Shown one piece after another: positions 1-64,000 of a stretch of DNA of 64,000 nucleotides. The position numbers and the translations under genes were made by a program. Within the stretch, counting starts at the first letter, position 1. Each line of letters starts with the position of its first letter. Source of the stretch: Candidatus Aquiluna sp. UB-MaderosW2red (GTDB lineage: Bacteria > Actinomycetota > Actinomycetes > Actinomycetales > Microbacteriaceae); assembly GCF_900100865.1 (NCBI RefSeq), contig NZ_LT627734.1, positions 124,001-188,000 of the forward strand, in the 5' to 3' direction. The notes beneath the pieces are model-generated. The model was not told the DNA's origin and searched no databases. It saw nothing but the letters and a program-made list of their open reading frames with translations.

Positions 1-1131
1 CGAGACCTGAATCAGCTGTGGCCAGAAATCAGTCGGGACCGGGGGATTAGCGACACATTCTCGTCAACTCATTCCGGGCCCAAGCAGGCTGGTGATGCAC
101 TTATTCAGGGAGCTCTGGCGTCGTCGCTGATCTCCATAGCCACGGAAGGTCCCAACGCTTTTTATTCAGGCAGCCTTGCAACCAGTCTCATCAAAGGGAT
201 GAGGGCTCTTGGGTCCGCAGTCACCGATGAAGATTTTGCCCTTCAAGAATCTGAGACGCTTTCAGCCCTCAGCGTCGATTATCGCGGACACCGAATCTCA
301 ACCGCTCCACCGAACTCTCAAGGATTTACTCTCGTCCAGATGCTCAATGTTTTGGAAAGGAGTGGCTTGGATATAGATGACCCAGTCTCCTTTGGCGAAG
401 TGGCAACATTATTTTCACTTGGAAATTCCGAGCGGGATAACCACCTAGCGGATCCCCGCTTTACTCAGATTGCACTGGACTACTTACTTTCGGATGATTA
501 TGCAGCGGACTTACTTCGGCGCTCCCGCGACGGCCACTTGGAGAAAATACAGCCTCAACCTCTGGCATCTGGTGACACTATTGGCATTGCCGCGATCGAC
601 TCAACGGGCCTCGCTGTGTCAAGTCTGCACAGCATATTTTACGCGTTTGGGGCACGTGTAATGGACCCTGGCACGGGGATCATCCTTCAAAATCGCTCCT
701 CATCTTTCTCACTCAAATCTGAGCACCCCGCTTTCCTCCGGCCCGGAAGTCGACCCCCCAGTACACTCCTCCCGGTGTTGGTCGACCATCCGGATGGACG
801 CCTGTCTGCTGTAGCAACAATGGGTGGGCGCTCGCAAGCTCAGGTGCAAGCACAACTCATTAATCGACTAACAAAGAACCAATCCCCCGGAGATGTTGTT
901 GCCCAGCACCGTTTTGTTGTTGGCGCTTTCGGCCCCCGCCTCGAAGACTCAGTGGTGACTGAAAAAAAACTTGGGGACGAGGAGTGTTTAGACGCTCGAA
1001 GACGAGGATTTCTTGTCATCGAGTCGGAGGGCTTCGACGACCGTTGCGGCCACGCCCAAATCGTTCAGTTCGGGCCCGACGGCTTTGCTCTGGGCACAGA
1101 CCCGCGCGCTGATGGGCAGAGAGTAGATTAA
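1..1131 (+). CDS. gamma-glutamyltransferase family protein, 5' end cut by window edge
   Basis: The frame is open from base 1, so the true start lies outside the window. Residues before the first internal ATG (199) already match the family, with a GPNAFYSG-like segment of the large subunit. The product should be an Ntn-hydrolase that self-cleaves before a threonine and moves or hydrolyses gamma-glutamyl groups. The likely processing and catalytic Thr is the ACT codon at 577-579 within GDTIGIAAID, giving a small subunit of about 184 residues. MGGRSQAQ near the end fits the glycine-rich oxyanion region. The stop overlaps the next start by one base (TAATG), suggesting translational coupling. Substrate cannot be told; acylase-type relatives are possible. 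Confidence 0.85.
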   Translation, partial: RDLNQLWPEISRDRGISDTFSSTHSGPKQAGDALIQGALASSLISIATEGPNAFYSGSLATSLIKGMRALGSAVTDEDFALQESETLSALSVDYRGHRISTAPPNSQGFTLVQMLNVLERSGLDIDDPVSFGEVATLFSLGNSERDNHLADPRFTQIALDYLLSDDYAADLLRRSRDGHLEKIQPQPLASGDTIGIAAIDSTGLAVSSLHSIFYAFGARVMDPGTGIILQNRSSSFSLKSEHPAFLRPGSRPPSTLLPVLVDHPDGRLSAVATMGGRSQAQVQAQLINRLTKNQSPGDVVAQHRFVVGAFGPRLEDSVVTEKKLGDEECLDARRRGFLVIESEGFDDRCGHAQIVQFGPDGFALGTDPRADGQRVD

Positions 1132-1910
1132 TGAGCATTGAAATCATCGTCGTCATAGCGTTGGCGGGCCTCTTCGCAGGCGCACTAAACGCAGCAGCCG
1201 GGGGTGGCACACTGATCACGTTCCCGGTCCTTGTGTGGCTTGGTATCCCGCCCATAACGGCCAACATTTGCTCTTCTGTTGGCCTCCTTACCGGTTACCT
1301 TGGGGGTGGCCTTGCCTATCGACGGGAACTAAGCGCACAGAAACGGCGCATCGGCACATTCACCGCAGTGAGTATCGCCGGCGGTGTCTTGGGTGCAGTG
1401 CTTTTACTCACTACTTCAGAGACAATGTTTGATGGACTTGTGCCATTCCTCGTTCTCGGGGCAGCAGCTCTCCTCGGGTTCCAGCCGCTATTGAGTAAAA
1501 AGCTTGCACAGCGCCAAAGAAAGTTGGTTGTCCCTGTGGCGCGGCCCAAGTCCAACGCTGGAGTGTCTCTGTGGGCCCAAATTGGCGTGATGGTAGCCGC
1601 GGTCTATGGCTCCTATTTTGGAGGAGGCCTCGGCGTGATGCTGCTTGCCGTGCTGGCGCTAACGATTAGTGATGATTTGCAGAAACTAAATGGGCTAAAG
1701 ACTCTACTGTCGCTATTCATCAATTTCATCGGCGTAATGGTATTCATCTCAACCGCTAGCGTCGACTGGGCCATCGTTGCCATCCTCGCGCCAGCAGCAC
1801 TTATTGGAGGAACGTTGGGCGGCTCGATTGCACGGAAGCTTCCCCCAGCCGCCCTTCGGACCTCGGTGGTCGTTTTCGCCACTGTCTCAGGGCTGACGCT
1901 TCTTTTTTAG
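1131..1910 (+). CDS. TauE/SafE (TSUP) family membrane permease
   Basis: A 259-residue, very hydrophobic protein with about eight predicted membrane segments in two similar halves, each with a glycine-rich loop (AAGGGTLITFPVL in the first, YFGGGLGVMLLAVL in the second). This is the layout of the TSUP family, which exports or takes up sulfite, sulfoacetate, taurine and related anions. The start ATG shares its A with the stop of the preceding gamma-glutamyltransferase-type gene, so both are probably made from one mRNA. A link to glutathione or organosulfur breakdown is attractive but is inference. Substrate unknown. Confidence 0.88.
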   Translation: MSIEIIVVIALAGLFAGALNAAAGGGTLITFPVLVWLGIPPITANICSSVGLLTGYLGGGLAYRRELSAQKRRIGTFTAVSIAGGVLGAVLLLTTSETMFDGLVPFLVLGAAALLGFQPLLSKKLAQRQRKLVVPVARPKSNAGVSLWAQIGVMVAAVYGSYFGGGLGVMLLAVLALTISDDLQKLNGLKTLLSLFINFIGVMVFISTASVDWAIVAILAPAALIGGTLGGSIARKLPPAALRTSVVVFATVSGLTLLF

Positions 1911-2394
1911 TAAACTTGCAAGTTGGATCTCGAATTATGAACACCCGCACTTCTCTGAACTGAACCCCAGCGCAAGGGTTTCCCGTTTCTTCTAGCGTAA
2001 CTCAACAGTCGGACGGACCTAAGGATCGATGGGGGCTAAAAACAAATGGTGGAGGTGGGGCTTCGCAGCAATCTGGATGACACATGCCCCGATGTCCTGA
2101 AAGTAGTGGTGGCCTTTCGCAAGACCCTAAAAGTGAGCCAATGCCCTGAATGACTGTCAATAAGTTTGAAGTTTAGATAAAGAAATCCAAGAAGTCGAGA
2201 GGTCTTCATGGGTGTCAATGCGACTGAAGGTTTCTTACGCCTGGACATGGTTTCCATCCTATTCAAGACATCTCTCCCGCATGATGCGGGAGATAGTTCC
2301 CACGCCAATCCAAGTAACCCTCAACAGCGTAGGCTCGACAAATCCTTGATGTTCACAACATAGTTCCCCGCAAGATTGGGCACCTGGAAATCAA
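1911..2394. other. non-coding stretch, nothing recognised
   Basis: About 480 bases after the permease stop. Short open frames occur on both strands but none has a ribosome binding site, a family resemblance or a normal codon pattern. No tRNA-like fold or strong terminator was noticed. It leads directly into the transposase remnant, so part of it may be old mobile-element DNA. Confidence 0.4.
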
Positions 2395-2660
2395 ATGCCT
2401 TCGTTATCTGTTGTTCAACAGCGTCTTAGTTCTGATGAGATGGCCCGGAAATTCAGCGTCTCTAAGCGCTGGGTCAATAAATTGCTAGTCGAATTCCGAT
2501 CCGGCGGGTTGGCGGCGATCAGTCTTTTGAGCAAGCGCCCTTTGACCACTCCAAATAAAAACCCCACAATCACTTGAGGATCGAATCCTAAGACTCCGCC
2601 TCGAGCTCACAGCGGAATCACTGTCATAGTTCTAACGACTAGGACTCATGCACGCGTTAT
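2395..2660 (+). pseudogene. IS481-like transposase N-terminal remnant
   Basis: The first 60 codons encode a helix-turn-helix start typical of IS481-type transposases: DEMARKFSVSKRWVNKLL, then YRSGG-like FRSGGLAAI and a short KRPLT-type linker. The frame closes at 2575-2577. In another frame just beyond, ILRLRLELTAESL matches the next part of the family (expected RLRLELT followed by a GLDAG-type turn) before stops appear. The catalytic DDE domain is absent. This is a frameshifted fragment of about a quarter of a normal element; no terminal inverted repeats were found. Confidence 0.6.
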
Positions 2661-2924
2661 GAATCCTGCAACCGGAGAACAATCTGAGCGAGAACCTGAT
2701 CGAGCCAAACGGAGGTTACTGGCAAAACCGACTGATCCCACGCAATTTGTGATTTCGTGGGTTCAGTCGGGAACGATGTCCCGACTCATGACATTAGTGC
2801 GCCTGAAGGGACTCGCCCCCAACCTTCTGATCCGTAGTTATGTTGCAATACCCATATATGCGGGGGTAAAAGCAATTTACACCAGTATTTTATTAGCCAA
2901 GCCGCCCTTTGAAGACATACCCAA

Positions 2925-2986
2925 TTCCGTCCGTTTCCGTCCGTTTCCGTCCGTTGAACGGAATCTAAACGGAATCTAAACGGAAG
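2925..2986. repeat. tandem repeats facing an inverted counterpart
   Basis: Three perfect tandem copies of TTCCGTCCGT (2925-2954) are followed after TGA... by 2.6 copies of the 11-bp unit AACGGAATCTA (2957-2986). The two halves are roughly complementary (TTCCGTC against AACGGAA), so the region can fold into several alternative hairpins. It starts 14 bases beyond the stop of the last gene of the minus-strand defence operon, so it may act as its transcription end, or mark an old insertion edge. Confidence 0.7.
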
Positions 2987-2999
2987 CGACGGGGAAGAA

Positions 3000-4631
3000 T
3001 TACCCGCCCAGCTGGTTTGTGACCTCAAGAGTGAGTTGTTCGAGAAGTTCTACTGATTCCTCTAAGAGATCCGAGAAAAAAGCAACAGTTGTCCGTTCTT
3101 CCAGGAGGCTCTCCTTAAATCGCTTGCCTGAGTCGCCTCCAGCGTGAGCGGTGTGTTTGCTTCTCAACTTATATATTTTTCTTAGTAACTGCGCCGCCTG
3201 ATCGGACGCTAGGTGTCCAAGCGTTGTCGCGAATCGCTCAAACTTTGCAATTCCTTTTTCGTCGTCAATCTTGTCCAAGCCAGCCCCGAGCTGTCTTTCA
3301 TTCAAGTGATCGACCAGGAGTTTCGCAAGGATAAGCACTTGATTTTCGAACTCTACTTGGGTCTCGTTTAGAGGAACTCTAAGCCTCTTCAAAAGAAACT
3401 GGTCGTCACCCGTAGGCGTCCTGAATAATGGCCAGCCCCAGCGTTTCTCCCAGGCTGCATTCGTGCGAAGGTACGCGGCCTTGAACCTCTCGGTTGGACT
3501 TGATGTTTCGACCCACTCCCCTAAAACGGAAGATTGGAAGTGCTCAAGGCTCATACTTCTCTCGGAAGGCACGATGTTGCAAGCGCGCCAATGGTGTCTT
3601 TCAGATTCAGGAAGGTCTCGCCCTAAGTCTCCAAGTGCCACAACTACCTGATCAGGGCGATGATAATCAATTCGCAATCCCCATAATCCAGCGCATTTCA
3701 AATAACTACTGCTGACGCTGAATGTAGACGGCGATTCAAAATACTTCATTAAGACATCAGCCTTAAAAAACACTGACGTCATGTAATTTGGTGCACCTTC
3801 GTTCGAACCGAAGTAATCGGCTAGGACAGAAGGATTGCAAGTTGAAGAAAGCGGGTTTCCAACTTCGTCCTCACCAACAATAAACTCTTGAAATGTTTCG
3901 CCCGATTCCCATGGCCAAAGCCCGCTAACTTCGCGCAGAAGCGGTGGGATGACGCGTTTCATAAGGAGTCTAGAGAAAGCTGTATTCTCAGACGTTCCTA
4001 GTTTGCCGACAGCTAAGTGAACTGCTTCGACATCCGAGACCTCGTCGTACCCCAATTTCCTTAACGTCGTAACGTCGGTTTGGTTAGTCACTTTGCATAT
4101 CGTGTCTGCGAACAACAAGAGATCAAGTTGTCTTGCGGCCTGATACCTCCTGAGAATTGACGTCCGAATCTTGATTTGATCACCGCTGTACTCAACCGCC
4201 AGTTCTCGGGTTCCATCTGGTTTGATCTCGAAGAAATTTTGGTTCTGTGGGTCCTCCCAAAGCTCCATGACAAGAATGAATGTCTGATTCACTAGGTATT
4301 TTCCTGGTGCGAGGTCATTGAAATCCTGAAAAATAAGTATTGGCTCAAAGCTGGCCCCAAGTGGGTCGGCTTCAAAGACAGTCTGGATTTTTCCATTATT
4401 GAAACTCTGAGAAAACCCAGGCATACCATCAGTCTTAGTCACGTCCCAACCAGTTTGCGAGAGCACTTGATTGCGCACTTTTGGGTTTGAAAATGCAGCG
4501 TAGTATCCTCCTGAGTTGCCATCACCGTCATTCCAACTTGACGAAACCAGAGTCCAAACGCCCGTGCCATTAGCACGAAAGGTTGCGATTTGAGTCGCCT
4601 GATCAAGGCGCGCGACACTTGTGTTATTCAT
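3000..4631 (-). CDS. uncharacterised defence-operon protein with HEPN-like C-terminus
   Basis: A 543-residue protein with no family I can name over most of its length. The start at 4631 is preferred over the upstream ATG at 4643 because it overlaps the Res stop as TGATG. The N-terminal ~150 residues look beta-rich; the last ~120 are helical and carry LRKIYKLRSKHTAHAGG, close to the R-x4-6-H motif of HEPN ribonucleases of the Apea-like type (R490, H496 counted from this start). It is the last gene of the SNF2-Mod-Res operon and stop-start coupled to res. A role as an RNA-cutting effector or phage sensor is inference. It could also be a non-catalytic specificity subunit. Confidence 0.75.
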   Translation of the reverse strand: MNNTSVARLDQATQIATFRANGTGVWTLVSSSWNDGDGNSGGYYAAFSNPKVRNQVLSQTGWDVTKTDGMPGFSQSFNNGKIQTVFEADPLGASFEPILIFQDFNDLAPGKYLVNQTFILVMELWEDPQNQNFFEIKPDGTRELAVEYSGDQIKIRTSILRRYQAARQLDLLLFADTICKVTNQTDVTTLRKLGYDEVSDVEAVHLAVGKLGTSENTAFSRLLMKRVIPPLLREVSGLWPWESGETFQEFIVGEDEVGNPLSSTCNPSVLADYFGSNEGAPNYMTSVFFKADVLMKYFESPSTFSVSSSYLKCAGLWGLRIDYHRPDQVVVALGDLGRDLPESERHHWRACNIVPSERSMSLEHFQSSVLGEWVETSSPTERFKAAYLRTNAAWEKRWGWPLFRTPTGDDQFLLKRLRVPLNETQVEFENQVLILAKLLVDHLNERQLGAGLDKIDDEKGIAKFERFATTLGHLASDQAAQLLRKIYKLRSKHTAHAGGDSGKRFKESLLEERTTVAFFSDLLEESVELLEQLTLEVTNQLGG

Positions 4632-7612
4632 CACAAGTTCCATGCCTCGGGCGCGGACACCTCATAGTTGTCAATTCCAATCGCCTTGAAATGTTGTCTG
4701 GCCGAAGCAATCTTCGCTGCCTCTGTTGGACGCAGCTTAAGCTCATCCAGGGTCGATTTAGTCTCGCGAATCATGTAGAGACGATCCTCGCCGTCAACCT
4801 GCTTGATAATTGCCCAGTCAGGGTTGTAATCACCTACAGGGGTCGGGATCTTGAACTTCGCTGGCAACTTCATGAAGAACTTGACATCCTGACGGCTATC
4901 CAGCTTCTCTGCAAACTGACGCTCAACCTCTGAATCGAAGACTACATAGTCGAAGTCAGACTTCTCTGAATTCTTCACCTTGTACATTTGGTCTAGGAAA
5001 CGGTCTTTCTCCTCTTCACCATCTTTTTGCAACTCTCTAAGCTCGTATAACGAACCAGTGATTCTTTCGTATTGGATGCCGTCTACAACCAGCTTTGCCA
5101 GTTCCGCTTGAATTACTCTCTTTGCCATTGAAATGAAGTCGTTTGGATTACCTGTGAACTCGGAAAGCCTCTCGCTGCGCACTAGTATTTCTACGATTGA
5201 CCAGCGTGTTAGGGATGTGGTGTTTTGAAGTTCAGAAACGATGTCGGGTAGTTCGTAGGATCCATGGATAACAGCTGAGCGTGAGCTTAGCTCCTCACCC
5301 TTGGCGCCGCCTCGAACGACTTTGATGCCTGCCTTAGTGACTTCTACTCGCAGCGGCGGTATCTGAGGCGCAGCTTGGATCGACTTGACTATTGAATCAA
5401 TGAGGTTCTCTCGATTGATTGAAACGCGATAAGTGGATCTACGGCTAATTGACTCCCAAAAAGTCTCGAACTCTGGGCTCAAGTAGACTGCCTTATTCAA
5501 TACTCTGTTGTGTCGCTGACTTTTGGGTTTTACAAACTTTTCAAGGGACGAATTTCGCATGAGTTCAACAACTTGCGCGTCGTAGCGATCTAGCTCTCCA
5601 GGCAGTTCGAGGCTGAAACCTATTGAGGTTGGAATGAACTTTGAGGTGACCTGCCCATCCGCCAGAAAACCAGCAGAAGTGAGGTGGTCAAAAATTATTT
5701 GAGACTTAGCAAAACCAAGATTCACTTCTGTGTAGATTCCGTCATCGGTAATCGTGGGAATCTTCGCAAACTCATTAACCCGCACCTTTCCAATTTGAAT
5801 ACCGTTCGCCTTGTACTCATTTTGGAGCGACTTTGCAAAAGCTTGGTAAGACTCGTTTGCAATAACTGTAAGAGACGCAATGCCCCTGTCCGATACACGT
5901 TCGTAGCCCTGTTCCGTTTGCATAACTGGGAGTCTTAGTCCACGACCAATAGTTTGGCGCCTTTCAACTTCAGCGCCCATTTCTCTCAATGTGCAGATTT
6001 GAAAAACGTTTGGGTTATCCCAACCCTCGCGCAAAGCGGAGTGGCTGAAAATAAAACGCACTGGCTCATTCTGATCAAGCAAACGTTGCTTGTCTTTCAT
6101 GATCAACTCGTACGCGTCGTCATCGGCCTTGGTTGAACCAGTGGTGTCCTGGGCTACGTTGGTTTTACCCCTTTTGACCTGCGAAAAGTACGCCTTACGC
6201 ATTTGGCTTGGATGAGCGGTGAATAATTCACTCCACTTCGTATTCTTTGCTGTTTCTTCTAGGAACAGCTCATCAAACCATTCAGCAAAATCACCATTAG
6301 CATCCAGATTTGTGGCACCATCGCCCATGTAGTTGGCAACTTTGTCCACGAAGAAAAGACTCAAGACTTTGATGCCTTTTGCTCGAAGCTGTTGCTCCTT
6401 GCGCAAATGCTCGCGAATCGTTTCACGGATCATTTCTCTATAGATCGCGATGTTAGCGCCACCAATGGATTCACCTTCTGAGAGCATGCCATGGAGGTTA
6501 AGCTCGATAAATGCTGGGTCAGTGGCTGAGCCAATATTCATTCCCGAAACCCAAATACCTTCATAGGCTGAGTTGTCGGTTAATCGGCGGTCCGATAACT
6601 CCTGATTCTGCCGAACATTCACCTTTTTACGCAGATGGTTTCCGCTCGAATCTCGGCAAGAAAGTTCAAGACGGGCACTCCATGTTGGTTCCCGCTTTAC
6701 CGAAACGAGCTTTACGTATGGGGCTGCATCTGCACCTTGTTGCTGAACATCAGAAACGACAATCTGCTTCACAAGGCCGAGCTCGTGTGCGTCCACAGGG
6801 TCTAGACGGTAGACAAGATTGCGAGTGACTTTATGCGTTGCTGAATAGCGAAGCGTGAAAGCTGGATTAAGCTCGCCGATCGAAGTCTGACTGAGCAAAG
6901 ACTCCATGTTCTGCGGCTCATCCATTATCACGATAGGGCGCGTCGCCTTCAAGTAATCAACGGGCCTCAAACCATTGAGCTTGTCACGAGTCTGATGCAT
7001 CACGCGATTATTTGCATCACCACGTATCGAATCAATTGTCATGATCAGGATCTGAATACTTGTTGAAGTAGCAAAACCTTGAACTTCTTCGGGGTTCTTG
7101 CCGCTATAGACCTGCCACTCAAAAGGTGTGGCTGGGTAGATTGACCTGAAGTGTTCCTTCATTAGCCGAATACTTGTTGCAACACCTTCACGAATGGCAA
7201 CGCTTGGAACAAGAATCACAAATTTCGAGAAGTTGTAATTTTTCGCAAGTTCAAAAATTGTTCTCAGGTAGACATAGGTCTTTCCCGTGCCAGTCTCCAT
7301 TTCGACGTCAAAATCGAGTGAATCGCCCACTAATTTACTCTCCACCTCAAGTCCGTTTATGTCCTGAATGTTTTGGAGGTTTTCAATGATTAGGTCTCGA
7401 TCTAGAAGCAAATTGTTACCGATTGCACCCACCTCAAAGGTTCTAGCGAAATCTAGAAGTGCGGCGGCATCGGCACCTGGAATAACTCCAGAAAGTGCTG
7501 TTATCAGCCTTTCTGCAGATTTCGGCTGCCCCTCAAAAAGCTTCACAACGGACGATATCGCCGCTAACTGAAACTCTTGCGAAGCATCAAAACGAAAATT
7601 CGAACTGCTCAC
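4631..7612 (-). CDS. Type III restriction enzyme Res-like helicase-nuclease
   Basis: A 993-residue protein of the size usual for Type III Res subunits. It has a superfamily 2 helicase core with Walker A ETGTGKT near residues 106-112 and a DEPQ-type Walker B box (IVIMDEPQNM). A late arginine motif, RRQTIGRGLRL, is the helicase motif VI. The C-terminal domain has NPDWAI and then RETKST, a PD-(D/E)xK nuclease layout. Res would translocate and cut DNA together with Mod. The GTG at 7612 overlaps the Mod stop as TAGTG and is preferred over the TTG at 7624. It is followed by the HEPN-like gene with a TGATG overlap. Confidence 0.9.
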   Translation of the reverse strand: MSSSNFRFDASQEFQLAAISSVVKLFEGQPKSAERLITALSGVIPGADAAALLDFARTFEVGAIGNNLLLDRDLIIENLQNIQDINGLEVESKLVGDSLDFDVEMETGTGKTYVYLRTIFELAKNYNFSKFVILVPSVAIREGVATSIRLMKEHFRSIYPATPFEWQVYSGKNPEEVQGFATSTSIQILIMTIDSIRGDANNRVMHQTRDKLNGLRPVDYLKATRPIVIMDEPQNMESLLSQTSIGELNPAFTLRYSATHKVTRNLVYRLDPVDAHELGLVKQIVVSDVQQQGADAAPYVKLVSVKREPTWSARLELSCRDSSGNHLRKKVNVRQNQELSDRRLTDNSAYEGIWVSGMNIGSATDPAFIELNLHGMLSEGESIGGANIAIYREMIRETIREHLRKEQQLRAKGIKVLSLFFVDKVANYMGDGATNLDANGDFAEWFDELFLEETAKNTKWSELFTAHPSQMRKAYFSQVKRGKTNVAQDTTGSTKADDDAYELIMKDKQRLLDQNEPVRFIFSHSALREGWDNPNVFQICTLREMGAEVERRQTIGRGLRLPVMQTEQGYERVSDRGIASLTVIANESYQAFAKSLQNEYKANGIQIGKVRVNEFAKIPTITDDGIYTEVNLGFAKSQIIFDHLTSAGFLADGQVTSKFIPTSIGFSLELPGELDRYDAQVVELMRNSSLEKFVKPKSQRHNRVLNKAVYLSPEFETFWESISRRSTYRVSINRENLIDSIVKSIQAAPQIPPLRVEVTKAGIKVVRGGAKGEELSSRSAVIHGSYELPDIVSELQNTTSLTRWSIVEILVRSERLSEFTGNPNDFISMAKRVIQAELAKLVVDGIQYERITGSLYELRELQKDGEEEKDRFLDQMYKVKNSEKSDFDYVVFDSEVERQFAEKLDSRQDVKFFMKLPAKFKIPTPVGDYNPDWAIIKQVDGEDRLYMIRETKSTLDELKLRPTEAAKIASARQHFKAIGIDNYEVSAPEAWNL

Positions 7613-9531
7613 TAGACTGTCCAAAGTTCAATGCTGCTGCTCTTACAAAGTTGTGTGAGATTGGTTTTAAGCTCATCGTCTCCTTGGAAAGCATCTTCTA
7701 AAATTATGAATTTCAACGGTTCGGTTCGCAGAACTTCGCGCAATTCAATTAGCGAGGGCCTCACGTGTTCATTTAAATAGGCGAGAACGATGCCATTGCC
7801 AATCGACCTAAGTTCGAGCCCACTAATGGACACCGTCTCGAACACCTCTGAAAGCGAATACCCCTGCTTGAGCAGTACCTCAATCAGTAAAGCGTCGTAA
7901 TTGGCATTGTCCTCTGCGCTACCCCGAAGGCTGAACAGGTGCTGTTCTAACGTTGTGCGGTCAAACTCAGTGCTCGCTTGCCACTTGGAGAAGTTTGACC
8001 CAACTAGTCGATACGACCTGAATCCAAAATCACTGCCAGCGGATGCCAATTCAGAACCCAGCTGCGCACCAGCGCGCTCAAGTCGCTTCCTTGTCAACTG
8101 GGCAATGTTTGTAAAGCCAGCCGCCAATCCCTGTCGGCCTGTTTCGCTTGATTCATCTAGTGGCTCAGGTAGCTGAACAAGGATGAAGTTTCGTGAAGAG
8201 CCGTTTTGTCGGCTGACATCGAACACAGCGTGACCGCTTGTGCCAGAACCCGCAAAAAAGTCAAGGACAAGATCTCCAGGAACAGTGAACCAATTAATTA
8301 GATCAGAGATCATCGCGATCGGCTTTGGGGTGTCAAAATAATGTCCACCCATCAGTTTGTCTAGTTTGGTTGTTTGCTCACTTACCATTCCATATCGGGG
8401 GAGAATTGTCGGAGGTGTAACTACACCTCGTTCCTTTTTACATTTCAGTTTTCCAGCGCTGTTGAAATAGAATTCAACGACTTTCTGGCCCTTACTATCA
8501 AACGTTTCTTGACCAGAAAACCAGCTTTTCATTTGATTCTTTTGCGTCCACCCAGCACTCAGAGTAACCGCTTCGGTGGTTTTACCACCTAGAGCACGAA
8601 GTGCTCCCTCCACGACAGTTACTTTTTCAGAATCGCCAAAAGTTCCAGACAAAGAAAAACCATCTGGAGCATCGAATCGGACACCTGCGGGAAATTGAAA
8701 GTCACTCGCAGGGTTCGCCTTTGATACTTTCTTGAGAGCACCTGCTTCAATAAACCCCTCGCCTCCAGCAATGCCTTCCAAGTCCTGTGCTGAACGCGCA
8801 AAAACTAGAACATATTCGTGGTATCTCTTGAATATTCCTTGCTGTTGAGAGTGTTGCTTGTCCCAGATGAGTTGGGCCAGGAAATTATCTTCACCAAAGA
8901 TTTCGAGCATCATGCGCTTAAGATTTTCCACTTCATGGTCATCTATCGAAACGCACATGACTCCGTCAGGCGCAAGTAGATTCCTAGCCAATTTCAGACG
9001 GGGATACATCATTGTGAGCCAATTTGAGTGGTATCTACCTTCGGTTTCTGTGTTACTAGAAGTCTTCTTACCTTCTTCATCAACCTGCTTGGTCCAGTCA
9101 AGGTAGTTATCCAGTCCCTCACTGAAGTTATCTGGGTAAACAAAATCTTTGCCCGTGTTGTACGGGGGATCGATGTATATCAACTTGATTCTGCCGTGGT
9201 AATGCTTTTGCAGAATTTTTACAACTTCTAGATTGTCACCTTCAATAAATACGTTCTTAGTGTTCTGCCATTCAACAGACTGGGCAGGCTCTGGCATGAG
9301 CGTTGCAGTGGTCGGTAGTTGAGCCAAATGCAATGCACGCTGTTTCCCTGGCCAAAAGAGGCCGAATCTCTCAGATCCATCAGCGGCGTCTCGTGATAGA
9401 AGCTCTTTCAATCGCGCTAGGTCGATTTTGCCGTCAGCTATGGCCTCTGGCACTAGTTCTGCAAGTTGAGAGGCAAGTTCGGTCTGGAAATTAGGCGTCG
9501 ATGAAGGGGTCTCAAAAATGTCTTCGTTCAC
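7612..9531 (-). CDS. Type III DNA adenine methyltransferase (Mod)
   Basis: A 639-residue beta-class N6-adenine methyltransferase. The catalytic motif DPPYN is at residues 121-125 and the S-adenosylmethionine-binding motif DFFAGSGTSGHAV lies near 418-430, the DPPY-before-FxGxG order of the beta class. The ~290 residues between them should hold the target recognition domain. Mod both protects host DNA and gives the Res complex its recognition site. The GTG start follows GAGGAG with nine bases between. It lies 30 bases downstream of the SNF2 gene and overlaps res. Confidence 0.93.
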   Translation of the reverse strand: MNEDIFETPSSTPNFQTELASQLAELVPEAIADGKIDLARLKELLSRDAADGSERFGLFWPGKQRALHLAQLPTTATLMPEPAQSVEWQNTKNVFIEGDNLEVVKILQKHYHGRIKLIYIDPPYNTGKDFVYPDNFSEGLDNYLDWTKQVDEEGKKTSSNTETEGRYHSNWLTMMYPRLKLARNLLAPDGVMCVSIDDHEVENLKRMMLEIFGEDNFLAQLIWDKQHSQQQGIFKRYHEYVLVFARSAQDLEGIAGGEGFIEAGALKKVSKANPASDFQFPAGVRFDAPDGFSLSGTFGDSEKVTVVEGALRALGGKTTEAVTLSAGWTQKNQMKSWFSGQETFDSKGQKVVEFYFNSAGKLKCKKERGVVTPPTILPRYGMVSEQTTKLDKLMGGHYFDTPKPIAMISDLINWFTVPGDLVLDFFAGSGTSGHAVFDVSRQNGSSRNFILVQLPEPLDESSETGRQGLAAGFTNIAQLTRKRLERAGAQLGSELASAGSDFGFRSYRLVGSNFSKWQASTEFDRTTLEQHLFSLRGSAEDNANYDALLIEVLLKQGYSLSEVFETVSISGLELRSIGNGIVLAYLNEHVRPSLIELREVLRTEPLKFIILEDAFQGDDELKTNLTQLCKSSSIELWTV

Positions 9532-9561
9532 TTGGATTGTCTCCTCATCAGTCGCTTGCCG

Positions 9562-12450
9562 TTAGGCGACGATCTTCCAGTTAATTGTAAAAATGTGCTC
9601 GGTTTGCTGGACGCCCTTGAGCGCCTGCTCTATCAGTTCTAGGTATTTATCCGCTTCTTCACGAAGTTGCTTCTTGAGCTCTCTAAATTCATCATCTGCG
9701 TCTTCGGCTTTTTGCTCCCAGCGGCGAGCATCTTTTTTTAGCCCTAGCTGCGCCATAGGGTCGTCGGAGTTGTTCGCTGTCTTGCGGGCTTCCTTCTCCT
9801 TGGCCTTGAACTCTCTGATCTTGCCCTCGTGCTCGGCTTTTCGATCCTGTTGATTGCGATACAGCAGCTCTTCCTGCTGGTCGTAATATCGAGAATTTCT
9901 AGCTTGAACTTCACGTTCTAAGTGCTGTCTGTTAGCTGCTAGGTGGCTTTCGAGTGGGCTTAGGTTTGGCGACTCATTCAAATCTGATTGTTCGACGCAG
10001 GTTAGCTCAAGAATGTCGGAGACATACTCAGAATCTAACCACTCTCCAGTTGAAGTCATAGCTCCAGCGAGGAAATAAGACTCTGTGATTTGCTCATCAC
10101 GGGCCTTCATTGAATAGGTAACCAGATCCACGCTGAGCGTCCCCGTTGCGCCTGCGAGCGCCTTGACTGCTGTGCTAGCGCGAGCCGACTTTGAAATAGA
10201 GAAGGTCAGCTCGGCAGTGAGTGTTTCCGAGGCGATGGCAGTGTCGAGCACATGCTGAGCGAGTGGGCTTGAGTACCTGTATTGGTGAGCGTTGTCGAGT
10301 GGCTGACTCTTAAAGAAATAGCGACCTGGTTCCGCATCTTTCACAGGAGACTCGTTTAGTACGAAATGACGTCCATCACCCTCAAACGTTGCGACATGTT
10401 CTAGTTCGTGTTTAGTCACGTCTAATAGAAGACGCTCAAACTTGTTCAGCACATCTCCAGATTGGGAGTCATAAGCCTTTAGACGGTCTTGAACATGTGG
10501 ATCGAGGCTGTCGAATACCTTCGCCTTGGCGCTAGCCATTTCTTTCGATATGTCTGTTGCAAAAAGGGTTTCAAGTTGATGGAAAGCCGAATCAATTTCG
10601 GCATCGGTTCGGCTTGAGTTCAGAATTTCACTGATTTTCTTTTCAAAGTCAAAGCCGTCTTCGATGGCACCCAGAACTTCGTCCGATGCCCCAAAAACAC
10701 TTGAGAACAATTTGAATTTATCTGACAGTAGCTCAAGAATTCGCTGCTCTGCAATGTTTCCCTTATTTGAGAAGTTAGCAACAACTACGTCAAACTTTTG
10801 ACCGTATCGGTGAATACGCCCGATTCTCTGCTCCACCCTCTGTGGGTTCCAGGGCAGGTCATAGTTCACGAGCATCGAACAGAATTGCAGGTTGATCCCT
10901 TCGGCAGCCGCTTCGGTAGCGATCATGATCTTGCCCTCATCGCGGAAGTAATCAACGAGAGCCTTGCGTCTGTCTGCCGAACCAATGCCAGTGACTAGGT
11001 CGCTGCCCTTGTTCTTCTCAAGCCATGCTTTGTAGATAGCTCTTTGCTCGGGCGCATCGTTCGAACCATTGAAAAGAACGATTCCGTCGCCCTTGCCATC
11101 CGCCCGAAGTGAACGAGCAATGTACTCCTGAGTCTTGGTGGAGTCGGTAAAAATAATCGCTTTCTCGGGTGCACCTAACTCACTCAAACGATCAAAACCC
11201 TTATCCAGCGCCTCGGAAAGCTTCACTGCTTTCTGGTTTACCGTGATCGATTTTGCTAGTGCTGCGTACTCTCGAAGTTCTGCCACCTCAGCGAGCATCA
11301 TGCGCGTGCGCTCAGAATTTGAGGATGCCGATTCCTGACTACCAAGACCAAGCTCAATTACTTCTGCTTCTTCAAGCTCTTCGTCGGTCAGGTCTTCAGG
11401 CTCGAAGTCTGCAGTGATTATTCTGCCCGAATTTGATCTAGTTACCCCCTCTAGAGCTTCTGCTTCCAAGCGATTCGAAATTCTCTCCAAAGTGCTGGAT
11501 ACGGCATACGTCGAAGATCCAAGCCGCTTGCGAATGATTAGGGCAGCTAGGTGGCGTTGACTCCCACTAAACGCAAATAACTCGTCTCTCTGAAGGTACT
11601 CATTCACTAGGTGATAGAGCCTGCGCTCCTCTTCACTGGGGGTGAATTCAACGGTGAGAGGGTTTCGCTTAGTGAAGTGAATATACTTTGCAGCATCTTT
11701 TCGCAAGGTTCGCTTTGCGATGGTGGCGACACGATCAGCTAAGTCGTCTCCATTTCCTAAGCTTCCACCCTTGATGTATCGCTCGCGGAAAGCATCAAGT
11801 GAGTAGAAGTAGCTAGGGTCGAAGACTGAAACCAGGCCGTAGAGTTCCTCAAGTTTGTTCTGCAGGGGGGTTGCAGTCAAAAGCACGCACTTGTGAGCTC
11901 CAGCGAATATGTGACTCATGGCCTCAGCGGTTTTTCCTTTGCCTGTCCAGTGGTTTCTCAGGCGGTGAGCCTCGTCGGCAATGATCAAATCCCAACTCCG
12001 AAGCAAGGTTGATTCGTATCGCTGGGCGAACTCGTAGGAACAGATCAGGACCTCTGCCTGTCCTACCGACCCAGTCGCCAAGAGGGCCTCTTTGTTCTTG
12101 GTGTCCAGGACATTGGATGGAATCATGAACTTTTCAAATAGTTCCTGTTTCCACTGCTGGCGCAAGCTAGACGGGGTGACTATAAGAATCGAACGCTTGC
12201 GCTCTGACCAGTACTGGGTGATAACAATGCCAGCCTCGATTGTTTTGCCGAGGCCAACCTCGTCCGCCATGATTACGCCGCGTAAAAATGGTGTTTGCAG
12301 AGCAAAGAGCGCTGCATCGATCTGGTGGGGTTTCGGCTCAACCTGTGCGTCAAAAAGTAAGCCTGCTAGTTTTCCCACATGATCATTGGCGTAGCTTCGC
12401 CTGAGCTCATGGGCAAAATACTTCGCCTGATAGTCAGTCAAGTGCGACAC
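9562..12450 (-). CDS. SNF2/HepA-type DNA helicase of the restriction operon
   Basis: A 962-residue superfamily 2 ATPase. ADEVGLGKTIEAG (residues 62-74) is the Walker A motif of SNF2/RapA proteins, IIADEAHRLRN is the DEAH box, and QRIGRIHRYGQ (~541-551) is motif VI. The last ~120 residues are strongly charged and predicted coiled coil. Proteins of this kind recur beside Type III-like mod and res genes; a standard two-gene Type III system does not need one, so an extra translocase or DNA-clearing role is inferred. The GTG start has a G-run 4-5 bases upstream. This is the first large gene of the operon. Confidence 0.9.
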   Translation of the reverse strand: MSHLTDYQAKYFAHELRRSYANDHVGKLAGLLFDAQVEPKPHQIDAALFALQTPFLRGVIMADEVGLGKTIEAGIVITQYWSERKRSILIVTPSSLRQQWKQELFEKFMIPSNVLDTKNKEALLATGSVGQAEVLICSYEFAQRYESTLLRSWDLIIADEAHRLRNHWTGKGKTAEAMSHIFAGAHKCVLLTATPLQNKLEELYGLVSVFDPSYFYSLDAFRERYIKGGSLGNGDDLADRVATIAKRTLRKDAAKYIHFTKRNPLTVEFTPSEEERRLYHLVNEYLQRDELFAFSGSQRHLAALIIRKRLGSSTYAVSSTLERISNRLEAEALEGVTRSNSGRIITADFEPEDLTDEELEEAEVIELGLGSQESASSNSERTRMMLAEVAELREYAALAKSITVNQKAVKLSEALDKGFDRLSELGAPEKAIIFTDSTKTQEYIARSLRADGKGDGIVLFNGSNDAPEQRAIYKAWLEKNKGSDLVTGIGSADRRKALVDYFRDEGKIMIATEAAAEGINLQFCSMLVNYDLPWNPQRVEQRIGRIHRYGQKFDVVVANFSNKGNIAEQRILELLSDKFKLFSSVFGASDEVLGAIEDGFDFEKKISEILNSSRTDAEIDSAFHQLETLFATDISKEMASAKAKVFDSLDPHVQDRLKAYDSQSGDVLNKFERLLLDVTKHELEHVATFEGDGRHFVLNESPVKDAEPGRYFFKSQPLDNAHQYRYSSPLAQHVLDTAIASETLTAELTFSISKSARASTAVKALAGATGTLSVDLVTYSMKARDEQITESYFLAGAMTSTGEWLDSEYVSDILELTCVEQSDLNESPNLSPLESHLAANRQHLEREVQARNSRYYDQQEELLYRNQQDRKAEHEGKIREFKAKEKEARKTANNSDDPMAQLGLKKDARRWEQKAEDADDEFRELKKQLREEADKYLELIEQALKGVQQTEHIFTINWKIVA

Positions 12451-12499
12451 TGACCCCCCCCTAGCCCCTGTTTGAAAGACGAAAAACTGTTCCTACAGT

Positions 12500-12922
12500 C
12501 TAACCGCGCGGTATTTGACCATCAGTGTCTTCGCTCCCATTCATGAAATAGCCACTGTCACTATCCGAGCTCTCACACATAGTTAGATCTTCCCCGCTCA
12601 GGTAAGCAGGAAGCCAAGATCCCCTGGCGTTGCCAGTTGGCCCATTGGTCTTGACATAGAGCAGGTTTGACTCCGGGCAGTACTGAATGTCTCCGTCTAT
12701 TGCCATTAGGCACTCCAGTTGCAGGGCTACTGCATCGTGGTAGTAGAGAACCTCAGCTTGTGCCCTTGTGGTTACCCGCAAGGAGTATGGGGAAATCAGA
12801 TCAACCTTTGCCTGATAACGCTTTTTATCTCTCATCACATTGCACTGAACATAGTGGGTCTTGTGGCCAGGTTTATATAGTCCGCAATTCTTTGGGTCAT
12901 ATCTGGTGTTCTCGCTAATCAT
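12500..12922 (-). CDS. hypothetical protein upstream of the defence operon
   Basis: A 140-residue protein I do not recognise. The ATG at 12922 is chosen because AGGAGG ends four bases upstream; an in-frame start at 12955 would place that site inside the gene. The sequence has several scattered cysteines, a central beta-rich stretch (YQAKVDLISPYSLRV) and an acidic C-terminal tail (SSDSDSGYF, SEDTDGQ). The gap to the SNF2 gene is 49 bases on the same strand, so it could be the first gene of the operon, but no functional link is visible. Confidence 0.6.
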   Translation of the reverse strand: MISENTRYDPKNCGLYKPGHKTHYVQCNVMRDKKRYQAKVDLISPYSLRVTTRAQAEVLYYHDAVALQLECLMAIDGDIQYCPESNLLYVKTNGPTGNARGSWLPAYLSGEDLTMCESSDSDSGYFMNGSEDTDGQIPRG

Positions 12923-12939
12923 GATGCCTCCTGGTGTTG

Positions 12940-12981
12940 GGGGCTTTAGCCCCACGATTTGCCCCAGCTATTGCTGGGGCC
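12940..12981. repeat. twin GC-rich hairpins in the leader of the hypothetical gene
   Basis: Two perfect short stem-loops lie side by side just upstream of the ribosome binding site of the 140-residue gene: GGGGCTTTAGCCCC (12940-12953, six-base arms) and GCCCCAGCTATTGCTGGGGC (12962-12981, at least seven-base arms). They have GCCCC in common and could also pair with one another. Without a T-tract they do not look like simple terminators; leader regulation or a REP-like pair is possible. Confidence 0.55.
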
Positions 12982-13071
12982 ACATCTTCTACTGGAGCAC
13001 CCTGGTCGTGAGATCCGGGTTGCTAGGCAGCTAGCCAGTTACTTAGCGCTGCCATTCTTGATGCCTTATTA

Positions 13072-13096
13072 GGTTAGGACAGGGGGCTGACATTTA
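13072..13096 (+). repeat. dispersed direct repeat, copy 1
   Basis: GGTTAGGACAGG then GGGCTGACATTTA. This is the most divergent left half of four same-orientation copies of a GTTAGCT...GGTCTGACATTTA element found only between 13.0 and 19.2 kb. It lies between the 140-residue hypothetical gene and hipB. See the other copies at 14851, 17092 and 19135. Confidence 0.6.
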
Positions 13097-13218
13097 GCGT
13101 TCCACCTTCGCCTTTTTTTGAAGTTCTGCAACGAGACTTGGCGGCATAAGTCAGGGTTTGTTTGTGGGGATTTATTGAGGTTCAGGGCTTCTCACCGCAC
13201 TCATCCCGCGTGTCTGCT

Positions 13219-13299
13219 CACTCTAAAAATCTAGTCGTACGGCTTGACTATAAAAACCTAGTAAATGCTTTTGACTATGAAACCTTAGTCAGATACTCT
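13219..13299 (+). promoter_or_regulatory. hipBA promoter with three HipB-type operators
   Basis: Three inverted-repeat sites of the form GACTA-N8-TAGTC begin at 13219, 13246 and 13273, exactly 27 bp apart. The third is perfect (GACTA 13273-13277, TAGTC 13286-13290), the second ends TAGTA and the first begins CACTC. The known E. coli HipB operator has the same geometry (TATCC-N8-GGATA). A likely promoter overlaps the last site: -35 TTGACT at 13271-13276 and -10 TACTCT at 13294-13299, 17-base spacer. HipB binding here would block transcription of its own operon. Confidence 0.75.
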
Positions 13300-13325
13300 A
13301 TTCCTGACACTGAATTGGGAGGGTT

Positions 13326-13568
13326 ATGGGAACGCTACGCGGAACCGCAAGAGATGCTGAGGGGCTTGGGTTGCTGTTGCAGCAGGGGCGCCTTGCAGCA
13401 GGGCTAACCCAGCGACAACTGGCTGACCAACTGAATGTCAGCCAGTCCTATATCTGGTCACTTGAGAGTGGCAAAGACGTGAAAGTTCTAGAGCGAATCT
13501 TTGCCGTCATGAGGGCCACTGGTGTGACTATGAGTCTTGAGGTTCCTGATGGCCAGCCTCAACGTTGA
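13326..13568 (+). CDS. hipB: HipB-type antitoxin, XRE helix-turn-helix
   Basis: An 80-residue XRE-family DNA-binding protein. The helix-turn-helix covers about residues 26-58 (GLTQRQLADQLNVSQSYIWS, then LESGKDVKVLERIF). The ATG follows GGAGGG at good distance. It overlaps hipA by 20 bases, the usual order antitoxin then kinase. It should neutralise HipA and repress the operon through the three GACTA-N8-TAGTC sites upstream. Confidence 0.88.
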   Translation: MGTLRGTARDAEGLGLLLQQGRLAAGLTQRQLADQLNVSQSYIWSLESGKDVKVLERIFAVMRATGVTMSLEVPDGQPQR

Positions 13569-14769
13569 GCTTCATGGTGAACTCGTTGGTCGCCTGATTG
13601 GGCAGAGCAAGCGAAACTTTGATTTTGTCGCCGACCCGGCTGCTTTAGAGAAATATGGTTTGGGTAGTCAGGTACTTTCGGTCGCGGTTCCCCTGTTGAG
13701 GAGCAGCACTGGAGGCAAGGCCGATCGCCGCCGCAACTATTTCGCTGAACTATTGCCAGAGGGTGAGAGCTTGGAGCGTTTGGCTGGCAACCTAAGGGTG
13801 CCAACCGATGATGTCCTTCGGCTCCTGGCACAGTTTGGCCGCGATGTTGCCGGTGCTGTTGAGATTTTTGACCCTGAGTTGCCAGGTGAACCAAAGACAC
13901 CAGCACTTGCACCTGTTACCGAAATTATGGTTGCCGCCTTGCTGCGAAATGTTAAGGGTGAGCCTTTTGCGAATGCCCCTAGACGTGGGCGAACCTCGCT
14001 GGCTGGAGTTCAGGGGAAAATAGTTTTGGCTAGGGCCAACAACAGCTGGAATCGGGTTCTAGACGGCTACCCCTCTACCCATATTCTTAAGCCCTCCAGT
14101 ACTGACTATCCAACGATGATCTTTGACGAGGAATACGGCCAAAGAATCTGCCGTTTGCTTGGCATTGCAAATTTCGAAGTTGAGATCGAAGCATTCGATG
14201 GGCTTGACTGCCTGGTGATACAAAGATTCGACCGCACCTTGGATAAACAGCCCAAAAGGATTCACCAAGAAGACATGAACCAGGCCCTGGGTGCATCTAG
14301 GAATGAAAAATACCAAGAGTACGGAGGCAAGGTTTCTCTCAAACGTGTCTCTCAGGTTATTTCCCGAAGCTTGGAAGCAGACTCGCTCACGCGGCTCTTG
14401 CGGCAAGTAACGATCTCACTTGCGATTGGCAACCTAGATATGCACGCCAAGAACATTAGTATTTTCCATTTTGAGGACGGGCAGATTGCTCCTACACCGG
14501 CGTATGACATGGTTCCTCAGACCCACCTGGGCTCAGATGGCAGAATGGCTCTTGCAATCAACAATCAGTACATTCACTCTCAAATCAGTGCGGATGACCT
14601 CGTTGCCGAGGCTGAGTCTTGGGGCATGCGCAATGTGAGCCAGGAAATAAGAGACACACTGGAGCGGGTTTTGTCGATTATCGCCTCCGAGGTGCCCCAC
14701 AAACTCGCCCACCCGAGACTGCGGGAAGACATAGCGGGTTTTACACTTCGATTACTTGCTGGGCTTTAG
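13549..14769 (+). CDS. hipA: HipA-family serine/threonine kinase toxin
   Basis: A 406-residue HipA-like kinase. Visible features are the N-terminal HipA domain (NVELHGELVGRL), the Gly-rich loop SLAGVQGKIVLA, STHILKPS, the catalytic loop GNLDMHAKNIS with catalytic Asp at about 297, and the metal-binding AYDMVPQ with Asp at about 320. In E. coli HipA phosphorylates glutamyl-tRNA synthetase and causes growth arrest. The ATG at 13549 is preferred over a TTG at 13537 because GAGG lies six bases upstream of it. It overlaps hipB. All key residues are present, so it is probably active. Confidence 0.92.
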   Translation: MASLNVELHGELVGRLIGQSKRNFDFVADPAALEKYGLGSQVLSVAVPLLRSSTGGKADRRRNYFAELLPEGESLERLAGNLRVPTDDVLRLLAQFGRDVAGAVEIFDPELPGEPKTPALAPVTEIMVAALLRNVKGEPFANAPRRGRTSLAGVQGKIVLARANNSWNRVLDGYPSTHILKPSSTDYPTMIFDEEYGQRICRLLGIANFEVEIEAFDGLDCLVIQRFDRTLDKQPKRIHQEDMNQALGASRNEKYQEYGGKVSLKRVSQVISRSLEADSLTRLLRQVTISLAIGNLDMHAKNISIFHFEDGQIAPTPAYDMVPQTHLGSDGRMALAINNQYIHSQISADDLVAEAESWGMRNVSQEIRDTLERVLSIIASEVPHKLAHPRLREDIAGFTLRLLAGL

Positions 14770-14850
14770 CTTTTTTAGCGTCAAATTTGCCGATCTCCAT
14801 TAGCGAGGTGATCAGGCTTGTCAGTCATTACTATGGCCTAGAAGCGGCGG

Positions 14851-14876
14851 GTTAGCTGACCGAGGTCTGACATTTA
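14851..14876 (+). repeat. dispersed direct repeat, copy 2
   Basis: GTTAGCTGACCGA then GGTCTGACATTTA, the last bases forming the stop codon of the converging lipoprotein protease gene. Resemblance to copy 4 extends about 20 bases further left (ACTA..TGGCC..AAGC.GG). It separates hipBA from the protease/nuclease operon. Confidence 0.65.
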
Positions 14877-15620
14877 GTCTGATTTATCTAGCTCAGCCAG
14901 TAATAACCAAAGGTTGGCTATCGGCTGCATGAACGCGACATCGTTGATGTCGTTCTGATTGAAGCCGGCATAGATAGTGCCGATGACTTGGCCCCTTAAG
15001 TTCAAGGCCACTCCACCAGAACTTCCTGGGTTGATACCGGCGTCGGTGGTCCAACCCTGCAAGCCAGCATCGGCTGAAACAACCCCCGTGGTCATGGTCA
15101 GCACCCCCGAACTCATGTAGTTGTCTGGGTAAGACATGGTCATAACCCAATTGCCTAAGCCAGGGTTGCCGCTTATTTCACTTAGAGTGGCCAACCTCTT
15201 TCTGTCCGCCTTCAGTAGGGCTAGGTCAATTGAGGGTAAGTCTTTATCAAGGTCATCGTCCTGGTGTATTGCCACCAAAATCTTTGCGGTGAAGAAGCTG
15301 CCATTGCTGTCCCAGACATCTACCCCACCCTCACCTAAGCAATCTTCAACAACGTGGTGGTTGGTCACTATAAAGTCTTCGGGTTCGCCTTTCACATAAA
15401 GCGTCACTCCCCAACCGGAGCCAACGTATTCCCCACACCCAATTTCATAGATAGCAGCAGAAACTCGATTGACCAAAGTTTCTAGGTCTTTTGGTGCATC
15501 AAACAGGCTCTGCACGAATACCTCTTGAGGTAGCGAGTCAGTTTGATCTGGGGCGACTTGACTGCAGCCCACCAGTAAAAACACTGCACAGGTAGCAAGT
15601 AGTTTGCTAAGTGACTTCAT
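14874..15620 (-). CDS. trypsin-like serine protease lipoprotein
   Basis: A 248-residue exported protease. The N-terminus has a lipoprotein signal (hydrophobic residues 7-16, lipobox LLVGC with Cys19), so it should sit on the outer face of the membrane. The S1-type triad is visible: His89 in TNHHVV, Asp132 in IDLALL and Ser201 in INPGSSGG. There is no PDZ domain, unlike HtrA. The start is four bases after the stop of the HNH nuclease gene, so they are coupled. Substrate unknown; it might process or protect the neighbouring secreted nuclease. Confidence 0.87.
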   Translation of the reverse strand: MKSLSKLLATCAVFLLVGCSQVAPDQTDSLPQEVFVQSLFDAPKDLETLVNRVSAAIYEIGCGEYVGSGWGVTLYVKGEPEDFIVTNHHVVEDCLGEGGVDVWDSNGSFFTAKILVAIHQDDDLDKDLPSIDLALLKADRKRLATLSEISGNPGLGNWVMTMSYPDNYMSSGVLTMTTGVVSADAGLQGWTTDAGINPGSSGGVALNLRGQVIGTIYAGFNQNDINDVAFMQPIANLWLLLAELDKSD

Positions 15621-15624
15621 GTTC

Positions 15625-16518
15625 TTAGTTCACGCACCTAGTAGCGACATTGCTCAGGGTGTTGAACTCTCTTTGATCGACACTTAGCTCCCATTTCACC
15701 TTCACGATCATCCACTCTTGGATGTATTGGCAGATGTAGCTCTGATTGGTTGGTAACCAATCAGAGGGGTCGCGGGCTGACTTTGATCTATTGGATCCTG
15801 CACTCACGGCAATTAGGGCTTGAGGTAGTTCAAGGTCATTAGCAAAGGCCTGCCGCTTTGCGGCAGTCCACTGGTCTGCTCCTGAATCCCAGGCTTCTTT
15901 GAGGGGAATCATGTGGTCAATATCTAGCTTTGAAGAATCAGTTATTAGTTGGTTGTCATAGACCGAGAGCCAACTGCCCACTTCAACCTTGCACCTGTCT
16001 CCCAACCCAACTTGAGTGAGGGACTCTTGAATCAAAACTTCTTTTCTTGCATCACAGCCGTCACTATCGGCATCTACCCAATGCCGAAAGAGATCGCGGT
16101 CATAACCACTTGTCACCTCGGCCTTGATGGTGAGACTAAGTAGCAACTGTTCATACCTAATAGCCGCTTCTTGATTGCCAGCATCTGGCTCGGTGGCAGG
16201 GGCCGCGGTTGTTCGGGTTGGTGTTGGGCTCAGAGTGGCGGTTGGGTTGGAAGTGGATGCCGAGCCACCTGAATCACCAGGAGTAATTTCGGCCTTTGGG
16301 GTCTCGGAACCCTCGGGGCTCGGTTCTAGCGACTCAGCTGCTGTTGAATCAGTTGCTTGCGGTGACGGGGCCGACTGAGTTTGCTCACCAGTTGCCGAGC
16401 TGGTGGCGGTTGGGTTGGGTTCAGACGGGTTGATCATAGAGGAGATAAAAGACAGCGCTACAAAGGCCACAATCACAATGGTGATTGTGCTGGATTTAGA
16501 TGTTTTACGCCTTGGCAC
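15625..16518 (-). CDS. secreted or membrane-anchored HNH nuclease (DUF1524/GmrSD-C type)
   Basis: A 297-residue protein with one membrane segment near residues 12-30, a long Pro/Thr/Ser-rich linker to about residue 105, and a C-terminal HNH domain of the DUF1524 kind: DSDGCDARKEVLIQE, then DIDHMIPLKEAW as the core, then SNRSKSARDPSDWLP. Such stand-alone secreted forms are common in actinobacteria and are usually thought to degrade extracellular DNA. It begins with GTG. It lies in a minus-strand run with two small genes upstream and the lipoprotein protease downstream. Confidence 0.85.
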   Translation of the reverse strand: MPRRKTSKSSTITIVIVAFVALSFISSMINPSEPNPTATSSATGEQTQSAPSPQATDSTAAESLEPSPEGSETPKAEITPGDSGGSASTSNPTATLSPTPTRTTAAPATEPDAGNQEAAIRYEQLLLSLTIKAEVTSGYDRDLFRHWVDADSDGCDARKEVLIQESLTQVGLGDRCKVEVGSWLSVYDNQLITDSSKLDIDHMIPLKEAWDSGADQWTAAKRQAFANDLELPQALIAVSAGSNRSKSARDPSDWLPTNQSYICQYIQEWMIVKVKWELSVDQREFNTLSNVATRCVN

Positions 16519-16587
16519 TAGAACACCCCAACTGTGTTTGCCGACTAAGAGACTAGAGCGGATTGCATTATTTAGTTTGTTTAGCTC

Positions 16588-16788
16588 TTAGTGGTATTCA
16601 TCTTCGTCGTAATCGTTCGTAGAGAGTGAGCTTGAGCCGGTTCTGGTCTGGCCGCCGCCAAACATAAAAGAAATCATCCCGACAAACGCCACCACCACCT
16701 GGATAAAGATTGCGCCAAGCACTGGCACAAGAAATGCGGCGAGGGCCAGCCACCCCCAAAACAAACTCCAAAATTCGTAGCTACTCAC
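16588..16788 (-). CDS. small membrane protein, hypothetical
   Basis: A 66-residue protein with one or two hydrophobic stretches (residues 6-42) and a polar acidic tail ending DYDEDEYH. The GTG start follows AGGGGG by about five bases. Function unknown. Position suggests co-transcription with the nuclease and protease genes (69-base gap to the nuclease). Confidence 0.65.
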   Translation of the reverse strand: MSSYEFWSLFWGWLALAAFLVPVLGAIFIQVVVAFVGMISFMFGGGQTRTGSSSLSTNDYDEDEYH

Positions 16789-16855
16789 TTATCCCCCTCA
16801 AGTTTTAGTTCCAGATCAAGCAGCCTTATTGGCATTGCGGCTAGGCGTCTGTTAC

Positions 16856-17065
16856 CTAGCGCTCCTCTTCGTTCCAGTCTGCTTCCTCATCAAACATCGA
16901 ACCATATTGAGTTTCTGGGTATGCGGTGTTTGGTGAGTAGCCCTCGGGACCCGAGTGAAAGTCACCCTCGTTCATGGTGCCATCGGTTGCAAGTGAAGGT
17001 CTTTTTGGCATGGGTTGAACCGGTGGTGTCGGGCTAGCGAAGAGCCTGCGTAGAAAATCAAACAT
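16856..17065 (-). CDS. small acidic hypothetical protein
   Basis: A 69-residue protein beginning MFDFLRRLFAS and then turning polar, proline-rich and acidic. The amphipathic start could tether it to the membrane. The ATG is preceded by AAGGGGG with four bases between, a strong ribosome site, which is the main reason to accept it. It appears to be the first gene of the minus-strand run down to the lipoprotein protease. No family recognised. Confidence 0.6.
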   Translation of the reverse strand: MFDFLRRLFASPTPPVQPMPKRPSLATDGTMNEGDFHSGPEGYSPNTAYPETQYGSMFDEEADWNEEER

Positions 17066-17091
17066 TTGTCCCCCTTTGTCTTATAGCTCAA

Positions 17092-17115
17092 CTTAGCTAA
17101 GGGGTCTGACTTTTT
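17092..17115 (+). repeat. dispersed direct repeat, copy 3
   Basis: CTTAGCTAAGG then GGTCTGACTTTTTT. The right half departs from CATTTA after CTGAC. It lies between divergent operons: the small-protein/nuclease set on minus and the DUF1778-GNAT pair on plus. Confidence 0.6.
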
Positions 17116-17242
17116 TACGTCTCTGGTTCTCGAAATCGAGGATCCAGCGTGGCTGTGGATAACCTTTGTCATAATTTGAGGTTTGATGTCATGCTTTTGG
17201 ATGAAAACATTCTGTAGACACAATGGGAGTACAAAAGGTAAT

Positions 17243-17521
17243 ATGACAATCACGATGGCTAAAGAGGAACGAATCAACGTTAGGGCAAGCACTCGGCAAA
17301 AGCAGCTGTTGGCTCAAGCAGCAGCTGCCACCGGGGTCTCGATTTCTGAGTTCATGCTTGAGCGTGCACTGCGAGATGCCCAGGATGCGATCTTGGATCA
17401 AAGAATTTTCTACTTCACCCCAGATGAATACGACGCTTTTGTGGCTCAAGGTGAGGACGTGGCTGAGAACCAAGCCAAGATTCAAAAGATTATGGAGCGC
17501 AAAGCGCCATGGGAGAGCTAA
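17243..17521 (+). CDS. DUF1778 (TacA-like) antitoxin
   Basis: A 92-residue ribbon-helix-helix type antitoxin: ERINVRASTRQKQLLAQAA, then SISEFMLERALRDAQ, then a C-terminal toxin-binding part with DQRIFYFTPDEYDAF. In known pairs this family represses its own operon and blocks a GNAT acetyltransferase toxin. The ATG at 17243 follows AAAGG and fits the family N-terminus; an upstream in-frame start at 17183 has no support. It overlaps the toxin gene by 13 bases. Confidence 0.88.
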   Translation: MTITMAKEERINVRASTRQKQLLAQAAAATGVSISEFMLERALRDAQDAILDQRIFYFTPDEYDAFVAQGEDVAENQAKIQKIMERKAPWES

Positions 17522-17994
17522 GCGATCCTCAGACCCTGAGCATCTCCCACGATCTTCGAGACTTTAATTCTGGAAATGCCAACCTTGATCAGTGGTTAAT
17601 GGATAGTGCGCATCGGGCTAACCAAACCAACTCGGCACGGGTTGTGGTTATCAGAGATCAGAACCAGGTGATTGCATATAGCGCCCTTGCTACCGGGTCC
17701 ATAGTAATTACCGATCTTCCGAGTGAATTCAGAAACGGTCTTTCGAGGCACCCGGTGCCAATCATTCTTCTGGCCAGGCTCGCGGTCGATACTCGGTACC
17801 AAGGGCTAGGTCTTGCAGTTGGATTGCTCAAACACGCATTGGTCACAGCTCTTGGAGTAGAGCAAGAAGATGGGGTCGTGGCATTGGCTACTCATCCGAT
17901 AGATCAAAGTGCCAAGAGCTTTTACCTAAAATACGGGTTTGTGCAATCCCCCGGGGATAAAGACCTAATGGCCCTGCCCCTCAGGCGTTACTAG
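17509..17994 (+). CDS. GNAT acetyltransferase toxin (TacT-like)
   Basis: A 161-residue GNAT protein. LLARLAVDTRYQGLGLAVGL contains the acetyl-CoA-binding R-x-x-G-x-G/A loop, and SAKSFYLKYGFVQSP is the typical C-terminal strand-helix with the conserved Tyr. TacT-type toxins acetylate aminoacyl-tRNAs and stop translation. The DUF1778 gene overlaps it upstream and a terminator follows directly, so the pair is a two-gene transcription unit. Confidence 0.88.
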   Translation: MGELSDPQTLSISHDLRDFNSGNANLDQWLMDSAHRANQTNSARVVVIRDQNQVIAYSALATGSIVITDLPSEFRNGLSRHPVPIILLARLAVDTRYQGLGLAVGLLKHALVTALGVEQEDGVVALATHPIDQSAKSFYLKYGFVQSPGDKDLMALPLRRY

Positions 17995-18039
17995 CCGACC
18001 GGAGTCCGGGCTGAGGTTTCCGGTCGGGAGTTTTCTTTT
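17995..18039 (+). terminator. rho-independent terminator after the GNAT toxin
   Basis: CCGACCGG (17995-18002) pairs with CCGGTCGG (18020-18027) and is followed by GAG and TTTTCTTTT. It starts right after the toxin stop. Confidence 0.85.
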
Positions 18040-18131
18040 GCTTGTTGGTTGAAATTCGCCAACCGTTCGGACTTTCTCCATACTTCACAACTTGCCAGTT
18101 TTGCACAGGCCCCAAATCGGGTAGCGTCACG

Positions 18132-18548
18132 GTGAAATGGGAATTCTATAGTTCACCCATGTTCCCAATTTCAGTTGCACTTTTGGACACTCGGTCACTT
18201 GGGTATCCGAAGCTGGACCCAATGAATCTTCTGGAGGTTGACGATGCCCTGGCCGCCAGGTTTGCCGCCATAGCAAACGCGGTTTGCCAGGCCTGGCCTA
18301 AATTCAAAGGTGGTGGGCTGTGGCAGGCCATGCATGGTGAGATGCAAGGTTTTTTTGAAATTCGAATAAGCAAGGGCAAAACAAACTATCGATTCATTTG
18401 TCATCCAATTCAAAGGGGAGAACAACTGCTAATTGTTGTAGCAGGTGCTGCTAAACCGAGGCAAACTGGGCTACCAGAGAGCTTTTATGAAGATGTGAAG
18501 ACTGTTTTTGCAAAGGCTTGCCGGCTCGAGAATCTCCCATTGCAATAG
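18132..18548 (+). CDS. RelE-like toxin, probable
   Basis: About 138 residues from the GTG at 18132 (VKWEFYSSPMFPISV). The middle and end resemble RelE/HigB-fold proteins of actinobacteria: FKGGGLWQAMHG, FFEIRISKGKTNYRFICHP, LIVVAGAAKPRQTGLPE, SFYEDVKTVF. Proteins like this cut mRNA on the ribosome. The frame opens at 18042, but that longer N-terminus reads through unlikely sequence next to the terminator. No antitoxin follows on the same strand; instead an HTH gene converges on it with 98 bases of overlap. The start choice is uncertain. Confidence 0.7.
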   Translation: MKWEFYSSPMFPISVALLDTRSLGYPKLDPMNLLEVDDALAARFAAIANAVCQAWPKFKGGGLWQAMHGEMQGFFEIRISKGKTNYRFICHPIQRGEQLLIVVAGAAKPRQTGLPESFYEDVKTVFAKACRLENLPLQ

Positions 18549-18837
18549 CTAGGCCCCGTTCAGTTGCAATTTTTCTCCCCAGGGCCCAAAGGACTTTTGA
18601 GATTGTCATGAGAGTCGGATTCTTTGCGGAACCGTCTAAAAGTCTTCGCAGATTGGCCGGTTCGATGCCTGCCCGCAATGCGAGCTCCTTTTTTGACCAC
18701 CCGGCTTCTGCCCTTAGGTCATCCAAATGGTTAATCAGATCACTGATCGACAAAAGGATGGCCGTTTCGGCAGCTACTGATTTAGCCATTTCAGGATCGC
18801 TTGTCACCTTGTCTAGCAAGTCTTGATAGCTTGTCAT
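18451..18837 (-). CDS. helix-turn-helix antitoxin-like protein, convergent with toxin
   Basis: A 128-residue protein with a lambda-repressor-like HTH at about residues 41-75 (WSKKELALRAGIEPANLRR) typical of HigA/RelB-partner antitoxins. The ATG at 18837 has GGAG six bases upstream. The last ~33 residues are encoded opposite the 3' end of the RelE-like gene. Convergent overlapping pairs would produce complementary mRNA 3' ends. Pairing with the RelE-like gene is inferred from adjacency only. Confidence 0.75.
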   Translation of the reverse strand: MTSYQDLLDKVTSDPEMAKSVAAETAILLSISDLINHLDDLRAEAGWSKKELALRAGIEPANLRRLLDGSAKNPTLMTISKVLWALGRKIATERGLAIAMGDSRAGKPLQKQSSHLHKSSLVAQFASV

Positions 18838-19030
18838 GTCATTCTCCAATCAACGCATAGTAAATGATACACAAACAGTCATAGCGAGACAAGCAAAATG
18901 TTTCAGTGCGGTTGGATCTTTTTCTAGCGCCCTCACTAGTTTGCAAGCGTTGGGTGCGTTCAGGCATCGGTTTAGATTTCTCAGTTTTGGGTCGCAGGGC
19001 GAGCTAAAAAAGGCCCTCCAGCATAAAAGA

Positions 19031-19061
19031 AACACCCGAGACCCCCCAGGTCTCGGGTGTT
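19031..19061 (-). terminator. terminator of the nfeD-SPFH operon
   Basis: AACACCCGAGACC (19031-19043) and GGTCTCGGGTGTT (19049-19061) form a perfect 13-bp stem with a five-base loop. On the minus strand it is followed by TCTTTTA, matching termination about 100 bases beyond the SPFH stop. Confidence 0.75.
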
Positions 19062-19134
19062 CCAACCCCGAAGGATTGCAAAGCGACAAGCGCTTTGGTG
19101 GCTAGTTAAACTACCCCCTGGCCACAAGCAGGAA

Positions 19135-19158
19135 GTTAGCTTGAGGGTCTGACATTTA
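19135..19158 (+). repeat. dispersed direct repeat, copy 4
   Basis: GTTAGCTTGAG then GGTCTGACATTTA. The right half is identical over 13 bases to copy 2. It lies just downstream of the SPFH gene stop (19165), marking the right end of the repeat-punctuated island. Confidence 0.65.
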
Positions 19159-19164
19159 TGAGTT

Positions 19165-20088
19165 TTACTTAGGGCCGAACGCTCGACCCAGTGCTGCGGC
19201 GGCAGCGGTTAGCTCGGTTGGAATGAACCAGACCTTATTGGCATCTCCATTGGAGAGCTCCTTTAGCTGGTCGATGTATTTATAGGCCAGAGCCTGATCG
19301 GTGACCTTGGCGTTTGCTAGGGCATCGAAGACTTTTTGAATTGCCTGGGATTCACCATCGGCCACTAGGGCCTGAGCCTTGGCATCGGCTTCGGCGTTTA
19401 GAACCGTTGCCTTAGCGGCACCTTCCGCCCTGAGAATCTCGGACTGCTTGGCACCTTCGGCGGTGAGGATGTCTGCCTGCTTGGTTCCCTCGGCGATCAA
19501 GATGCTGGCTCGCTTTTCACGCTCTGCCTTCATCTGCTTTTCCATGGAGTCGCGAACCGACTCTGGGGGAACGATGTCGCGAATCTCCACCCGGTTAACG
19601 CGGACCCCCCACTTGCCAGTGGCCTCGTCAAGCACAGTTCTCAAGGCCCCGTTGATTGCTTCACGTGAGGTTAGGGCTTCTTCAAGGTCTAGGGAACCAA
19701 CCGCATTACGCAAGGTGGTCACGGTGAGCTGTTCAATACCCTTTACAAAGTTGGCAATTTCATAGGTTGCCGACTTTGGGTCGGTTACCTGGTAGTAGAT
19801 AACGGTGTCGATTGAGACCACCAGGTTGTCCTCGGTAATAACCGACTGAGGTGGAAAGTCAACCACTTGCTCTCTGAGGTCAACGTTGCTTCTGATGACA
19901 TCGATAAAGGGGAACACCAGGTTCACACCGGCATTCATGGTCTTGTGGTATCGACCAAGTCGCTCCACAACAGCCGCGGTTGCCTGCGGGATGATTCGAA
20001 TTGAGCGAATTAGGAGCAGCGCGATAATAATCAGCACTGAGGCAGTCAAGATGCTGCCGAAGTCCAAAGAGTTCAAGATGTCAAACAT
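19165..20088 (-). CDS. SPFH/band 7 membrane protein (QmcA/stomatin-like)
   Basis: A 307-residue protein with one N-terminal membrane helix (residues ~13-30), then the SPFH domain (IIPQATAAVVERLGRYHKT, PFIDVIRSNVDLREQV) and a long alpha-helical region with repeated AEG segments (LIAEGTKQADILTAEGAKQ). Such proteins form oligomeric membrane microdomain scaffolds. It follows nfeD by two bases; SPFH and NfeD proteins are known partners. It ends in a C-terminal Ala-rich helix ahead of a terminator. Confidence 0.93.
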   Translation of the reverse strand: MFDILNSLDFGSILTASVLIIIALLLIRSIRIIPQATAAVVERLGRYHKTMNAGVNLVFPFIDVIRSNVDLREQVVDFPPQSVITEDNLVVSIDTVIYYQVTDPKSATYEIANFVKGIEQLTVTTLRNAVGSLDLEEALTSREAINGALRTVLDEATGKWGVRVNRVEIRDIVPPESVRDSMEKQMKAEREKRASILIAEGTKQADILTAEGAKQSEILRAEGAAKATVLNAEADAKAQALVADGESQAIQKVFDALANAKVTDQALAYKYIDQLKELSNGDANKVWFIPTELTAAAAALGRAFGPK

Positions 20089-20090
20089 GC

Positions 20091-20501
20091 TTATCTCACA
20101 ATCAGGGTTGTGCCGTCAATTGAGTCAACGACTACTTTTGCACCGGCAGCTTTTGTGCCGGTGATTGATCTGGCTCTCCAGGTCTCGCCCTGGATTTTGG
20201 CGGAGCCGGCAAACTGTGAAATCTCTTCAATGACTTCAGCTGGTTTCCCAATAAGTGCTGAAACATTGGTCATTTGCTCAGGCTTATCGCCTTGGAGTTT
20301 TTTGATTAGCGGCCGAACATAAACCAAGGACGCAATTACCGCTCCCAGGAAACCGAGAGATTGCACCCAAAGATCAAAGCCTAAAAGCGAGAGCAGTAGC
20401 GGCACGATTGCCGCGACTGCCAAAGCAGCAAAATAGAGGCCGTAGGTGAGTAGCTCGATAACTACCAACACACCGATGATGATCAACCACATTACGGTCA
20501 T
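20091..20501 (-). CDS. NfeD family membrane protein
   Basis: A 136-residue short-form NfeD: two to three membrane helices up to about residue 65 (LIIIGVLVVIELLTYGLYF, then the LLLSLLGFDLWVQSLGFLG region) and a C-terminal OB-fold-like domain (IGKPAEVIEEISQFAGSAKI, RARSITGTKAAGAKVVVDS). It starts with ATG after GGAGG. NfeD is thought to assist SPFH proteins in membrane organisation. It is the first gene of the pair. Confidence 0.92.
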   Translation of the reverse strand: MTVMWLIIIGVLVVIELLTYGLYFAALAVAAIVPLLLSLLGFDLWVQSLGFLGAVIASLVYVRPLIKKLQGDKPEQMTNVSALIGKPAEVIEEISQFAGSAKIQGETWRARSITGTKAAGAKVVVDSIDGTTLIVR

Positions 20502-20685
20502 GTGTAACCTCCAAATCTCTTCTAAGCCTAAGCGTTTAGAAAATGATTTGAGCTTGCGTTGCTAGAAACACAGAAGCTTGACAGGACGCTGATTGAGCCT
20601 CCATAATTGTGAAAGCAAACGACCCATTCTGCTTTAGCACGGTGAAGTCGGAACCCTGGTATCGCTAAGGCGGCCAGGGTTTGCA

Positions 20686-21273
20686 TTATATGTGGACATG
20701 CGTGGTGCTGCCAGACCAGGTTTCCCAATATCTATTTTCGCTTCGGGTGATTTTCTGCCGATAAGCACTGGCGAGTAAATCTGCCAGTTCGAGCAAAGGT
20801 TCCCGGTTCTTTGGGACCGGGCGAATGTCTACTTGTCGCTGATTCCATATTTCCCTGGATCGGAATGCTTGGAGATTTCTCAGGTCGCTCTGCTGCTGAT
20901 ATCCGGGGGCTCTGGACTCGAACACCACTTGCTCTAGTTTGGAAAATCTCTCAAATATGAAACCCAGGCTGCTCATGATCAGAGCACTGCGACCCTGCTC
21001 ACCCGCTTTGTCACGAGTGTCCAAAGATGTTTCAAACACCACACAGGTCGTTAGTGGTGCTAACTTCACTCCCACCTCGAGTAGCAACTGTCTCCCAGCT
21101 GAGCTTCTCAACAACTCAGTGGCATGCAGCGGGTAGCCGCCAGAAATAGCCTCTAGATTAGCTTTGACATCTAGCAACGCTTCTGATCTGACGCCCACAT
21201 AAGCCATCAAGTAAAAGGGTGCTCTTTGAAAACTACCCGGCAGTTGAAGGGATTCGTCAACAAAGAATTTCAA
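20686..21273 (-). CDS. DUF3800-like protein
   Basis: A 195-residue protein starting at TTG (21273), five bases after AGGAGG, which makes the unusual start convincing. It opens with FFVDES, has FYLMAYVGV and ends with an ELADLLASAYRQKITR segment, a pattern of DUF3800 proteins (N-terminal acidic motif and C-terminal ADL helix). These occur in phage and defence neighbourhoods and are suspected RNase H-fold nucleases, but the function is not established. Not obviously in an operon. Confidence 0.65.
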   Translation of the reverse strand: MKFFVDESLQLPGSFQRAPFYLMAYVGVRSEALLDVKANLEAISGGYPLHATELLRSSAGRQLLLEVGVKLAPLTTCVVFETSLDTRDKAGEQGRSALIMSSLGFIFERFSKLEQVVFESRAPGYQQQSDLRNLQAFRSREIWNQRQVDIRPVPKNREPLLELADLLASAYRQKITRSENRYWETWSGSTTHVHI

Positions 21274-21494
21274 CCTGGCCTCCTAGGTCCCATAAGGGTA
21301 ACCAAGGCTGCCAAGTTCGACCATCGAGCTCAAAAAAACTGTGCATAACTATTTTTACTTGAGTCAAAGTGCCTGCCAGCTTTGGAAATTAGGAGTCAGG
21401 GCGCTACCGCGGGCCGAGCCGCTCTGGAGTCCTGAAAATTCAGGCTCGCTCAGAAAATCAAAATTCTGAGTGTTGAAGGGTATTTAGAAGGCTG
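21274..21494. other. intergenic with two small hairpins
   Basis: Contains the palindromes CCTGAAAATTCAGG (21431-21444) and TCAGAA-N8-TTCTGA (21450-21469), both close beyond the stop of the minus-strand HigA-like gene, so they may serve as its transcription end. The promoter of the DUF3800-like gene should also lie in this stretch. Nothing coding seen. Confidence 0.4.
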
Positions 21495-21857
21495 TTACTG
21501 CATGCGGGCCGGCTTGGGCTTCGGCCCCGGCTTAGAGCTACGAACCGGAATGGTGACCGTTTCGTAGTTCATTGGGACCCCGCCGTGCTCGACAGTAATT
21601 GTGATTTTTGCCCCAACTGAAAGTGCGTGAGAAAGCAGCCGCCTGATAGTTGGATTTGAGTTTGAGCTCTCCAGCTGCGAAATGGACGCCTGGCTCACAC
21701 CGCATACTCGACCCAAATCTTCTTGGCTGACTCCGGCTGCTTCGCGCATGTGAATCAGGGAGTCGAGCATTTCCATCCACTGATGTTCGTTATGCAAGGC
21801 AAGTCGTTGCAGTGGGGTCATGGCGTCGATGATTTGTTGCAAAGTCTGATTGGGCAT
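21495..21857 (-). CDS. HTH antitoxin (HigA-like)
   Basis: A 120-residue XRE-family regulator. The helix-turn-helix is REAAGVSQEDLGRVCGVSQ, then ASISQLESSNSNPTIRRLL. A basic proline/lysine tail (SKPGPKPKPARMQ) closes it. The ATG at 21857 is 10 bases after the stop of the toxin-like gene and fits antitoxin size; a longer frame to 21971 overlaps that gene and is not favoured. As in higBA systems the toxin gene comes first. It should neutralise the toxin and repress the operon. Confidence 0.8.
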   Translation of the reverse strand: MPNQTLQQIIDAMTPLQRLALHNEHQWMEMLDSLIHMREAAGVSQEDLGRVCGVSQASISQLESSNSNPTIRRLLSHALSVGAKITITVEHGGVPMNYETVTIPVRSSKPGPKPKPARMQ

Positions 21858-21867
21858 AAGTTTTATT

Positions 21868-22320
21868 CTATTCCTCACGTGCGGATCTGTCATTAAAGTC
21901 TGAGTAAATCTTCGCGGCTTTTTGAATAGCGGCATTCTGACTAGCGCGAGCCATATCCGAACTTTCGCCATGTTTCTTTAGCTGCAGGGTCAGGCCCAGG
22001 TAGCTGTCGGACTGTTCCACCAAGTAGAGCCTCAATTTATGTTGGTCGCCTCTAATGGACAAATCCCAACGTAACTCCCACATCAACAAATGGGGTTCAC
22101 TTTTGATGCGCTTGAAATCAAAGCCCCTTCTTGCCCCACCCGCCGCAAGCCGAGTCAGGAGTTCGGCAACTTGCACCTCTAAAACTGCGAATTCGATCTC
22201 CGCCAAAAGCTCTGAAAGGAAAATTATTCTTAGGGCATTTTCCAACGTCTCCGAACCAGCGCTGGCGACCCACTCAAAGGGCTTCCCCAGTGGGCGAATT
22301 GGAGTCGGCTCTTGCAGCAC
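21868..22320 (-). CDS. RelE/HigB-like toxin
   Basis: A 150-residue protein starting at GTG. The central segment FKRIKSEPHLLMWELRWD, then HKLRLYLVEQSD, LTLQLKKHGESSDMARASQ and AAIQKAAKIYSDF resemble HigB/RelE-fold toxins in which a basic C-terminal helix contacts mRNA. The downstream HTH gene supports a toxin-antitoxin pair. The N-terminal 50 residues are less typical and helical. Assignment is from pattern and context. Confidence 0.7.
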   Translation of the reverse strand: MLQEPTPIRPLGKPFEWVASAGSETLENALRIIFLSELLAEIEFAVLEVQVAELLTRLAAGGARRGFDFKRIKSEPHLLMWELRWDLSIRGDQHKLRLYLVEQSDSYLGLTLQLKKHGESSDMARASQNAAIQKAAKIYSDFNDRSAREE

Positions 22321-22413
22321 TTTCCCATATTCCCCAACTCGAAACTTTCCGAATTGGCAAATATGAGATCTGTGGATAAATCCGCTCTGGTTGCGGCTGT
22401 TGAAGATTATTTG

Positions 22414-23475
22414 CTAGTTGGAGTTCACTCTGAATAAAAAGTGGTTTTCTGAGGTGATGGGCTGAGCCGGCACTTTATAGGCCTTTTCGGGGTTCGTGAT
22501 GGCAGCCCTGAGGGCAAGCTCAAGGTTATTAGTCCACCGAGCATAGTTTTTAACCGCCTGGGTGATCTTGAGGGTTGAGCCCGCCAGCGAGCCGGATTCG
22601 GTTCTTGCGACCCCGTCCCTAACCTCAATCTTTACCTCACCCAATAAGTACTTGCCGTCTGGCTGACCGGTTGCCTGGATTGCGTCTGTAACCAAGATCA
22701 AGCGCTCAGCTGGAATCAAACGAGCTGCAGCCGGCTCAACGTGGATGCCATCGGCAATCAGTTCCAGATAGGTATCGGTTTCGATGGCAGCCGGCACTGG
22801 GCCTGGGGCACGGTGGTGAATGCCGCGCATGCCATTAAAGGTGTGGGTCATAACTGACTCCGGGTGCTTGGTTAGAAAATCTAAGGTTTCTTCATAGCCC
22901 GCCGAAGAGTGCCCAAAACAAAGCTTGATGCCCGAGGCTTCAAGAACGGCTGTCTGAGAATCGCTCAGGCACTCCGGGGCAACCGTAATTGAGCGAATCG
23001 TTTTACACTCTACAATTGCCTGGACCTCTTGATCGGTAGCAATTTTCAAGGCATCGGGGTCCTGAGCACCGCGGTGTTCGTGGGATAAAAATGGCCCTTC
23101 AAAGTGCAGCCCCAAAAACCTTGGGTCCAACAATAAGCTTTCGCACTCCTTGGTGATTCTCACCATTTCTGCAACTGGCGCGGAAACCAGCGAGACGATG
23201 TTTCTTGTCACCTGGTTTTGCTGGTTGAAATCTAAGATTCCAAGAATGTCTTGGGCCGAGTTATTGGCTGCAAAGCCATTGCCACCATGACAGTGTGTGT
23301 CAAAGAAGCCGGCGTGAAGAACTTGACCTGAGCCATCAATGACCTCATCGGCGTTGAGCCTTTGCCAGCTGTCACCGTGACCGATGGTGGTGTACTCGGC
23401 TAGGTGAGCCCAAGCGTTCTCAATGAGCTTGCCTTCTTGAAAGACGCTCACCGAGTGAATAATTTTGCTATTCAC
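22414..23475 (-). CDS. nagA: N-acetylglucosamine/galactosamine-6-phosphate deacetylase
   Basis: A 353-residue amidohydrolase. DTHCHGGNG is the first metal-binding motif, LGLHFEGPFLSHEHRGAQ holds the metal-binding Glu, THTFNGMRGIHHRAPGP matches the substrate-binding region, and LVTDAIQATG has the catalytic Asp. It removes acetate from HexNAc-6-phosphate. The start overlaps the DeoR regulator gene by eight bases. Because SIS, ROK, PfkB and class II aldolase genes face it across the locus, the natural substrate is probably GalNAc-6-phosphate (AgaA role) rather than GlcNAc-6-phosphate. Confidence 0.92.
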   Translation of the reverse strand: MNSKIIHSVSVFQEGKLIENAWAHLAEYTTIGHGDSWQRLNADEVIDGSGQVLHAGFFDTHCHGGNGFAANNSAQDILGILDFNQQNQVTRNIVSLVSAPVAEMVRITKECESLLLDPRFLGLHFEGPFLSHEHRGAQDPDALKIATDQEVQAIVECKTIRSITVAPECLSDSQTAVLEASGIKLCFGHSSAGYEETLDFLTKHPESVMTHTFNGMRGIHHRAPGPVPAAIETDTYLELIADGIHVEPAAARLIPAERLILVTDAIQATGQPDGKYLLGEVKIEVRDGVARTESGSLAGSTLKITQAVKNYARWTNNLELALRAAITNPEKAYKVPAQPITSENHFLFRVNSN

Positions 23476-24256
23476 TAATAATCACCTCAATACCCTGAGC
23501 CTCAAGAGCCCTGCGAAGCTCTGGGTCTATTTCCTCATCGGTTATCAGAACGTCGACCTGATTGGGCTTGCAGATTCTTGCGAAGGCCTGGTTACCGATT
23601 TTATCAGCGGTGGCAACTACGACTACTTTTTTGGCAGCTGCTGCAATGAGCTGGTCAATCCGGGCTTCACCCTCGTGATTGGCGGTGGCGCCGACTTCGG
23701 CATCGATGCCATTGACTCCGATGAACGCGATGTCTAAAACTAGACCCTCTAACACCGGGGCCGCGTAGTCTCCGATGAGCTCATAGCTTTGCGGTCTGGC
23801 AATGCCACCAGTCACGACAATCTTGATGTGTTGGCGGATGACCATCTCAGTGGCAATGTTAACCGCGTTGGTGACAACCGTTAGGCCGATGTCGCCATCC
23901 TCGGCAATTAGTCGATGGGCTTGGGCAAGCTCTCTACCGAGCTCGGTGGTTGTGGTGCCGCCATTGAGGCCAATACGGTTGCCGCGCTGAACCATTGCGG
24001 CGGCGGTCTTGGCAATTCTTAGCTTGCCGCGCGAGTCCTTGGCTGTCCGATAGCGAATCGGCAGGTCATAAGCCTTGCCCACGGCGTCAATGCCGCCATG
24101 GGTGCGAGTGACCAATTGCCTTGCAGCGAGTTCATCAAAATCACGACGAACCGTGGCAACAGAGACACCAAGTGTCTTGGCTGCCGAGTCCACATCAAGG
24201 CTGCCGCGCTTGGCGACCAACTCGAGGATTCGATTAACTCTTTCGTTTCTAGACAT
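23468..24256 (-). CDS. DeoR-family transcriptional regulator of the amino-sugar locus
   Basis: A 262-residue DeoR/GlpR-type regulator: N-terminal winged HTH (VNRILELVAKRGSLDVDSAA, SVATVRRDFDELA) and a C-terminal sugar-phosphate-sensing domain (NRIGLNGGTTTTELGREL, FIGVNGIDAEVGATANHEGE). It is the likely AgaR/NagR equivalent, repressing until a phosphosugar binds. The ATG at 24256 is taken; a TTG three codons earlier is possible. It sits between the transporter and deacetylase genes and probably acts on the AT-rich divergent region at 27353-27680. Confidence 0.9.
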   Translation of the reverse strand: MSRNERVNRILELVAKRGSLDVDSAAKTLGVSVATVRRDFDELAARQLVTRTHGGIDAVGKAYDLPIRYRTAKDSRGKLRIAKTAAAMVQRGNRIGLNGGTTTTELGRELAQAHRLIAEDGDIGLTVVTNAVNIATEMVIRQHIKIVVTGGIARPQSYELIGDYAAPVLEGLVLDIAFIGVNGIDAEVGATANHEGEARIDQLIAAAAKKVVVVATADKIGNQAFARICKPNQVDVLITDEEIDPELRRALEAQGIEVIISE

Positions 24257-24269
24257 GTTGCCCAAAAGA

Positions 24270-25091
24270 TTACTTGATACTGCCGGCGGTTAGGCCACTC
24301 ACTAGCCACTTCTCAATTGAGATAAACAAGATAACAACCGGGATGATTGCAATAAGTGAAACTGCAAACACGTAGTGCCACTGCACTTCATAAAGCCCAA
24401 TAAACCCTGTGATGCCAACCGTAAGTGGCCGAACATCAGCCGATGAGGTTAATGTCAGCGCCACCACAAACTCATTCCAAGCCGCAATGAAGGTGAAGAT
24501 CACCGCCGTCAAAAGACCCGGCAGTGCCAGTGGCAATGTAATGCGGCGCAAGACTGTGAATCTCGAGCAACCATCGAGCATGGCTGCTTCTTCAACCTCG
24601 GCGGGGATGCCGGAGAAAAAGCCGCTGAGAATCCAAACCGAGAAAGCCAGGTTGAAGGCCGCATTCACCAAAATCAATGCGACGTAGCTATTAACCAGAC
24701 CCAGCGATACGAACTGGCGGTAGATGCCGATAACCATCGAGGTTGGGGCAAACATCTGGGTGGCTAAAACCAATAGCAAAATCAAACCGCGGCCGCGGAA
24801 TCTAAAGCGGGCAAGGTAATAAGCGGCCGGAATCGCCACCACCAGGACCACCAAAGTGGCGCTGCCGGCGATGATCAGGGTGTTGAGGAGATACTGCGCG
24901 ATCGGAGCCGACTCCCAAACCGTGATGAAGTTTGAGAATTCAAAGGTGGAGGGCGCATACTCTGCGGGAATTTGGTAGAGCTCGCTGGAAGGTGTCAGGG
25001 CGGTGAAAATCATTCTGATATAAGGAATCAAGAAGACTGCGGCAACCAAGGCGCCCATCAGTGAGAGCGAGGATTTCTTGAGAAGCTTCAT
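24270..25091 (-). CDS. sugar ABC permease, MalG type
   Basis: A 273-residue inner-membrane permease with six predicted helices and the EAA loop EVEEAAMLDGCSRFTVLRRI near residue 185, which docks the ATPase. It is the second permease of the amino-sugar transporter, four bases after the first. No ATPase gene is present in the locus, as usual for actinobacterial sugar importers that share one MsiK/UgpC-type ATPase. Confidence 0.92.
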   Translation of the reverse strand: MKLLKKSSLSLMGALVAAVFLIPYIRMIFTALTPSSELYQIPAEYAPSTFEFSNFITVWESAPIAQYLLNTLIIAGSATLVVLVVAIPAAYYLARFRFRGRGLILLLVLATQMFAPTSMVIGIYRQFVSLGLVNSYVALILVNAAFNLAFSVWILSGFFSGIPAEVEEAAMLDGCSRFTVLRRITLPLALPGLLTAVIFTFIAAWNEFVVALTLTSSADVRPLTVGITGFIGLYEVQWHYVFAVSLIAIIPVVILFISIEKWLVSGLTAGSIK

Positions 25092-25095
25092 GGCC

Positions 25096-25980
25096 CTAGT
25101 CCTGCTCTTTCTTTGTAAACCCGGTGGCCTTGAGGTAAATCAACACGAAGACCAAGATCACTGCGAAGTTCAAAACCGACAGGGCGGCCGACTGGCCGAC
25201 CTCTTGGCTTCTAAAGGCCAATTTATACATCAGCGTTGTTGTGGTGTCAGTGTCGTAGCCCGGACCACCCTGGGTCATCACCCAAATGATTGGGAACTGG
25301 TTGAACACGTTAATCAGATTGATAACCGCCGCTACCGATAGTGAGGTGAATAACAGCGGGAAGGTGATCGAAGAATAGGTTTTGCGAGGGGATGCGCCAT
25401 CAACTCTGGCAGCCTCGTAGATTTCGTTTGGAATGGTTTGCAGTCCCGCGAGAATCACAAAGGTTGTGAAGGGGAGTGAAACAAAAACCGCCACCACAAT
25501 CAGCCAGGGGAACGAGGTGCTCGAAGAGCCCAACCACTCCACCACTTCGGATTCGTCAATGAAACCAAGGTCGGTGAGAATTCTGTTTAGAATCCCGTAA
25601 TAACCATCGAGCATCCAACGGAAGCTGGTTGCTGTCATGATGACCGAAGAGGCCCAAGGCACGATCAAGGCCCAGCGCACATACCTTCTGCCGGGGAAGT
25701 CTTGATTCAAAAGCTGCGCTAGCGCCAGCGAGATGAGAATCGTGAGGGTTACCACCACGACCACCCAGAAAATGGTTCGCACAAAGGCGCCGACCAAGTT
25801 GGGGTTTTCTAATAGCTCGCGGTAGTTATCTAAACCGACGAAGCCCTTTTCTTTTCCGGAACCCGATATCTCGAGGGTTGAGGTGCGGATCATTTCGTAT
25901 ACGGGCCAAAGCACCACACCAAAGATCAGAACCAACATCGGTGTGAGCCAAGGAATTGGCCCAGCGAGAATCTTTTTCAT
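25096..25980 (-). CDS. sugar ABC permease, MalF type
   Basis: A 294-residue permease with six predicted helices and the EAA loop YEAARVDGASPRKTYSSI. It starts with ATG after AGGGAG. It pairs with the MalG-type permease to form the channel fed by the binding protein encoded upstream. A strong terminator-like hairpin separates it from the binding-protein gene, so it should be expressed at a lower level. Confidence 0.92.
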   Translation of the reverse strand: MKKILAGPIPWLTPMLVLIFGVVLWPVYEMIRTSTLEISGSGKEKGFVGLDNYRELLENPNLVGAFVRTIFWVVVVVTLTILISLALAQLLNQDFPGRRYVRWALIVPWASSVIMTATSFRWMLDGYYGILNRILTDLGFIDESEVVEWLGSSSTSFPWLIVVAVFVSLPFTTFVILAGLQTIPNEIYEAARVDGASPRKTYSSITFPLLFTSLSVAAVINLINVFNQFPIIWVMTQGGPGYDTDTTTTLMYKLAFRSQEVGQSAALSVLNFAVILVFVLIYLKATGFTKKEQD

Positions 25981-26013
25981 CAGCTCCCTAACAGATTAAC
26001 TGTATTACCTGAG

Positions 26014-26050
26014 AAAAAACTGGCGGGGGCCAGATGTGGTCCCCGCCAGT
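26014..26050 (-). terminator. attenuator hairpin between binding protein and permeases
   Basis: ACTGGCGGGG (26020-26029) pairs with CCCCGCCAGT (26041-26050); on the minus strand the stem is followed by six T residues (26014-26019). It has all marks of a rho-independent terminator but lies inside the operon, so it probably lets only part of the transcripts reach the permease genes. Confidence 0.85.
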
Positions 26051-26077
26051 TCTAACTATCTAGCACTGACTAATTAC

Positions 26078-27352
26078 TTATTCAGCTTTTGATGCAATGT
26101 TTTCTAGGACTGCCATTATGTTGGCACCCTTTTCTACAGCCTTACCAATGGTCTGCTGCATTTCACCCTGAACTGCTGGCCACGAGGCCTCGGTTCCTGG
26201 GTAGAACACTGCCTGTGGAAGGATCTCGATGTATGGAGCTAGTGCTGGGTCGTTGGCTAGTGCTGCACCAGCTGAAACGGTTGCTGGCAAGAATCCACCA
26301 GCGGCCTCTAAGAAGCCAGCGTAGTTTTCAGGCTGGTACAAGAAAGCCAAGAACTTCTGCACTGCATCTAGGTTGCCCTCTTTTTTGAAACCGAAGAAGT
26401 AGTCCTGCACACCAAGGGTGATTGAGGAACCATCTGCACGGTTGCTTGGGAAGGTGGTGAAGCCGTAGTTGATTGGGCTTGCCTGCTCAGCCAAAACGTT
26501 TGGCAAGAACTGGGCACCGTTCAACATTGCAGCCTTGCCCTCAGCGAACAGTGCGAATGCACAGTCGGTGCGGTTGCAAGTTGCAGGTGTTGGGTTAGTT
26601 AGGCCCTGGTCTACTAGCGAGGCTAGGTACTCCATGGTCTCTACGTTCTTGTCGGAGGTGATGGACCACTTGCCGTCAGTGAACACTCCACCGTCGTTGG
26701 AGTTAGCCCAAATCATGAACTCGGCCTGCGCCTCTTCTGGGCCCAGTGGGAGAACTAGGGGAACGATTGCAGAGTCGTAAGCCTTGATCTTCTGCATTGC
26801 TGCCTCTAGGCCATCCCAGGTCTTGAGATCCTCAACTGCAACTCCGGCTGCAGCAAGAATGTCCTTGTTGTAGAAGAACAAGCGGGCTGAGGCAAGGTCG
26901 GGAAGTGCATAAGCAACCCCGTTGTACTTTGAGTTCTCAATGAAGGTTGGAACCATGTCTGCCAATACGTCTGCTGGAACTAGTTCCTCTGCGGTGTAAA
27001 GCAAGTCATCTGCTGCAAATGAAGAGAAGTAGTTCAAGTTACCGATGTCAGGAAGATCTCCGGTCTGAACCATGGTCTTTAGCTTCTGGTCGATATCGTT
27101 CCAGCTAACTACCTCTACCTCTACGGTGATGTTCTGATTCTCCGCCTCAAAGCGGGTAACTAGGTCATCGTAATAAGGCTGCATTGCATCGGTGTACTGG
27201 GCAGCAACCATGCGAATGGTTACTGGCTCAGTAGATACTGCACCATCGGTTGGAGTAACCGTTGATTCTGCTGCACAGCCGACTAGTGTCGAAGCTGCAA
27301 TTAGACCTGCCGCTGCGACTGCAATGCCGCGCTTTAGTCCCCTCTTGCTCAT
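26078..27352 (-). CDS. sugar-binding lipoprotein of ABC transporter
   Basis: A 424-residue family 1 extracellular binding protein. Signal and lipobox: GIAVAAAGLIAASTLVGC, Cys at about residue 26. VTIRMVAAQYTDAMQPYYDD, FFYNKDILAAAGV and AMLNGAQFLPN fit the type I sugar-binding fold. It should capture GalNAc or related amino sugars and deliver them to the two permeases downstream. AGAGGA precedes the ATG. It is the first gene of the minus-strand operon. Confidence 0.92.
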   Translation of the reverse strand: MSKRGLKRGIAVAAAGLIAASTLVGCAAESTVTPTDGAVSTEPVTIRMVAAQYTDAMQPYYDDLVTRFEAENQNITVEVEVVSWNDIDQKLKTMVQTGDLPDIGNLNYFSSFAADDLLYTAEELVPADVLADMVPTFIENSKYNGVAYALPDLASARLFFYNKDILAAAGVAVEDLKTWDGLEAAMQKIKAYDSAIVPLVLPLGPEEAQAEFMIWANSNDGGVFTDGKWSITSDKNVETMEYLASLVDQGLTNPTPATCNRTDCAFALFAEGKAAMLNGAQFLPNVLAEQASPINYGFTTFPSNRADGSSITLGVQDYFFGFKKEGNLDAVQKFLAFLYQPENYAGFLEAAGGFLPATVSAGAALANDPALAPYIEILPQAVFYPGTEASWPAVQGEMQQTIGKAVEKGANIMAVLENIASKAE

Positions 27353-27680
27353 ATATTCCTCTCAATTTATCAATCAATCGTGCTCGACTGCTTGGGGATG
27401 CTGAGGCCATTTGGACCCAGAACCTGACGTAATGCTAATAATTATTTAATTATTATGCATAGTTTTGATTATTACAGTCTGATTACAATTGAAATTCGTC
27501 AAGATTTATAATTCAATAAAGACCAACAGAAATAACGTATTTAAGGCAATTTGTAGAGTTTGAATCATTTAATACCGATGAAACTTGAGTAAAATCTGCA
27601 ATTTATTTGCACTATTTTGATGTTTTCCTCAATAATAAGAGAACATTCAACTTTTTCTTCTTTTTGATTAGGAGCACCCA
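27353..27680. promoter_or_regulatory. AT-rich divergent control region of the amino-sugar locus
   Basis: About 330 bases, strikingly AT-rich, between the divergent transporter and SIS-deaminase operons. It holds a near-perfect palindrome AATAATTATTTAATTATT (27437-27454), extended on both sides by ATGC-type ends, a candidate binding site for the DeoR regulator. Both operon promoters must lie here, but I cannot fix -35/-10 boxes with confidence. AGGAG at 27670-27674 serves the GTG at 27681. Confidence 0.55.
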
Positions 27681-28559
27681 GTGGCAACATTCGCCAGCGT
27701 AGAAGTACTCAGCCAGCCAGAAATATGGGAACAGGTAGTTGACTTGCACTCATCGGTTGCTCACCAATTGCCGGCCAAGGGCGAGAGGGTTGCTTTTGTG
27801 GGGTGCGGCACCAGCTGGTTTGTGTCTATGTCCGCGGCAGTTCTTAGGGAGAGCAAGGGCCTTGGAGAGTCGGACGCCTTTACCGCCAACGAATTTCCAC
27901 TGAATCGTAAATACGACCGAATAGTTGCAATCACCCGCTCCGGCACAACCAGCGAGGTCATCGAGCTGCTAGAAAAACTTGCGGGTCAGAACACAGTCGT
28001 GATCACAGCGGTGGCGGACTCCCCTTGCGCCGAGCTAGCCAAGGAAGCAATCGTTTTAGATTTTGCCGACGAGCAGTCGGTGTTGCAGACTCGCTACGCC
28101 ACTTCGGTGTTGGCTCTTTTACGCACTCACTTCGGCGAAGACCTCACCGGCGCGATTGCTGACTGCCGCCAGGTATTGGCCCAAGAGCTTGATGCGGAAC
28201 TGGTTGCGAGCACCCAGATTACATTTTTGGGAACTGGTTGGACTGTGGGATTGGCACACGAAGCTGCGCTCAAGACCAGAGAATCCTCCCAGTACTGGGC
28301 TGAGGCATACCCTGCCATGGATTATCGCCACGGCCCAATCTCAATTGCAGAGCCGGGGCGCAGTGTTTGGGTGTTTGGTGATGTACCTGCTGGTTTGGAG
28401 AAAGACGTTGCCAAGACTGGAGCAAAGTTCGTGCACTTGGAGCTGGACCCGATGGCGAGCTTAGTGATGGCGCAGCGCATAGCGCTGGCAATCACCGAGT
28501 CGAAGGGCCTGAACGCCGATACCCCAAGACACCTTTCGAGATCAATCGTTCTGAGCTAA
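27681..28559 (+). CDS. agaS: SIS-domain amino-sugar-phosphate deaminase/isomerase (AgaS-like)
   Basis: A 292-residue protein with two sugar isomerase domains: VAFVGCGTSWFVSMSAAVL and AITRSGTTSEVIELLEKL in the first, ITFLGTGWTVGLAHEAALK with ESSQYWAEAYPAMDYRHGP in the second. Such proteins convert galactosamine-6-phosphate to tagatose-6-phosphate and ammonia (AgaS) or act like the GlmS isomerase domain without the amidotransferase part. Downstream PfkB and class II aldolase genes favour the AgaS role. GTG start, AGGAG six bases before. Confidence 0.85.
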   Translation: MATFASVEVLSQPEIWEQVVDLHSSVAHQLPAKGERVAFVGCGTSWFVSMSAAVLRESKGLGESDAFTANEFPLNRKYDRIVAITRSGTTSEVIELLEKLAGQNTVVITAVADSPCAELAKEAIVLDFADEQSVLQTRYATSVLALLRTHFGEDLTGAIADCRQVLAQELDAELVASTQITFLGTGWTVGLAHEAALKTRESSQYWAEAYPAMDYRHGPISIAEPGRSVWVFGDVPAGLEKDVAKTGAKFVHLELDPMASLVMAQRIALAITESKGLNADTPRHLSRSIVLS

Positions 28560-28579
28560 AGGGTTGCTAGGTTTCTATA

Positions 28580-29473
28580 GTGAAAATACTCGGGATTGAT
28601 CTTGGTGGCACCAGCATAAAATCCGGCCTAATTTCGCCCTCGGGTGAGGTAACCGAGCTGCGCAGAACCAAGACTCCAAACAACGACCCATCCGGCGAAC
28701 AAGCGGTCGAGGTCCTGGCCGAAATAGTAAAAAATTACCTAAACAACCACGAGATTAAAGTAGTAGGACTTTGCGTGCCGGGGATTGTCGACGCCCAAAA
28801 TGGCATTGCAGTGTTCTCGGGAACTCTAGGTTGGCGCCATTTTCCAATTGCCCAAAAACTTCAGGAACTGGTTGGGATTCCGGTTTATTTGGAGCATGAT
28901 GTGACCGCTAGCGGTTATGCCGAATTTAGAATTGGCGAGGCCAAGGGTTACGACTCGGCAATGATCATGGCAATTGGAACAGCACTTGCTGCGTGCTTTG
29001 TGATTAATGGAGCGATCTACAGACCGCACAGCGCAGTCGGCGAGATTGGCCATGCACCGACCAGAAACGATAGGCCTTGTGTCTGCGGCAAGACTGGCTG
29101 CATGGAGATGACGGTCTCCGGAGGCGCCTTGGTTCGAAACTATAAGGCGCTCAGTGGCAAAGACGCCACACCCGATCTGATTCTTGATGCCAATAAAGAA
29201 CTGGACCAAATTGCCGTAGAGCTCAGAAGTGAGTTCTACGAGGCACTCGCGTTCGGCATTCATTTTGTAGCGAGCACTCTGGGGCCCCAGGCTGTTGTAA
29301 TCGCAGGCGGCATCGCAGATGCCGATTCGGATTTTGCATCGAGCCTGGAAAAAGAGCTTGATAAGGTTTTGGGCATTCAGCTCAGGCCAAAGATCCTCAT
29401 CTCAAAGCTTGAGGGCACCTCCGGGTGTATCGGGGCCGGGCTGAGTGCAATGGATCGGCTAAAGAACTCTTGA
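28580..29473 (+). CDS. ROK-family sugar kinase, probable GalNAc kinase
   Basis: A 297-residue ROK kinase: N-terminal ATP motif LGIDLGGTSIKSG, the ROK signature with zinc ligands GEIGHAPT...RPCVCGKTGCMEM, and VVIAGGIAD near the end. It should phosphorylate the imported amino sugar at O6 to give the deacetylase substrate. It starts at GTG, 20 bases after the SIS gene, and overlaps the PfkB gene. GlcNAc or glucose kinase activity cannot be excluded from sequence. Confidence 0.88.
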   Translation: MKILGIDLGGTSIKSGLISPSGEVTELRRTKTPNNDPSGEQAVEVLAEIVKNYLNNHEIKVVGLCVPGIVDAQNGIAVFSGTLGWRHFPIAQKLQELVGIPVYLEHDVTASGYAEFRIGEAKGYDSAMIMAIGTALAACFVINGAIYRPHSAVGEIGHAPTRNDRPCVCGKTGCMEMTVSGGALVRNYKALSGKDATPDLILDANKELDQIAVELRSEFYEALAFGIHFVASTLGPQAVVIAGGIADADSDFASSLEKELDKVLGIQLRPKILISKLEGTSGCIGAGLSAMDRLKNS

Positions 29474-30372
29474 TCGGCGTTGTCACCCTCTCTCCAGCGA
29501 TTGACGTCACCTACCAGGTGCAGAAGCTGGTGTTGGGAGAGTCGCACAGGGTTCAAAAAACCTATAAGTTCGCAGGCGGTAAGGCACTTAATGTCGCTCG
29601 GGTGCTCAAATCAGGCGGCCACCACACCGCGTTGATTCTGCCGACTGGAGGCCAGGCAGGATCATGGCTCCGCTCAGAGCTCGAGAAGCTTGGAGTTAGC
29701 TATCAAGCAATCGAGACGATTGCTGAGACTCGAACCTGCGTGAGTGTTGTTGACATCGGGGCGACGGTCTTTAACGAACCAGCACCGAGTGTTTTGGAAT
29801 CCGAATTTGAAGCCTTTTTGGCAATCATCCAAGGCGCCCGAGATACTTCGGTCGGAGTCCTCAGCGGCTCGCTACCGGCCGACCTCACAAGCCAGCAAAT
29901 CACTCGGCTACTGAGTGTAATCAGAGACAGTTTTCCAATAGCAGTGATTGACACCTCAGGCACTGCACTAATTGAGGCTGCCAAACTTGGCTTTGATCTT
30001 CTAAAGCCAAACCGAGAAGAGCTATTGGCTGCCACTGGCTCTGAATCGGTTGAAATAGCGGCTGGGTTTCTAATGTCTCTTGGAGCAAAGCGGGTTTTAG
30101 TTTCGCTCGGGGAATTAGGGGCCAAGCTTTTTACCAGCAAAAAGTTACTCTCTGTTCAGGTTACTAAGGTTCAGGGCAATCCAACCGGCGCCGGCGATGC
30201 GATGGTCGCTACTGCTAGCTGGTCTTTAGATAAGGGCCTCACTGACTCACAGCTGCTAAAAAATGCAGCTGCGGCCGGGAGCTTGGCAGTGCTTGAGCCT
30301 GTGGCCGGGCAGATCAATTGGGAGAAGTTGGCTGATTTAGCCAACACCTTAGAAGTGGAAGAAGTCGAATGA
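29470..30372 (+). CDS. PfkB-family kinase, probable tagatose-6-phosphate kinase
   Basis: A 300-residue ribokinase-fold kinase. It has VVTLSPAIDVTYQV at the N-terminus, as in FruK/LacC, FAGGKALNVARVLKSGG, and the C-terminal catalytic motif NPTGAGDAMVA with its Asp. It would convert tagatose-6-phosphate (or fructose-1-phosphate) to the bisphosphate. The TTG at 29470 overlaps the ROK stop (CTTGA) and fits the family N-terminus; an earlier start at 29425 would add non-family residues. It overlaps the aldolase start as ATGA. Confidence 0.88.
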   Translation: MIGVVTLSPAIDVTYQVQKLVLGESHRVQKTYKFAGGKALNVARVLKSGGHHTALILPTGGQAGSWLRSELEKLGVSYQAIETIAETRTCVSVVDIGATVFNEPAPSVLESEFEAFLAIIQGARDTSVGVLSGSLPADLTSQQITRLLSVIRDSFPIAVIDTSGTALIEAAKLGFDLLKPNREELLAATGSESVEIAAGFLMSLGAKRVLVSLGELGAKLFTSKKLLSVQVTKVQGNPTGAGDAMVATASWSLDKGLTDSQLLKNAAAAGSLAVLEPVAGQINWEKLADLANTLEVEEVE

Positions 30373-31190
30373 CCCTCAAAACAACCGGAGCCATTCTTAG
30401 CCAACAGAGCTTTGTGGTCGCTGCCAATGCCATTTTGCTGGAACAGGGTGAAGCCCTAGTTCAGGCTGCCGAACAAAGCAACACCGGGCTGGTGTTGCAG
30501 CTTTCTGAAAATACGGTTGGCTACCACGGTTCACTTGAGCCAATGGGTTTGGCACTATTGGCGCTTGCTCGCCAAAGTAGTGCCGATATATCAGTGCACC
30601 TGGACCATGCCACCAGGCCAGAGCTGGTCTTGGAGGCCATTGACTTAGGTTTCAGTTCGGTGATGTTCGATGGTTCAAAGCTCTCCTATCAAGAAAACCT
30701 GGCCACCACTAGGGATTTGGCTTTGGCCGCAGCGGCCAAGGGGGTTTGGTTCGAGGCTGAGCTTGGCGAGGTTGGCGGCAAAGACGGCGTTCATGCCCCA
30801 GGGGTCAGAACCAAGCCTTCTGAGGCGATCGAGTTTGTGGCTGCCACCGGAATAGATGGTTTGGCGGTTGCGGTTGGCAGCTCCCACGCCATGACCGAGA
30901 AATCCGCAAGTCTAGATCTTCAATTGATTAGCCAGCTCGCGAGCGCCGTCCCAGTTCCACTTGTGTTGCACGGCTCTTCCGGTGTTGCAATCCCCGAGCT
31001 AAAAAAAGCACTAGCTGCCGGGATTGCCAAGGTAAATGTCGCAACGGAGTTTAACTTGATTTTTAATAGGGCAGTTGCCGAGCACTTCGCTAACGGTGGT
31101 TCGCTCTCCGACCCTCGCAAATACCTAGTCCCTGCCAGAAAGGCAATGGCTCAGGCAATGGTTGACTACCTCTCAGCTTTGAGTAACTAG
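30369..31190 (+). CDS. class II ketose-bisphosphate aldolase (AgaY/GatY/KbaY-like)
   Basis: A 273-residue zinc aldolase. SVHLDHATRP contains the catalytic Asp and first zinc His, and the motifs FEAELGEVGGKDGVH, AVGSSHAM and LVLHGSSGV fit the family. It should split tagatose-1,6-bisphosphate to dihydroxyacetone phosphate and glyceraldehyde-3-phosphate, the last step of the GalNAc route. Fructose-bisphosphate specificity is possible. ATG overlaps the PfkB stop by four bases; last gene of the plus-strand operon. Confidence 0.92.
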   Translation: MTLKTTGAILSQQSFVVAANAILLEQGEALVQAAEQSNTGLVLQLSENTVGYHGSLEPMGLALLALARQSSADISVHLDHATRPELVLEAIDLGFSSVMFDGSKLSYQENLATTRDLALAAAAKGVWFEAELGEVGGKDGVHAPGVRTKPSEAIEFVAATGIDGLAVAVGSSHAMTEKSASLDLQLISQLASAVPVPLVLHGSSGVAIPELKKALAAGIAKVNVATEFNLIFNRAVAEHFANGGSLSDPRKYLVPARKAMAQAMVDYLSALSN

Positions 31191-31341
31191 CCCCCAATAA
31201 GTTTTTCAGAACACTGTCGGCTTTTTAGTTGATGGCCGAGAGTCATCAACGGCTTGAATCCAATTTATGCACATTTCGGGGTCCTCGAGAGACCCGAAAC
31301 ACTAGGCAATATGCACAGCTGTGAGTGTGTTAGTTTGGCCT

Positions 31342-32355
31342 ATGCGTAAATCGATCAAGATCGCAGCGATCTCTGCCGGAGCACTGGTGGTTGCACTTAC
31401 TGCCGGGGGCCTAGCAATCGGTGACTATGTTTACACCTCTGGCACCGCGGTGCCCTGTGGCATAAATACCGATGATCTTGATAACTCCCCCGAGGCTTTT
31501 TATACCTCAACCTATAATTCTGGGCCCTACCCTTCTTCAAGCTGGAATCAGTGGGTGGGCTATGACCTATCTGAGTGGTGGCTTACCGGAGTGCCATACG
31601 ACACCGTAGAGATTCCCGTAGCCCAAGATGTCACTCTTGAGGCGTGGTGGATCACCCCACTTGAGACAAACAACAAGACGGTCATTGTCACCCACGGAAT
31701 CGGCACTTCGAGAAGAGACTTCAATGCCCTCTTGCCAGCCGCGATGCTGGTGAAATCGGGTTTCAACGTCCTTTTGGTTGACATGCGAGATACTGGCGGC
31801 TCGACCTGCACCGACGGTCGTCACTCCGCAGGTCAAGAAGAATCCTCGGACTTTGCCGAGGTAGCACTCTGGCTGAAGAATCAGAAGGGTGTCCCCGCAA
31901 GAAGCATCGGAATGTTTGGGGTATCAGGCGGGGCAATTATGACCTCCCTGCTACCTGCTAAAACAGAGGATGTCTCTGCCTTTGCAATGGAGGGCACCAT
32001 CTTCGATTTTTCAAAGGCGGCCACCGCAGAAGTTGAATTCCAGGGTTTTCCAGGGTTTTTATGGCAGTTCGCCGAGGTCTCGGCAAACCTCTTTCACGGA
32101 GTGGACCTGGGTGAAACTAGCACCAAGACCGGCATTGAAAAGGCTGGTAATAGGCCTATGTTGATTCTCCACGGTGATCAGGATGAGCGTCTGGACTATC
32201 AAAGCTCAGTTGATTTTTACAACTACGCAAAATCAGTCGGAGCAAACATCGAACTGGAGAGGTTTGTCGATGCCAACCACACCGAGGGCATGCTCACTGA
32301 GACGGATCGCTATGCCGAATTGCTAACCGTCTTTTTTGATCGAAACCTGGGCTAA
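31342..32355 (+). CDS. membrane-anchored or exported alpha/beta hydrolase
   Basis: A 337-residue protein with a hydrophobic N-terminal helix (IKIAAISAGALVVALTAGG) that could be a signal or anchor, then an alpha/beta hydrolase: HGIGTSRRDF oxyanion region, nucleophile elbow GVSGGA, acid in HGDQDERLD and His in DANHTEGM. The ATG at 31342 fits the signal; a GTG at 31321 is possible. Esterase or peptidase activity is likely; substrate unknown. It stands alone between the amino-sugar operon and VapBC. Confidence 0.83.
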   Translation: MRKSIKIAAISAGALVVALTAGGLAIGDYVYTSGTAVPCGINTDDLDNSPEAFYTSTYNSGPYPSSSWNQWVGYDLSEWWLTGVPYDTVEIPVAQDVTLEAWWITPLETNNKTVIVTHGIGTSRRDFNALLPAAMLVKSGFNVLLVDMRDTGGSTCTDGRHSAGQEESSDFAEVALWLKNQKGVPARSIGMFGVSGGAIMTSLLPAKTEDVSAFAMEGTIFDFSKAATAEVEFQGFPGFLWQFAEVSANLFHGVDLGETSTKTGIEKAGNRPMLILHGDQDERLDYQSSVDFYNYAKSVGANIELERFVDANHTEGMLTETDRYAELLTVFFDRNLG

Positions 32356-32376
32356 CCAGCTTGAGACCCAAGACAC

Positions 32377-32781
32377 TCACACAATCGGAGTAATCGGCCT
32401 AATCCCAGCTCTGAGAGAGGCTTCAATCAGTTTTTTGTCATAGGTGACGAGTCCTTGGATTTCAGAGGAACAAGCCAACGCGCTCGCTAAGTGAATCGCA
32501 TCCAGAGTTCCCAGACCAAGGCCGACATGCATCACGGCTTGCGTGCAAATCTCTGTTTTTATTTTTAAAAAACTAATTTGCTCAATCAAATCATGAGCTC
32601 GCTGCAGCCCCTCGGGCACAAACCTTAAAATATTGCCAATTAGCTCGGTACGCAGGAGGTCGCTGGAAATTAACCTTGGAAAGTGTTGTGCCTCCAGCCA
32701 GGCTTCCAAAAAGGGTGTCTCTGCCTCCAGCTTCACCAACTTCAGGGCCGCGGAGGTGTCAAGATAATAAGCAGCTTTCAC
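32377..32781 (-). CDS. VapC-like PIN-domain toxin
   Basis: A 134-residue PIN ribonuclease. Acidic active-site residues are visible in YLDTSAALKL (Asp8), LLRTELIG (Glu) and GTLDAIHLA (Asp), the usual PIN triad or tetrad. VapC toxins cut tRNA or rRNA. The start overlaps the antitoxin stop by four bases, and the pair matches vapBC order. Confidence 0.9.
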   Translation of the reverse strand: MKAAYYLDTSAALKLVKLEAETPFLEAWLEAQHFPRLISSDLLRTELIGNILRFVPEGLQRAHDLIEQISFLKIKTEICTQAVMHVGLGLGTLDAIHLASALACSSEIQGLVTYDKKLIEASLRAGIRPITPIV

Positions 32782-33062
32782 AACCTTTCACCTCTAGTTT
32801 GAGTCAGCATCTGCTCTGAGGAAGGGGTTCCCTGGGCGACCCTAGTTGCGCTTGAGTTCTTTAGGAAGTCCGCTAGGTTGCCCCTGGCAATACTGAGGTC
32901 ACCGGCATCCGATAGCTGATCCAAAATGCTTTTTTGTTGAGAAGTAATTTTTGCCACCGGCTCACCGCGCTCTGTGACGGTTATCTCCTCACCGGCCTTC
33001 ACCCGCGCAATCACTGCCGAAGGGTTCTGCTTCAACTCTCTAATTCCCACTTTGTTCTCCAT
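32778..33062 (-). CDS. Phd/YefM-type antitoxin (VapB role)
   Basis: A 94-residue antitoxin: NKVGIRELKQNPSAVIARVK, then GEEITVTERGEPVAKI, the Phd/YefM DNA-binding fold, with a C-terminal part that should cover the toxin. It is encoded directly before the PIN toxin. The start is only a few bases from a palindromic -10 region, so the transcript may be leaderless. Confidence 0.9.
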   Translation of the reverse strand: MENKVGIRELKQNPSAVIARVKAGEEITVTERGEPVAKITSQQKSILDQLSDAGDLSIARGNLADFLKNSSATRVAQGTPSSEQMLTQTRGERL

Positions 33063-33065
33063 GTT

Positions 33066-33100
33066 CTACAATGTAGCACCTGAGGCGTTTCTACTGCCAA
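33066..33100 (-). promoter_or_regulatory. vapBC promoter and operator palindrome
   Basis: The palindrome CTACA-A-TGTAG (33066-33076) ends four bases from the antitoxin ATG (33062). Read on minus it contains a -10 TACATT (33075-33070), and TTGGCA (33100-33095) lies 19 bases upstream as a -35. Antitoxin binding at the palindrome would cover the -10. No room for a Shine-Dalgarno site remains. Confidence 0.6.
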
Positions 33101-33158
33101 AAAGTATCGCAAACTTTCAAAAACACCGTTTTAGGCCTGTGGATAACTAGTTAAAGTA

Positions 33159-33187
33159 AAAACACCGGGCCACTAGCCCGGTGTTTT
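33159..33187 (-). terminator. terminator of the arabinose/ChvE transport operon
   Basis: AAAACACCGGGC (33159-33170) and GCCCGGTGTTTT (33176-33187) make a perfect 12-bp stem with A- and T-runs, so it works on either strand. It lies 17 bases beyond the permease stop at 33204. Confidence 0.88.
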
Positions 33188-33203
33188 CGAGTGACGCTAA
33201 ATG

Positions 33204-34454
33204 CTACTTTCTGCGCTTGCTCCAGACATCGAAGGCCACAGCCAATAGCAAGACCAAGCCCTTGATTGTCATCTGAATATCAATACCAACCGAGTTTAGG
33301 TTCATGCCGTTCGCCAAGACTCCCTGGATCAAACCACCAATCATCGAACCGGTTACTGTTCCAACACCACCTTGCACAGCGGCTCCACCGATAAACACCG
33401 AAGAAATCGCATCGAGCTCGAAGCCATCGCCGGCCTTTGGCACTGCCGAGTTCATTCGGGCGGCGATTAGCACGCCCGACAGCGCGGCAAGTGCTCCCAT
33501 GTTTACGAACAGGAAGAAGTTCACTTTTCGAACGTTAATGCCCGATAGGACTGCCGCGTTTAGGTTTCCACCGATTGCGTAGATATAGCGTCCAAACGGG
33601 GTGCGCTGCATCACTATCGTGTAGATGACGACTAAAAAGACAAGGACGATCAGGGTTATTGGAATACCGTTGGCCTGGGATAGCTGGAGGCCGACATAGG
33701 CAAGCATCAGGCTCAAAACCACGTTCTTCACGTAGAACCAAACTGTTGGTTCAACAACTTGGCCGTATTTGATCTTGCCACTTCTGGTGCGAAGTGAAGC
33801 AAACCAAAGTGCTAAAAGTGCGGCCCCGGTAACAATAAGGGCCGTGAAGTTATACGTTTCGGACATCCCCACCAGAGCATTGAGGTTCTGTTCTTTATCT
33901 AAAAATCCATTTCCAATCGCTCGGAACTCGTCTGGGAACGGACCGATATTGGTGTTCTGCAGGGTTAGTAGCGCCATGCCGCGGAACAACAGCATGCCGG
34001 CCAAGGTCACAATGAATGCCGGCACTCCGACATATGCCACCCAGAAGCCTTGCCAGACCCCCACCAGGCCACCGACCATAATGGCTCCAATGATTCCAGC
34101 CCACCAAGGTAACGCGGGAAGCCAATCCCAACCATCTTGCTCAAGCGGTCTAACCACCAGAATTCCGGCAACGCCGCCGATAAATGCGGCGACCGAACCT
34201 ACCGAAAGGTCGATGTGGCCGGCGATAATGACCATGACCATGCCAATTGCCAAAACCAAGATATAACCGTTTTGGACCACCAGGTTGGAGAAGTTAGTCG
34301 GGGTTATCGAAGCGGCATTCGGTGTTGTGAGTGCGAAAAACACCACGAGGCCGACCAGGGCTAAGAAGATTCCGTTTTGCCTCAGGTTCACACCTTGGAA
34401 GCGGTCTCTAAAAGAGGCTAGTGCCCCCTTTGGCGATGTCGTAGTTGATGACAT
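33204..34454 (-). CDS. mmsB: monosaccharide ABC permease (MmsB/GguB type)
   Basis: A 416-residue permease of the ribose/xylose/ChvE-GguAB class with about ten membrane helices. GHIDLSVGSVAAFIGGVAG is the family signature, and FIGGAAVQGGVGTVTGSMIGG matches the C-terminal conserved loop. It forms the channel for L-arabinose or several monosaccharides. Start and upstream ATPase stop meet at 34454. It is the last gene before a strong terminator. Confidence 0.92.
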   Translation of the reverse strand: MSSTTTSPKGALASFRDRFQGVNLRQNGIFLALVGLVVFFALTTPNAASITPTNFSNLVVQNGYILVLAIGMVMVIIAGHIDLSVGSVAAFIGGVAGILVVRPLEQDGWDWLPALPWWAGIIGAIMVGGLVGVWQGFWVAYVGVPAFIVTLAGMLLFRGMALLTLQNTNIGPFPDEFRAIGNGFLDKEQNLNALVGMSETYNFTALIVTGAALLALWFASLRTRSGKIKYGQVVEPTVWFYVKNVVLSLMLAYVGLQLSQANGIPITLIVLVFLVVIYTIVMQRTPFGRYIYAIGGNLNAAVLSGINVRKVNFFLFVNMGALAALSGVLIAARMNSAVPKAGDGFELDAISSVFIGGAAVQGGVGTVTGSMIGGLIQGVLANGMNLNSVGIDIQMTIKGLVLLLAVAFDVWSKRRK

Positions 34455-35989
34455 TAGTTCTTACCCTTCTCAGTAGTCATGTATCTCATAAGCAGTTCCG
34501 GGTTGGCATCTTTACGCTCAACCTCCCCGGTAATTCGACCCTCGGCAATCGCATAAATGCGATCGCAAATACCGATCAACTCTGGAAGCTCAGAGGAAAT
34601 CACAATGATCCCCTTGCCTTCGGCTGCAAGTCTTTGAATAATCAAATAAATCTCGTATTTCGCGCCAACATCGATGCCCCTGGTTGGCTCATCCAAAATC
34701 AAGACGTCCGGGTTCACGTTAATCCACTTGGAAAGCACAACCTTCTGCTGGTTTCCACCGGAGAGCTGGCCCACCACCGATAAAACGCTCGGGGCTTTAA
34801 TGTTCATCGACTCGCGATACTCACTGGCCTTTTTGAACTCCTCATTGCCATCCACCAAGCCAAATCGGACAAATGACTTGAGTGAAGCTAGAGAGATGTT
34901 GCGCTTGATGTCTTCAATAAGATTCAGCCCAAAGCGCTTGCGGTCCTCGGTTGCATAGGCAATGCCCTGGTTGATCGCCGAAGCAATCGTTTTCATCTTT
35001 ATCTCTTGGCCACTTTTGAAAACTCGACCCGAGATGTTGGTTCCATAAGACTGACCAAAAAGGCTGCGGGCGAACTCGGTTCGCCCAGCGCCCATAATGC
35101 CGGCAAGCCCGACAATCTCGCCGCGCTTGACGTTCATTGAGATGTCGTCGACCACCTTGCGGCTGGAGTCGATTGGGTGATATGCATTCCAGTTCTCAAC
35201 CCGCAAGATCTCTTCACCAATGTCGGCATTACGGGCTGGGTAACGGTTTTCCATGTCTCGGCCAACCATGCCCTTGATGATGCGCTCTTGGGAAACTGAG
35301 TCCTGTTTCATGTGCAGGGACTCAATGGTCTCGCCGTCCCGAATGATGGTGGTGGTGTCGGCAATGGCCTCGATCTCATTGAGTTTATGGCTAATGATGA
35401 TCGAGGTGATTCCCTGGCCCTTGAGGTGGCGCAAAAGGTCCAATAGGTGGGCTGAGTCTTCATCGTTTAGGGCAGCGGTTGGCTCATCGAGAATCAGCAA
35501 CTTCACGCGCTTTGAAAGTGCCTTAGCAATTTCCACTAGCTGCTGTTTGCCAACACCGATGTCTTTAATTGCGGTGTTTGGGTCTTCGGAGAGGCCAACC
35601 CGGGCCATTAGCGATGCCGCTTCTTGATTGGTCTTATTCCAATCGATCAAGCCAAAGGACTTAATCTCATTGCCTAAAAAGATGTTCTCGGCAATCGAAA
35701 GGTGTGGGGAGAGCGCTAGTTCTTGGTGAATAATTACGATCCCTTGCGATTCTGAATCGCGAATGGTGGAGAACTTTTTGACTTCGTTTTCGAAAACGAT
35801 TTCACCGGTATAGGAACCGAAGGGGTAGACGCCCGAGAGTACTTTCATGAGGGTGGATTTGCCGGCACCGTTTTCGCCACAAATGGCGTGAATCTCGCCT
35901 CTCTCAACTATGAGAGTGACATCATCCAGGGCTTTAACTCCTGGGAAAGTTTTGGTGATGTTGCGCATCTCAAGAATTGAGTTAGACAT
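34454..35989 (-). CDS. mmsA: monosaccharide ABC ATPase, two-domain (MmsA/GguA type)
   Basis: A 511-residue double ATPase. The first domain has [31 protein letters not shown] and [11 protein letters not shown]. The second has a weaker P-loop ([16 protein letters not shown]), [14 protein letters not shown] and [13 protein letters not shown], as is normal in this sugar family. It powers the ChvE-type importer. It is separated from the binding-protein gene by a hairpin. Confidence 0.94.
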
Positions 35990-36033
35990 GTGCGCTCCTT
36001 TAATGCCTTGTTGCGTATCAGATTAGCTGGGAA

Positions 36034-36065
36034 ACCTGCCCTCAAGATTGCTCTTGAGGGCAGGT
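36034..36065 (-). terminator. intra-operon hairpin after the ChvE-type gene
   Basis: ACCTGCCCTCAAGA (36034-36047) and TCTTGAGGGCAGGT (36052-36065) form a perfect 14-bp stem with a four-base loop, between the binding protein stop and the ATPase start. The T-tract after it on minus is short, so it may attenuate transcription or protect the upstream mRNA 3' end. Confidence 0.75.
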
Positions 36066-36089
36066 AACCGTTTACTACCTTGCTGCTAT

Positions 36090-37235
36090 TTAGCCTAGGT
36101 CTGCTTCTGCAATGTAGCCAGAGTCAACTAGAACCTCTTTGTAGTTGTCAATGGTGACAATGTAAGGGGTTAGTAGGAATGAAGGAACAACCTTCACGCC
36201 GTTGTCGTAGGTGGTGGTGTCGTTGGTCTCTGGCATTTCGCCATTTAGCAACGCAATCGCCATACCTGCAGCAACTCCGGCTAGCTCACGGGTGTCCTTG
36301 AAGATGGTCGAGTACTGCTCGCCAGCCAAGATTGACTTGACGGAAAGTACTTCTGCATCCTGACCGGAGATGGTTGGCATGGTCGCGTAACCCGCGTCGG
36401 TTAGAGCTGCGATGATGCCGCGGCTAATACCGTCGTAAGGTGACAAAACGCCGTCAACTTTTGCATCAGCGTAGTTACCAACCAAAAGGTCTTCCATACG
36501 CTTCTGAGCTACAGCGCCGTCCCAACGAAGGGTTGCGGCCTGCTCAATGGTGGTCTGGCCTGACTTGACTACTAGAACTCCCGAGTCAATTAGTGGCTGT
36601 AGAACGCTGATCGCACCGTTGAAGAAGAAGAATGCGTTGTTGTCGTCCAGTGAACCAGCAAATAGCTCAATGTTTAGGGGGCCTGCAGCGTTTGGACCGT
36701 CAGCTGAGGTGGAGTCTTCAGATGCGTAAACACCCATTCCAACTAGCAATGAGGTTGCCTGCTGAACGCCGACCTTGAAGTTGTCGAAGGTTGCGTAGTA
36801 GTCAACGTTCGCACTGCCAACAATTAGTCGGTCGTAAGCGATAACTGGAACGCCTGCATCGGCTGCTGCCTGAAGTACGTCAGTTAGCTGAGTACCGTCG
36901 ATAGCTGCAATGATTAGTGCCTTTGCACCCTTGGTTAGCATGGCCTCGAGCTGTGCTACCTGGGTTGGGATGTCGTCTTCTGCAAACTGAAGGTCAACCT
37001 CGAAGCCAGCGGCTTCCAAGGCGGACTTTACGTTTTCACCGTCTGAGATCCAGCGAGTTGAAGACTGAGTTGGCATCGAAACACCAATTAGTCCCGACTC
37101 AACAACTGCTTCTGTTCCGGTCGTTGCAGTTGTGTCAGTCCCAGTCGTGCTTGCGCAACCGCTTAGGACTAAAGCAGCTACAGCAACCGTGGCTGTAATG
37201 CCTAGTAGTTTCTTGAACAAATCTGTTCCTTTCAT
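36090..37235 (-). CDS. chvE: sugar-binding lipoprotein (ChvE/MmsE-like)
   Basis: A 381-residue periplasmic-type binding protein with the lipoprotein signal [57 protein letters not shown] and VIAYDRLI match the ChvE/xylose-arabinose family. The frame opens at 37382, but ~50 residues before the signal are non-family. ATG at 37235 or TTG at 37220 (AAAGGA six bases before it, giving [10 protein letters not shown]) are the real candidates. A LacI-type operator lies at 37368-37381. Confidence 0.88.
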
Positions 37236-37351
37236 TTTCGGTTGGACCCCCGAAGAATTTGGATCTGTATCGCGTCCAGCTCGCACAGATTGCTTCATGC
37301 CAACATTGCCTAAACAACTGGCTATGCGAGCAGTTCTATTGAAAGAAACCA

Positions 37352-37381
37352 TTAGCTGTAACCATTTTGTTACCGCTAACA
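37352..37381 (-). promoter_or_regulatory. LacI-type operator pair upstream of chvE
   Basis: TGTTACCGCTAACA (37368-37381) is a palindrome with arms TGTTA/TAACA around a CG-containing core, the usual LacI-family shape and close to arabinose regulator boxes (TGTTAGCG...TAACA). A second, weaker half-palindrome TTAGCTGTAA lies at 37352-37361. The LacI regulator of this operon is the natural ligand. Confidence 0.65.
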
Positions 37382-37502
37382 TCTTCTACCAACGCATTTC
37401 TACACCACATTTCGGTCTCTCGGGTTGATTTTTTGAATTCTGAGTGGTGTTTTTGATTACAAATCCATCACAAAATAACGCCCCTGCCACCCGAGCCCAA
37501 TG

Positions 37503-39095
37503 TTACTGGATGGATTTAATAGCTTGGGCCATCACCGGCAGTCCCATTCGGTAGTCGGTGAGGTAACGCTCAAACCCAGCAACCTCTTCGGGGTCTGCCA
37601 AAATCGTGACAACCTCTTGCTCACCAAAGACCCTGGTGTTCAAGAACTCGCTCAGGCTGGTCGCTGATGATCGAGAAAACGCTGCCAACAACGCCATGCC
37701 CCAAGGGCCACCCTCGGAAGCACTTTCAGAAACCGAAACCGGCGCCGAGATTGCAGCCGACAGAATTCTTTGAGCAACGCCCTTGGTTCTGAAGATGCCG
37801 CCGTGGGCGGACATCTTCGAGATCTGAACGTTCTCCTTGGCCAAGACCGCCATGCCCAAACTTAAGGTGCCAAATACCCCGTAGAGCTGGGCCAAAATTG
37901 CGTTTGCCAGGCTGAATTCGCTGTCGGGTTTGCGAATAAACAGCGGCCTGCCCTCTGAAAGACCAGCGATCGGCTCACCGGCGAGATAGTTGTAAGCCAA
38001 AAGGCCGCCAGCGTCTTTTTGACCGCTCAGGGCCTCTTCGAATAAGAGCTCGTAAACCTCATCAGAGCTCAAGGGGTTTCCCGAAACTTTAGCGAAGCGG
38101 CTAAACATTCTCACCCAGGCCGCAAGCTCACTGGCTCCGTTATTGCAGTGCACCATTGCAACCGGGTCGCCAACCGGAGTGGCGACAATGTCGAGTTCGT
38201 GGTGGACCTTGGTTAGTTCCCGATCCATCACCACCATTGCAAAGATACTGGTGCCGGCGCTCACGTTTCCAGTGGTTGGAGCCACTGCATTGGTGGCAAC
38301 CATGCCCGAACCGGCATCTCCCTCGGGAGGGCAAAACAAAACCCCGGCTTTTAGCGATCCGCTTGGATCAAGCAGCTTCGCCCCAGCCTGCGTCAGCGAA
38401 CCGGCACTCTCGCCAGCCACTGAGACTTCGGGTAAAAGACTCAATAGATTGCCTCGCAGAACCCTGGAGGTCTCCAGTGCATCAAAGACTGCTAGCAACT
38501 TTGCGTCGTAGGACTTATTGGCTGAGTCGATTGGGAACATCCCCGAAGCATCGCCAATGCCCAGCACTTTATTACCGGTGAGCATCCAGTGCACGTAGCC
38601 GGCCAGCGTGGTTATGAAGCTGATGTGTGGAACGTGCTCGGATTTGTCCAATACGGCCTGCTGCAGGTGAGCAACAGACCAGCGCAGCGGAATGTTCACA
38701 CCGAAAAGGTCGGTGAGCTCTTTTGCGGCTTGCGAGGTAGTGGTGTTTCGCCAGGTTCTAAAAGGAACCAGTAGCTGGTCTTTTTCATCAAAAGCCAAAT
38801 AGCCGTGCATCATTGCCGAAACGCCAATGGCGTTCAGGCTTTGAAGTTTGATGCCGTATTGCTCTTCGACATTGTGCTGCAAGTCTTTTATGGTGGCGGC
38901 TAACCCCTGCCAGATGGAATCTACTGAGTAGGTCCAATAGCCATCCCCGAGCTGGTTCTCCCAATCATGGGTTCCAGTGGCCAATATCTGGTTCAGGTCT
39001 TCGCCGATCAGGGTTGCCTTGATTCTGGTTGACCCAAGCTCAATGCCTAGGGTAGCTTTGCCGGCATCGATTAGTTTTTTGATTGATTCAGTCAT
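37503..39095 (-). CDS. FGGY-family carbohydrate kinase, likely L-ribulokinase
   Basis: A 530-residue two-domain FGGY kinase. LGIELGSTRIKATLI is the N-terminal phosphate motif, and NVSAGTSIFAMVV with EGDAGSGMVATNA the second-half ATP motifs; KMSAHGGIFRTKGV is the C-terminal signature. Between araD and the transporter it most likely phosphorylates L-ribulose, although it is not the long AraB form of enterobacteria and xylulose is possible. Its ATG overlaps the araD stop by four bases. Confidence 0.85.
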   Translation of the reverse strand: MTESIKKLIDAGKATLGIELGSTRIKATLIGEDLNQILATGTHDWENQLGDGYWTYSVDSIWQGLAATIKDLQHNVEEQYGIKLQSLNAIGVSAMMHGYLAFDEKDQLLVPFRTWRNTTTSQAAKELTDLFGVNIPLRWSVAHLQQAVLDKSEHVPHISFITTLAGYVHWMLTGNKVLGIGDASGMFPIDSANKSYDAKLLAVFDALETSRVLRGNLLSLLPEVSVAGESAGSLTQAGAKLLDPSGSLKAGVLFCPPEGDAGSGMVATNAVAPTTGNVSAGTSIFAMVVMDRELTKVHHELDIVATPVGDPVAMVHCNNGASELAAWVRMFSRFAKVSGNPLSSDEVYELLFEEALSGQKDAGGLLAYNYLAGEPIAGLSEGRPLFIRKPDSEFSLANAILAQLYGVFGTLSLGMAVLAKENVQISKMSAHGGIFRTKGVAQRILSAAISAPVSVSESASEGGPWGMALLAAFSRSSATSLSEFLNTRVFGEQEVVTILADPEEVAGFERYLTDYRMGLPVMAQAIKSIQ

Positions 39096-39793
39096 CGCCT
39101 AGCATCCTCCGATTGTCCATAAACATTTTGGTAGCGAAGGTAAAGCGAATCGATTGCCGCTTGCTCAAGAGGCACAAGCGCGCCACCCTGTCTTGCAATT
39201 TCAACCGTTCGAGCTGCGTCCTCACACATCACCGCAGCCTTGACTGCATCCTTGGGGTTTATACCGATAGTGAAGGGGCCGTGGTTTTTCATTAGCACCG
39301 CTCTGGAGCGGTGGGTTTTTAGGGTCGCAACTATTCCCCGGCCGATTGAGTCATCGCCAACGATCGCAAATGGGCCAATCGGAATGGGGCCGCCAAACTC
39401 ATCGGCCATGCCGGTTATCACACACGGAATCTCTTCCCCACGAGCCGCCCAAGCGGTTGCATATGTTGAGTGGGTGTGGACCACGCCACCAACTTCTGGC
39501 ATGTTGCGATAGACATAGGCGTGGGCGGCGGTGTCGCTGGATGGAGACCTTTCGCTACCCAGGGTTCCTTGCAGAACCGAACCATCCAAGGTGCACAGAA
39601 CCATGTTTTCTGGGGTTAGGTCATCGTAGGAAACACCAGACGGCTTAATCACAAAAAGGTCATGGCCCGGGACGCGACCCGAGATATTTCCCCCGGTCCA
39701 AATCACCAAACCGTAGCGGGTGAGTTCTGAGTGCAAGTCCGAAACCTGCTGGCGCATTGCTTGCACTTCCGCAACTAAATCAAACTCATGCAT
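39092..39793 (-). CDS. araD: L-ribulose-5-phosphate 4-epimerase
   Basis: A 233-residue class II aldolase/epimerase-fold enzyme. WTGGNISGRVPG and VVHTHSTYATAWAA carry the substrate and zinc-binding residues (His-Thr-His), and VLMKNHGPFTIG the third metal His. It converts L-ribulose-5-phosphate to D-xylulose-5-phosphate, the entry to the pentose phosphate pathway. It sits between the LacI regulator and the kinase. Confidence 0.94.
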   Translation of the reverse strand: MHEFDLVAEVQAMRQQVSDLHSELTRYGLVIWTGGNISGRVPGHDLFVIKPSGVSYDDLTPENMVLCTLDGSVLQGTLGSERSPSSDTAAHAYVYRNMPEVGGVVHTHSTYATAWAARGEEIPCVITGMADEFGGPIPIGPFAIVGDDSIGRGIVATLKTHRSRAVLMKNHGPFTIGINPKDAVKAAVMCEDAARTVEIARQGGALVPLEQAAIDSLYLRYQNVYGQSEDARR

Positions 39794-39823
39794 GCTGCGT
39801 CTCCTTTTGATTTTCCAATGCCG

Positions 39824-40837
39824 CTACCTTGGGGCCGGCCCGGTTGAGTCCCTGATCACTAAATTCGGTACCAGTCTGTCGAGCTTTCTAACAGACTTTC
39901 CGGAAATCTCGTCAAGTAGCAATTCCATCGCCCTTAGCCCCAGCTCTTTGAAGTCTTGTCTGAGAGTGGTAAGCGGTGGCCAGGTGTATTGGGTTTCTTC
40001 TAGGTCATCAAAGCCCACGATGCTCACCCTTTTCGGAACCTCAACCCCGCGCTCTCGCATGGCATGCAAAAAACCAATCGCCATGCGGTCATTGGCGATA
40101 AAAAGGCCCGTGATTCCCCTGGCCTCCAGATCTAGCGCATGACCAATGCGATACCCGGTCGAAAGCTCCCAGTCCCCCTCGATGATCATTGGACTTAGTC
40201 CAGCGTTGAGCATTGAAGAGGTGTAGCCGGCGGACCTGGTGGTTGACTCAAACCAGTTCTTTGGGCCGGAAATATGCAGAATGTTTTGGTGACCGAGCTC
40301 GATTAGGTGCTCGGTGGCAGAGACTCCTCCGGAAAAGTTATCCACCGAAACCGCTAACTCATCCATTCGATACATCGAATCCAGCGTGACAACCGGGATG
40401 CCAGCCACCATTTTGCGCACTGCTTCCACCGCCTCCGCCTGCGGAGTGATGACCGCCATGCCCTCGATGCCAAGCTTCATGAGATGCTCTATACCCTCAT
40501 TGACCGAAGCCTCAAGGTTCGGGTCGATGCGGCAGGTCACCACGTAGAAGCCCTGCGCCCGAGCGGCAACCTCCATAAAATGCACCATCGACGCTGGCCC
40601 GGTGAAGTCAGTATCAGAGGCCAAAATGCCGAGCATGTGCGTTTTAGAAGAGGCCAGTGCCCTGGCGGCAAGGTTTGGCCGATAGCCCAGATTTTCCATG
40701 GCCTCCAAAACCCGCGACTTGGTTTCTTCTCGGATCGAAGGATTGTTGTTTAGCACCCTCGAGACGGTTTGGTGAGACACTTTTGCGACCCGTGCAACGT
40801 CGTAAATGTTGGGCTGCTTAGACAGGCTATCCACCAA
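39824..40837 (-). CDS. LacI-family regulator of the arabinose operon
   Basis: A 337-residue LacI/GalR regulator: N-terminal HTH and hinge (IYDVARVAKVSHQTVSRVLN, NLGYRPNLAARALAS), then a periplasmic-binding-like sensor (MLGILASDTDFTGPASMVHF, GLFIANDRMAIGFLHAM, IVGFDDLEETQYTWPPLTT). The TTG at 40837 has AAGGAG five bases upstream; GTG follows one codon later. It should repress the operon until arabinose or a derivative binds, acting at the TGTTACCGCTAACA site. Confidence 0.92.
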   Translation of the reverse strand: MVDSLSKQPNIYDVARVAKVSHQTVSRVLNNNPSIREETKSRVLEAMENLGYRPNLAARALASSKTHMLGILASDTDFTGPASMVHFMEVAARAQGFYVVTCRIDPNLEASVNEGIEHLMKLGIEGMAVITPQAEAVEAVRKMVAGIPVVTLDSMYRMDELAVSVDNFSGGVSATEHLIELGHQNILHISGPKNWFESTTRSAGYTSSMLNAGLSPMIIEGDWELSTGYRIGHALDLEARGITGLFIANDRMAIGFLHAMRERGVEVPKRVSIVGFDDLEETQYTWPPLTTLRQDFKELGLRAMELLLDEISGKSVRKLDRLVPNLVIRDSTGPAPR

Positions 40838-41255
40838 GGGTGCTCCTTAGCCGAACAGTAATTTCGTCAATTTCGGCATTGAAAGACTTCACCTGGTTTG
40901 GCAATAGCGCCAACCGAAACTTCATTCTCACCTTAGATTCCTTTTTGCCCGCAGCGATTTTGATATCTATTTCGCCGAGCGACTCGGTCACTAGGACGAC
41001 TCTTTTGGGCAGGGTGATCATCGAATAGCTTGCGCCATATTCCAAGTCCTTGGATTTGTACTTGAGCTTGGCCCCGGTTTGAAAATCAAACTTATAAAAC
41101 TCTCCCAGCCAGCCATCCAAACCAAACTTAGTAATAAAGGGTGCCAAAAGGCCTGCAAGCTCAAGATTGGAGGAAAGTTCTAATTCGCGCTCAGTCACTG
41201 TCTTTTTTGGATCTGGCTTTGGTGACTGGGCGAAGCCGACAAAGTTGTCGGTCAT
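40827..41255 (-). CDS. hypothetical, possibly START/SRPBCC-like
   Basis: A 142-residue soluble protein, no certain family. After a polar ~25-residue start, a beta-rich region (FDFQTGAKLKYKSKDLEYGA, ITLPKRVVLVTESLG, IDIKIAAGKKESKVRMKF) and a C-terminal helix resemble the outline of a START-like lipid/ligand fold. It overlaps both neighbours by 4-11 bases, so it is translated with the arabinose operon, though its job there is unknown. Confidence 0.6.
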   Translation of the reverse strand: MTDNFVGFAQSPKPDPKKTVTERELELSSNLELAGLLAPFITKFGLDGWLGEFYKFDFQTGAKLKYKSKDLEYGASYSMITLPKRVVLVTESLGEIDIKIAAGKKESKVRMKFRLALLPNQVKSFNAEIDEITVRLRSTLGG

Positions 41256-41617
41256 TTCTTTGTGCGTTCTCTAGCTGCGAAGGTGTAGGCCGCCACCCCA
41301 AACAAAATGGCAATTGCCGCGTGGGCCATAAACATCAGAACCGTGAAGCTGGTGAATGGGTCGCCCCCAAGAAGCGGGTTCAGCCACAACAGCGCAACTG
41401 GAATAAAGAAAAACCCGAACCAGGCCCTAGACTGTATGGCCAAAAAGACCATCCAGGCCGAACCACCCAGGGCAAAAAGGGTCATGTAGAGCGGGTAACT
41501 ATCGCCAACTTGGATAAAGGTTTGGCTCGCTAAAAAAAACGCAAGAACAACCGCGACCCAACTCGGGGCCGGGTCCTTTGGTCTTTTACCAAAGAGAGTC
41601 CAATTCGCTTTTTCCAC
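41252..41617 (-). CDS. small integral membrane protein, hypothetical
   Basis: A 121-residue protein with four hydrophobic segments (WVAVVLAFFLASQTF, LYMTLFALGGSAWMVFLAI, WFGFFFIPVALLWLNPL, VLMFMAHAAIAILFGVAAY) and a basic C-terminus. No family recognised. It lies 27 bases after araA and overlaps the next gene by four bases, so it is part of the arabinose transcription unit. Confidence 0.65.
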   Translation of the reverse strand: MEKANWTLFGKRPKDPAPSWVAVVLAFFLASQTFIQVGDSYPLYMTLFALGGSAWMVFLAIQSRAWFGFFFIPVALLWLNPLLGGDPFTSFTVLMFMAHAAIAILFGVAAYTFAARERTKK

Positions 41618-41644
41618 AGCTAAACCCTACCTAGAAGCCCGCGA

Positions 41645-43162
41645 CTAAACGTTTCTATTAACCAAGCGGTGGTAGGCGCTGGACCACTGCAGCTCTTTGC
41701 GCAAACCCTTGGAGGTAGTGCTCGAATCGATCTCCACCAATTCAACACCGGCAATCCTGGCAAAGTCTTCCAGGGTCTCTTGGCTGACCGAGTTGGTCAA
41801 GACGGTGTGGTGTGAACCACCAGCGAGCATCCAAGCTTCGGCAGAAACTGCCAAGGATGGCTCTGGCTCCCAGACCGCCCTGGCAACCGGAAGCTTTGGT
41901 AGATCCTGAGTCGGCTCCACGATCTTAATCTCGTTTGTGATTAGGCGGAAACGAGCACCCATGTCGGTTAGGCAAAGCACCCTGCCGGCTGAGGGCTTGG
42001 CGGTGAAGACCATGCGCACCGGATCCTCTTTGCCGCCAATGCCAAGCGGGTGGATCTCGATCTTGGGCTTTTGTCCCGAGATGCTCGGGCAAACCTCGAG
42101 CATGTGAGCGCCAAGGACCTTGGGGGTCCCTGGACCAAAGTGGTAGGTGTAGTCCTCCATGAATGAGGTGCCGCCACCTTGCGGTGTCATCGACTTGGTG
42201 ATTGCTAATAGGGCGGCGGTTTTCCAGTCGCCCTCGCCAGCAAAGCCATAGCCATCAGCCATCAGGCGCTGAACTGCAAGCCCTGGCAATTGGCGCAAAG
42301 TGCCAAGATCCTCGAAGTTTGAAGTGAAGGCGGAATAGCCACCCTGTTCAAGAATCGCCCGCAGGGCTATCTCGATCTTGGCGCTGTATTGCAAAGACTC
42401 ATGCCTAGCCCCACCGAGACAAAGCTCGGCTGCGACCTCGTACTCGGCCTGATACACCTCACAAAGTTTGTTGGCATCGGCATCACTAACTCCGAGCACG
42501 GCATCGGCCAGTGCATTCACGCTCAATTGCTCGATTGACATACCAAAGGTAATTTGCGCGGCAACCTTGTCACCGTCGGTCACTGCCACGTATCTCATGT
42601 TGTCGCCAAAGCGAGCCACCTTCAAATGCTGAGATTTATCCCAACCGAGAGAGGCCCAAGCCCAGGAATCAACTTCCTGCTGAACTCTTGCATCGGTTGG
42701 AAAACCAACCACAACCTTGCGAGCGATGTCCATGCGGCTCAGGATGTGGGCATACTCTCGATCACCATGAGCAGCCTGGTTGAGATTCATAAAGTCCATG
42801 TCGATTGTTGCCCAAGGGAGGGACTGTCCAGCCTGGGTGTGCAAATGCAACAGCGGTTTTTTGAGGGAATCCAGCCCATTAATCCACATCTTGGCCGGAG
42901 AAAAGGTGTGCATCCAAGTTATGACGCCGACACACTCGGGGGCCAAGGTGGCCCCTTGAAGCGCAGCCTTAATCTCTTCGGTGGTTTTTACCACCGGCTT
43001 CCAGACAATTTTGAGAGGTGCGTTCACGCCGGTGGATAACTGATCCACCACCACCTGAGACTGCTCAGCAACCTGGCGAAGTGTTTCTTCGCCGTAGAGG
43101 TTCTGGCTTCCGGTTAGGAACCAGATTTCCTTGGGTGCTGCGGCCATGTTTGATTCCTTCAT
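41645..43162 (-). CDS. araA: L-arabinose isomerase
   Basis: A 505-residue isomerase with the family opening EIWFLTGSQNLYGEETL, GVITWMHTFSPAKMWI, and metal-site regions GYGFAGEGDWKTAALLA and SFMEDYTYHFGPG. It converts L-arabinose to L-ribulose. Two starts are well served: ATG 43162 (AGGAG eight bases before) and ATG 43147 (AAGGA seven bases before). It is the first gene of the long minus-strand arabinose operon. Confidence 0.96.
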   Translation of the reverse strand: MKESNMAAAPKEIWFLTGSQNLYGEETLRQVAEQSQVVVDQLSTGVNAPLKIVWKPVVKTTEEIKAALQGATLAPECVGVITWMHTFSPAKMWINGLDSLKKPLLHLHTQAGQSLPWATIDMDFMNLNQAAHGDREYAHILSRMDIARKVVVGFPTDARVQQEVDSWAWASLGWDKSQHLKVARFGDNMRYVAVTDGDKVAAQITFGMSIEQLSVNALADAVLGVSDADANKLCEVYQAEYEVAAELCLGGARHESLQYSAKIEIALRAILEQGGYSAFTSNFEDLGTLRQLPGLAVQRLMADGYGFAGEGDWKTAALLAITKSMTPQGGGTSFMEDYTYHFGPGTPKVLGAHMLEVCPSISGQKPKIEIHPLGIGGKEDPVRMVFTAKPSAGRVLCLTDMGARFRLITNEIKIVEPTQDLPKLPVARAVWEPEPSLAVSAEAWMLAGGSHHTVLTNSVSQETLEDFARIAGVELVEIDSSTTSKGLRKELQWSSAYHRLVNRNV

Positions 43163-43264
43163 CCGTGATGCTCCTAAAGCAGATATTTCTTTATATTAGA
43201 AGTGACATTTTTCGTGAGAATACTCAAATACCAATGGTGAACAACCACTCTGTTGCAAACCCTG

Positions 43265-44215
43265 CTAGCGGTATTCCGGCTTCGGGGTTAGCTCTTCTGA
43301 GACCGGTATCTCGGTTGGCAAATTACTACTGAGGTATTCAAAATCTTGCTGGCTCAATTCGATCTCGGTGCTCTTCGCGCAGTCCAGAACACTTTCCATC
43401 CGAGTTGCTCCCGGTATTGGAATGATTGTTGGCGAATAGTGCATCAACCAAGCCAGTGCGATGGCAAATGGGCTAGCGGAGTACTTTTCGGCCATCTGCT
43501 CAAAGGAACTGGCCCCAGAAATCTCACTCTTGGCTCTGGTGCCGCCAAGTGGTGACCAAGGCAAAAAGGCGATGCCGTACTTCTCGCAAACTGCCAACAC
43601 GTCAAGATCATGCCGATAGCGCGGGCTGAACTCGTTTTGAATAGAAACAACACCACCTTCACTCGGGGTGCCGCCCATCTTGACCGCAATCTCGAGTTGC
43701 TTGGCGTCGTAGTTGGAAACACCAATTTGATCAACGATGCCAGATTGCTTCAGAGCCAAAACGTTCTCAAACTGCTGCTCAAAAGAAATGGTCGGATCTA
43801 GCCGATGGTGCTGCCAAAGCTGAATCTTCTCCACTCCAAGCCGGCCAGCAGATGCTTCGGCAGCCCGCAATAAGTAATCCAAACTGGCGTTTCTGCCAAA
43901 TTTTTCTCCTGGTTGGCGAGCGATGCCAGCTTTGGTGGCGATGACAATCTTGTCTTTTTGCTCCTGGGTGCCGGACCAGGTTCGAAGCGCCTCGGCGACA
44001 AAGCGCTCGTTATGACCAAAAGTGTCCCAGGTTGGGGCATACATATCGGCAGTGTCAAAGAGTGTTATGCCGGCATCCATGCCTGCATGCAGCGCTGGAA
44101 TCGCAGATTCTTGTCGAAGAGTTTCGTCAAGAGCGGTTCCGCCAGTCCAAGATGGATTCATGCATCCGATTCCAACTGCGGAGACGTGCCACGGGCCGAG
44201 TTTGTTTTGTTTCAT
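43265..44215 (-). CDS. aldo/keto reductase
   Basis: A 316-residue (beta/alpha)8 NADPH-dependent reductase. ITLFDTADMYAPTWDTFGHN has the catalytic Asp and Tyr, KIVIATKAGI the Lys, and LWQHHRLDPTI the His-region; VSNYDAKQLEIA and IPIPGATRMESVLD are later family motifs. It lies 102 bases upstream of araA on the same strand. A role in sugar aldehyde metabolism fits the setting but is not shown. Confidence 0.92.
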   Translation of the reverse strand: MKQNKLGPWHVSAVGIGCMNPSWTGGTALDETLRQESAIPALHAGMDAGITLFDTADMYAPTWDTFGHNERFVAEALRTWSGTQEQKDKIVIATKAGIARQPGEKFGRNASLDYLLRAAEASAGRLGVEKIQLWQHHRLDPTISFEQQFENVLALKQSGIVDQIGVSNYDAKQLEIAVKMGGTPSEGGVVSIQNEFSPRYRHDLDVLAVCEKYGIAFLPWSPLGGTRAKSEISGASSFEQMAEKYSASPFAIALAWLMHYSPTIIPIPGATRMESVLDCAKSTEIELSQQDFEYLSSNLPTEIPVSEELTPKPEYR

Positions 44216-44302
44216 CAGATCTCCTACTTGGTTTGTCTTCCCTCAGGGTAAATCATTTGATTGCACTCTAGGGCTATCTTTGCCTATTGGTTCTTTGGGG
44301 GG

Positions 44303-44350
44303 AGACACCACAACTCTTTGGAAGCTCACGCTCATGGGGTTGTGGTGTCT
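44303..44350 (-). terminator. hairpin directly after the GH51 remnant
   Basis: AGACACCACAAC (44303-44314) and GTTGTGGTGTCT (44339-44350) are a perfect 12-bp inverted repeat with a 24-base loop, starting seven bases beyond the GH51 fragment stop on the minus strand. No T-run follows. It is probably the old end of the arabinofuranosidase transcript. Confidence 0.55.
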
Positions 44351-44357
44351 AAATCAG

Positions 44358-44642
44358 CTACCCAAAAGCGATAGCAGTCCAGGAAACTGGCTGTAGTTCG
44401 ATGTGAAGGACACCGGCCACAATTTTTGCCGAGGAGTTCTGCTGCATTCCCACTCTTTCAGGGTCCGCCAGCGTGTTTGCTGCATTCACGTCTGAATCAA
44501 AAAGACTCTCTGCGCTTAGACGAGCTAAGCCCTCCAGGTCACGAAGACCAATTGATACAGAGAGCGTCTCCGTTTGGGAGCGATTCACCAGGAAGATTGA
44601 ACCGGTCCCAGCTTGCTCATCAAAACTTGCCGCTGCATCTGC
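44358..44642 (-). pseudogene. abfA: GH51 alpha-L-arabinofuranosidase C-terminal fragment, copy A
   Basis: The minus strand encodes, without breaks, the last ~94 residues of an actinobacterial GH51 enzyme: AAASFDEQAGTGSIFLVNRS, then SVSIGLRDLEGLARL, FDSDVNAANTLADPERVG and ELQPVSWTAIAFG. Upstream the frame meets a stop exactly where the AraC gene ends (44643), so the catalytic domain is missing. It marks the left junction of the inserted alpha-galactoside cluster. A related fragment on the same strand lies on the other side at 50354. Confidence 0.78.
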
Positions 44643-45512
44643 TCAGCGATGGAGGGCTCGGTACTCGCCTGGCGAGGAATCGCAGATCCTCATGAAGTGC
44701 GCGTAAAAGCTACTCTGCGACCCAAAGCCCGCCGTGGGTGAGATTTCGCTAGTGCTGAGCGTTGTGGTTACCAAGAGGCGTTGCGCCTCCGAGACCCGGC
44801 AGCCAGTAATGAATCGGCCGATTGTTGTCCCGACTGCACGTCGAAATAACGACATGGCGTAATGGCTGTTGAGATGAACAGAGTCGGCCACATCGGCAGT
44901 GGTGATCGGCTCACGAAAGTGCGCGACTATAAATTGAGCCATCGCGGTCACTCGCTGCATCGAATCTGAAGCTCCGGATCCCGCTAGGGTTAGAGCTGAA
45001 ACCTGCTCGGTAGATCTTCGGCGATACCCGAGTAATCGTCGCACGAGAGCGTGTACCTCGATGAGTGCGATTGTCTCGTAGTTCTCGTCCTCCAGCTCCT
45101 GCATCCAGCTCATGAACATCGATTCGACATCCCGACCGGCCGCTCCGGCGGGCACGATCACTGGGCTGCCTTGAAGCAGGTCGTTGAGATCTTGGGTTGA
45201 GAGCCCCCAGCGGAGTACGGTACTCAATGGAACGTGGAGCCAGCAGCTGTCACTATCCTCCTCGAGAGAGGACTCAATTAGGCGATGAGGGGTCGCACCC
45301 CAGAACATCGCGAGGTGCCCGGCCGGAACTTGGATGCGTTCGCCCCCGAAGAGGTAATCGAGACAGCCGCGAAGTACGAAGTTGAACTCAAGATCATCGT
45401 GTCGATGCGAGCGCGCCATCCTAGGCGCCTGTCCGCGACGAGTCCAGATGGCTGGAACGAGGGTATCTACGAAAGAAGGCCCCTCAGACGGACCACTCGC
45501 AGTAATAGTCAT
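44643..45512 (-). CDS. AraC-family regulator of the alpha-galactoside cluster
   Basis: A 289-residue AraC/XylS protein. The N-terminal cupin has RSHRHDDLEFNFVLRGCLDY and AMFWGATPHRLI; the C-terminal double HTH includes EPITTADVADSVHLNSHYAM and RLLVTTTLSTSEISPTAGFG, then SSFYAHFMRICDSSPGEYR. It is divergent from the GH4 gene and should activate it in response to melibiose or raffinose-type sugars (MelR/RafR role). It shares the higher G+C of the cluster. Its stop abuts the GH51 fragment. Confidence 0.92.
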   Translation of the reverse strand: MTITASGPSEGPSFVDTLVPAIWTRRGQAPRMARSHRHDDLEFNFVLRGCLDYLFGGERIQVPAGHLAMFWGATPHRLIESSLEEDSDSCWLHVPLSTVLRWGLSTQDLNDLLQGSPVIVPAGAAGRDVESMFMSWMQELEDENYETIALIEVHALVRRLLGYRRRSTEQVSALTLAGSGASDSMQRVTAMAQFIVAHFREPITTADVADSVHLNSHYAMSLFRRAVGTTIGRFITGCRVSEAQRLLVTTTLSTSEISPTAGFGSQSSFYAHFMRICDSSPGEYRALHR

Positions 45513-45603
45513 TCCTCCACCCTAGCAGGCGACCTGAGTATCCTGGAGTAAATACAGCTCAAGACGGAGGTTCCGAACCATCGCCCATCAGTATGTTCTG
45601 AAT

Positions 45604-46986
45604 ATGTATTCTAAAACTCGACCTCCAAAAATCACCATCATCGGCGCTGGAGGCTTTGTCTTCCCCTTCCGCCTCATCGGCGATCTCGTTAGCTTTCCGG
45701 CGCTCCAGTCGAGCACCTTGTGCTTGATGGATCTGGATCCAGAGCGCGCCGCTCGCACAGCCAAGGCGGCGCGGGAGCTTATCGGACATCACGGGCTCGA
45801 CACCACTATCATCGAAACGACCGACCGCCGTGAGGCCCTCCGGGATGCCGACTTCGTCATCATCACATTCCAGGTCGGGGGAATCGACTCCTATCGCCAC
45901 GACGTCGAGATCCCCCGCAAGTACGGTGTTGACCAGACCGTCGGGGACACGGTCGGCCCGGGCGGGGTATTCCGGTTCCTACGCTCCGTCCCGGCGTATG
46001 AGGCCATTGCCGAAGATGCGCTTGAACTCTGCCCGAATGCGCAGTTCATCAACTACGCCAACCCGATGGCGATGGCCACTGGGTTCCTCAACGCCAAGGG
46101 GCTCTCAACTATCGGCCTTTGCCACAGCGTGCAAGGCACCACACGGATGCTCGCGAGAACTCTCGACGTCCCATACAGCGAGCTCAACTACGTGTGCGCC
46201 GGAATCAACCACCAGGCGTGGATCCTCAGATTCGAGAGCGGAAAAGAGGACCTCTACCCACGACTGCGCGAGGTTATGTCTGAACTTCACCAGCGTGGAC
46301 GCGCGGCGACTGACCTAAATGATGATGACGGCGACCACAGTGAAGCGGCTGATGCATCGAGCAACTACGAGGGTGGGAACGAGCAGGTCCGGACGACCAT
46401 CATGAACTCGTTCGGCTACTTTCAGACGGAATCCAGCCATCACGCCTCCGAATATATGCCCTACTTCCGCAAGGACCCGGAGACGGTGCTGGAGTACATA
46501 CCCGAGCGCTGGGACTACTACGAAATCTGCGTCGCACACGATGTGACGGGCGACTTGGAGCAACAGCTTGAAAAGCTCAAGGCCAACCTTGAGCCGTCGG
46601 TCGAGTACGGGGCAAGCATTATCAACTCCGTCGTTACTGGCGTGCCGAGCGTCGTCTACGGAAACGTTCCCAACGACGGTCTCATTTCAAACCTTCCACC
46701 GGAGGCCTGTGTGGAAGTTCCGTGCCTCATCGACCGAAATGGGGTGCAACCGGTCGCCATCGGGGCGCTCCCACCCCAGCTCGCGGCACTCAATCTATCT
46801 AACATCAGCCTGCAGACTCTGGCCGTCGAAGCTGCACTGACTGGGAATAGGGAGCAGGTTTTTCACGCGGTCGCCATGGACCCCCTCACGAGTGCGATTC
46901 TCACGCTGGACGACATCCAATTGATGACCGAGGAGCTCTTCGAGGCTCACAAGGCATTGCTGCCGCCGGCACTGACCGCACGATAA
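45604..46986 (+). CDS. GH4 alpha-galactosidase (melibiase type)
   Basis: A 460-residue NAD+- and Mn2+-dependent family 4 glycosidase. ITIIGAGGFVFPFRLIGDL is the dinucleotide fold, INYANPMAMATG and GLCHSVQGT hold the metal Cys, and CAGINHQAWIL the metal His. The family removes terminal hexoses by an oxidation-elimination route. Next to an AraC regulator and a sugar ABC importer, melibiose/raffinose-type alpha-galactosides are the likely substrates; alpha-glucoside or galacturonate specificity exists in the family. No clear Shine-Dalgarno precedes the ATG. Confidence 0.9.
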   Translation: MYSKTRPPKITIIGAGGFVFPFRLIGDLVSFPALQSSTLCLMDLDPERAARTAKAARELIGHHGLDTTIIETTDRREALRDADFVIITFQVGGIDSYRHDVEIPRKYGVDQTVGDTVGPGGVFRFLRSVPAYEAIAEDALELCPNAQFINYANPMAMATGFLNAKGLSTIGLCHSVQGTTRMLARTLDVPYSELNYVCAGINHQAWILRFESGKEDLYPRLREVMSELHQRGRAATDLNDDDGDHSEAADASSNYEGGNEQVRTTIMNSFGYFQTESSHHASEYMPYFRKDPETVLEYIPERWDYYEICVAHDVTGDLEQQLEKLKANLEPSVEYGASIINSVVTGVPSVVYGNVPNDGLISNLPPEACVEVPCLIDRNGVQPVAIGALPPQLAALNLSNISLQTLAVEAALTGNREQVFHAVAMDPLTSAILTLDDIQLMTEELFEAHKALLPPALTAR

Positions 46987-47164
46987 CGCGAGAGAAGCCG
47001 CGGATCGTGGCACTAGCCACCCTCCGACGGAACGGCGCAAAATCGAACAACGGATGACAAAGGAGTCACTTTGGAAAAATGAGCGCGCTACATGAGAGCC
47101 TAGGGAATAAGAATTAATCTCTTACCTCACTGGGCGAATATCTGATCAATGACGAGGAGATAAA

Positions 47165-48487
47165 ATGAAAATGAAAATGAGACGAATTGCAACCGTTGCC
47201 GCAGTGACTATGACGAGCGCGATCTTGCTCGCGGGTTGCTCTGCGGCAAATCCCAATACGGGCAGTGATGACGCTGAGGTGGTCTGGAACGAACCAACGG
47301 CGAGCCTTGAAGGGGTCACGCTCGATTTTTGGACAGCGACGACAGCCGCGTCCTTGGCCGACCAGGTTATAGACGCCTTCGAGAAAGCAACTGGCGCGAA
47401 AATCAACGTGATTATTGTCCCGGATATCTATGAAACCAACGCCCCCACGCGCATCGCCACAGGCGCCATTCCAGATCTGGCGATGTGGCAGCCGACCGCA
47501 AGCATGCTTGCGTTGCTAAAACCGGAGAGCGGACTCCAGAACTTTGACGAGGCGCCGTGGATCGACTCGTTGACTCCCGCCGTGCAGGAGCTGGGCAAGG
47601 TTGATGGCACTCGGTACGCCGCCTTTGTGAGCTCGCCATCCGTCATCGGCATGTATTACAACAAGAAAGTGTTCGCGGAAGCTGGAATTGATGAGTTGCC
47701 TGACAGCTTTGAAGAGCTAATGAAGGACGCGGATGCAATTAAGGCTTTAGGTATTGCGCCGTTCTTCGGAGCAGTCGGAGACCAGTGGCCGACCCAGTGG
47801 TGGCCGCAGGTGCTGCTCGCCGAAGAGGTGCAGGACGGACTGTGGGACCGGGTGAATGCCAATGAAGAAGGCTTCGACGATGAGACGATCCAGGCAGCCA
47901 TCCAGCAGTACAAGGACATGCTTGACGACGGTTACTTTAACGATGACAATCTGACCTCCACTTTTAGCGAATCCGGCCCAGCATTGCTCTCAGGCGAAGC
48001 CGCCATGGTATTGCAGGTGAACCCTTTTATCTCCCTGCTGCAGGCGAGTGCCGACACTGCCACCATCGATAAGAACATCGGCTGGTTCCCGATCTCGCGC
48101 GACGGGAACGTCGGGATATCCATTCCCGGCGTAGAGAACGCGGTCGTTGCTCCGAAGACCGGCGACGCGAAGAAAGAAGCGGCTGCCCGTCAGTTCATCC
48201 GCTTTTGGCTCGAGACGGGCTACGCGGCTTACATCGAAGATGCCGGCGCCATTTCGATTCAGCCCAACGTTGAATCGCCGACCGGTGTGCCGGCAATCGC
48301 CCAGCTCGCCGCCGACGCTCTCACCAACTCCGCCGGCTCCATGCAGCAGGAAGCTGTAGCCAACCCCGACCTCTATGTCTTCCTAGCCAACATGGCCCAA
48401 GGAGAGATGACGCCTCTCGAGGTGGGGAAATCGACCCAGTCGCAGTTCGCGCAAGTCGCTGCGGCCCTCGGCATCGACGGCTTCTAG
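47165..48487 (+). CDS. sugar-binding lipoprotein of the alpha-galactoside importer
   Basis: A 440-residue family 1 binding protein. Lipoprotein signal RRIATVAAVTMTSAILLAGC; LDFWTATTAASLADQVIDAF, YYNKKVFAEAGIDELPDSFE and AMVLQVNPFISLLQ fit type I sugar binders. The ATG follows GAGGAG by four to five bases. It is followed by a strong hairpin and two permease genes. No ATPase gene accompanies it. Confidence 0.92.
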   Translation: MKMKMRRIATVAAVTMTSAILLAGCSAANPNTGSDDAEVVWNEPTASLEGVTLDFWTATTAASLADQVIDAFEKATGAKINVIIVPDIYETNAPTRIATGAIPDLAMWQPTASMLALLKPESGLQNFDEAPWIDSLTPAVQELGKVDGTRYAAFVSSPSVIGMYYNKKVFAEAGIDELPDSFEELMKDADAIKALGIAPFFGAVGDQWPTQWWPQVLLAEEVQDGLWDRVNANEEGFDDETIQAAIQQYKDMLDDGYFNDDNLTSTFSESGPALLSGEAAMVLQVNPFISLLQASADTATIDKNIGWFPISRDGNVGISIPGVENAVVAPKTGDAKKEAAARQFIRFWLETGYAAYIEDAGAISIQPNVESPTGVPAIAQLAADALTNSAGSMQQEAVANPDLYVFLANMAQGEMTPLEVGKSTQSQFAQVAAALGIDGF

Positions 48488-48501
48488 CACCAGACAATCG
48501 A

Positions 48502-48541
48502 CCAGGACGGAGTGAGTCTTTGATGGCTCGCTCCGTCCTGG
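48502..48541 (+). terminator. intra-operon hairpin after the binding-protein gene
   Basis: CCAGGACGGAGTGAG (48502-48516) pairs with CTCGCTCCGTCCTGG (48527-48541), 15 bp with one G-T pair, 14 bases after the stop. No T-run follows, so it may act mainly as an mRNA 3' end protector between binding protein and permease. Confidence 0.7.
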
Positions 48542-48560
48542 CACCATGGAAAGGACCATC

Positions 48561-49484
48561 GTGGCGAAACTCATCGCCGTTCCCAACACCCGGCGGACTG
48601 GGAAGAGCTCGGGCAAGCGTGCCGAGAGGTCCCACCCGATAGCCTTCCTGCTTCCTGCGTTTGTTGTGCTCGTGCTGTTCTTCTTCCTGCCGACCATCTT
48701 CAACTTCGTGTATGCCTTCACCGACTGGTCGGCGTTCAAAAGCGACGTCGCCTTCGTCGGTACTAAGAATTTTGAGTCGCTCATCGCGGACGGCACGTTG
48801 TCCTCGGCTGTGCGCGTTACCCTGATTTACGCGGCCCTTGTCGGAATCATGCAGAATCTGTTCGGTCTCGGTCTCGCCCTTATGTTTGAGCGAGACACAC
48901 GAGTCAACCGGTTCGGTCGGGTGATTTTCTTCATACCAGTGCTCATGTCCGCACTCGCCGTTGGATACATCTTCCAGGCGTTGCTCAAACCCAACGGTGC
49001 ATTGAACGGCATCTTGAGTTTCTTCAGCGGCCATGAGATTGATATCCCTTGGCTTGGCGACACCACGTGGAGCATTGTCGTTGTGGCGTTTGTCAACTCC
49101 TGGAAATGGGCTGGCCTCGCTATGATCATCTATCTCGCTGGCCTCAAGACGATCTCCGAAGACGTTCTTGAAGCGGCACGCATGGATGGTGCAGGGCCAT
49201 GGAAGACGTTCTTCTCGATTAAATTCCCGTTGCTCGCGCCAGCCGTGACCTTTAACTTTGCGACGGCGCTGCTCGGATCGCTCAACGCATTCGACACCGT
49301 TCTAGCGACAACTGAAGGCGGGCCAGCGCAAACCACCGAAGTCGTGAATCTCTACATTTTCAGGGTCTTTGGCCAGGGCTTGTTCGCCCAAGCGACGACG
49401 ATGAGCCTCGTCTTGTTTTTCATCGTGCTCATCCTCGCGTTCCCGATTGTGACCTGGCTGCGAAGAAGGGAGCGCGTAATTTGA
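48561..49484 (+). CDS. sugar ABC permease, MalF/UgpA type
   Basis: A 307-residue permease with six membrane helices (first IAFLLPAFVVLVLFFFLPTI) and the EAA loop VLEAARMDGAGPWKTFFSI. The GTG at 48561 has AAAGGA five bases upstream and is preferred over ATG 48546. It shares four bases with the next permease gene. Works with the GH4-linked binding protein. Confidence 0.92.
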   Translation: MAKLIAVPNTRRTGKSSGKRAERSHPIAFLLPAFVVLVLFFFLPTIFNFVYAFTDWSAFKSDVAFVGTKNFESLIADGTLSSAVRVTLIYAALVGIMQNLFGLGLALMFERDTRVNRFGRVIFFIPVLMSALAVGYIFQALLKPNGALNGILSFFSGHEIDIPWLGDTTWSIVVVAFVNSWKWAGLAMIIYLAGLKTISEDVLEAARMDGAGPWKTFFSIKFPLLAPAVTFNFATALLGSLNAFDTVLATTEGGPAQTTEVVNLYIFRVFGQGLFAQATTMSLVLFFIVLILAFPIVTWLRRRERVI

Positions 49485-50317
49485 AAAATCGCACTCACGC
49501 CTGGACGCGTTACGGGCATCCGACCGCAGTTTTGTTGTTGTGCTTAGTCGCGGTCGGCCTGCCGGTATGGCTCGCTCTTGTCACTTCAGCAAAGTCGCAA
49601 AGCGATGCCAACATTCCGAATCTTTCTCTACCAACCGAGTGGTATTTACTCGAGAACTATGCTCAGGCCTTCAGCCAAGGAGAGGTCTGGGAGGGTCTGT
49701 TTGGTAGCTTGCTCGTTATGGTGCCTTCCGTTATTGGCGTGATTCTGTTTGGATCGCTTGCATCGTGGATTCTTGCCCGACGAACCAGCCGCTGGGTGGC
49801 AATCGCGTACTCAGTTGCGATCAGCGGGGTCATCCTGCCGCCGGCGATCGTGACAGTTGTGCTCTTGCTTCGTCAACTGGGTCTCGCTGGCACGCCTGGC
49901 GGCATGATCATGGTTTACATGGGCATGTACATGTCGATCGTGATCTTTTTCATGACGGGCTTTGTGCGAACAATCCCCGTGGAATTGGAGGAGGCAGCAC
50001 GCATAGATGGCGCAGGTCCGTTCCGCACCTTCTTCCAAGTGATCTTCCCTTTATTGAAGCCTGTTATCGCGACCGCGACGATTCTCGTGTGTCTCTACAT
50101 TTGGAACGACGTCTTCTATTCATTCTTTGTAATTAGCGGCGGAGATACGACGACGCTCCAGCTGAACCTCTTTCAAGTAGCAAGCAGTAATCTGTATCAA
50201 AACAACTGGAATTTGATTTTCGCTTATGTGGTGATTTCGAGTCTTCCATTGTTGATTGTCTTCATCTTCGCCCAGAGGCGAGTTATCTCTGGAATCACTG
50301 GTGGCGCCGTCAAGTAG
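49481..50317 (+). CDS. sugar ABC permease, MalG/UgpE type
   Basis: A 278-residue permease with six helices and EAA loop LEEAARIDGAGPFRTFFQVI. It starts at TTG (49481), overlapping the stop of the previous gene (TTTGA) with GGGAG about seven bases before. It is the last gene of the inserted cluster; 36 bases after its stop a GH51 remnant begins on the other strand. Confidence 0.9.
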   Translation: MKNRTHAWTRYGHPTAVLLLCLVAVGLPVWLALVTSAKSQSDANIPNLSLPTEWYLLENYAQAFSQGEVWEGLFGSLLVMVPSVIGVILFGSLASWILARRTSRWVAIAYSVAISGVILPPAIVTVVLLLRQLGLAGTPGGMIMVYMGMYMSIVIFFMTGFVRTIPVELEEAARIDGAGPFRTFFQVIFPLLKPVIATATILVCLYIWNDVFYSFFVISGGDTTTLQLNLFQVASSNLYQNNWNLIFAYVVISSLPLLIVFIFAQRRVISGITGGAVK

Positions 50318-50353
50318 GACGGATTCAATTGGCCGTCGCAAACAATCGCGGGG

Positions 50354-50790
50354 TCAGAGTGCACTACCAAGAGCTACTGCAGTCCAAGACACCGGAGGTA
50401 AATTGATCTGCAGATCACTTTCAACTCGAATTACAGAGGCATTTTGCTTCATCCCAACCCGTTCAGGGTCGGAAAGGGTGGTTGCTCCTTGAGTGTCCGA
50501 ATCGAATAGGTTCTCTGCACTAATTAGACTGAAGCCCTCCAGGTCAGGAAGACCAATTGATAAAAAAGAGTCTCCGCTTGGGAGCCCTTTAGTCGTTGAC
50601 AAGCGCGATGAGATTTAGAGTAGGGGGAGGATGGCCTGCAGCAAAGAAGCTCCAGCTGGTCTGGTAATAATTAGGATAACGACGCTTACGAGTTGTGCCA
50701 GGGACTCACTAGTGCCTCGGGCTGGGTGTTGGAGCAACGAGCCAAAAATGACCGCTTCGGCGACACCGTAGAAATCCTTAAGGAGCCGTG
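50354..50790 (-). pseudogene. abfA: decayed GH51 alpha-L-arabinofuranosidase, copy B
   Basis: The minus strand shows GH51 pieces in order: APRLL-like SPRLLKDFYGVAEAVIFGSL, SLAQLVSVVILIITRPAG, then an in-frame TAA, a deletion, and the C-terminus SIGLPDLEGFSLISAENLFD, TLSDPERVGMKQNAS and PPVSWTAVALG. A normal enzyme has about 500 residues; only the last ~150 positions can be traced. It is related to copy A across the inserted cluster and on the same strand. Certainly non-functional. Confidence 0.75.
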
Positions 50791-50799
50791 GGGATTTTT

Positions 50800-51503
50800 G
50801 ACTAATTTCCTAACAACTGATTGACCACACATTGCAAAAACACAGATTCGTGTCATGATGTCAAGTTCTGAGCACTGTCCTGGGTTCTTATTTTGAGATT
50901 GGAATTGCTGAATTTCCAGCTTTTTGCCAAGGGGCAGAAAGTAGTGAGCAATGAGAAATTTGGGCGGAAACATTGAAGATGGTCCCGCAAATGTCGTGGC
51001 CCAAGAGATCCCAGGGGGTATCTCAGAAGCTCTTCTAATAAATTGAGCCAAAATTAACCAGACATGGGTAAAGAACTAAATCTGTGATTTATTCGCCAAA
51101 ACCAACCCTTATGAAATAACTGCCCAAAACAATTCCCTTGAGGAGTTGGCCCCGGGAGTTGGAGGAAACCTGACTGGGCAAGGTGGCGTTGCCGGATCCT
51201 GGCTTGATCGACTCCCCCGCTTCAGACTTGAAGCCACGCCAAGTGCTGGGAGTGAGATTTAGAATCTGTTTCGAAAGCAGTGAATTTATTCGAGGGGGCC
51301 CTTGCCCTGTTTGAACCAATTCCACACTGGGGTAGGGTTCACCACTTTGATCAAGAGCAGCCTGCAATCAGTCACCCAAAGCACGTTCAGGCTCGAGCCG
51401 TCTTCGATTCGCTGGACCCAGCCGGCAAATTCAGCAGTGAATACCTCCGAAGCTTAGAGTTCAGGAGATAACTAAGTTCGCTGCCTGTTTTGCAGCGCCT
51501 AGC
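50800..51503. other. degenerate region between GH51 and xylA remnants
   Basis: About 700 bases with stops in all frames at short intervals on both strands. Two open frames of 90-120 codons on minus have no recognisable family or ribosome site. Judged by its neighbours it is probably eroded remains of the GH51 5' part and the xylA 3' part, but I could not align it by eye. Confidence 0.4.
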
Positions 51504-51901
51504 GCCCCCCCACATCACAAAGGTTTCTGCTTTCATTTGAGCGGCCAGGTCGATGTTGCGAAGCACTTTGCGCAGCGCAAAGAGTCTGACATCACGGTCA
51601 TTGCTGGTGAAACCGCCGTCTTTGAATACCCGGTGGGAGAACAAATTTGTGGTTATCGTCGGCACTTTCATGCCGGTCTCTTCGCAAGAGCCGGTGAGTC
51701 TCGCTATTTGAAGGTCGCGGGATTTATCATCCGCGTCGAGTGGGAAAAGATCGTCATCATGAAAAGTCTGGCCGTAGGCACCGCCTCGACCACATCTAGT
51801 TCGCCCCTGGTCGGTGATCCAAACGGATCAGCCCCGGTCCATCCAACAGTCCAGAGACCAAATGTGAATTTGTCCTTAGCTGTCGCCTCGTAATTGCCCA
51901 T
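51504..51901 (-). pseudogene. xylA: xylose isomerase remnant
   Basis: The start is intact: AAAGGAG, ATG at 51901, then [19 protein letters not shown], the N-terminus of actinobacterial XylA. After GELDVVEA a small deletion shifts the frame; [19 protein letters not shown] follows, then [40 protein letters not shown] and VMWGG, where homology ends. About two thirds of the enzyme, with most metal ligands, is missing. It cannot work. Confidence 0.85.
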
Positions 51902-51993
51902 GATCACTCCTTTGGAAAAAGAATTGAGTTTGTTTTTCTTTCCTGAATCGTAGTTTCAATTTTTGGGTCCAATCAATCCGCGTCAGCAGGCTT

Positions 51994-52848
51994 TTAGATG
52001 TTTCTTACTCCCCAGACGTAGCTGAAACTTTCACCTGGCGAAAGCACCTTTAGTCCGGCTCCAGTGTTGAAGGCGTCAGCTGCGCAGGTTTGAGGCTCTA
52101 TGGCAACCGCACGCACCCGACCATCAGCCCAATTAAATGATTCGGTCGTATAAACCATGAGCCAATCAGCTCGCTTTTGCCAAACCTCAATGCTGAAGTC
52201 TTGAGTCCTCAAAACAGCCGCTCCCTCAGCGATACCAGAAAACTGCAGATCTAGCGGAAGAGACTCTATTGGGGTGCGGATTCCCTCACCAAAACCAAGC
52301 TCGGTTGCGGGCACTTCTTTCAATGGAATCATGTCCGGGCCGTGAATTGCTCCGGCTTTGGCACGGACCTCAAGTGTCGATGTTGAATCAAAAACAAAGA
52401 ACGGGTGAGTACCTAGTCCAATAGGCGCCGAGCCTTGTCCAGTGTTGGTCGCTACTGTTTCCACCTCAAGACCAGCTTCAGAAATAGAAAAGGTGATCTG
52501 CACCTCTAGATTCCAAGGAAAACTAGGTCTAGGCTCCACAGCGCTGACGAGGGTCAGCCGGTCAGTTTCCTGAGATAGAACATTGGCTGGTAAATCAAAC
52601 AACAATCCGTGAAGGGCATTGCCAAGGGGCTCATTGATCTTTGCCTGATATTCGACACCTTCAAATGTGTAAGCCCCGCCCGCGATTCGATTAGGCCACG
52701 GGGCTAGCATTACCCCGTGGTAGGGGTGTGGTTATGCCGCGGGTTCTGGAATTACAGAATGGCTCACTAAAACTAGCGACCGAAGTGCAGAACCAGCAAT
52801 GTTTATGGTCGCACTGGAGCTACCGGCAGATATCTTGAAGCTTTCCAT
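51994..52848 (-). pseudogene. galM: aldose 1-epimerase interrupted by one stop codon
   Basis: The frame runs from ATG 52848 (MESFKISAGSSSATINIAG) to 51994 and is open except for a TAA at 52734-52732, just before PHPYHGVMLAPWPNRIAGG. Downstream residues are well kept: NALHGLLFD has the catalytic-type His, GLGTHPFFVF the second His, and AIEPQTCAADAFN the Glu. The full length of about 284 residues is normal for galactose mutarotase. A restart at ATG 52710 would give 238 residues lacking the first strands. A recent nonsense mutation is likely; sequencing error is possible. Confidence 0.8.
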
Positions 52849-53061
52849 CTCAGCACATCCTCAATGAAGACTAATAAATCAGACTTTGGATACCCATTGG
52901 AGCATATGATTCAATTTTTCCTTGGCGTAAATTGGTCCCACCTGAGCAATCACCTAGAAAGAGATCGGGTAATTAGGCCCCTCCTGATTAGAAAATCATT
53001 CGTACTCAATAATCACAACGCTCGAAAAATTCTCAAAGGCTTTCGTCTAGCCAGCTGGAAA

Positions 53062-53075
53062 ACGCCTAGAGGCGT
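53062..53075 (-). terminator. terminator of the alcohol dehydrogenase gene
   Basis: ACGCCT-AG-AGGCGT (53062-53075) is a six-base stem followed on minus by GTTTTCC, about 32 bases after the dehydrogenase stop. Short but well placed. Confidence 0.55.
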
Positions 53076-53106
53076 GATTAGCTTTTAAGCCATTGCTTGG
53101 AAACTG

Positions 53107-54150
53107 CTAGATAGTGGCCGCATCAATCACAAAGCGATACTTAACATCACTGCCAACAACGCGCTCATAGGCCGCGTCGATGGCAGCAGGGTCTGTGGCA
53201 TCGACCATCTCGATGATTGAAACGATGTTGTGCTCGCCACAAAAATCAAGCATCTCTTGGGTGCCGTGAATACTGCCGGTGTTTGCACCTGCGATTGACT
53301 TCAAGCCAGTCACAAGACTGAATGGGTTATAGCTCTGGTCTGTGCCCGGCAAACCAACGTTCACCAAAGAACCGCCAACCATCAGCATTGCCAAAAGGGC
53401 ATCGACATCTAGGTCGGCACTGGTGGTATTCAGGATGATGTCGAAGAAGTCTTTGTGGGTTTCCATGGCGTCCACGGTGATCAGATACTCAAGAGCGCCC
53501 ATGTCCTTGGCATCCTGCGCCTTATTTGGTGAGTGGCCAAGGACGTAGGTCTCGGCCCCCATTGCAACGGCAAACTTCACTGCCATATGACCCAGACCAC
53601 CGAGGCCCAAGATTGCGACCTTCATGCCCGGTCCGGCTTTCCAGTGCTTCAAGGGCTCGTAAACGGTGACACCGGCGCATAAAAGTGGTGCTGAGGCTGC
53701 AAAATCGATGTTGGTTGGCACTTTTAGAACAAAGTGTTCTTTCACAACGATGTCCTTGGCATATCCACCGTAGGCGACTTCACCGTCGTAGTGCTTGCCG
53801 TTATATGTCTGGGTATTGCCGGTCCGGCAATAGTTCTCCCTGCCCGCGATACACGGGTAACAGGTGCCGCAAGAATCCACAAAGGTTCCAACGCCAACTC
53901 GGTCGCCCACCTTGAACTTGGTTACTGCCGAGCCAACCTCGGTCACCTCACCAACAATCTCGTGACCCGGCACCATTGGGAAGATGCCCTCTGACCATTC
54001 ATCGCGCACCTGGTGGATATCGGAGTGGCAAATACCGGAAAACTTGATGCTGATCGCCACGCGATCGGGAGCCATTGCCCTCAGTGGCATATCGCCCTTT
54101 TCAAATTTTGCTGAAGGGGTCTTAGAAATAAGCGAACGGGTATTTGGCAT
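53107..54150 (-). CDS. zinc-dependent NAD(P) alcohol dehydrogenase
   Basis: A 347-residue medium-chain dehydrogenase of the cinnamyl-alcohol/YahK type. GICHSDIHQVRDEW and PGHEIVGEVTEVG bear catalytic zinc ligands; VDSCGTCYPCIAGRENYC has the four structural-zinc cysteines; AILGLGGLGHMAVKFA is the cofactor fold. It probably reduces a range of aldehydes. It stands alone, with its own terminator; the start has GGAG a few bases upstream. Confidence 0.94.
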   Translation of the reverse strand: MPNTRSLISKTPSAKFEKGDMPLRAMAPDRVAISIKFSGICHSDIHQVRDEWSEGIFPMVPGHEIVGEVTEVGSAVTKFKVGDRVGVGTFVDSCGTCYPCIAGRENYCRTGNTQTYNGKHYDGEVAYGGYAKDIVVKEHFVLKVPTNIDFAASAPLLCAGVTVYEPLKHWKAGPGMKVAILGLGGLGHMAVKFAVAMGAETYVLGHSPNKAQDAKDMGALEYLITVDAMETHKDFFDIILNTTSADLDVDALLAMLMVGGSLVNVGLPGTDQSYNPFSLVTGLKSIAGANTGSIHGTQEMLDFCGEHNIVSIIEMVDATDPAAIDAAYERVVGSDVKYRFVIDAATI

Positions 54151-54306
54151 TGATTGCTCCTTGAGGTGTCCCTAAAGGCTAGCTCAGTTTCAGCTAGCCG
54201 AAGCCAAGAGCTGTGACCAAAGCGGGATGGTCGACCTGGTTTGGGGCAAAGATATCTGATTTATCGCTAGCGGTATTGGCAAATACCTGTCTAAAGTTTC
54301 TAAAGA

Positions 54307-55278
54307 ATGAAAAAACGTAGCAAAATAATTCTCGGCTCCCTCCTGGCAATTGTGCTGGTGGGGCCGTTTCTGCTCCCGGTTGGAACCTCGGGAACTCTGG
54401 ACAATAAGGCCGCGGCCGAGCTGTCCTGGGGAGCGGAATCAAAGTTTGTTGAGGTCCTGAGCCACGAGGTCCATTACGTGGAGTCGGGTAGCCCGGATTC
54501 TGACCGGCTGATTCTTTTGCTGCACGGTTTCGGAGCTAGCTCCTTGACCTGGAAGCCGATCCTTGAACCGCTCGGCGAATTCGGTCACGTGATTGCCTAC
54601 GACCGTGCAGCCTTTGGTTTCACCGATCGCCCTACCAGCTGGGAAGGCGTCAATCCCTATTCCTCAGCTGGGCAGCTCGCTGTGATTGATTCACTAATCG
54701 ATAAATTCGGCCAGGGTAAGAAGGTCGTGATTATTGGCCACAGTGCCGGCGGAGCACTGGCCTTGGGCTATGCATTAGACCACCCAAACACCGTCACAGC
54801 TTTGGTTCTTGAGGCACCTGCGGTTTATGAAACCGGCGGAGCGCCAGATTGGCTCAATATTCTTTTCAAGATTCCGCAGCTGAACCACGTTGGGCCGCTA
54901 TTGGTTTCTTCGATTGCCGAGAGCGGGCTCTCAGTTTTAGACCAGAGCTATAACGACAAGACCCAAATAACTCAAGAGACCAGGGATAACTACACGGCAC
55001 CACTTAGGGTAAAGGGCTGGGAACGAGGATTCTGGGAGTTTAATAAAGCCGACAAGGCCCTGAGTCTCACCGAGCGCCTTTCTGAATTCAAGGTTCGGAC
55101 TCTTGTGATTACAGGCGACAACGATCAGATTGTCGCCACCGATAACTCGATTCGTCTCTCTGGAGAAATGCCAAGCGCTGATCTCACAATTATTCCAAAT
55201 GCCGGTCACCTACCAAATGAAGAAAAACCCAAAGAATTCCTGAACGCCCTAATCGGTTTTCTTGAGCAATCCAAATAG
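54307..55278 (+). CDS. alpha/beta hydrolase with N-terminal membrane helix
   Basis: A 323-residue hydrolase. Hydrophobic residues 5-20 (IILGSLLAIVLVGPFLLP) may anchor or export it. LLLHGFGASSLTW is the oxyanion loop, IIGHSAGGALAL the nucleophile elbow, TGDNDQI the Asp region and PNAGHLPNEE the His. Haloalkane or epoxide hydrolase-like fold, substrate unknown. Ten bases before the Pr6Pr gene, so probably one operon. Confidence 0.88.
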   Translation: MKKRSKIILGSLLAIVLVGPFLLPVGTSGTLDNKAAAELSWGAESKFVEVLSHEVHYVESGSPDSDRLILLLHGFGASSLTWKPILEPLGEFGHVIAYDRAAFGFTDRPTSWEGVNPYSSAGQLAVIDSLIDKFGQGKKVVIIGHSAGGALALGYALDHPNTVTALVLEAPAVYETGGAPDWLNILFKIPQLNHVGPLLVSSIAESGLSVLDQSYNDKTQITQETRDNYTAPLRVKGWERGFWEFNKADKALSLTERLSEFKVRTLVITGDNDQIVATDNSIRLSGEMPSADLTIIPNAGHLPNEEKPKEFLNALIGFLEQSK

Positions 55279-55287
55279 GGTTTGTGA

Positions 55288-55929
55288 ATGACTTATAAAT
55301 CCTTTTTTGGATCGTTTAGATTGCTTTTGGGAATTGCCCTTTTAGGCTCAGTGGTTTGGCAGATTGCGGATCGAATAGCAAATAATTTATTTCGCCCCCT
55401 CGAATACTTCACCTACTTGAGCATCGACTCAACAATCTATGCCGGGGTTGTGCTTTTGATTTCTGGAGCACTGCTATTGAGCCACAAAAGAGAAACTACT
55501 CGGGTGAACGTGATTCGCCTCGGAGCAACCGTGGCGATGATCGTAATTAGTGCCGGGTATCACCTATTTTTAGGTGATGCTTCGGGAAGTCCGCTAGATG
55601 TTGGTTACGACTGGCCGGTATTACCGAACCTCATAATTCACACCTATGGACCAATTCTGGTCACCCTTGACTATCTTTTATCCGTCAAGGGGCCAAAGAC
55701 AAGCCTCTCAAAGGCGCCATGGCTTTTGATTTTTCCACTGATCTGGGTCACCTACTCAATGATCCGCGGTTCCATCGATGACGTGTGGCCCTATTGGTTC
55801 CTGAACCCCGGTGAAGTAGGGGTTGGCGGGGTTGCAATTTACATAATTGGCTTTGCAATCTTTGGACTGGGCCTTGGCTACACCCTGCTGGCACTTCGGC
55901 GCCTCATCCAAAAAATAACCGGTCACTAA
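55288..55929 (+). CDS. Pr6Pr family membrane protein
   Basis: A 213-residue protein with six predicted membrane helices. FTYLSIDSTIYAGVVLLISG, the HTYGPILVTLDYLL segment and a WPYWFLNPGEVGVGGVAIYI loop are typical of Pr6Pr (FAR-17a/AIG1-like) proteins of actinobacteria. Function unestablished; some distant relatives hydrolyse fatty acid esters. Follows the alpha/beta hydrolase by ten bases. Confidence 0.85.
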   Translation: MTYKSFFGSFRLLLGIALLGSVVWQIADRIANNLFRPLEYFTYLSIDSTIYAGVVLLISGALLLSHKRETTRVNVIRLGATVAMIVISAGYHLFLGDASGSPLDVGYDWPVLPNLIIHTYGPILVTLDYLLSVKGPKTSLSKAPWLLIFPLIWVTYSMIRGSIDDVWPYWFLNPGEVGVGGVAIYIIGFAIFGLGLGYTLLALRRLIQKITGH

Positions 55930-56016
55930 ATCTGACAAACATTCACCCTCAGCCCAGGCTTAGGATTTGTCTTCATTCGCGAAATTATTTCCCAATTGAG
56001 GCGGTTGTTTAGACAT

Positions 56017-56496
56017 ATGGAACTAACTACGAAACTCACAATGCTAGATGGCTCTGAAAAGAGCTTCCAGGACTACGCCGGCAAGGTTGTCATGGTGGTA
56101 AACGTGGCATCACGCTGCGGCCTTAGCCCGCAGTATGAGACTCTCGAAGAGCTCCAGCAAAAGTACCAAGCACGTGGTTTCACCGTGCTGGGGGTCCCTT
56201 CAGGTTCTTTTAAACAGGAACTCAAGGATGATGACGCAATTGCAGAATATTGCTCCACCACCTGGGGGGTTAGCTTCCCAATGACCCAAAAGGCCGAGGT
56301 TAATGGCCGCAAGCGCCACGAACTTTATAAGTCTTTGGTGAAAACCAAGGATTCTCACGGGCTCGCAGGGCCAGTGATGTGGAATTTCGAGAAGTTCATA
56401 ATCTTGCCAAATGGCGAAATCCACCGCTTCAGGCCAACCACCAAGCCGGACGACGAGGCGATCGTTGCCCTGATTGAGGCGAACCTACCCGAGTAA
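56017..56496 (+). CDS. glutathione peroxidase-like thiol peroxidase
   Basis: A 159-residue GPx-fold protein. VNVASRCGLSPQYETLEELQ has the peroxidatic Cys in place of selenocysteine, and GPVMWNFEKFIILPNG the conserved Trp-Asn. The usual NQF-x-x-QE segment holding the catalytic Gln reads GVPSGSFKQELKD, so that Gln is displaced or missing. Such proteins usually take electrons from thioredoxin. ATG 56017 fits the family start; a TTG at 55996 is less likely. No clear ribosome site. Confidence 0.88.
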   Translation: MELTTKLTMLDGSEKSFQDYAGKVVMVVNVASRCGLSPQYETLEELQQKYQARGFTVLGVPSGSFKQELKDDDAIAEYCSTTWGVSFPMTQKAEVNGRKRHELYKSLVKTKDSHGLAGPVMWNFEKFIILPNGEIHRFRPTTKPDDEAIVALIEANLPE

Positions 56497-56505
56497 TCTT
56501 TGGCT

Positions 56506-56889
56506 ATGCCTATAAATGTAGTTGCCGCCATCATTCAAGATGAGGACGGCAACTTTTTTTGTGCCAAGCGCGGCAGTTGGAAATACACCCCCGATAAGTG
56601 GGAGTTCCCCGGCGGCAAAGCCGAAGAGGGGGAGTCGTTAGAGCTGGCACTAATTCGCGAAATTAAAGAAGAACTAAACGTGGACATCAAAATTCTGCGA
56701 CTCTTTGATTCCAGTGTCACCGGCGACATCAAATTGATTTGTTTTGCGGCGGAACTTTTGGGAGACAAGCCACTTTTTTCAACAGACCACTCAGAGCTTG
56801 CCTGGGTTAGTGAAAAAGAACTCTCCAAACTTGATTGGGCAGAAGCCGATTTGCCGGCTCTCAGAAAACTGCTTATGCCTTTTTGCTAG
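56506..56889 (+). CDS. Nudix hydrolase (MutT-like)
   Basis: A 127-residue protein with a complete Nudix box, GGKAEEGESLELALIREIKE then ELNV, preceded by KWEFP, as in MutT. It most likely hydrolyses 8-oxo-dGTP or another nucleotide. ATG at 56506 (TTG 56500 also possible) nine bases after the peroxidase stop, so both oxidative-damage genes probably share an mRNA. Confidence 0.9.
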   Translation: MPINVVAAIIQDEDGNFFCAKRGSWKYTPDKWEFPGGKAEEGESLELALIREIKEELNVDIKILRLFDSSVTGDIKLICFAAELLGDKPLFSTDHSELAWVSEKELSKLDWAEADLPALRKLLMPFC

Positions 56890-57018
56890 CCGGCATTATT
56901 GACCCGGAGGTCTCCGTTAGCTAACTATTGGTACCCGGTTTAGAAATTCGGTCTAATATTGGGTGGCAATCCGTGCAAAATTGGGGTACTTCCCTTTTTC
57001 CTAATCAAGGAGATCTAT

Positions 57019-58647
57019 ATGAGCAACAAGTCTCACAAGCTTCTGGTTTCGGTAGCCACTCTGAGCACCGCACTTCTGGTTTTATCCGGTTGTGCAGCCT
57101 CAGAAACCGAACCATCCGCTAGCAACACAACCGATGGGGCTGCAAGCCCGATCTCAATCACCGTTGGAACCACCGATAAGGTCACTGCACTTGACCCAGC
57201 TGGCTCCTACGACAACGGCTCATTCTTGGTCATGAACCAGGTCTTCCCGTTCCTATTGAACTCAACCCCTGGTAACGCGGACATGGTGCCAGACATTGCT
57301 CTAAGCGCTGAGTTCACTTCACCTAAGCAGTACACCGTGACCTTAAAGCCTGGTTTGAAGTTTGCTAACGGCAACGATCTAACCTCTTCTGATGTTAAGT
57401 TCACCTTTGACCGTCAGGTTGCGATTGCCGATGAAAACGGCCCTTCCTACCTTTTGGCCAACCTAGAGAGCGTTGACGCGCCGGACGCAACAACCGTTGT
57501 CTTCAACCTAATTAGCGAGAACGACCAGGTTTTCCCCGCAGTTCTTTCCTCACCTGCTGCTCCGATTGTTGACGAAGAAGTTTTCTCCGCAACTGCATTG
57601 ACCACTGACGATGAAATCGTGGCTGGTAACGCCTTTGCCGGCCAGTACGTAATCACCGCCTATAAGTTCAACGAGCTAATTCAGTTCACCAAGTATGAGG
57701 GTTACCAGGGTGTCTTGGGCGCTGCTGAGAACCAGACAGTAAACCTAAAGTTCTACGCTGATTCTTCGAACATGAAACTGGATATCCAAGAAGGCAACAT
57801 CGACTTGGCTACCCGCTCGCTATCGGCAACCGATGTTGAAGACCTCTCAACCAACGAAAACGTCAATGTAATCACCGGTCCAGGTGGCGAAATCCGCTAC
57901 ATCGTTTTCAACTTCAACATTCAGCCATATGGTGCAACCACCGCAGAAGCTGATGTCGCAAAGGCAACTGCAGTTCGCAAGGCTGCAGCTCACCTAGTTG
58001 ACCGCGAAGCAATCTCCACCCAGGTCTATAAGGGCACTTACCTGCCACTTTGGTCCTACGTGCCACCAGGGCTTCCTGGTGCCAACGAGTCCCTAAAGGA
58101 CCTTTACGGTGCGACTCCAGATGCTGACGCCGCCGCAAAGATCTTGGCTGACGCCGGGGTTGCGACTCCAGTTGCGCTAAACATCCAGTGGAGCCCGGAT
58201 CACTACGGTCCATCTTCGGGAGACGAGTACGCACTAATCAAGAGCCAGCTCGAAGCAACCGGCTTATTCAAGGTGACCCTGCAGTCAACCGAGTGGGTTA
58301 CCTATGCTCAAGAGCGAAGTGCCGATGTCTACCCAGCTCACCAGCTCGGCTGGTTCCCTGACTACTCAGACCCAGAGAACTACCTAAACCCCTTCTTTTT
58401 GGAGGGCGGTTTCCTAAACAACAACTACAACAACGAAGCTGTAAACACTCTTCTTCGTGACCAGATTGTCACTTTGGACAAAGCTGAGCGTGCTGCAAAG
58501 ATCGAAGAAATTCAGAACCTAGTTGCTGATGACCTATCGACCTTGCCACTGCTTTACGGTGCTCAGGTTGCAGTTGCTGGTAAAGACGTCAACGGCGTTA
58601 TCTTGGATGCTTCATTCAAGATGCGCTTTGGCACAGTCACCAAGTAA
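57019..58647 (+). CDS. peptide-binding lipoprotein (DppA/OppA type)
   Basis: A 542-residue family 5 binding protein. Lipoprotein signal LLVSVATLSTALLVLSGC; FANGNDLTSSDVKFTF is the family signature, and PEYSD-type HQLGWFPDYSDPENYLNPFF occurs late. It should capture di- or oligopeptides, or nickel/other ligands used by this class. ATG 57019 has AAGGAG six bases upstream. First gene of a four-gene operon, followed by a hairpin. Confidence 0.94.
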   Translation: MSNKSHKLLVSVATLSTALLVLSGCAASETEPSASNTTDGAASPISITVGTTDKVTALDPAGSYDNGSFLVMNQVFPFLLNSTPGNADMVPDIALSAEFTSPKQYTVTLKPGLKFANGNDLTSSDVKFTFDRQVAIADENGPSYLLANLESVDAPDATTVVFNLISENDQVFPAVLSSPAAPIVDEEVFSATALTTDDEIVAGNAFAGQYVITAYKFNELIQFTKYEGYQGVLGAAENQTVNLKFYADSSNMKLDIQEGNIDLATRSLSATDVEDLSTNENVNVITGPGGEIRYIVFNFNIQPYGATTAEADVAKATAVRKAAAHLVDREAISTQVYKGTYLPLWSYVPPGLPGANESLKDLYGATPDADAAAKILADAGVATPVALNIQWSPDHYGPSSGDEYALIKSQLEATGLFKVTLQSTEWVTYAQERSADVYPAHQLGWFPDYSDPENYLNPFFLEGGFLNNNYNNEAVNTLLRDQIVTLDKAERAAKIEEIQNLVADDLSTLPLLYGAQVAVAGKDVNGVILDASFKMRFGTVTK

Positions 58648-58662
58648 TTAGCTAATAAATCA

Positions 58663-58699
58663 GAATAGGGGCTGGGCACAGCGTGCCCGGCCCCTATTC
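58663..58699 (+). terminator. intra-operon hairpin after the peptide-binding gene
   Basis: GAATAGGGGC-GGGCAC pairs with GTGCCC-GCCCCTATTC (58663-58699), 16 bp broken by one T/G mismatch, 15 bases after the stop and 30 bases before the permease. The tract after it is not T-rich, so partial termination or 3' end protection is more likely than full stop. Confidence 0.7.
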
Positions 58700-58728
58700 A
58701 TTAGAATCAAAACCTATCTAGGGGTGCG

Positions 58729-59769
58729 ATGAGCAAGAAAACCGGCAGTAGCAGCCTGCTGAAGTATCTAGCGGTTCGATTCACCCTGATTTTCCCAACT
58801 ATTTTAATTTTGGTCACAATGGTGTTTGTTGTGATGCGTGCAATTGGTGACCCGATCACCGCCGCCCTTGGTGGCAAATTAACCTCCGAAGAACTCGCAA
58901 TAAGAATCACCGCGGCCGGTTATGACCGCCCGATTCTGGTTCAGTATTTTGAATACATCGGCCAGATTTTGCGTGGTGACTTTGGTTCGACTCTGACCAC
59001 GAACCAACCTATTACTGCTTTATTGGGCACCTACGGCATGGCAACTTTGGAACTGGCCATCTATGCGATCTTTGTGGCAATTGTGGTCGGCGTGCCACTT
59101 GGCATGATCGCCGCTAAAAGGCGCGATACCGCAACCGATGCCGGCCTCAGATTCTTTGCAATTTTGGCCTATGCCACCCCCGTATTCTTTGTTGGCCTTT
59201 TACTAAAGCTGGTCTTTGCTGTGGCGTGGCCGATCTTGCCGGTCAATGGCCGCTCGAGTATAAACACCGAATTGGCCTTCACTTTGATGGACAACCCGAC
59301 CGGGTTGTATCTAGTCGACGCAATTCGCCTCGGTGAACCCGAGTACATAGCAGACGTGCTTCGGCACGCGGTATTGCCGGGCCTGGCTCTGGGGCTTTTG
59401 ACTGCCGGCATCTTCTTGAGACTTGTCCGCACCAACATGATTGGAACGCTGAACACCGAATATGTTGATGCTGCTCGCTCTCGCGGAGTATCTGAAACAA
59501 GACTCACCACCACCCATGCGCTAAGGCCCGCTCTGATTCCAATCATCACTGTGATTGGAATGCAGATTGCGGTGTTGCTCTCAGGGGCAGTGCTCACGGA
59601 AACCACCTTCGAGTGGAAGGGTTTGGGGTTCCAGCTCGCCCAATATCTAAATGCTCGCGACTATGTCGCGGTGCAGGGCATCGTCGCCTTGTTGGCAATA
59701 ATTGTCGCGCTGACTAACTTTTTGGTCGACGTTATAGTCGCCCTAGTGGATCCCCGGGTGAAGTTCTGA
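58729..59769 (+). CDS. peptide ABC permease, DppB type
   Basis: A 346-residue permease with six membrane helices, GRDFGSTLTTNQPI-like early loop (LRGDFGSTLTTNQPITALL) and the EAA-like loop EYVDAARSRGVSETRLTTTH. The family C-terminus VDVIVALVDPRVKF is intact. It overlaps the next gene by one base (TGATG). Confidence 0.93.
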   Translation: MSKKTGSSSLLKYLAVRFTLIFPTILILVTMVFVVMRAIGDPITAALGGKLTSEELAIRITAAGYDRPILVQYFEYIGQILRGDFGSTLTTNQPITALLGTYGMATLELAIYAIFVAIVVGVPLGMIAAKRRDTATDAGLRFFAILAYATPVFFVGLLLKLVFAVAWPILPVNGRSSINTELAFTLMDNPTGLYLVDAIRLGEPEYIADVLRHAVLPGLALGLLTAGIFLRLVRTNMIGTLNTEYVDAARSRGVSETRLTTTHALRPALIPIITVIGMQIAVLLSGAVLTETTFEWKGLGFQLAQYLNARDYVAVQGIVALLAIIVALTNFLVDVIVALVDPRVKF

Positions 59770-60695
59770 TGAAGATCTGGGATATCACCCCTTTCAAGCA
59801 GCTCAGAATGAGCTTTGGCGTGCAGCGGCTAATGCTGATTATCGGCCTTGCGATTGTGACCACATTCCTAATAATTGCTGCCCTTGCTCCCTTACTAGCC
59901 CCCTACGGTTTCGCGCAGCTGCAATTCGAGAACGGCGACTACTTCGGCGCCCAGCAGGCGCCTAATAGCTTGCACCTATTTGGGACCACCGTTGGCGGTT
60001 ACGATGTGTTCTCTAGGGTTATTTGGGGAACCCAAACCGCGGTCCTGGTGATCGTGCTGGCGGTCGTGCTTTCGATATTTATCGGGGTAATTTTGGGCCT
60101 AATCTCTGGCTACTTTGGTGGTTGGATTGACCGGGTAATGGTTTTGGTGGCCGATGCGGTTTACGCCTTCCCGTCCCTACTTTTGGCAATTGCGCTTTCG
60201 ATCGTGATCTCAGGAGGGCGCTCGGGTCTATTTACCGGAATCCTGGCGGCCGCCGCTTCGATCACGGTTTTATTCATCCCGCAGTACTTCCGTGCGGTGC
60301 GGGCCGAGACCCTTCGGGTGAAACAAGAGGCCTTTGTTGAATCGGCCAGGGTATTGGGCGCTTCCAATGCGCGCATTTTGGCAAAACATATATTTAGAAA
60401 CACCACCAGAACCCTGCCTCTTATTTTCACCCTGAATGCATCCGAGGCAATTTTGACCCTGGCTGGTTTGGGGTTCTTGGGTTTTGGCATCGACCCAACA
60501 ATGGGCGCCGAGTGGGGCTATGACCTAAACCGAGCGGTGAGCGATGTTTCTGCTGGCATCTGGTGGACAGCGATATTCCCAGGTGTGGCGATCGTCTTAG
60601 TGGTGATGGGTAACACGCTGGTCGGCGAGAGCCTGAACGACTTGGCTGACCCTCGACTGCGTGCAAGAAAGGTTGGTGACACTCATGCCGAATGA
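59769..60695 (+). CDS. peptide ABC permease, DppC type
   Basis: A 308-residue permease with the DppC N-terminal cytoplasmic segment, HLFGTTVGGYDVFSRVIWG and the EAA loop FVESARVLGASNARILAKHI. It ends NDLADPRLRARK, the usual DppC terminus. It overlaps the ATPase gene by 11 bases. Forms the peptide channel with the DppB-type permease. Confidence 0.93.
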   Translation: MKIWDITPFKQLRMSFGVQRLMLIIGLAIVTTFLIIAALAPLLAPYGFAQLQFENGDYFGAQQAPNSLHLFGTTVGGYDVFSRVIWGTQTAVLVIVLAVVLSIFIGVILGLISGYFGGWIDRVMVLVADAVYAFPSLLLAIALSIVISGGRSGLFTGILAAAASITVLFIPQYFRAVRAETLRVKQEAFVESARVLGASNARILAKHIFRNTTRTLPLIFTLNASEAILTLAGLGFLGFGIDPTMGAEWGYDLNRAVSDVSAGIWWTAIFPGVAIVLVVMGNTLVGESLNDLADPRLRARKVGDTHAE

Positions 60696-62343
60696 TGAGC
60701 TTCTGAAAATTGAAGATCTGAAGGTGAGCTTTGCCACCGACCAAGGCATGGTCACGGCTCTCAAGGGCATCAGCCTTAGCGTCTCGCCGGGAGAGATTCT
60801 GGCGATCGTTGGCGAATCTGGCTCTGGTAAGTCGGTCACCTCAAAATCGATTCTTCGCATGCTCCCAGAAACCGCCTTTGCTACCGGTGCGGTAATGCTG
60901 AATGGGCAGAATATGATCGCCTTGAGCCCTAAAGAGCTCCGCATGGCCCGCGGCACCTCTGCCGCGATGGTTTTCCAGGAGCCCTCAACTGCGCTGAACC
61001 CAGTGTTTCCTGTGGGCTGGCAGATTGCCGAGGGGCTCAGGGCCCACAAGGTCGATGGCAAAAGAATGAGCAAGAAACAGGCTCGAGCAAAAGCCATCGA
61101 GATGCTCGAGAAGGTCGGTATCCCCGACGCCAAAAAGCGAATTGATTATTTTCCCCACCAGTTCTCTGGTGGTCAAAAACAGCGCATCGTTATTGCGTCA
61201 GCTTTGGCCCTAGAGCCCAAGTTGATTATTGCCGACGAGCCAACAACGGCACTTGATGTCACCGTCCAAGCCGAGATCTTGGACCTGCTGAGAATTTGCC
61301 GTGATGAGCTTGGCGCATCGATTCTTTTAATCACCCACAACATGGGTGTCGTGGCGGATTTAGCGGATCGCGTGGCGGTGATGCTAGACGGCGAGATTGT
61401 CGAACAGGGCGAGATTAGACAGGTGTTTAATAACCCGGTAGCCGATTACACAAAAAAGCTCCTAGCAGCCGTGCCGCGCATCAGAACCACAGAACGAGAG
61501 ATGCCTGAGTTATCAACCGAGCTCATGGTTAGTGCCAAAGACCTAGTCATCGAGTACCCGGGTCGACTAAACACTCCCGCCTTCAAGGCGGTCAAAGCCG
61601 TTAACTTTGAGATTGCGGCTGGCGAAGTAGTCGGCTTGGTCGGAGAATCCGGTAGCGGTAAGACCACTTTGGGTCGAGCAATTGCGGGGCTAACCAGGGC
61701 CACAAGCGGCTCACTCGAGGTTTTAGGCCACCAAATGGTCGGCTTCAAAGAACATAAGTTTCGTCCACTACGCGAACAAATCGGCTTCGTTTTTCAGGAT
61801 CCAGCCTCGAGCTTTAACCCCCTACTGAAAGTCGGTGAGTGCATCAGAGAACCGCTAGCCATCCACCGCAAATCGCTGTCTGAAAAACAACTCCAAGAGC
61901 GAGTTGCAGAGCTACTGGATGCTGTTCAATTGCCTAAAGAGTTTGCCGATCGCTTCCCGCACGAACTCTCCGGCGGTCAGCGCCAGCGGGCTTCTTTAGC
62001 CAGGGCGCTGGCTCTTGAACCCAAGCTTGTGATTGCCGATGAACCGACCAGCGCGCTGGATGTCTCGGTGCAGGCAAAAGTGTTGGAGCTCTTTGCCCAG
62101 TTGCAACAGGAGCTAGGGTTTGCAGCGCTATTCATTACCCATGACCTAGCGGTGGTAAGCCAGGTTGCTGAGCGAGTCCTTGTGATGCATCAGGGCAACC
62201 TAGTTGAATCAGGATCTGCGGTAAGGGTGCTAACCAACCCAACTGCCGATTACACGAAGCGACTTTTGGCCTCTCACCCGGTTCCTGACCCTGATCTCCA
62301 GCGCGAACACCGCGAACTACTGAGGTCCTTGCGGAACAACTAG
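60685..62343 (+). CDS. fused peptide ABC ATPase (DppD-DppF)
   Basis: A 552-residue protein carrying two complete ATPase domains. First: GESGSGKSVTSKS, FSGGQKQRIVIASALALEP, LIIADEPTTALDV. Second: GESGSGKTTLGRA, LSGGQRQRASLARALALEPK, VIADEPTSALDV. In many bacteria these are separate DppD and DppF subunits; the fusion gives a fixed 1:1 pair. ATG 60685 is chosen; a GTG at 60676 is possible. Last gene of the operon; the next gene converges with only a few bases of overlap. Confidence 0.94.
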   Translation: MPNDELLKIEDLKVSFATDQGMVTALKGISLSVSPGEILAIVGESGSGKSVTSKSILRMLPETAFATGAVMLNGQNMIALSPKELRMARGTSAAMVFQEPSTALNPVFPVGWQIAEGLRAHKVDGKRMSKKQARAKAIEMLEKVGIPDAKKRIDYFPHQFSGGQKQRIVIASALALEPKLIIADEPTTALDVTVQAEILDLLRICRDELGASILLITHNMGVVADLADRVAVMLDGEIVEQGEIRQVFNNPVADYTKKLLAAVPRIRTTEREMPELSTELMVSAKDLVIEYPGRLNTPAFKAVKAVNFEIAAGEVVGLVGESGSGKTTLGRAIAGLTRATSGSLEVLGHQMVGFKEHKFRPLREQIGFVFQDPASSFNPLLKVGECIREPLAIHRKSLSEKQLQERVAELLDAVQLPKEFADRFPHELSGGQRQRASLARALALEPKLVIADEPTSALDVSVQAKVLELFAQLQQELGFAALFITHDLAVVSQVAERVLVMHQGNLVESGSAVRVLTNPTADYTKRLLASHPVPDPDLQREHRELLRSLRNN

Positions 62344-62918
62344 TTCCAGATGGTTCGAAGCGGGAACCTGAGGTACTCAGCTTTGGCCTCTAGGTTTGGG
62401 TTTCTCCAAGCCAAATCATCAGCCAACTCGGCAAGAGATGCCCAAAAGAAAACGGTTATTAAATCCACGCTCAAATAACTAATGGTGTCTCCTGGAAACG
62501 CCTTAGCTAGAAACCTTCTTAGTAGCGGTGGGATGTCCCCCAGGCCATGCTCATGAAGTTGAGCTCTAACCTCAAGCTCTAGGTGCCGGGCTCGCTTTGG
62601 ATTCCAAATAAGAGCTGGGGATGGGTAGTGCAGCATCTCGCTGAGCTGCAGCGCCTCTCGATACCTCACATCCTCCAGTCGATCAAAGAGCGGAACGAAG
62701 CGCTCCATCTCATAGCCGGCTTTGCGCAAATCTAAAATATCTGGGAACGCCACGAAGCGGTAGAAGGGAACGTGGGGTCTTACCGGCTGATAGGGCAAGG
62801 ATGTGAAGCTCGCGGCCAAGGGGTCAATCCCCACCGAAGCCGCTCCCCAGGTATTAAAAGCCTCATCCGGGTAGGGGATCTTCTCCAGCTCTTCTGGGGT
62901 GGGAATTGAATCGGTCAC
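62340..62918 (-). CDS. hypothetical protein
   Basis: About 192 residues from the GTG at 62918 (VTDSIPTPEELEKIPYP); an ATG at 62981 is also in frame but overlaps the start of the divergent HIRAN-like gene. Rich in Pro, Leu and Trp: LPYQPVRPHVPFYRFVAFPD, YPSPALIWNPKRARHLELEV, VDLITVFFWASLAELADDLA. Mostly helical, soluble, no known domain recognised. It converges on the peptide ATPase gene with four bases of overlap. Confidence 0.65.
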   Translation of the reverse strand: MTDSIPTPEELEKIPYPDEAFNTWGAASVGIDPLAASFTSLPYQPVRPHVPFYRFVAFPDILDLRKAGYEMERFVPLFDRLEDVRYREALQLSEMLHYPSPALIWNPKRARHLELEVRAQLHEHGLGDIPPLLRRFLAKAFPGDTISYLSVDLITVFFWASLAELADDLAWRNPNLEAKAEYLRFPLRTIWN

Positions 62919-62970
62919 GTCTAATTGTCTGTCACTCGAGGTAGCTTTTGTTGTGAAAAGAGGGGGAATT

Positions 62971-63474
62971 GTGGAATTCATTATCTTTGGACTTCTGCTG
63001 TGGTTCTTTATCTCCAGAAGCCAGAAAAAGAAGCTGAAAAAGGCTGGCCAAAAAGCATCCAGGTCGATTGCTCAAGAACAAGCTCGCTACGACAAATACG
63101 TGAATAGTCTTCCCACTCTTAGGGGTGATGGAAGTTACTCTCAAGAGGTCAGAGGTGAGTTTGCCTATAAAGAGATGCTCGATAACTTTGGTGGCTGGCT
63201 CAGAGACAAACATCCTGGTAAGGATGAGATATGGGTGATTCTTGAAACCGAACCCAACAACATCCACGACCCAAATGCGGTGCGCATCGAAACCGGTCAG
63301 GCCACAGTGGGCTACATACCGCGCGAAGAGGCTCATGGCTTTGGCAAAGAGCTCGAGCAATTCAATGGTCGCGCTAGGTGCAGCGCAAGGTTTTACTGGG
63401 ATGAGTTTGGTAGCAAAAGCTCACTAACACTTGATGTGATTAGGCCGCTCACGAGAGATAAATTGGTTCTCTGA
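62971..63474 (+). CDS. membrane-anchored HIRAN-like domain protein
   Basis: A 167-residue protein starting at GTG (62971), four bases after AGGGGG. Residues 2-15 (EFIIFGLLLWFFIS) form one membrane helix, followed by a basic coiled segment (SRSQKKKLKKAGQKASR). The rest resembles a HIRAN domain: VILETEPNNIHDPNAVRIET, then VGYIPREEAHGFGKEL. HIRAN domains bind single-stranded DNA ends in repair helicases; the anchored single-domain form is of unknown function. Confidence 0.75.
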   Translation: MEFIIFGLLLWFFISRSQKKKLKKAGQKASRSIAQEQARYDKYVNSLPTLRGDGSYSQEVRGEFAYKEMLDNFGGWLRDKHPGKDEIWVILETEPNNIHDPNAVRIETGQATVGYIPREEAHGFGKELEQFNGRARCSARFYWDEFGSKSSLTLDVIRPLTRDKLVL

Positions 63475-63475
63475 T

Positions 63476-63508
63476 TTGCGATTCTTGCGAATTTCGTTTC
63501 TTGCGATT
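63476..63508 (+). promoter_or_regulatory. three TTGCGAWT repeats upstream of the HTH gene
   Basis: TTGCGATT (63476-63483), TTGCGAAT (63485-63492) and TTGCGATT (63501-63508) lie in the same orientation just 12 bases before the HTH start. They are candidate sites for autoregulation, as in antitoxin promoters. The first starts within two bases of the preceding stop codon. Confidence 0.5.
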
Positions 63509-63519
63509 ATTATGTGCAC

Positions 63520-63966
63520 ATGCGCCTAAAACTTAGTTCAAACCCCAACCTCAAACTAACCCCCGCACTTCGAATAAGCAGCTCTTCCAATTTAGGCATC
63601 ACTCTTGACGGCGAAGTCCTAGATCTTGGGGAAGCTTTCAATTCAGCGCTTTTGAAAATTGCCCAGGAGGTCATTGCTGGAAATGAAATCACTGTCACTT
63701 CAGAGACCGCCCTTCTAACTTCGCAACAGGCAGCCGAATTTATTGGAGTATCCCGCCCAACATTAATAAAACTGCTTGAGGAATTCCAAACGCCCATTAA
63801 GTCGACCGGGAGCCACAGGCGAATTCGCTTCTCTGATTTATTGGTACTTGAGGACCAATTGAGAGACAAGAGGGAAGTGGCGTTCAAGCAACTAATCGAA
63901 ATCAGTGAAAAGGCTGGACTTTACGACCTTACAAATGATGGGTTCAACCCACTACTGAAGTCCTGA
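63520..63966 (+). CDS. excisionase-type HTH protein, likely antitoxin
   Basis: A 148-residue protein. The first half has a small beta-helix region, followed by ALLTSQQAAEFIGVSRPTLI and KSTGSHRRIRFSDLLVLEDQ, the MerR/excisionase-type winged helix. In actinobacteria such proteins often precede a PIN-domain toxin gene; the window ends 34 bases after the stop, so the partner cannot be seen. ATG 63520 is chosen, a GTG two codons earlier is possible; no ribosome site is visible, suggesting a very short leader. Confidence 0.78.
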   Translation: MRLKLSSNPNLKLTPALRISSSSNLGITLDGEVLDLGEAFNSALLKIAQEVIAGNEITVTSETALLTSQQAAEFIGVSRPTLIKLLEEFQTPIKSTGSHRRIRFSDLLVLEDQLRDKREVAFKQLIEISEKAGLYDLTNDGFNPLLKS

Positions 63967-64000
63967 CAAAAAACCTAGACCCTGAGACTAGCCCAACATG

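Follow-up and report, generated by a model that had tools for sequence, protein, structure and literature searches.

A probable mosaic alpha-galactoside cluster between two GH51 remnants in Candidatus Aquiluna sp. UB-MaderosW2red

The window, that is, the whole stretch of 64,000 nucleotides analyzed here (G000:C1:124001–188000), belongs to a complete-looking Microbacteriaceae genome of 1.66 Mb. At 44643–50317 it carries an alpha-galactoside cluster of five genes, all intact, which a preliminary description had rightly recognized as richer in G+C than its surroundings: the genes have 56–59% G+C (the second permease gene 52%), as against 47–55% for the neighbours. The first, melR (44643–45512, complement strand), specifies an AraC/MelR-type regulator; its match to the MelR model NF007693 (1e-43) reaches 149.4 bits, below the cut-off of 253 bits, and the product is therefore MelR-like only. 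Next comes a gene for a GH4 alpha-galactosidase (45604–46986, forward strand), in which both GH4 domains (PF02056 and PF11975) were found and which scores 553.7 bits, above the cut-off of 486, with NF011657 (PRK15076). Its product displays NHQAW, the metal-binding NH motif, at residue 202, and CHSV, the motif of MelA-type GH4 enzymes, at residue 173. The remaining genes, all on the forward strand, encode the substrate-binding lipoprotein of an ABC sugar importer (47165–48487; PF01547; 66% amino acid identity to the homolog beside GH36 in genome G104), permease 1 (48546–49484; PF00528; 78–80% to G104 and G134) and permease 2 (49481–50317; PF00528; 78–83% to G134 and G104). A 15-bp near-perfect hairpin lies between the binding protein and permease 1 genes (48502–48541), a site which is usual for an mRNA-stabilising or attenuating stem.

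The dN/dS ratio relative to related genes is roughly 0.06–0.17 across the five genes (about 0.06 for GH4 and 0.11 for melR against Microbacteriaceae bacterium LF-bin-143), which indicates purifying selection. The cluster has no ATPase gene; a UgpC/MsiK-type ATPase gene, scoring above its cut-off, is located at 721 kb, and a galactokinase gene is also present in the genome. Because the genes are intact and under selection, the GH4 score and motifs are as described, and an ATPase and a galactokinase are available, a pathway of alpha-galactoside import, intracellular hydrolysis and galactose use is plausible from the sequence. The main argument for the substrate is that both halves of the cluster (see below) come from alpha-galactoside systems. 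The binding protein and permeases would import melibiose- or raffinose-type sugars, with energy from a shared ATPase whose gene lies elsewhere, presumably that at 721 kb. The cytoplasmic GH4 enzyme, of an NAD+/Mn2+-dependent class, is predicted to release galactose, which would enter metabolism through galactokinase, while the MelR-type regulator would switch the cluster genes on.

On both sides the cluster is bordered by fragments of GH51 genes lying on the same (complement) strand. The left remnant (44358–44639) comprises the last 93 or so codons, with a frame open up to the junction just as first described, and not one stop or frameshift occurs in these 93 codons, unlike the neighbours. It was identified by PF06964 (3e-6, above the Pfam cut-off), by the ArfA model NF051901 (positions 411–500 of 502) and by a purpose-built GH51 HMM (2e-28). 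It starts at about residue 414, the first 410 or so codons of the gene being gone. Just 3' of its stop codon, at 44293–44357, a 12-base perfect inverted repeat (AGACACCACAAC / GTTGTGGTGTCT) is possibly an old terminator.

The right remnant is a pseudogene, as had been claimed, though longer than first described: tblastx, tblastn and the HMM (2e-25) place it at 50354–50797, corresponding to residues 319–505 or so of a full GH51. The 3' end and stop codon are kept and the 5' two-thirds are missing. It has one in-frame stop (50615–50617), a deletion of about 40 codons and a smaller deletion, so that deletion and nonsense, more than frameshift, account for its decay. Both remnants belong to ArfA-type GH51 by their C-terminal domain (PF06964 and the end of NF051901), the left one by the Pfam cut-off, the right one by profile and tblastx. 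The catalytic TIM barrel is absent, since the left remnant begins at about residue 414 and the right at about 319, and a search of the whole genome revealed no third GH51 piece and no other GH51 C-terminal domain.

The two remnants are, as the preliminary description had it, similar without being identical (70% DNA identity over 219 bp). Across 65 aligned codons dS is 1.32 and dN 0.25, so that most of the divergence arose while both copies were functional and under purifying selection. When both were compared with GH51 genes of relatives in a FastTree analysis including 47 other GH51 C-termini, they came out as sisters (support 0.978), with the longer branch leading to the right one; this tree was built on 94 columns only, with one of the sequences decaying. 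Within the limits of so short an alignment, their sister relationship would fit an old tandem duplication. No tandem pair of one subfamily was present among 16 GH51 loci of relatives, one of which (in G049) carries a divergent pair.

Comparison with 22 genus-mates, whose genomes do not exceed about 1.5 Mb, puts these remnants in a wider setting. In most of them the genes for an aldo/keto reductase (PF00248; 43265–44215 of the window, complement strand) and an alcohol dehydrogenase (53107–54150, complement strand) are adjacent, with a gap of 10–50 bp; in the window, where they mark the ancestral left and right edges of the site, respectively, they are 8.9 kb apart. Given this adjacency, the whole interval is foreign to the locus. 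It contains, besides the intact cluster and both GH51 remnants, two further genes. The 5' part of a xylose isomerase gene (xylA; 51390–51955, complement strand) is frameshifted and matches positions 1–39 and 45–141 of the 382 in TIGR02631, as well as a purpose-built HMM. The aldose epimerase gene galM (PF01263; 51994–52842, complement strand) is probably a pseudogene, judging from an in-frame TAA (52732–52734) across which a tblastn alignment runs in a single frame. Between the xylA and GH51 remnants some 590 bp (50800–51390) hold no GH51 or xylA coding remains by HMM, and about 575 bp of this stretch (50815–51390) show no traces of coding sequence that could be recognised. No GH51 of the family of the remnants exists in any of the 22 genus-mates, and the intact gene for which cluster-free strains had been proposed as a source was thus not found among them. 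GH4 is likewise missing from all 22, and xylA is intact in only two, at other places. These distributions indicate that an older pentose set arrived here and decayed, and that the cluster is the intact part of the interval.

In genus-mates G001 and G009 the gap between the two flanking genes is about 720 bp and contains what by eye is a VapBC-like antitoxin/PIN-toxin pair (L095:8938–9557 and L101:10440–11016, respectively), which suggests that the gap is a recurrent insertion site. Adjoining the site, the window carries a complete arabinose set (33204–43162; transporter, araB, araD, LacI-type regulator and araA); among the genus-mates compared, this block stands beside the aldo/keto reductase gene only in G009 and, as far as its contig reaches, in G015. 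Farther away, large genes resembling a methyltransferase/helicase restriction system and an SNF2-like helicase (3000–12450) form, by eye only, a probable defence island, and a gene for a HipA-like kinase (13537–14769) has by eye no obvious partner.

That the cluster is of foreign origin, as already proposed, is supported by the absence of GH4 from the genus-mates and by the occurrence of the closest GH4 (89% amino acid identity) in another genus. By origin it consists of two units rather than one: melR with GH4, and the binding protein with the permeases. The melR–GH4 block shows 78% DNA identity to LF-bin-143, a member of the same family, across 44630 to 47084. This regulator lies near GH4 in 44 of 46 GH4 loci surveyed (in the other two a contig end truncates the GH4 gene), and the transporter of the window in none. 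In the closest clade (LF-bin-143, Cryobacterium sp. RYN_54 and C. lactosi) the genes after GH4 encode permease A, permease B and a binding protein, in that order. The transporter proteins of the window are instead 65–83% identical in amino acid sequence to those of G104 and G134; of 18 loci with a transporter of this type, 16 also have a GH36 alpha-galactosidase and a LacI regulator, and none has GH4 or GH51. The parts therefore differ both in closest relatives and in usual partners, as those of a mosaic operon do, and their combination was seen at no other locus surveyed. Sequence relationships thus identify the cluster as a chimera of melR–GH4 from a clade near Cryobacterium and a transporter from a GH36-linked system.

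Three seams can be read at the locus. Between the GH4 and transporter halves (47083–47140), homology to LF-bin-143 ends near 47085 and similarity to the G104 leader 5' of the binding protein gene resumes at about 47130–47160. Immediately before this break, at 47050–47082 on the forward strand, alignment with LF-bin-143 and C. lactosi discloses the fossil ribosome-binding site and start of a lost permease A (CAACGGATGACAAAGGAGTCACTTTGG vs CAACGGTAGACAAAGGAGTCACTGTGG in C. lactosi). Permease A begins at this point in both relatives; in the window the start reads TTG GAA AAA TGA, with a stop after three codons. A functional hybrid of two non-homologous alpha-galactoside systems, MelR–GH4 and a GH36-type importer, may have been formed in place, the transporter being exchanged directly behind the start codon of the old permease; we would give this proposal an even chance of being correct.

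At the left seam (44636–44639) the LF-bin-143 and GH51 alignments run together. Homology to LF-bin-143 extends about 10 bp beyond the melR stop codon as TGAGC(A/G)GATG and then breaks, and the GH51 alignments begin at the Asp codon GAT (about codon 414) within the same GATG. Joining over these four shared bases, which can also arise by chance, points to end joining or some other process that needs no long homology. At the right seam (50318–50353), which does not match the G104 or G134 flanks, permease 2 is followed after 36 bp by the stop codon of the right GH51 gene, which ends normally. What follows permease 2 is thus the stop of the other copy and not the beginning of the left gene, so that either DNA was replaced or a deletion followed.

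We consider it probable that a chimeric alpha-galactoside cluster replaced DNA between two GH51 copies at a site where carbohydrate genes have been turned over. Older pentose genes (galM, xylA and a tandem pair of GH51 genes) would have reached the site between the alcohol dehydrogenase and aldo/keto reductase genes and then decayed. The cluster, through recombination without long homology, may subsequently have replaced the DNA extending from the 3' flank of the right GH51 gene through about codon 413 of the left copy, and each copy would then keep only its 3' end. The argument for replacement is that neither gene is split: the left is without its first 410 or so codons, the right without its 5' two-thirds. 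Since no strain was found that has two intact GH51 genes in tandem here, we infer the earlier tandem order, and likewise the order of events, from the remnants; the left gene could have lost its 5' part only after the insertion.

The preliminary description had offered insertion into one of two GH51 paralogues. The existence of two copies holds, the fragments being sisters. A clean insertion into one of them, with later deletions removing its 5' part on the far side, is on the whole unlikely, even though the left reading frame stays open to the very seam, as a recent cut would leave it, and the copies are related as this would lead one to expect. No 5' part of that gene occurs next to permease 2 or anywhere else in the genome, and a second deletion would have to end in the 36 bp between permease 2 and the right copy, whose 3' end is intact. 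With the other half of the gene missing, we reject clean insertion as the simplest reading.

The other proposal was arrival with a donor copy: a cluster carrying its own GH51 3' fragment would recombine into a resident GH51 and so duplicate the 3' end on both sides. Two direct 3' ends flanking the insert are indeed the geometry of integration by a single crossover. We regard this origin as very doubtful, as GH51 was found near none of the 46 GH4 and none of the 18 transporter loci, the GC3 of the left fragment (0.47) differs from that of the cluster genes (0.62–0.73), and 70% identity is low for homologous exchange. A donor-borne GH51 is rejected on the ground that no donor-like locus has one beside it. 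Settlement of the cluster by an already decayed GH51 pair, with the melR fusion a later chance deletion unrelated to the insertion, would suit an interval decaying throughout (galM, xylA and the right GH51 gene) but is equally improbable in view of the undamaged left fragment. A transposon or integrative element was rejected, there being no end repeats, no tRNA in the window and no integrase-like open frame in the interval by eye.

In the preferred reading, replacement between two GH51 copies, one hydrolase system was lost where another was gained. Both mosaic operon formation and decay of older genes are already known, and as an instance of horizontal transfer and gene turnover the locus is ordinary, if well preserved; the particular combination is new to the loci surveyed. 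As the GH51/melR, GH4/transporter and permease/GH51 seams are all still readable, the build-up of a working catabolic module from two systems can be traced in one locus of a small-genome lineage.

Among known systems, the MelR/MelA-type operons of Microbacteriaceae (LF-bin-143 and C. lactosi) share with the window a divergent AraC-family regulator and GH4 (76% and 89% amino acid identity, respectively, to LF-bin-143) and the same intergenic remains 3' of GH4. They keep permease A, permease B and the binding protein, of which the window has lost all but the start. The LacI–GH36–binding protein–permease clusters of G104 and G134, in contrast, possess the same type of transporter in the same gene order, but where they have GH36 and LacI the window has GH4 and a MelR-type regulator. 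Mosaic operons such as those for phenylacetate, reportedly formed via horizontal transfer and gene displacement, are likewise functional modules made from parts of different origin; compared with these, the present locus still shows a legible residue of the displaced gene at the seam.
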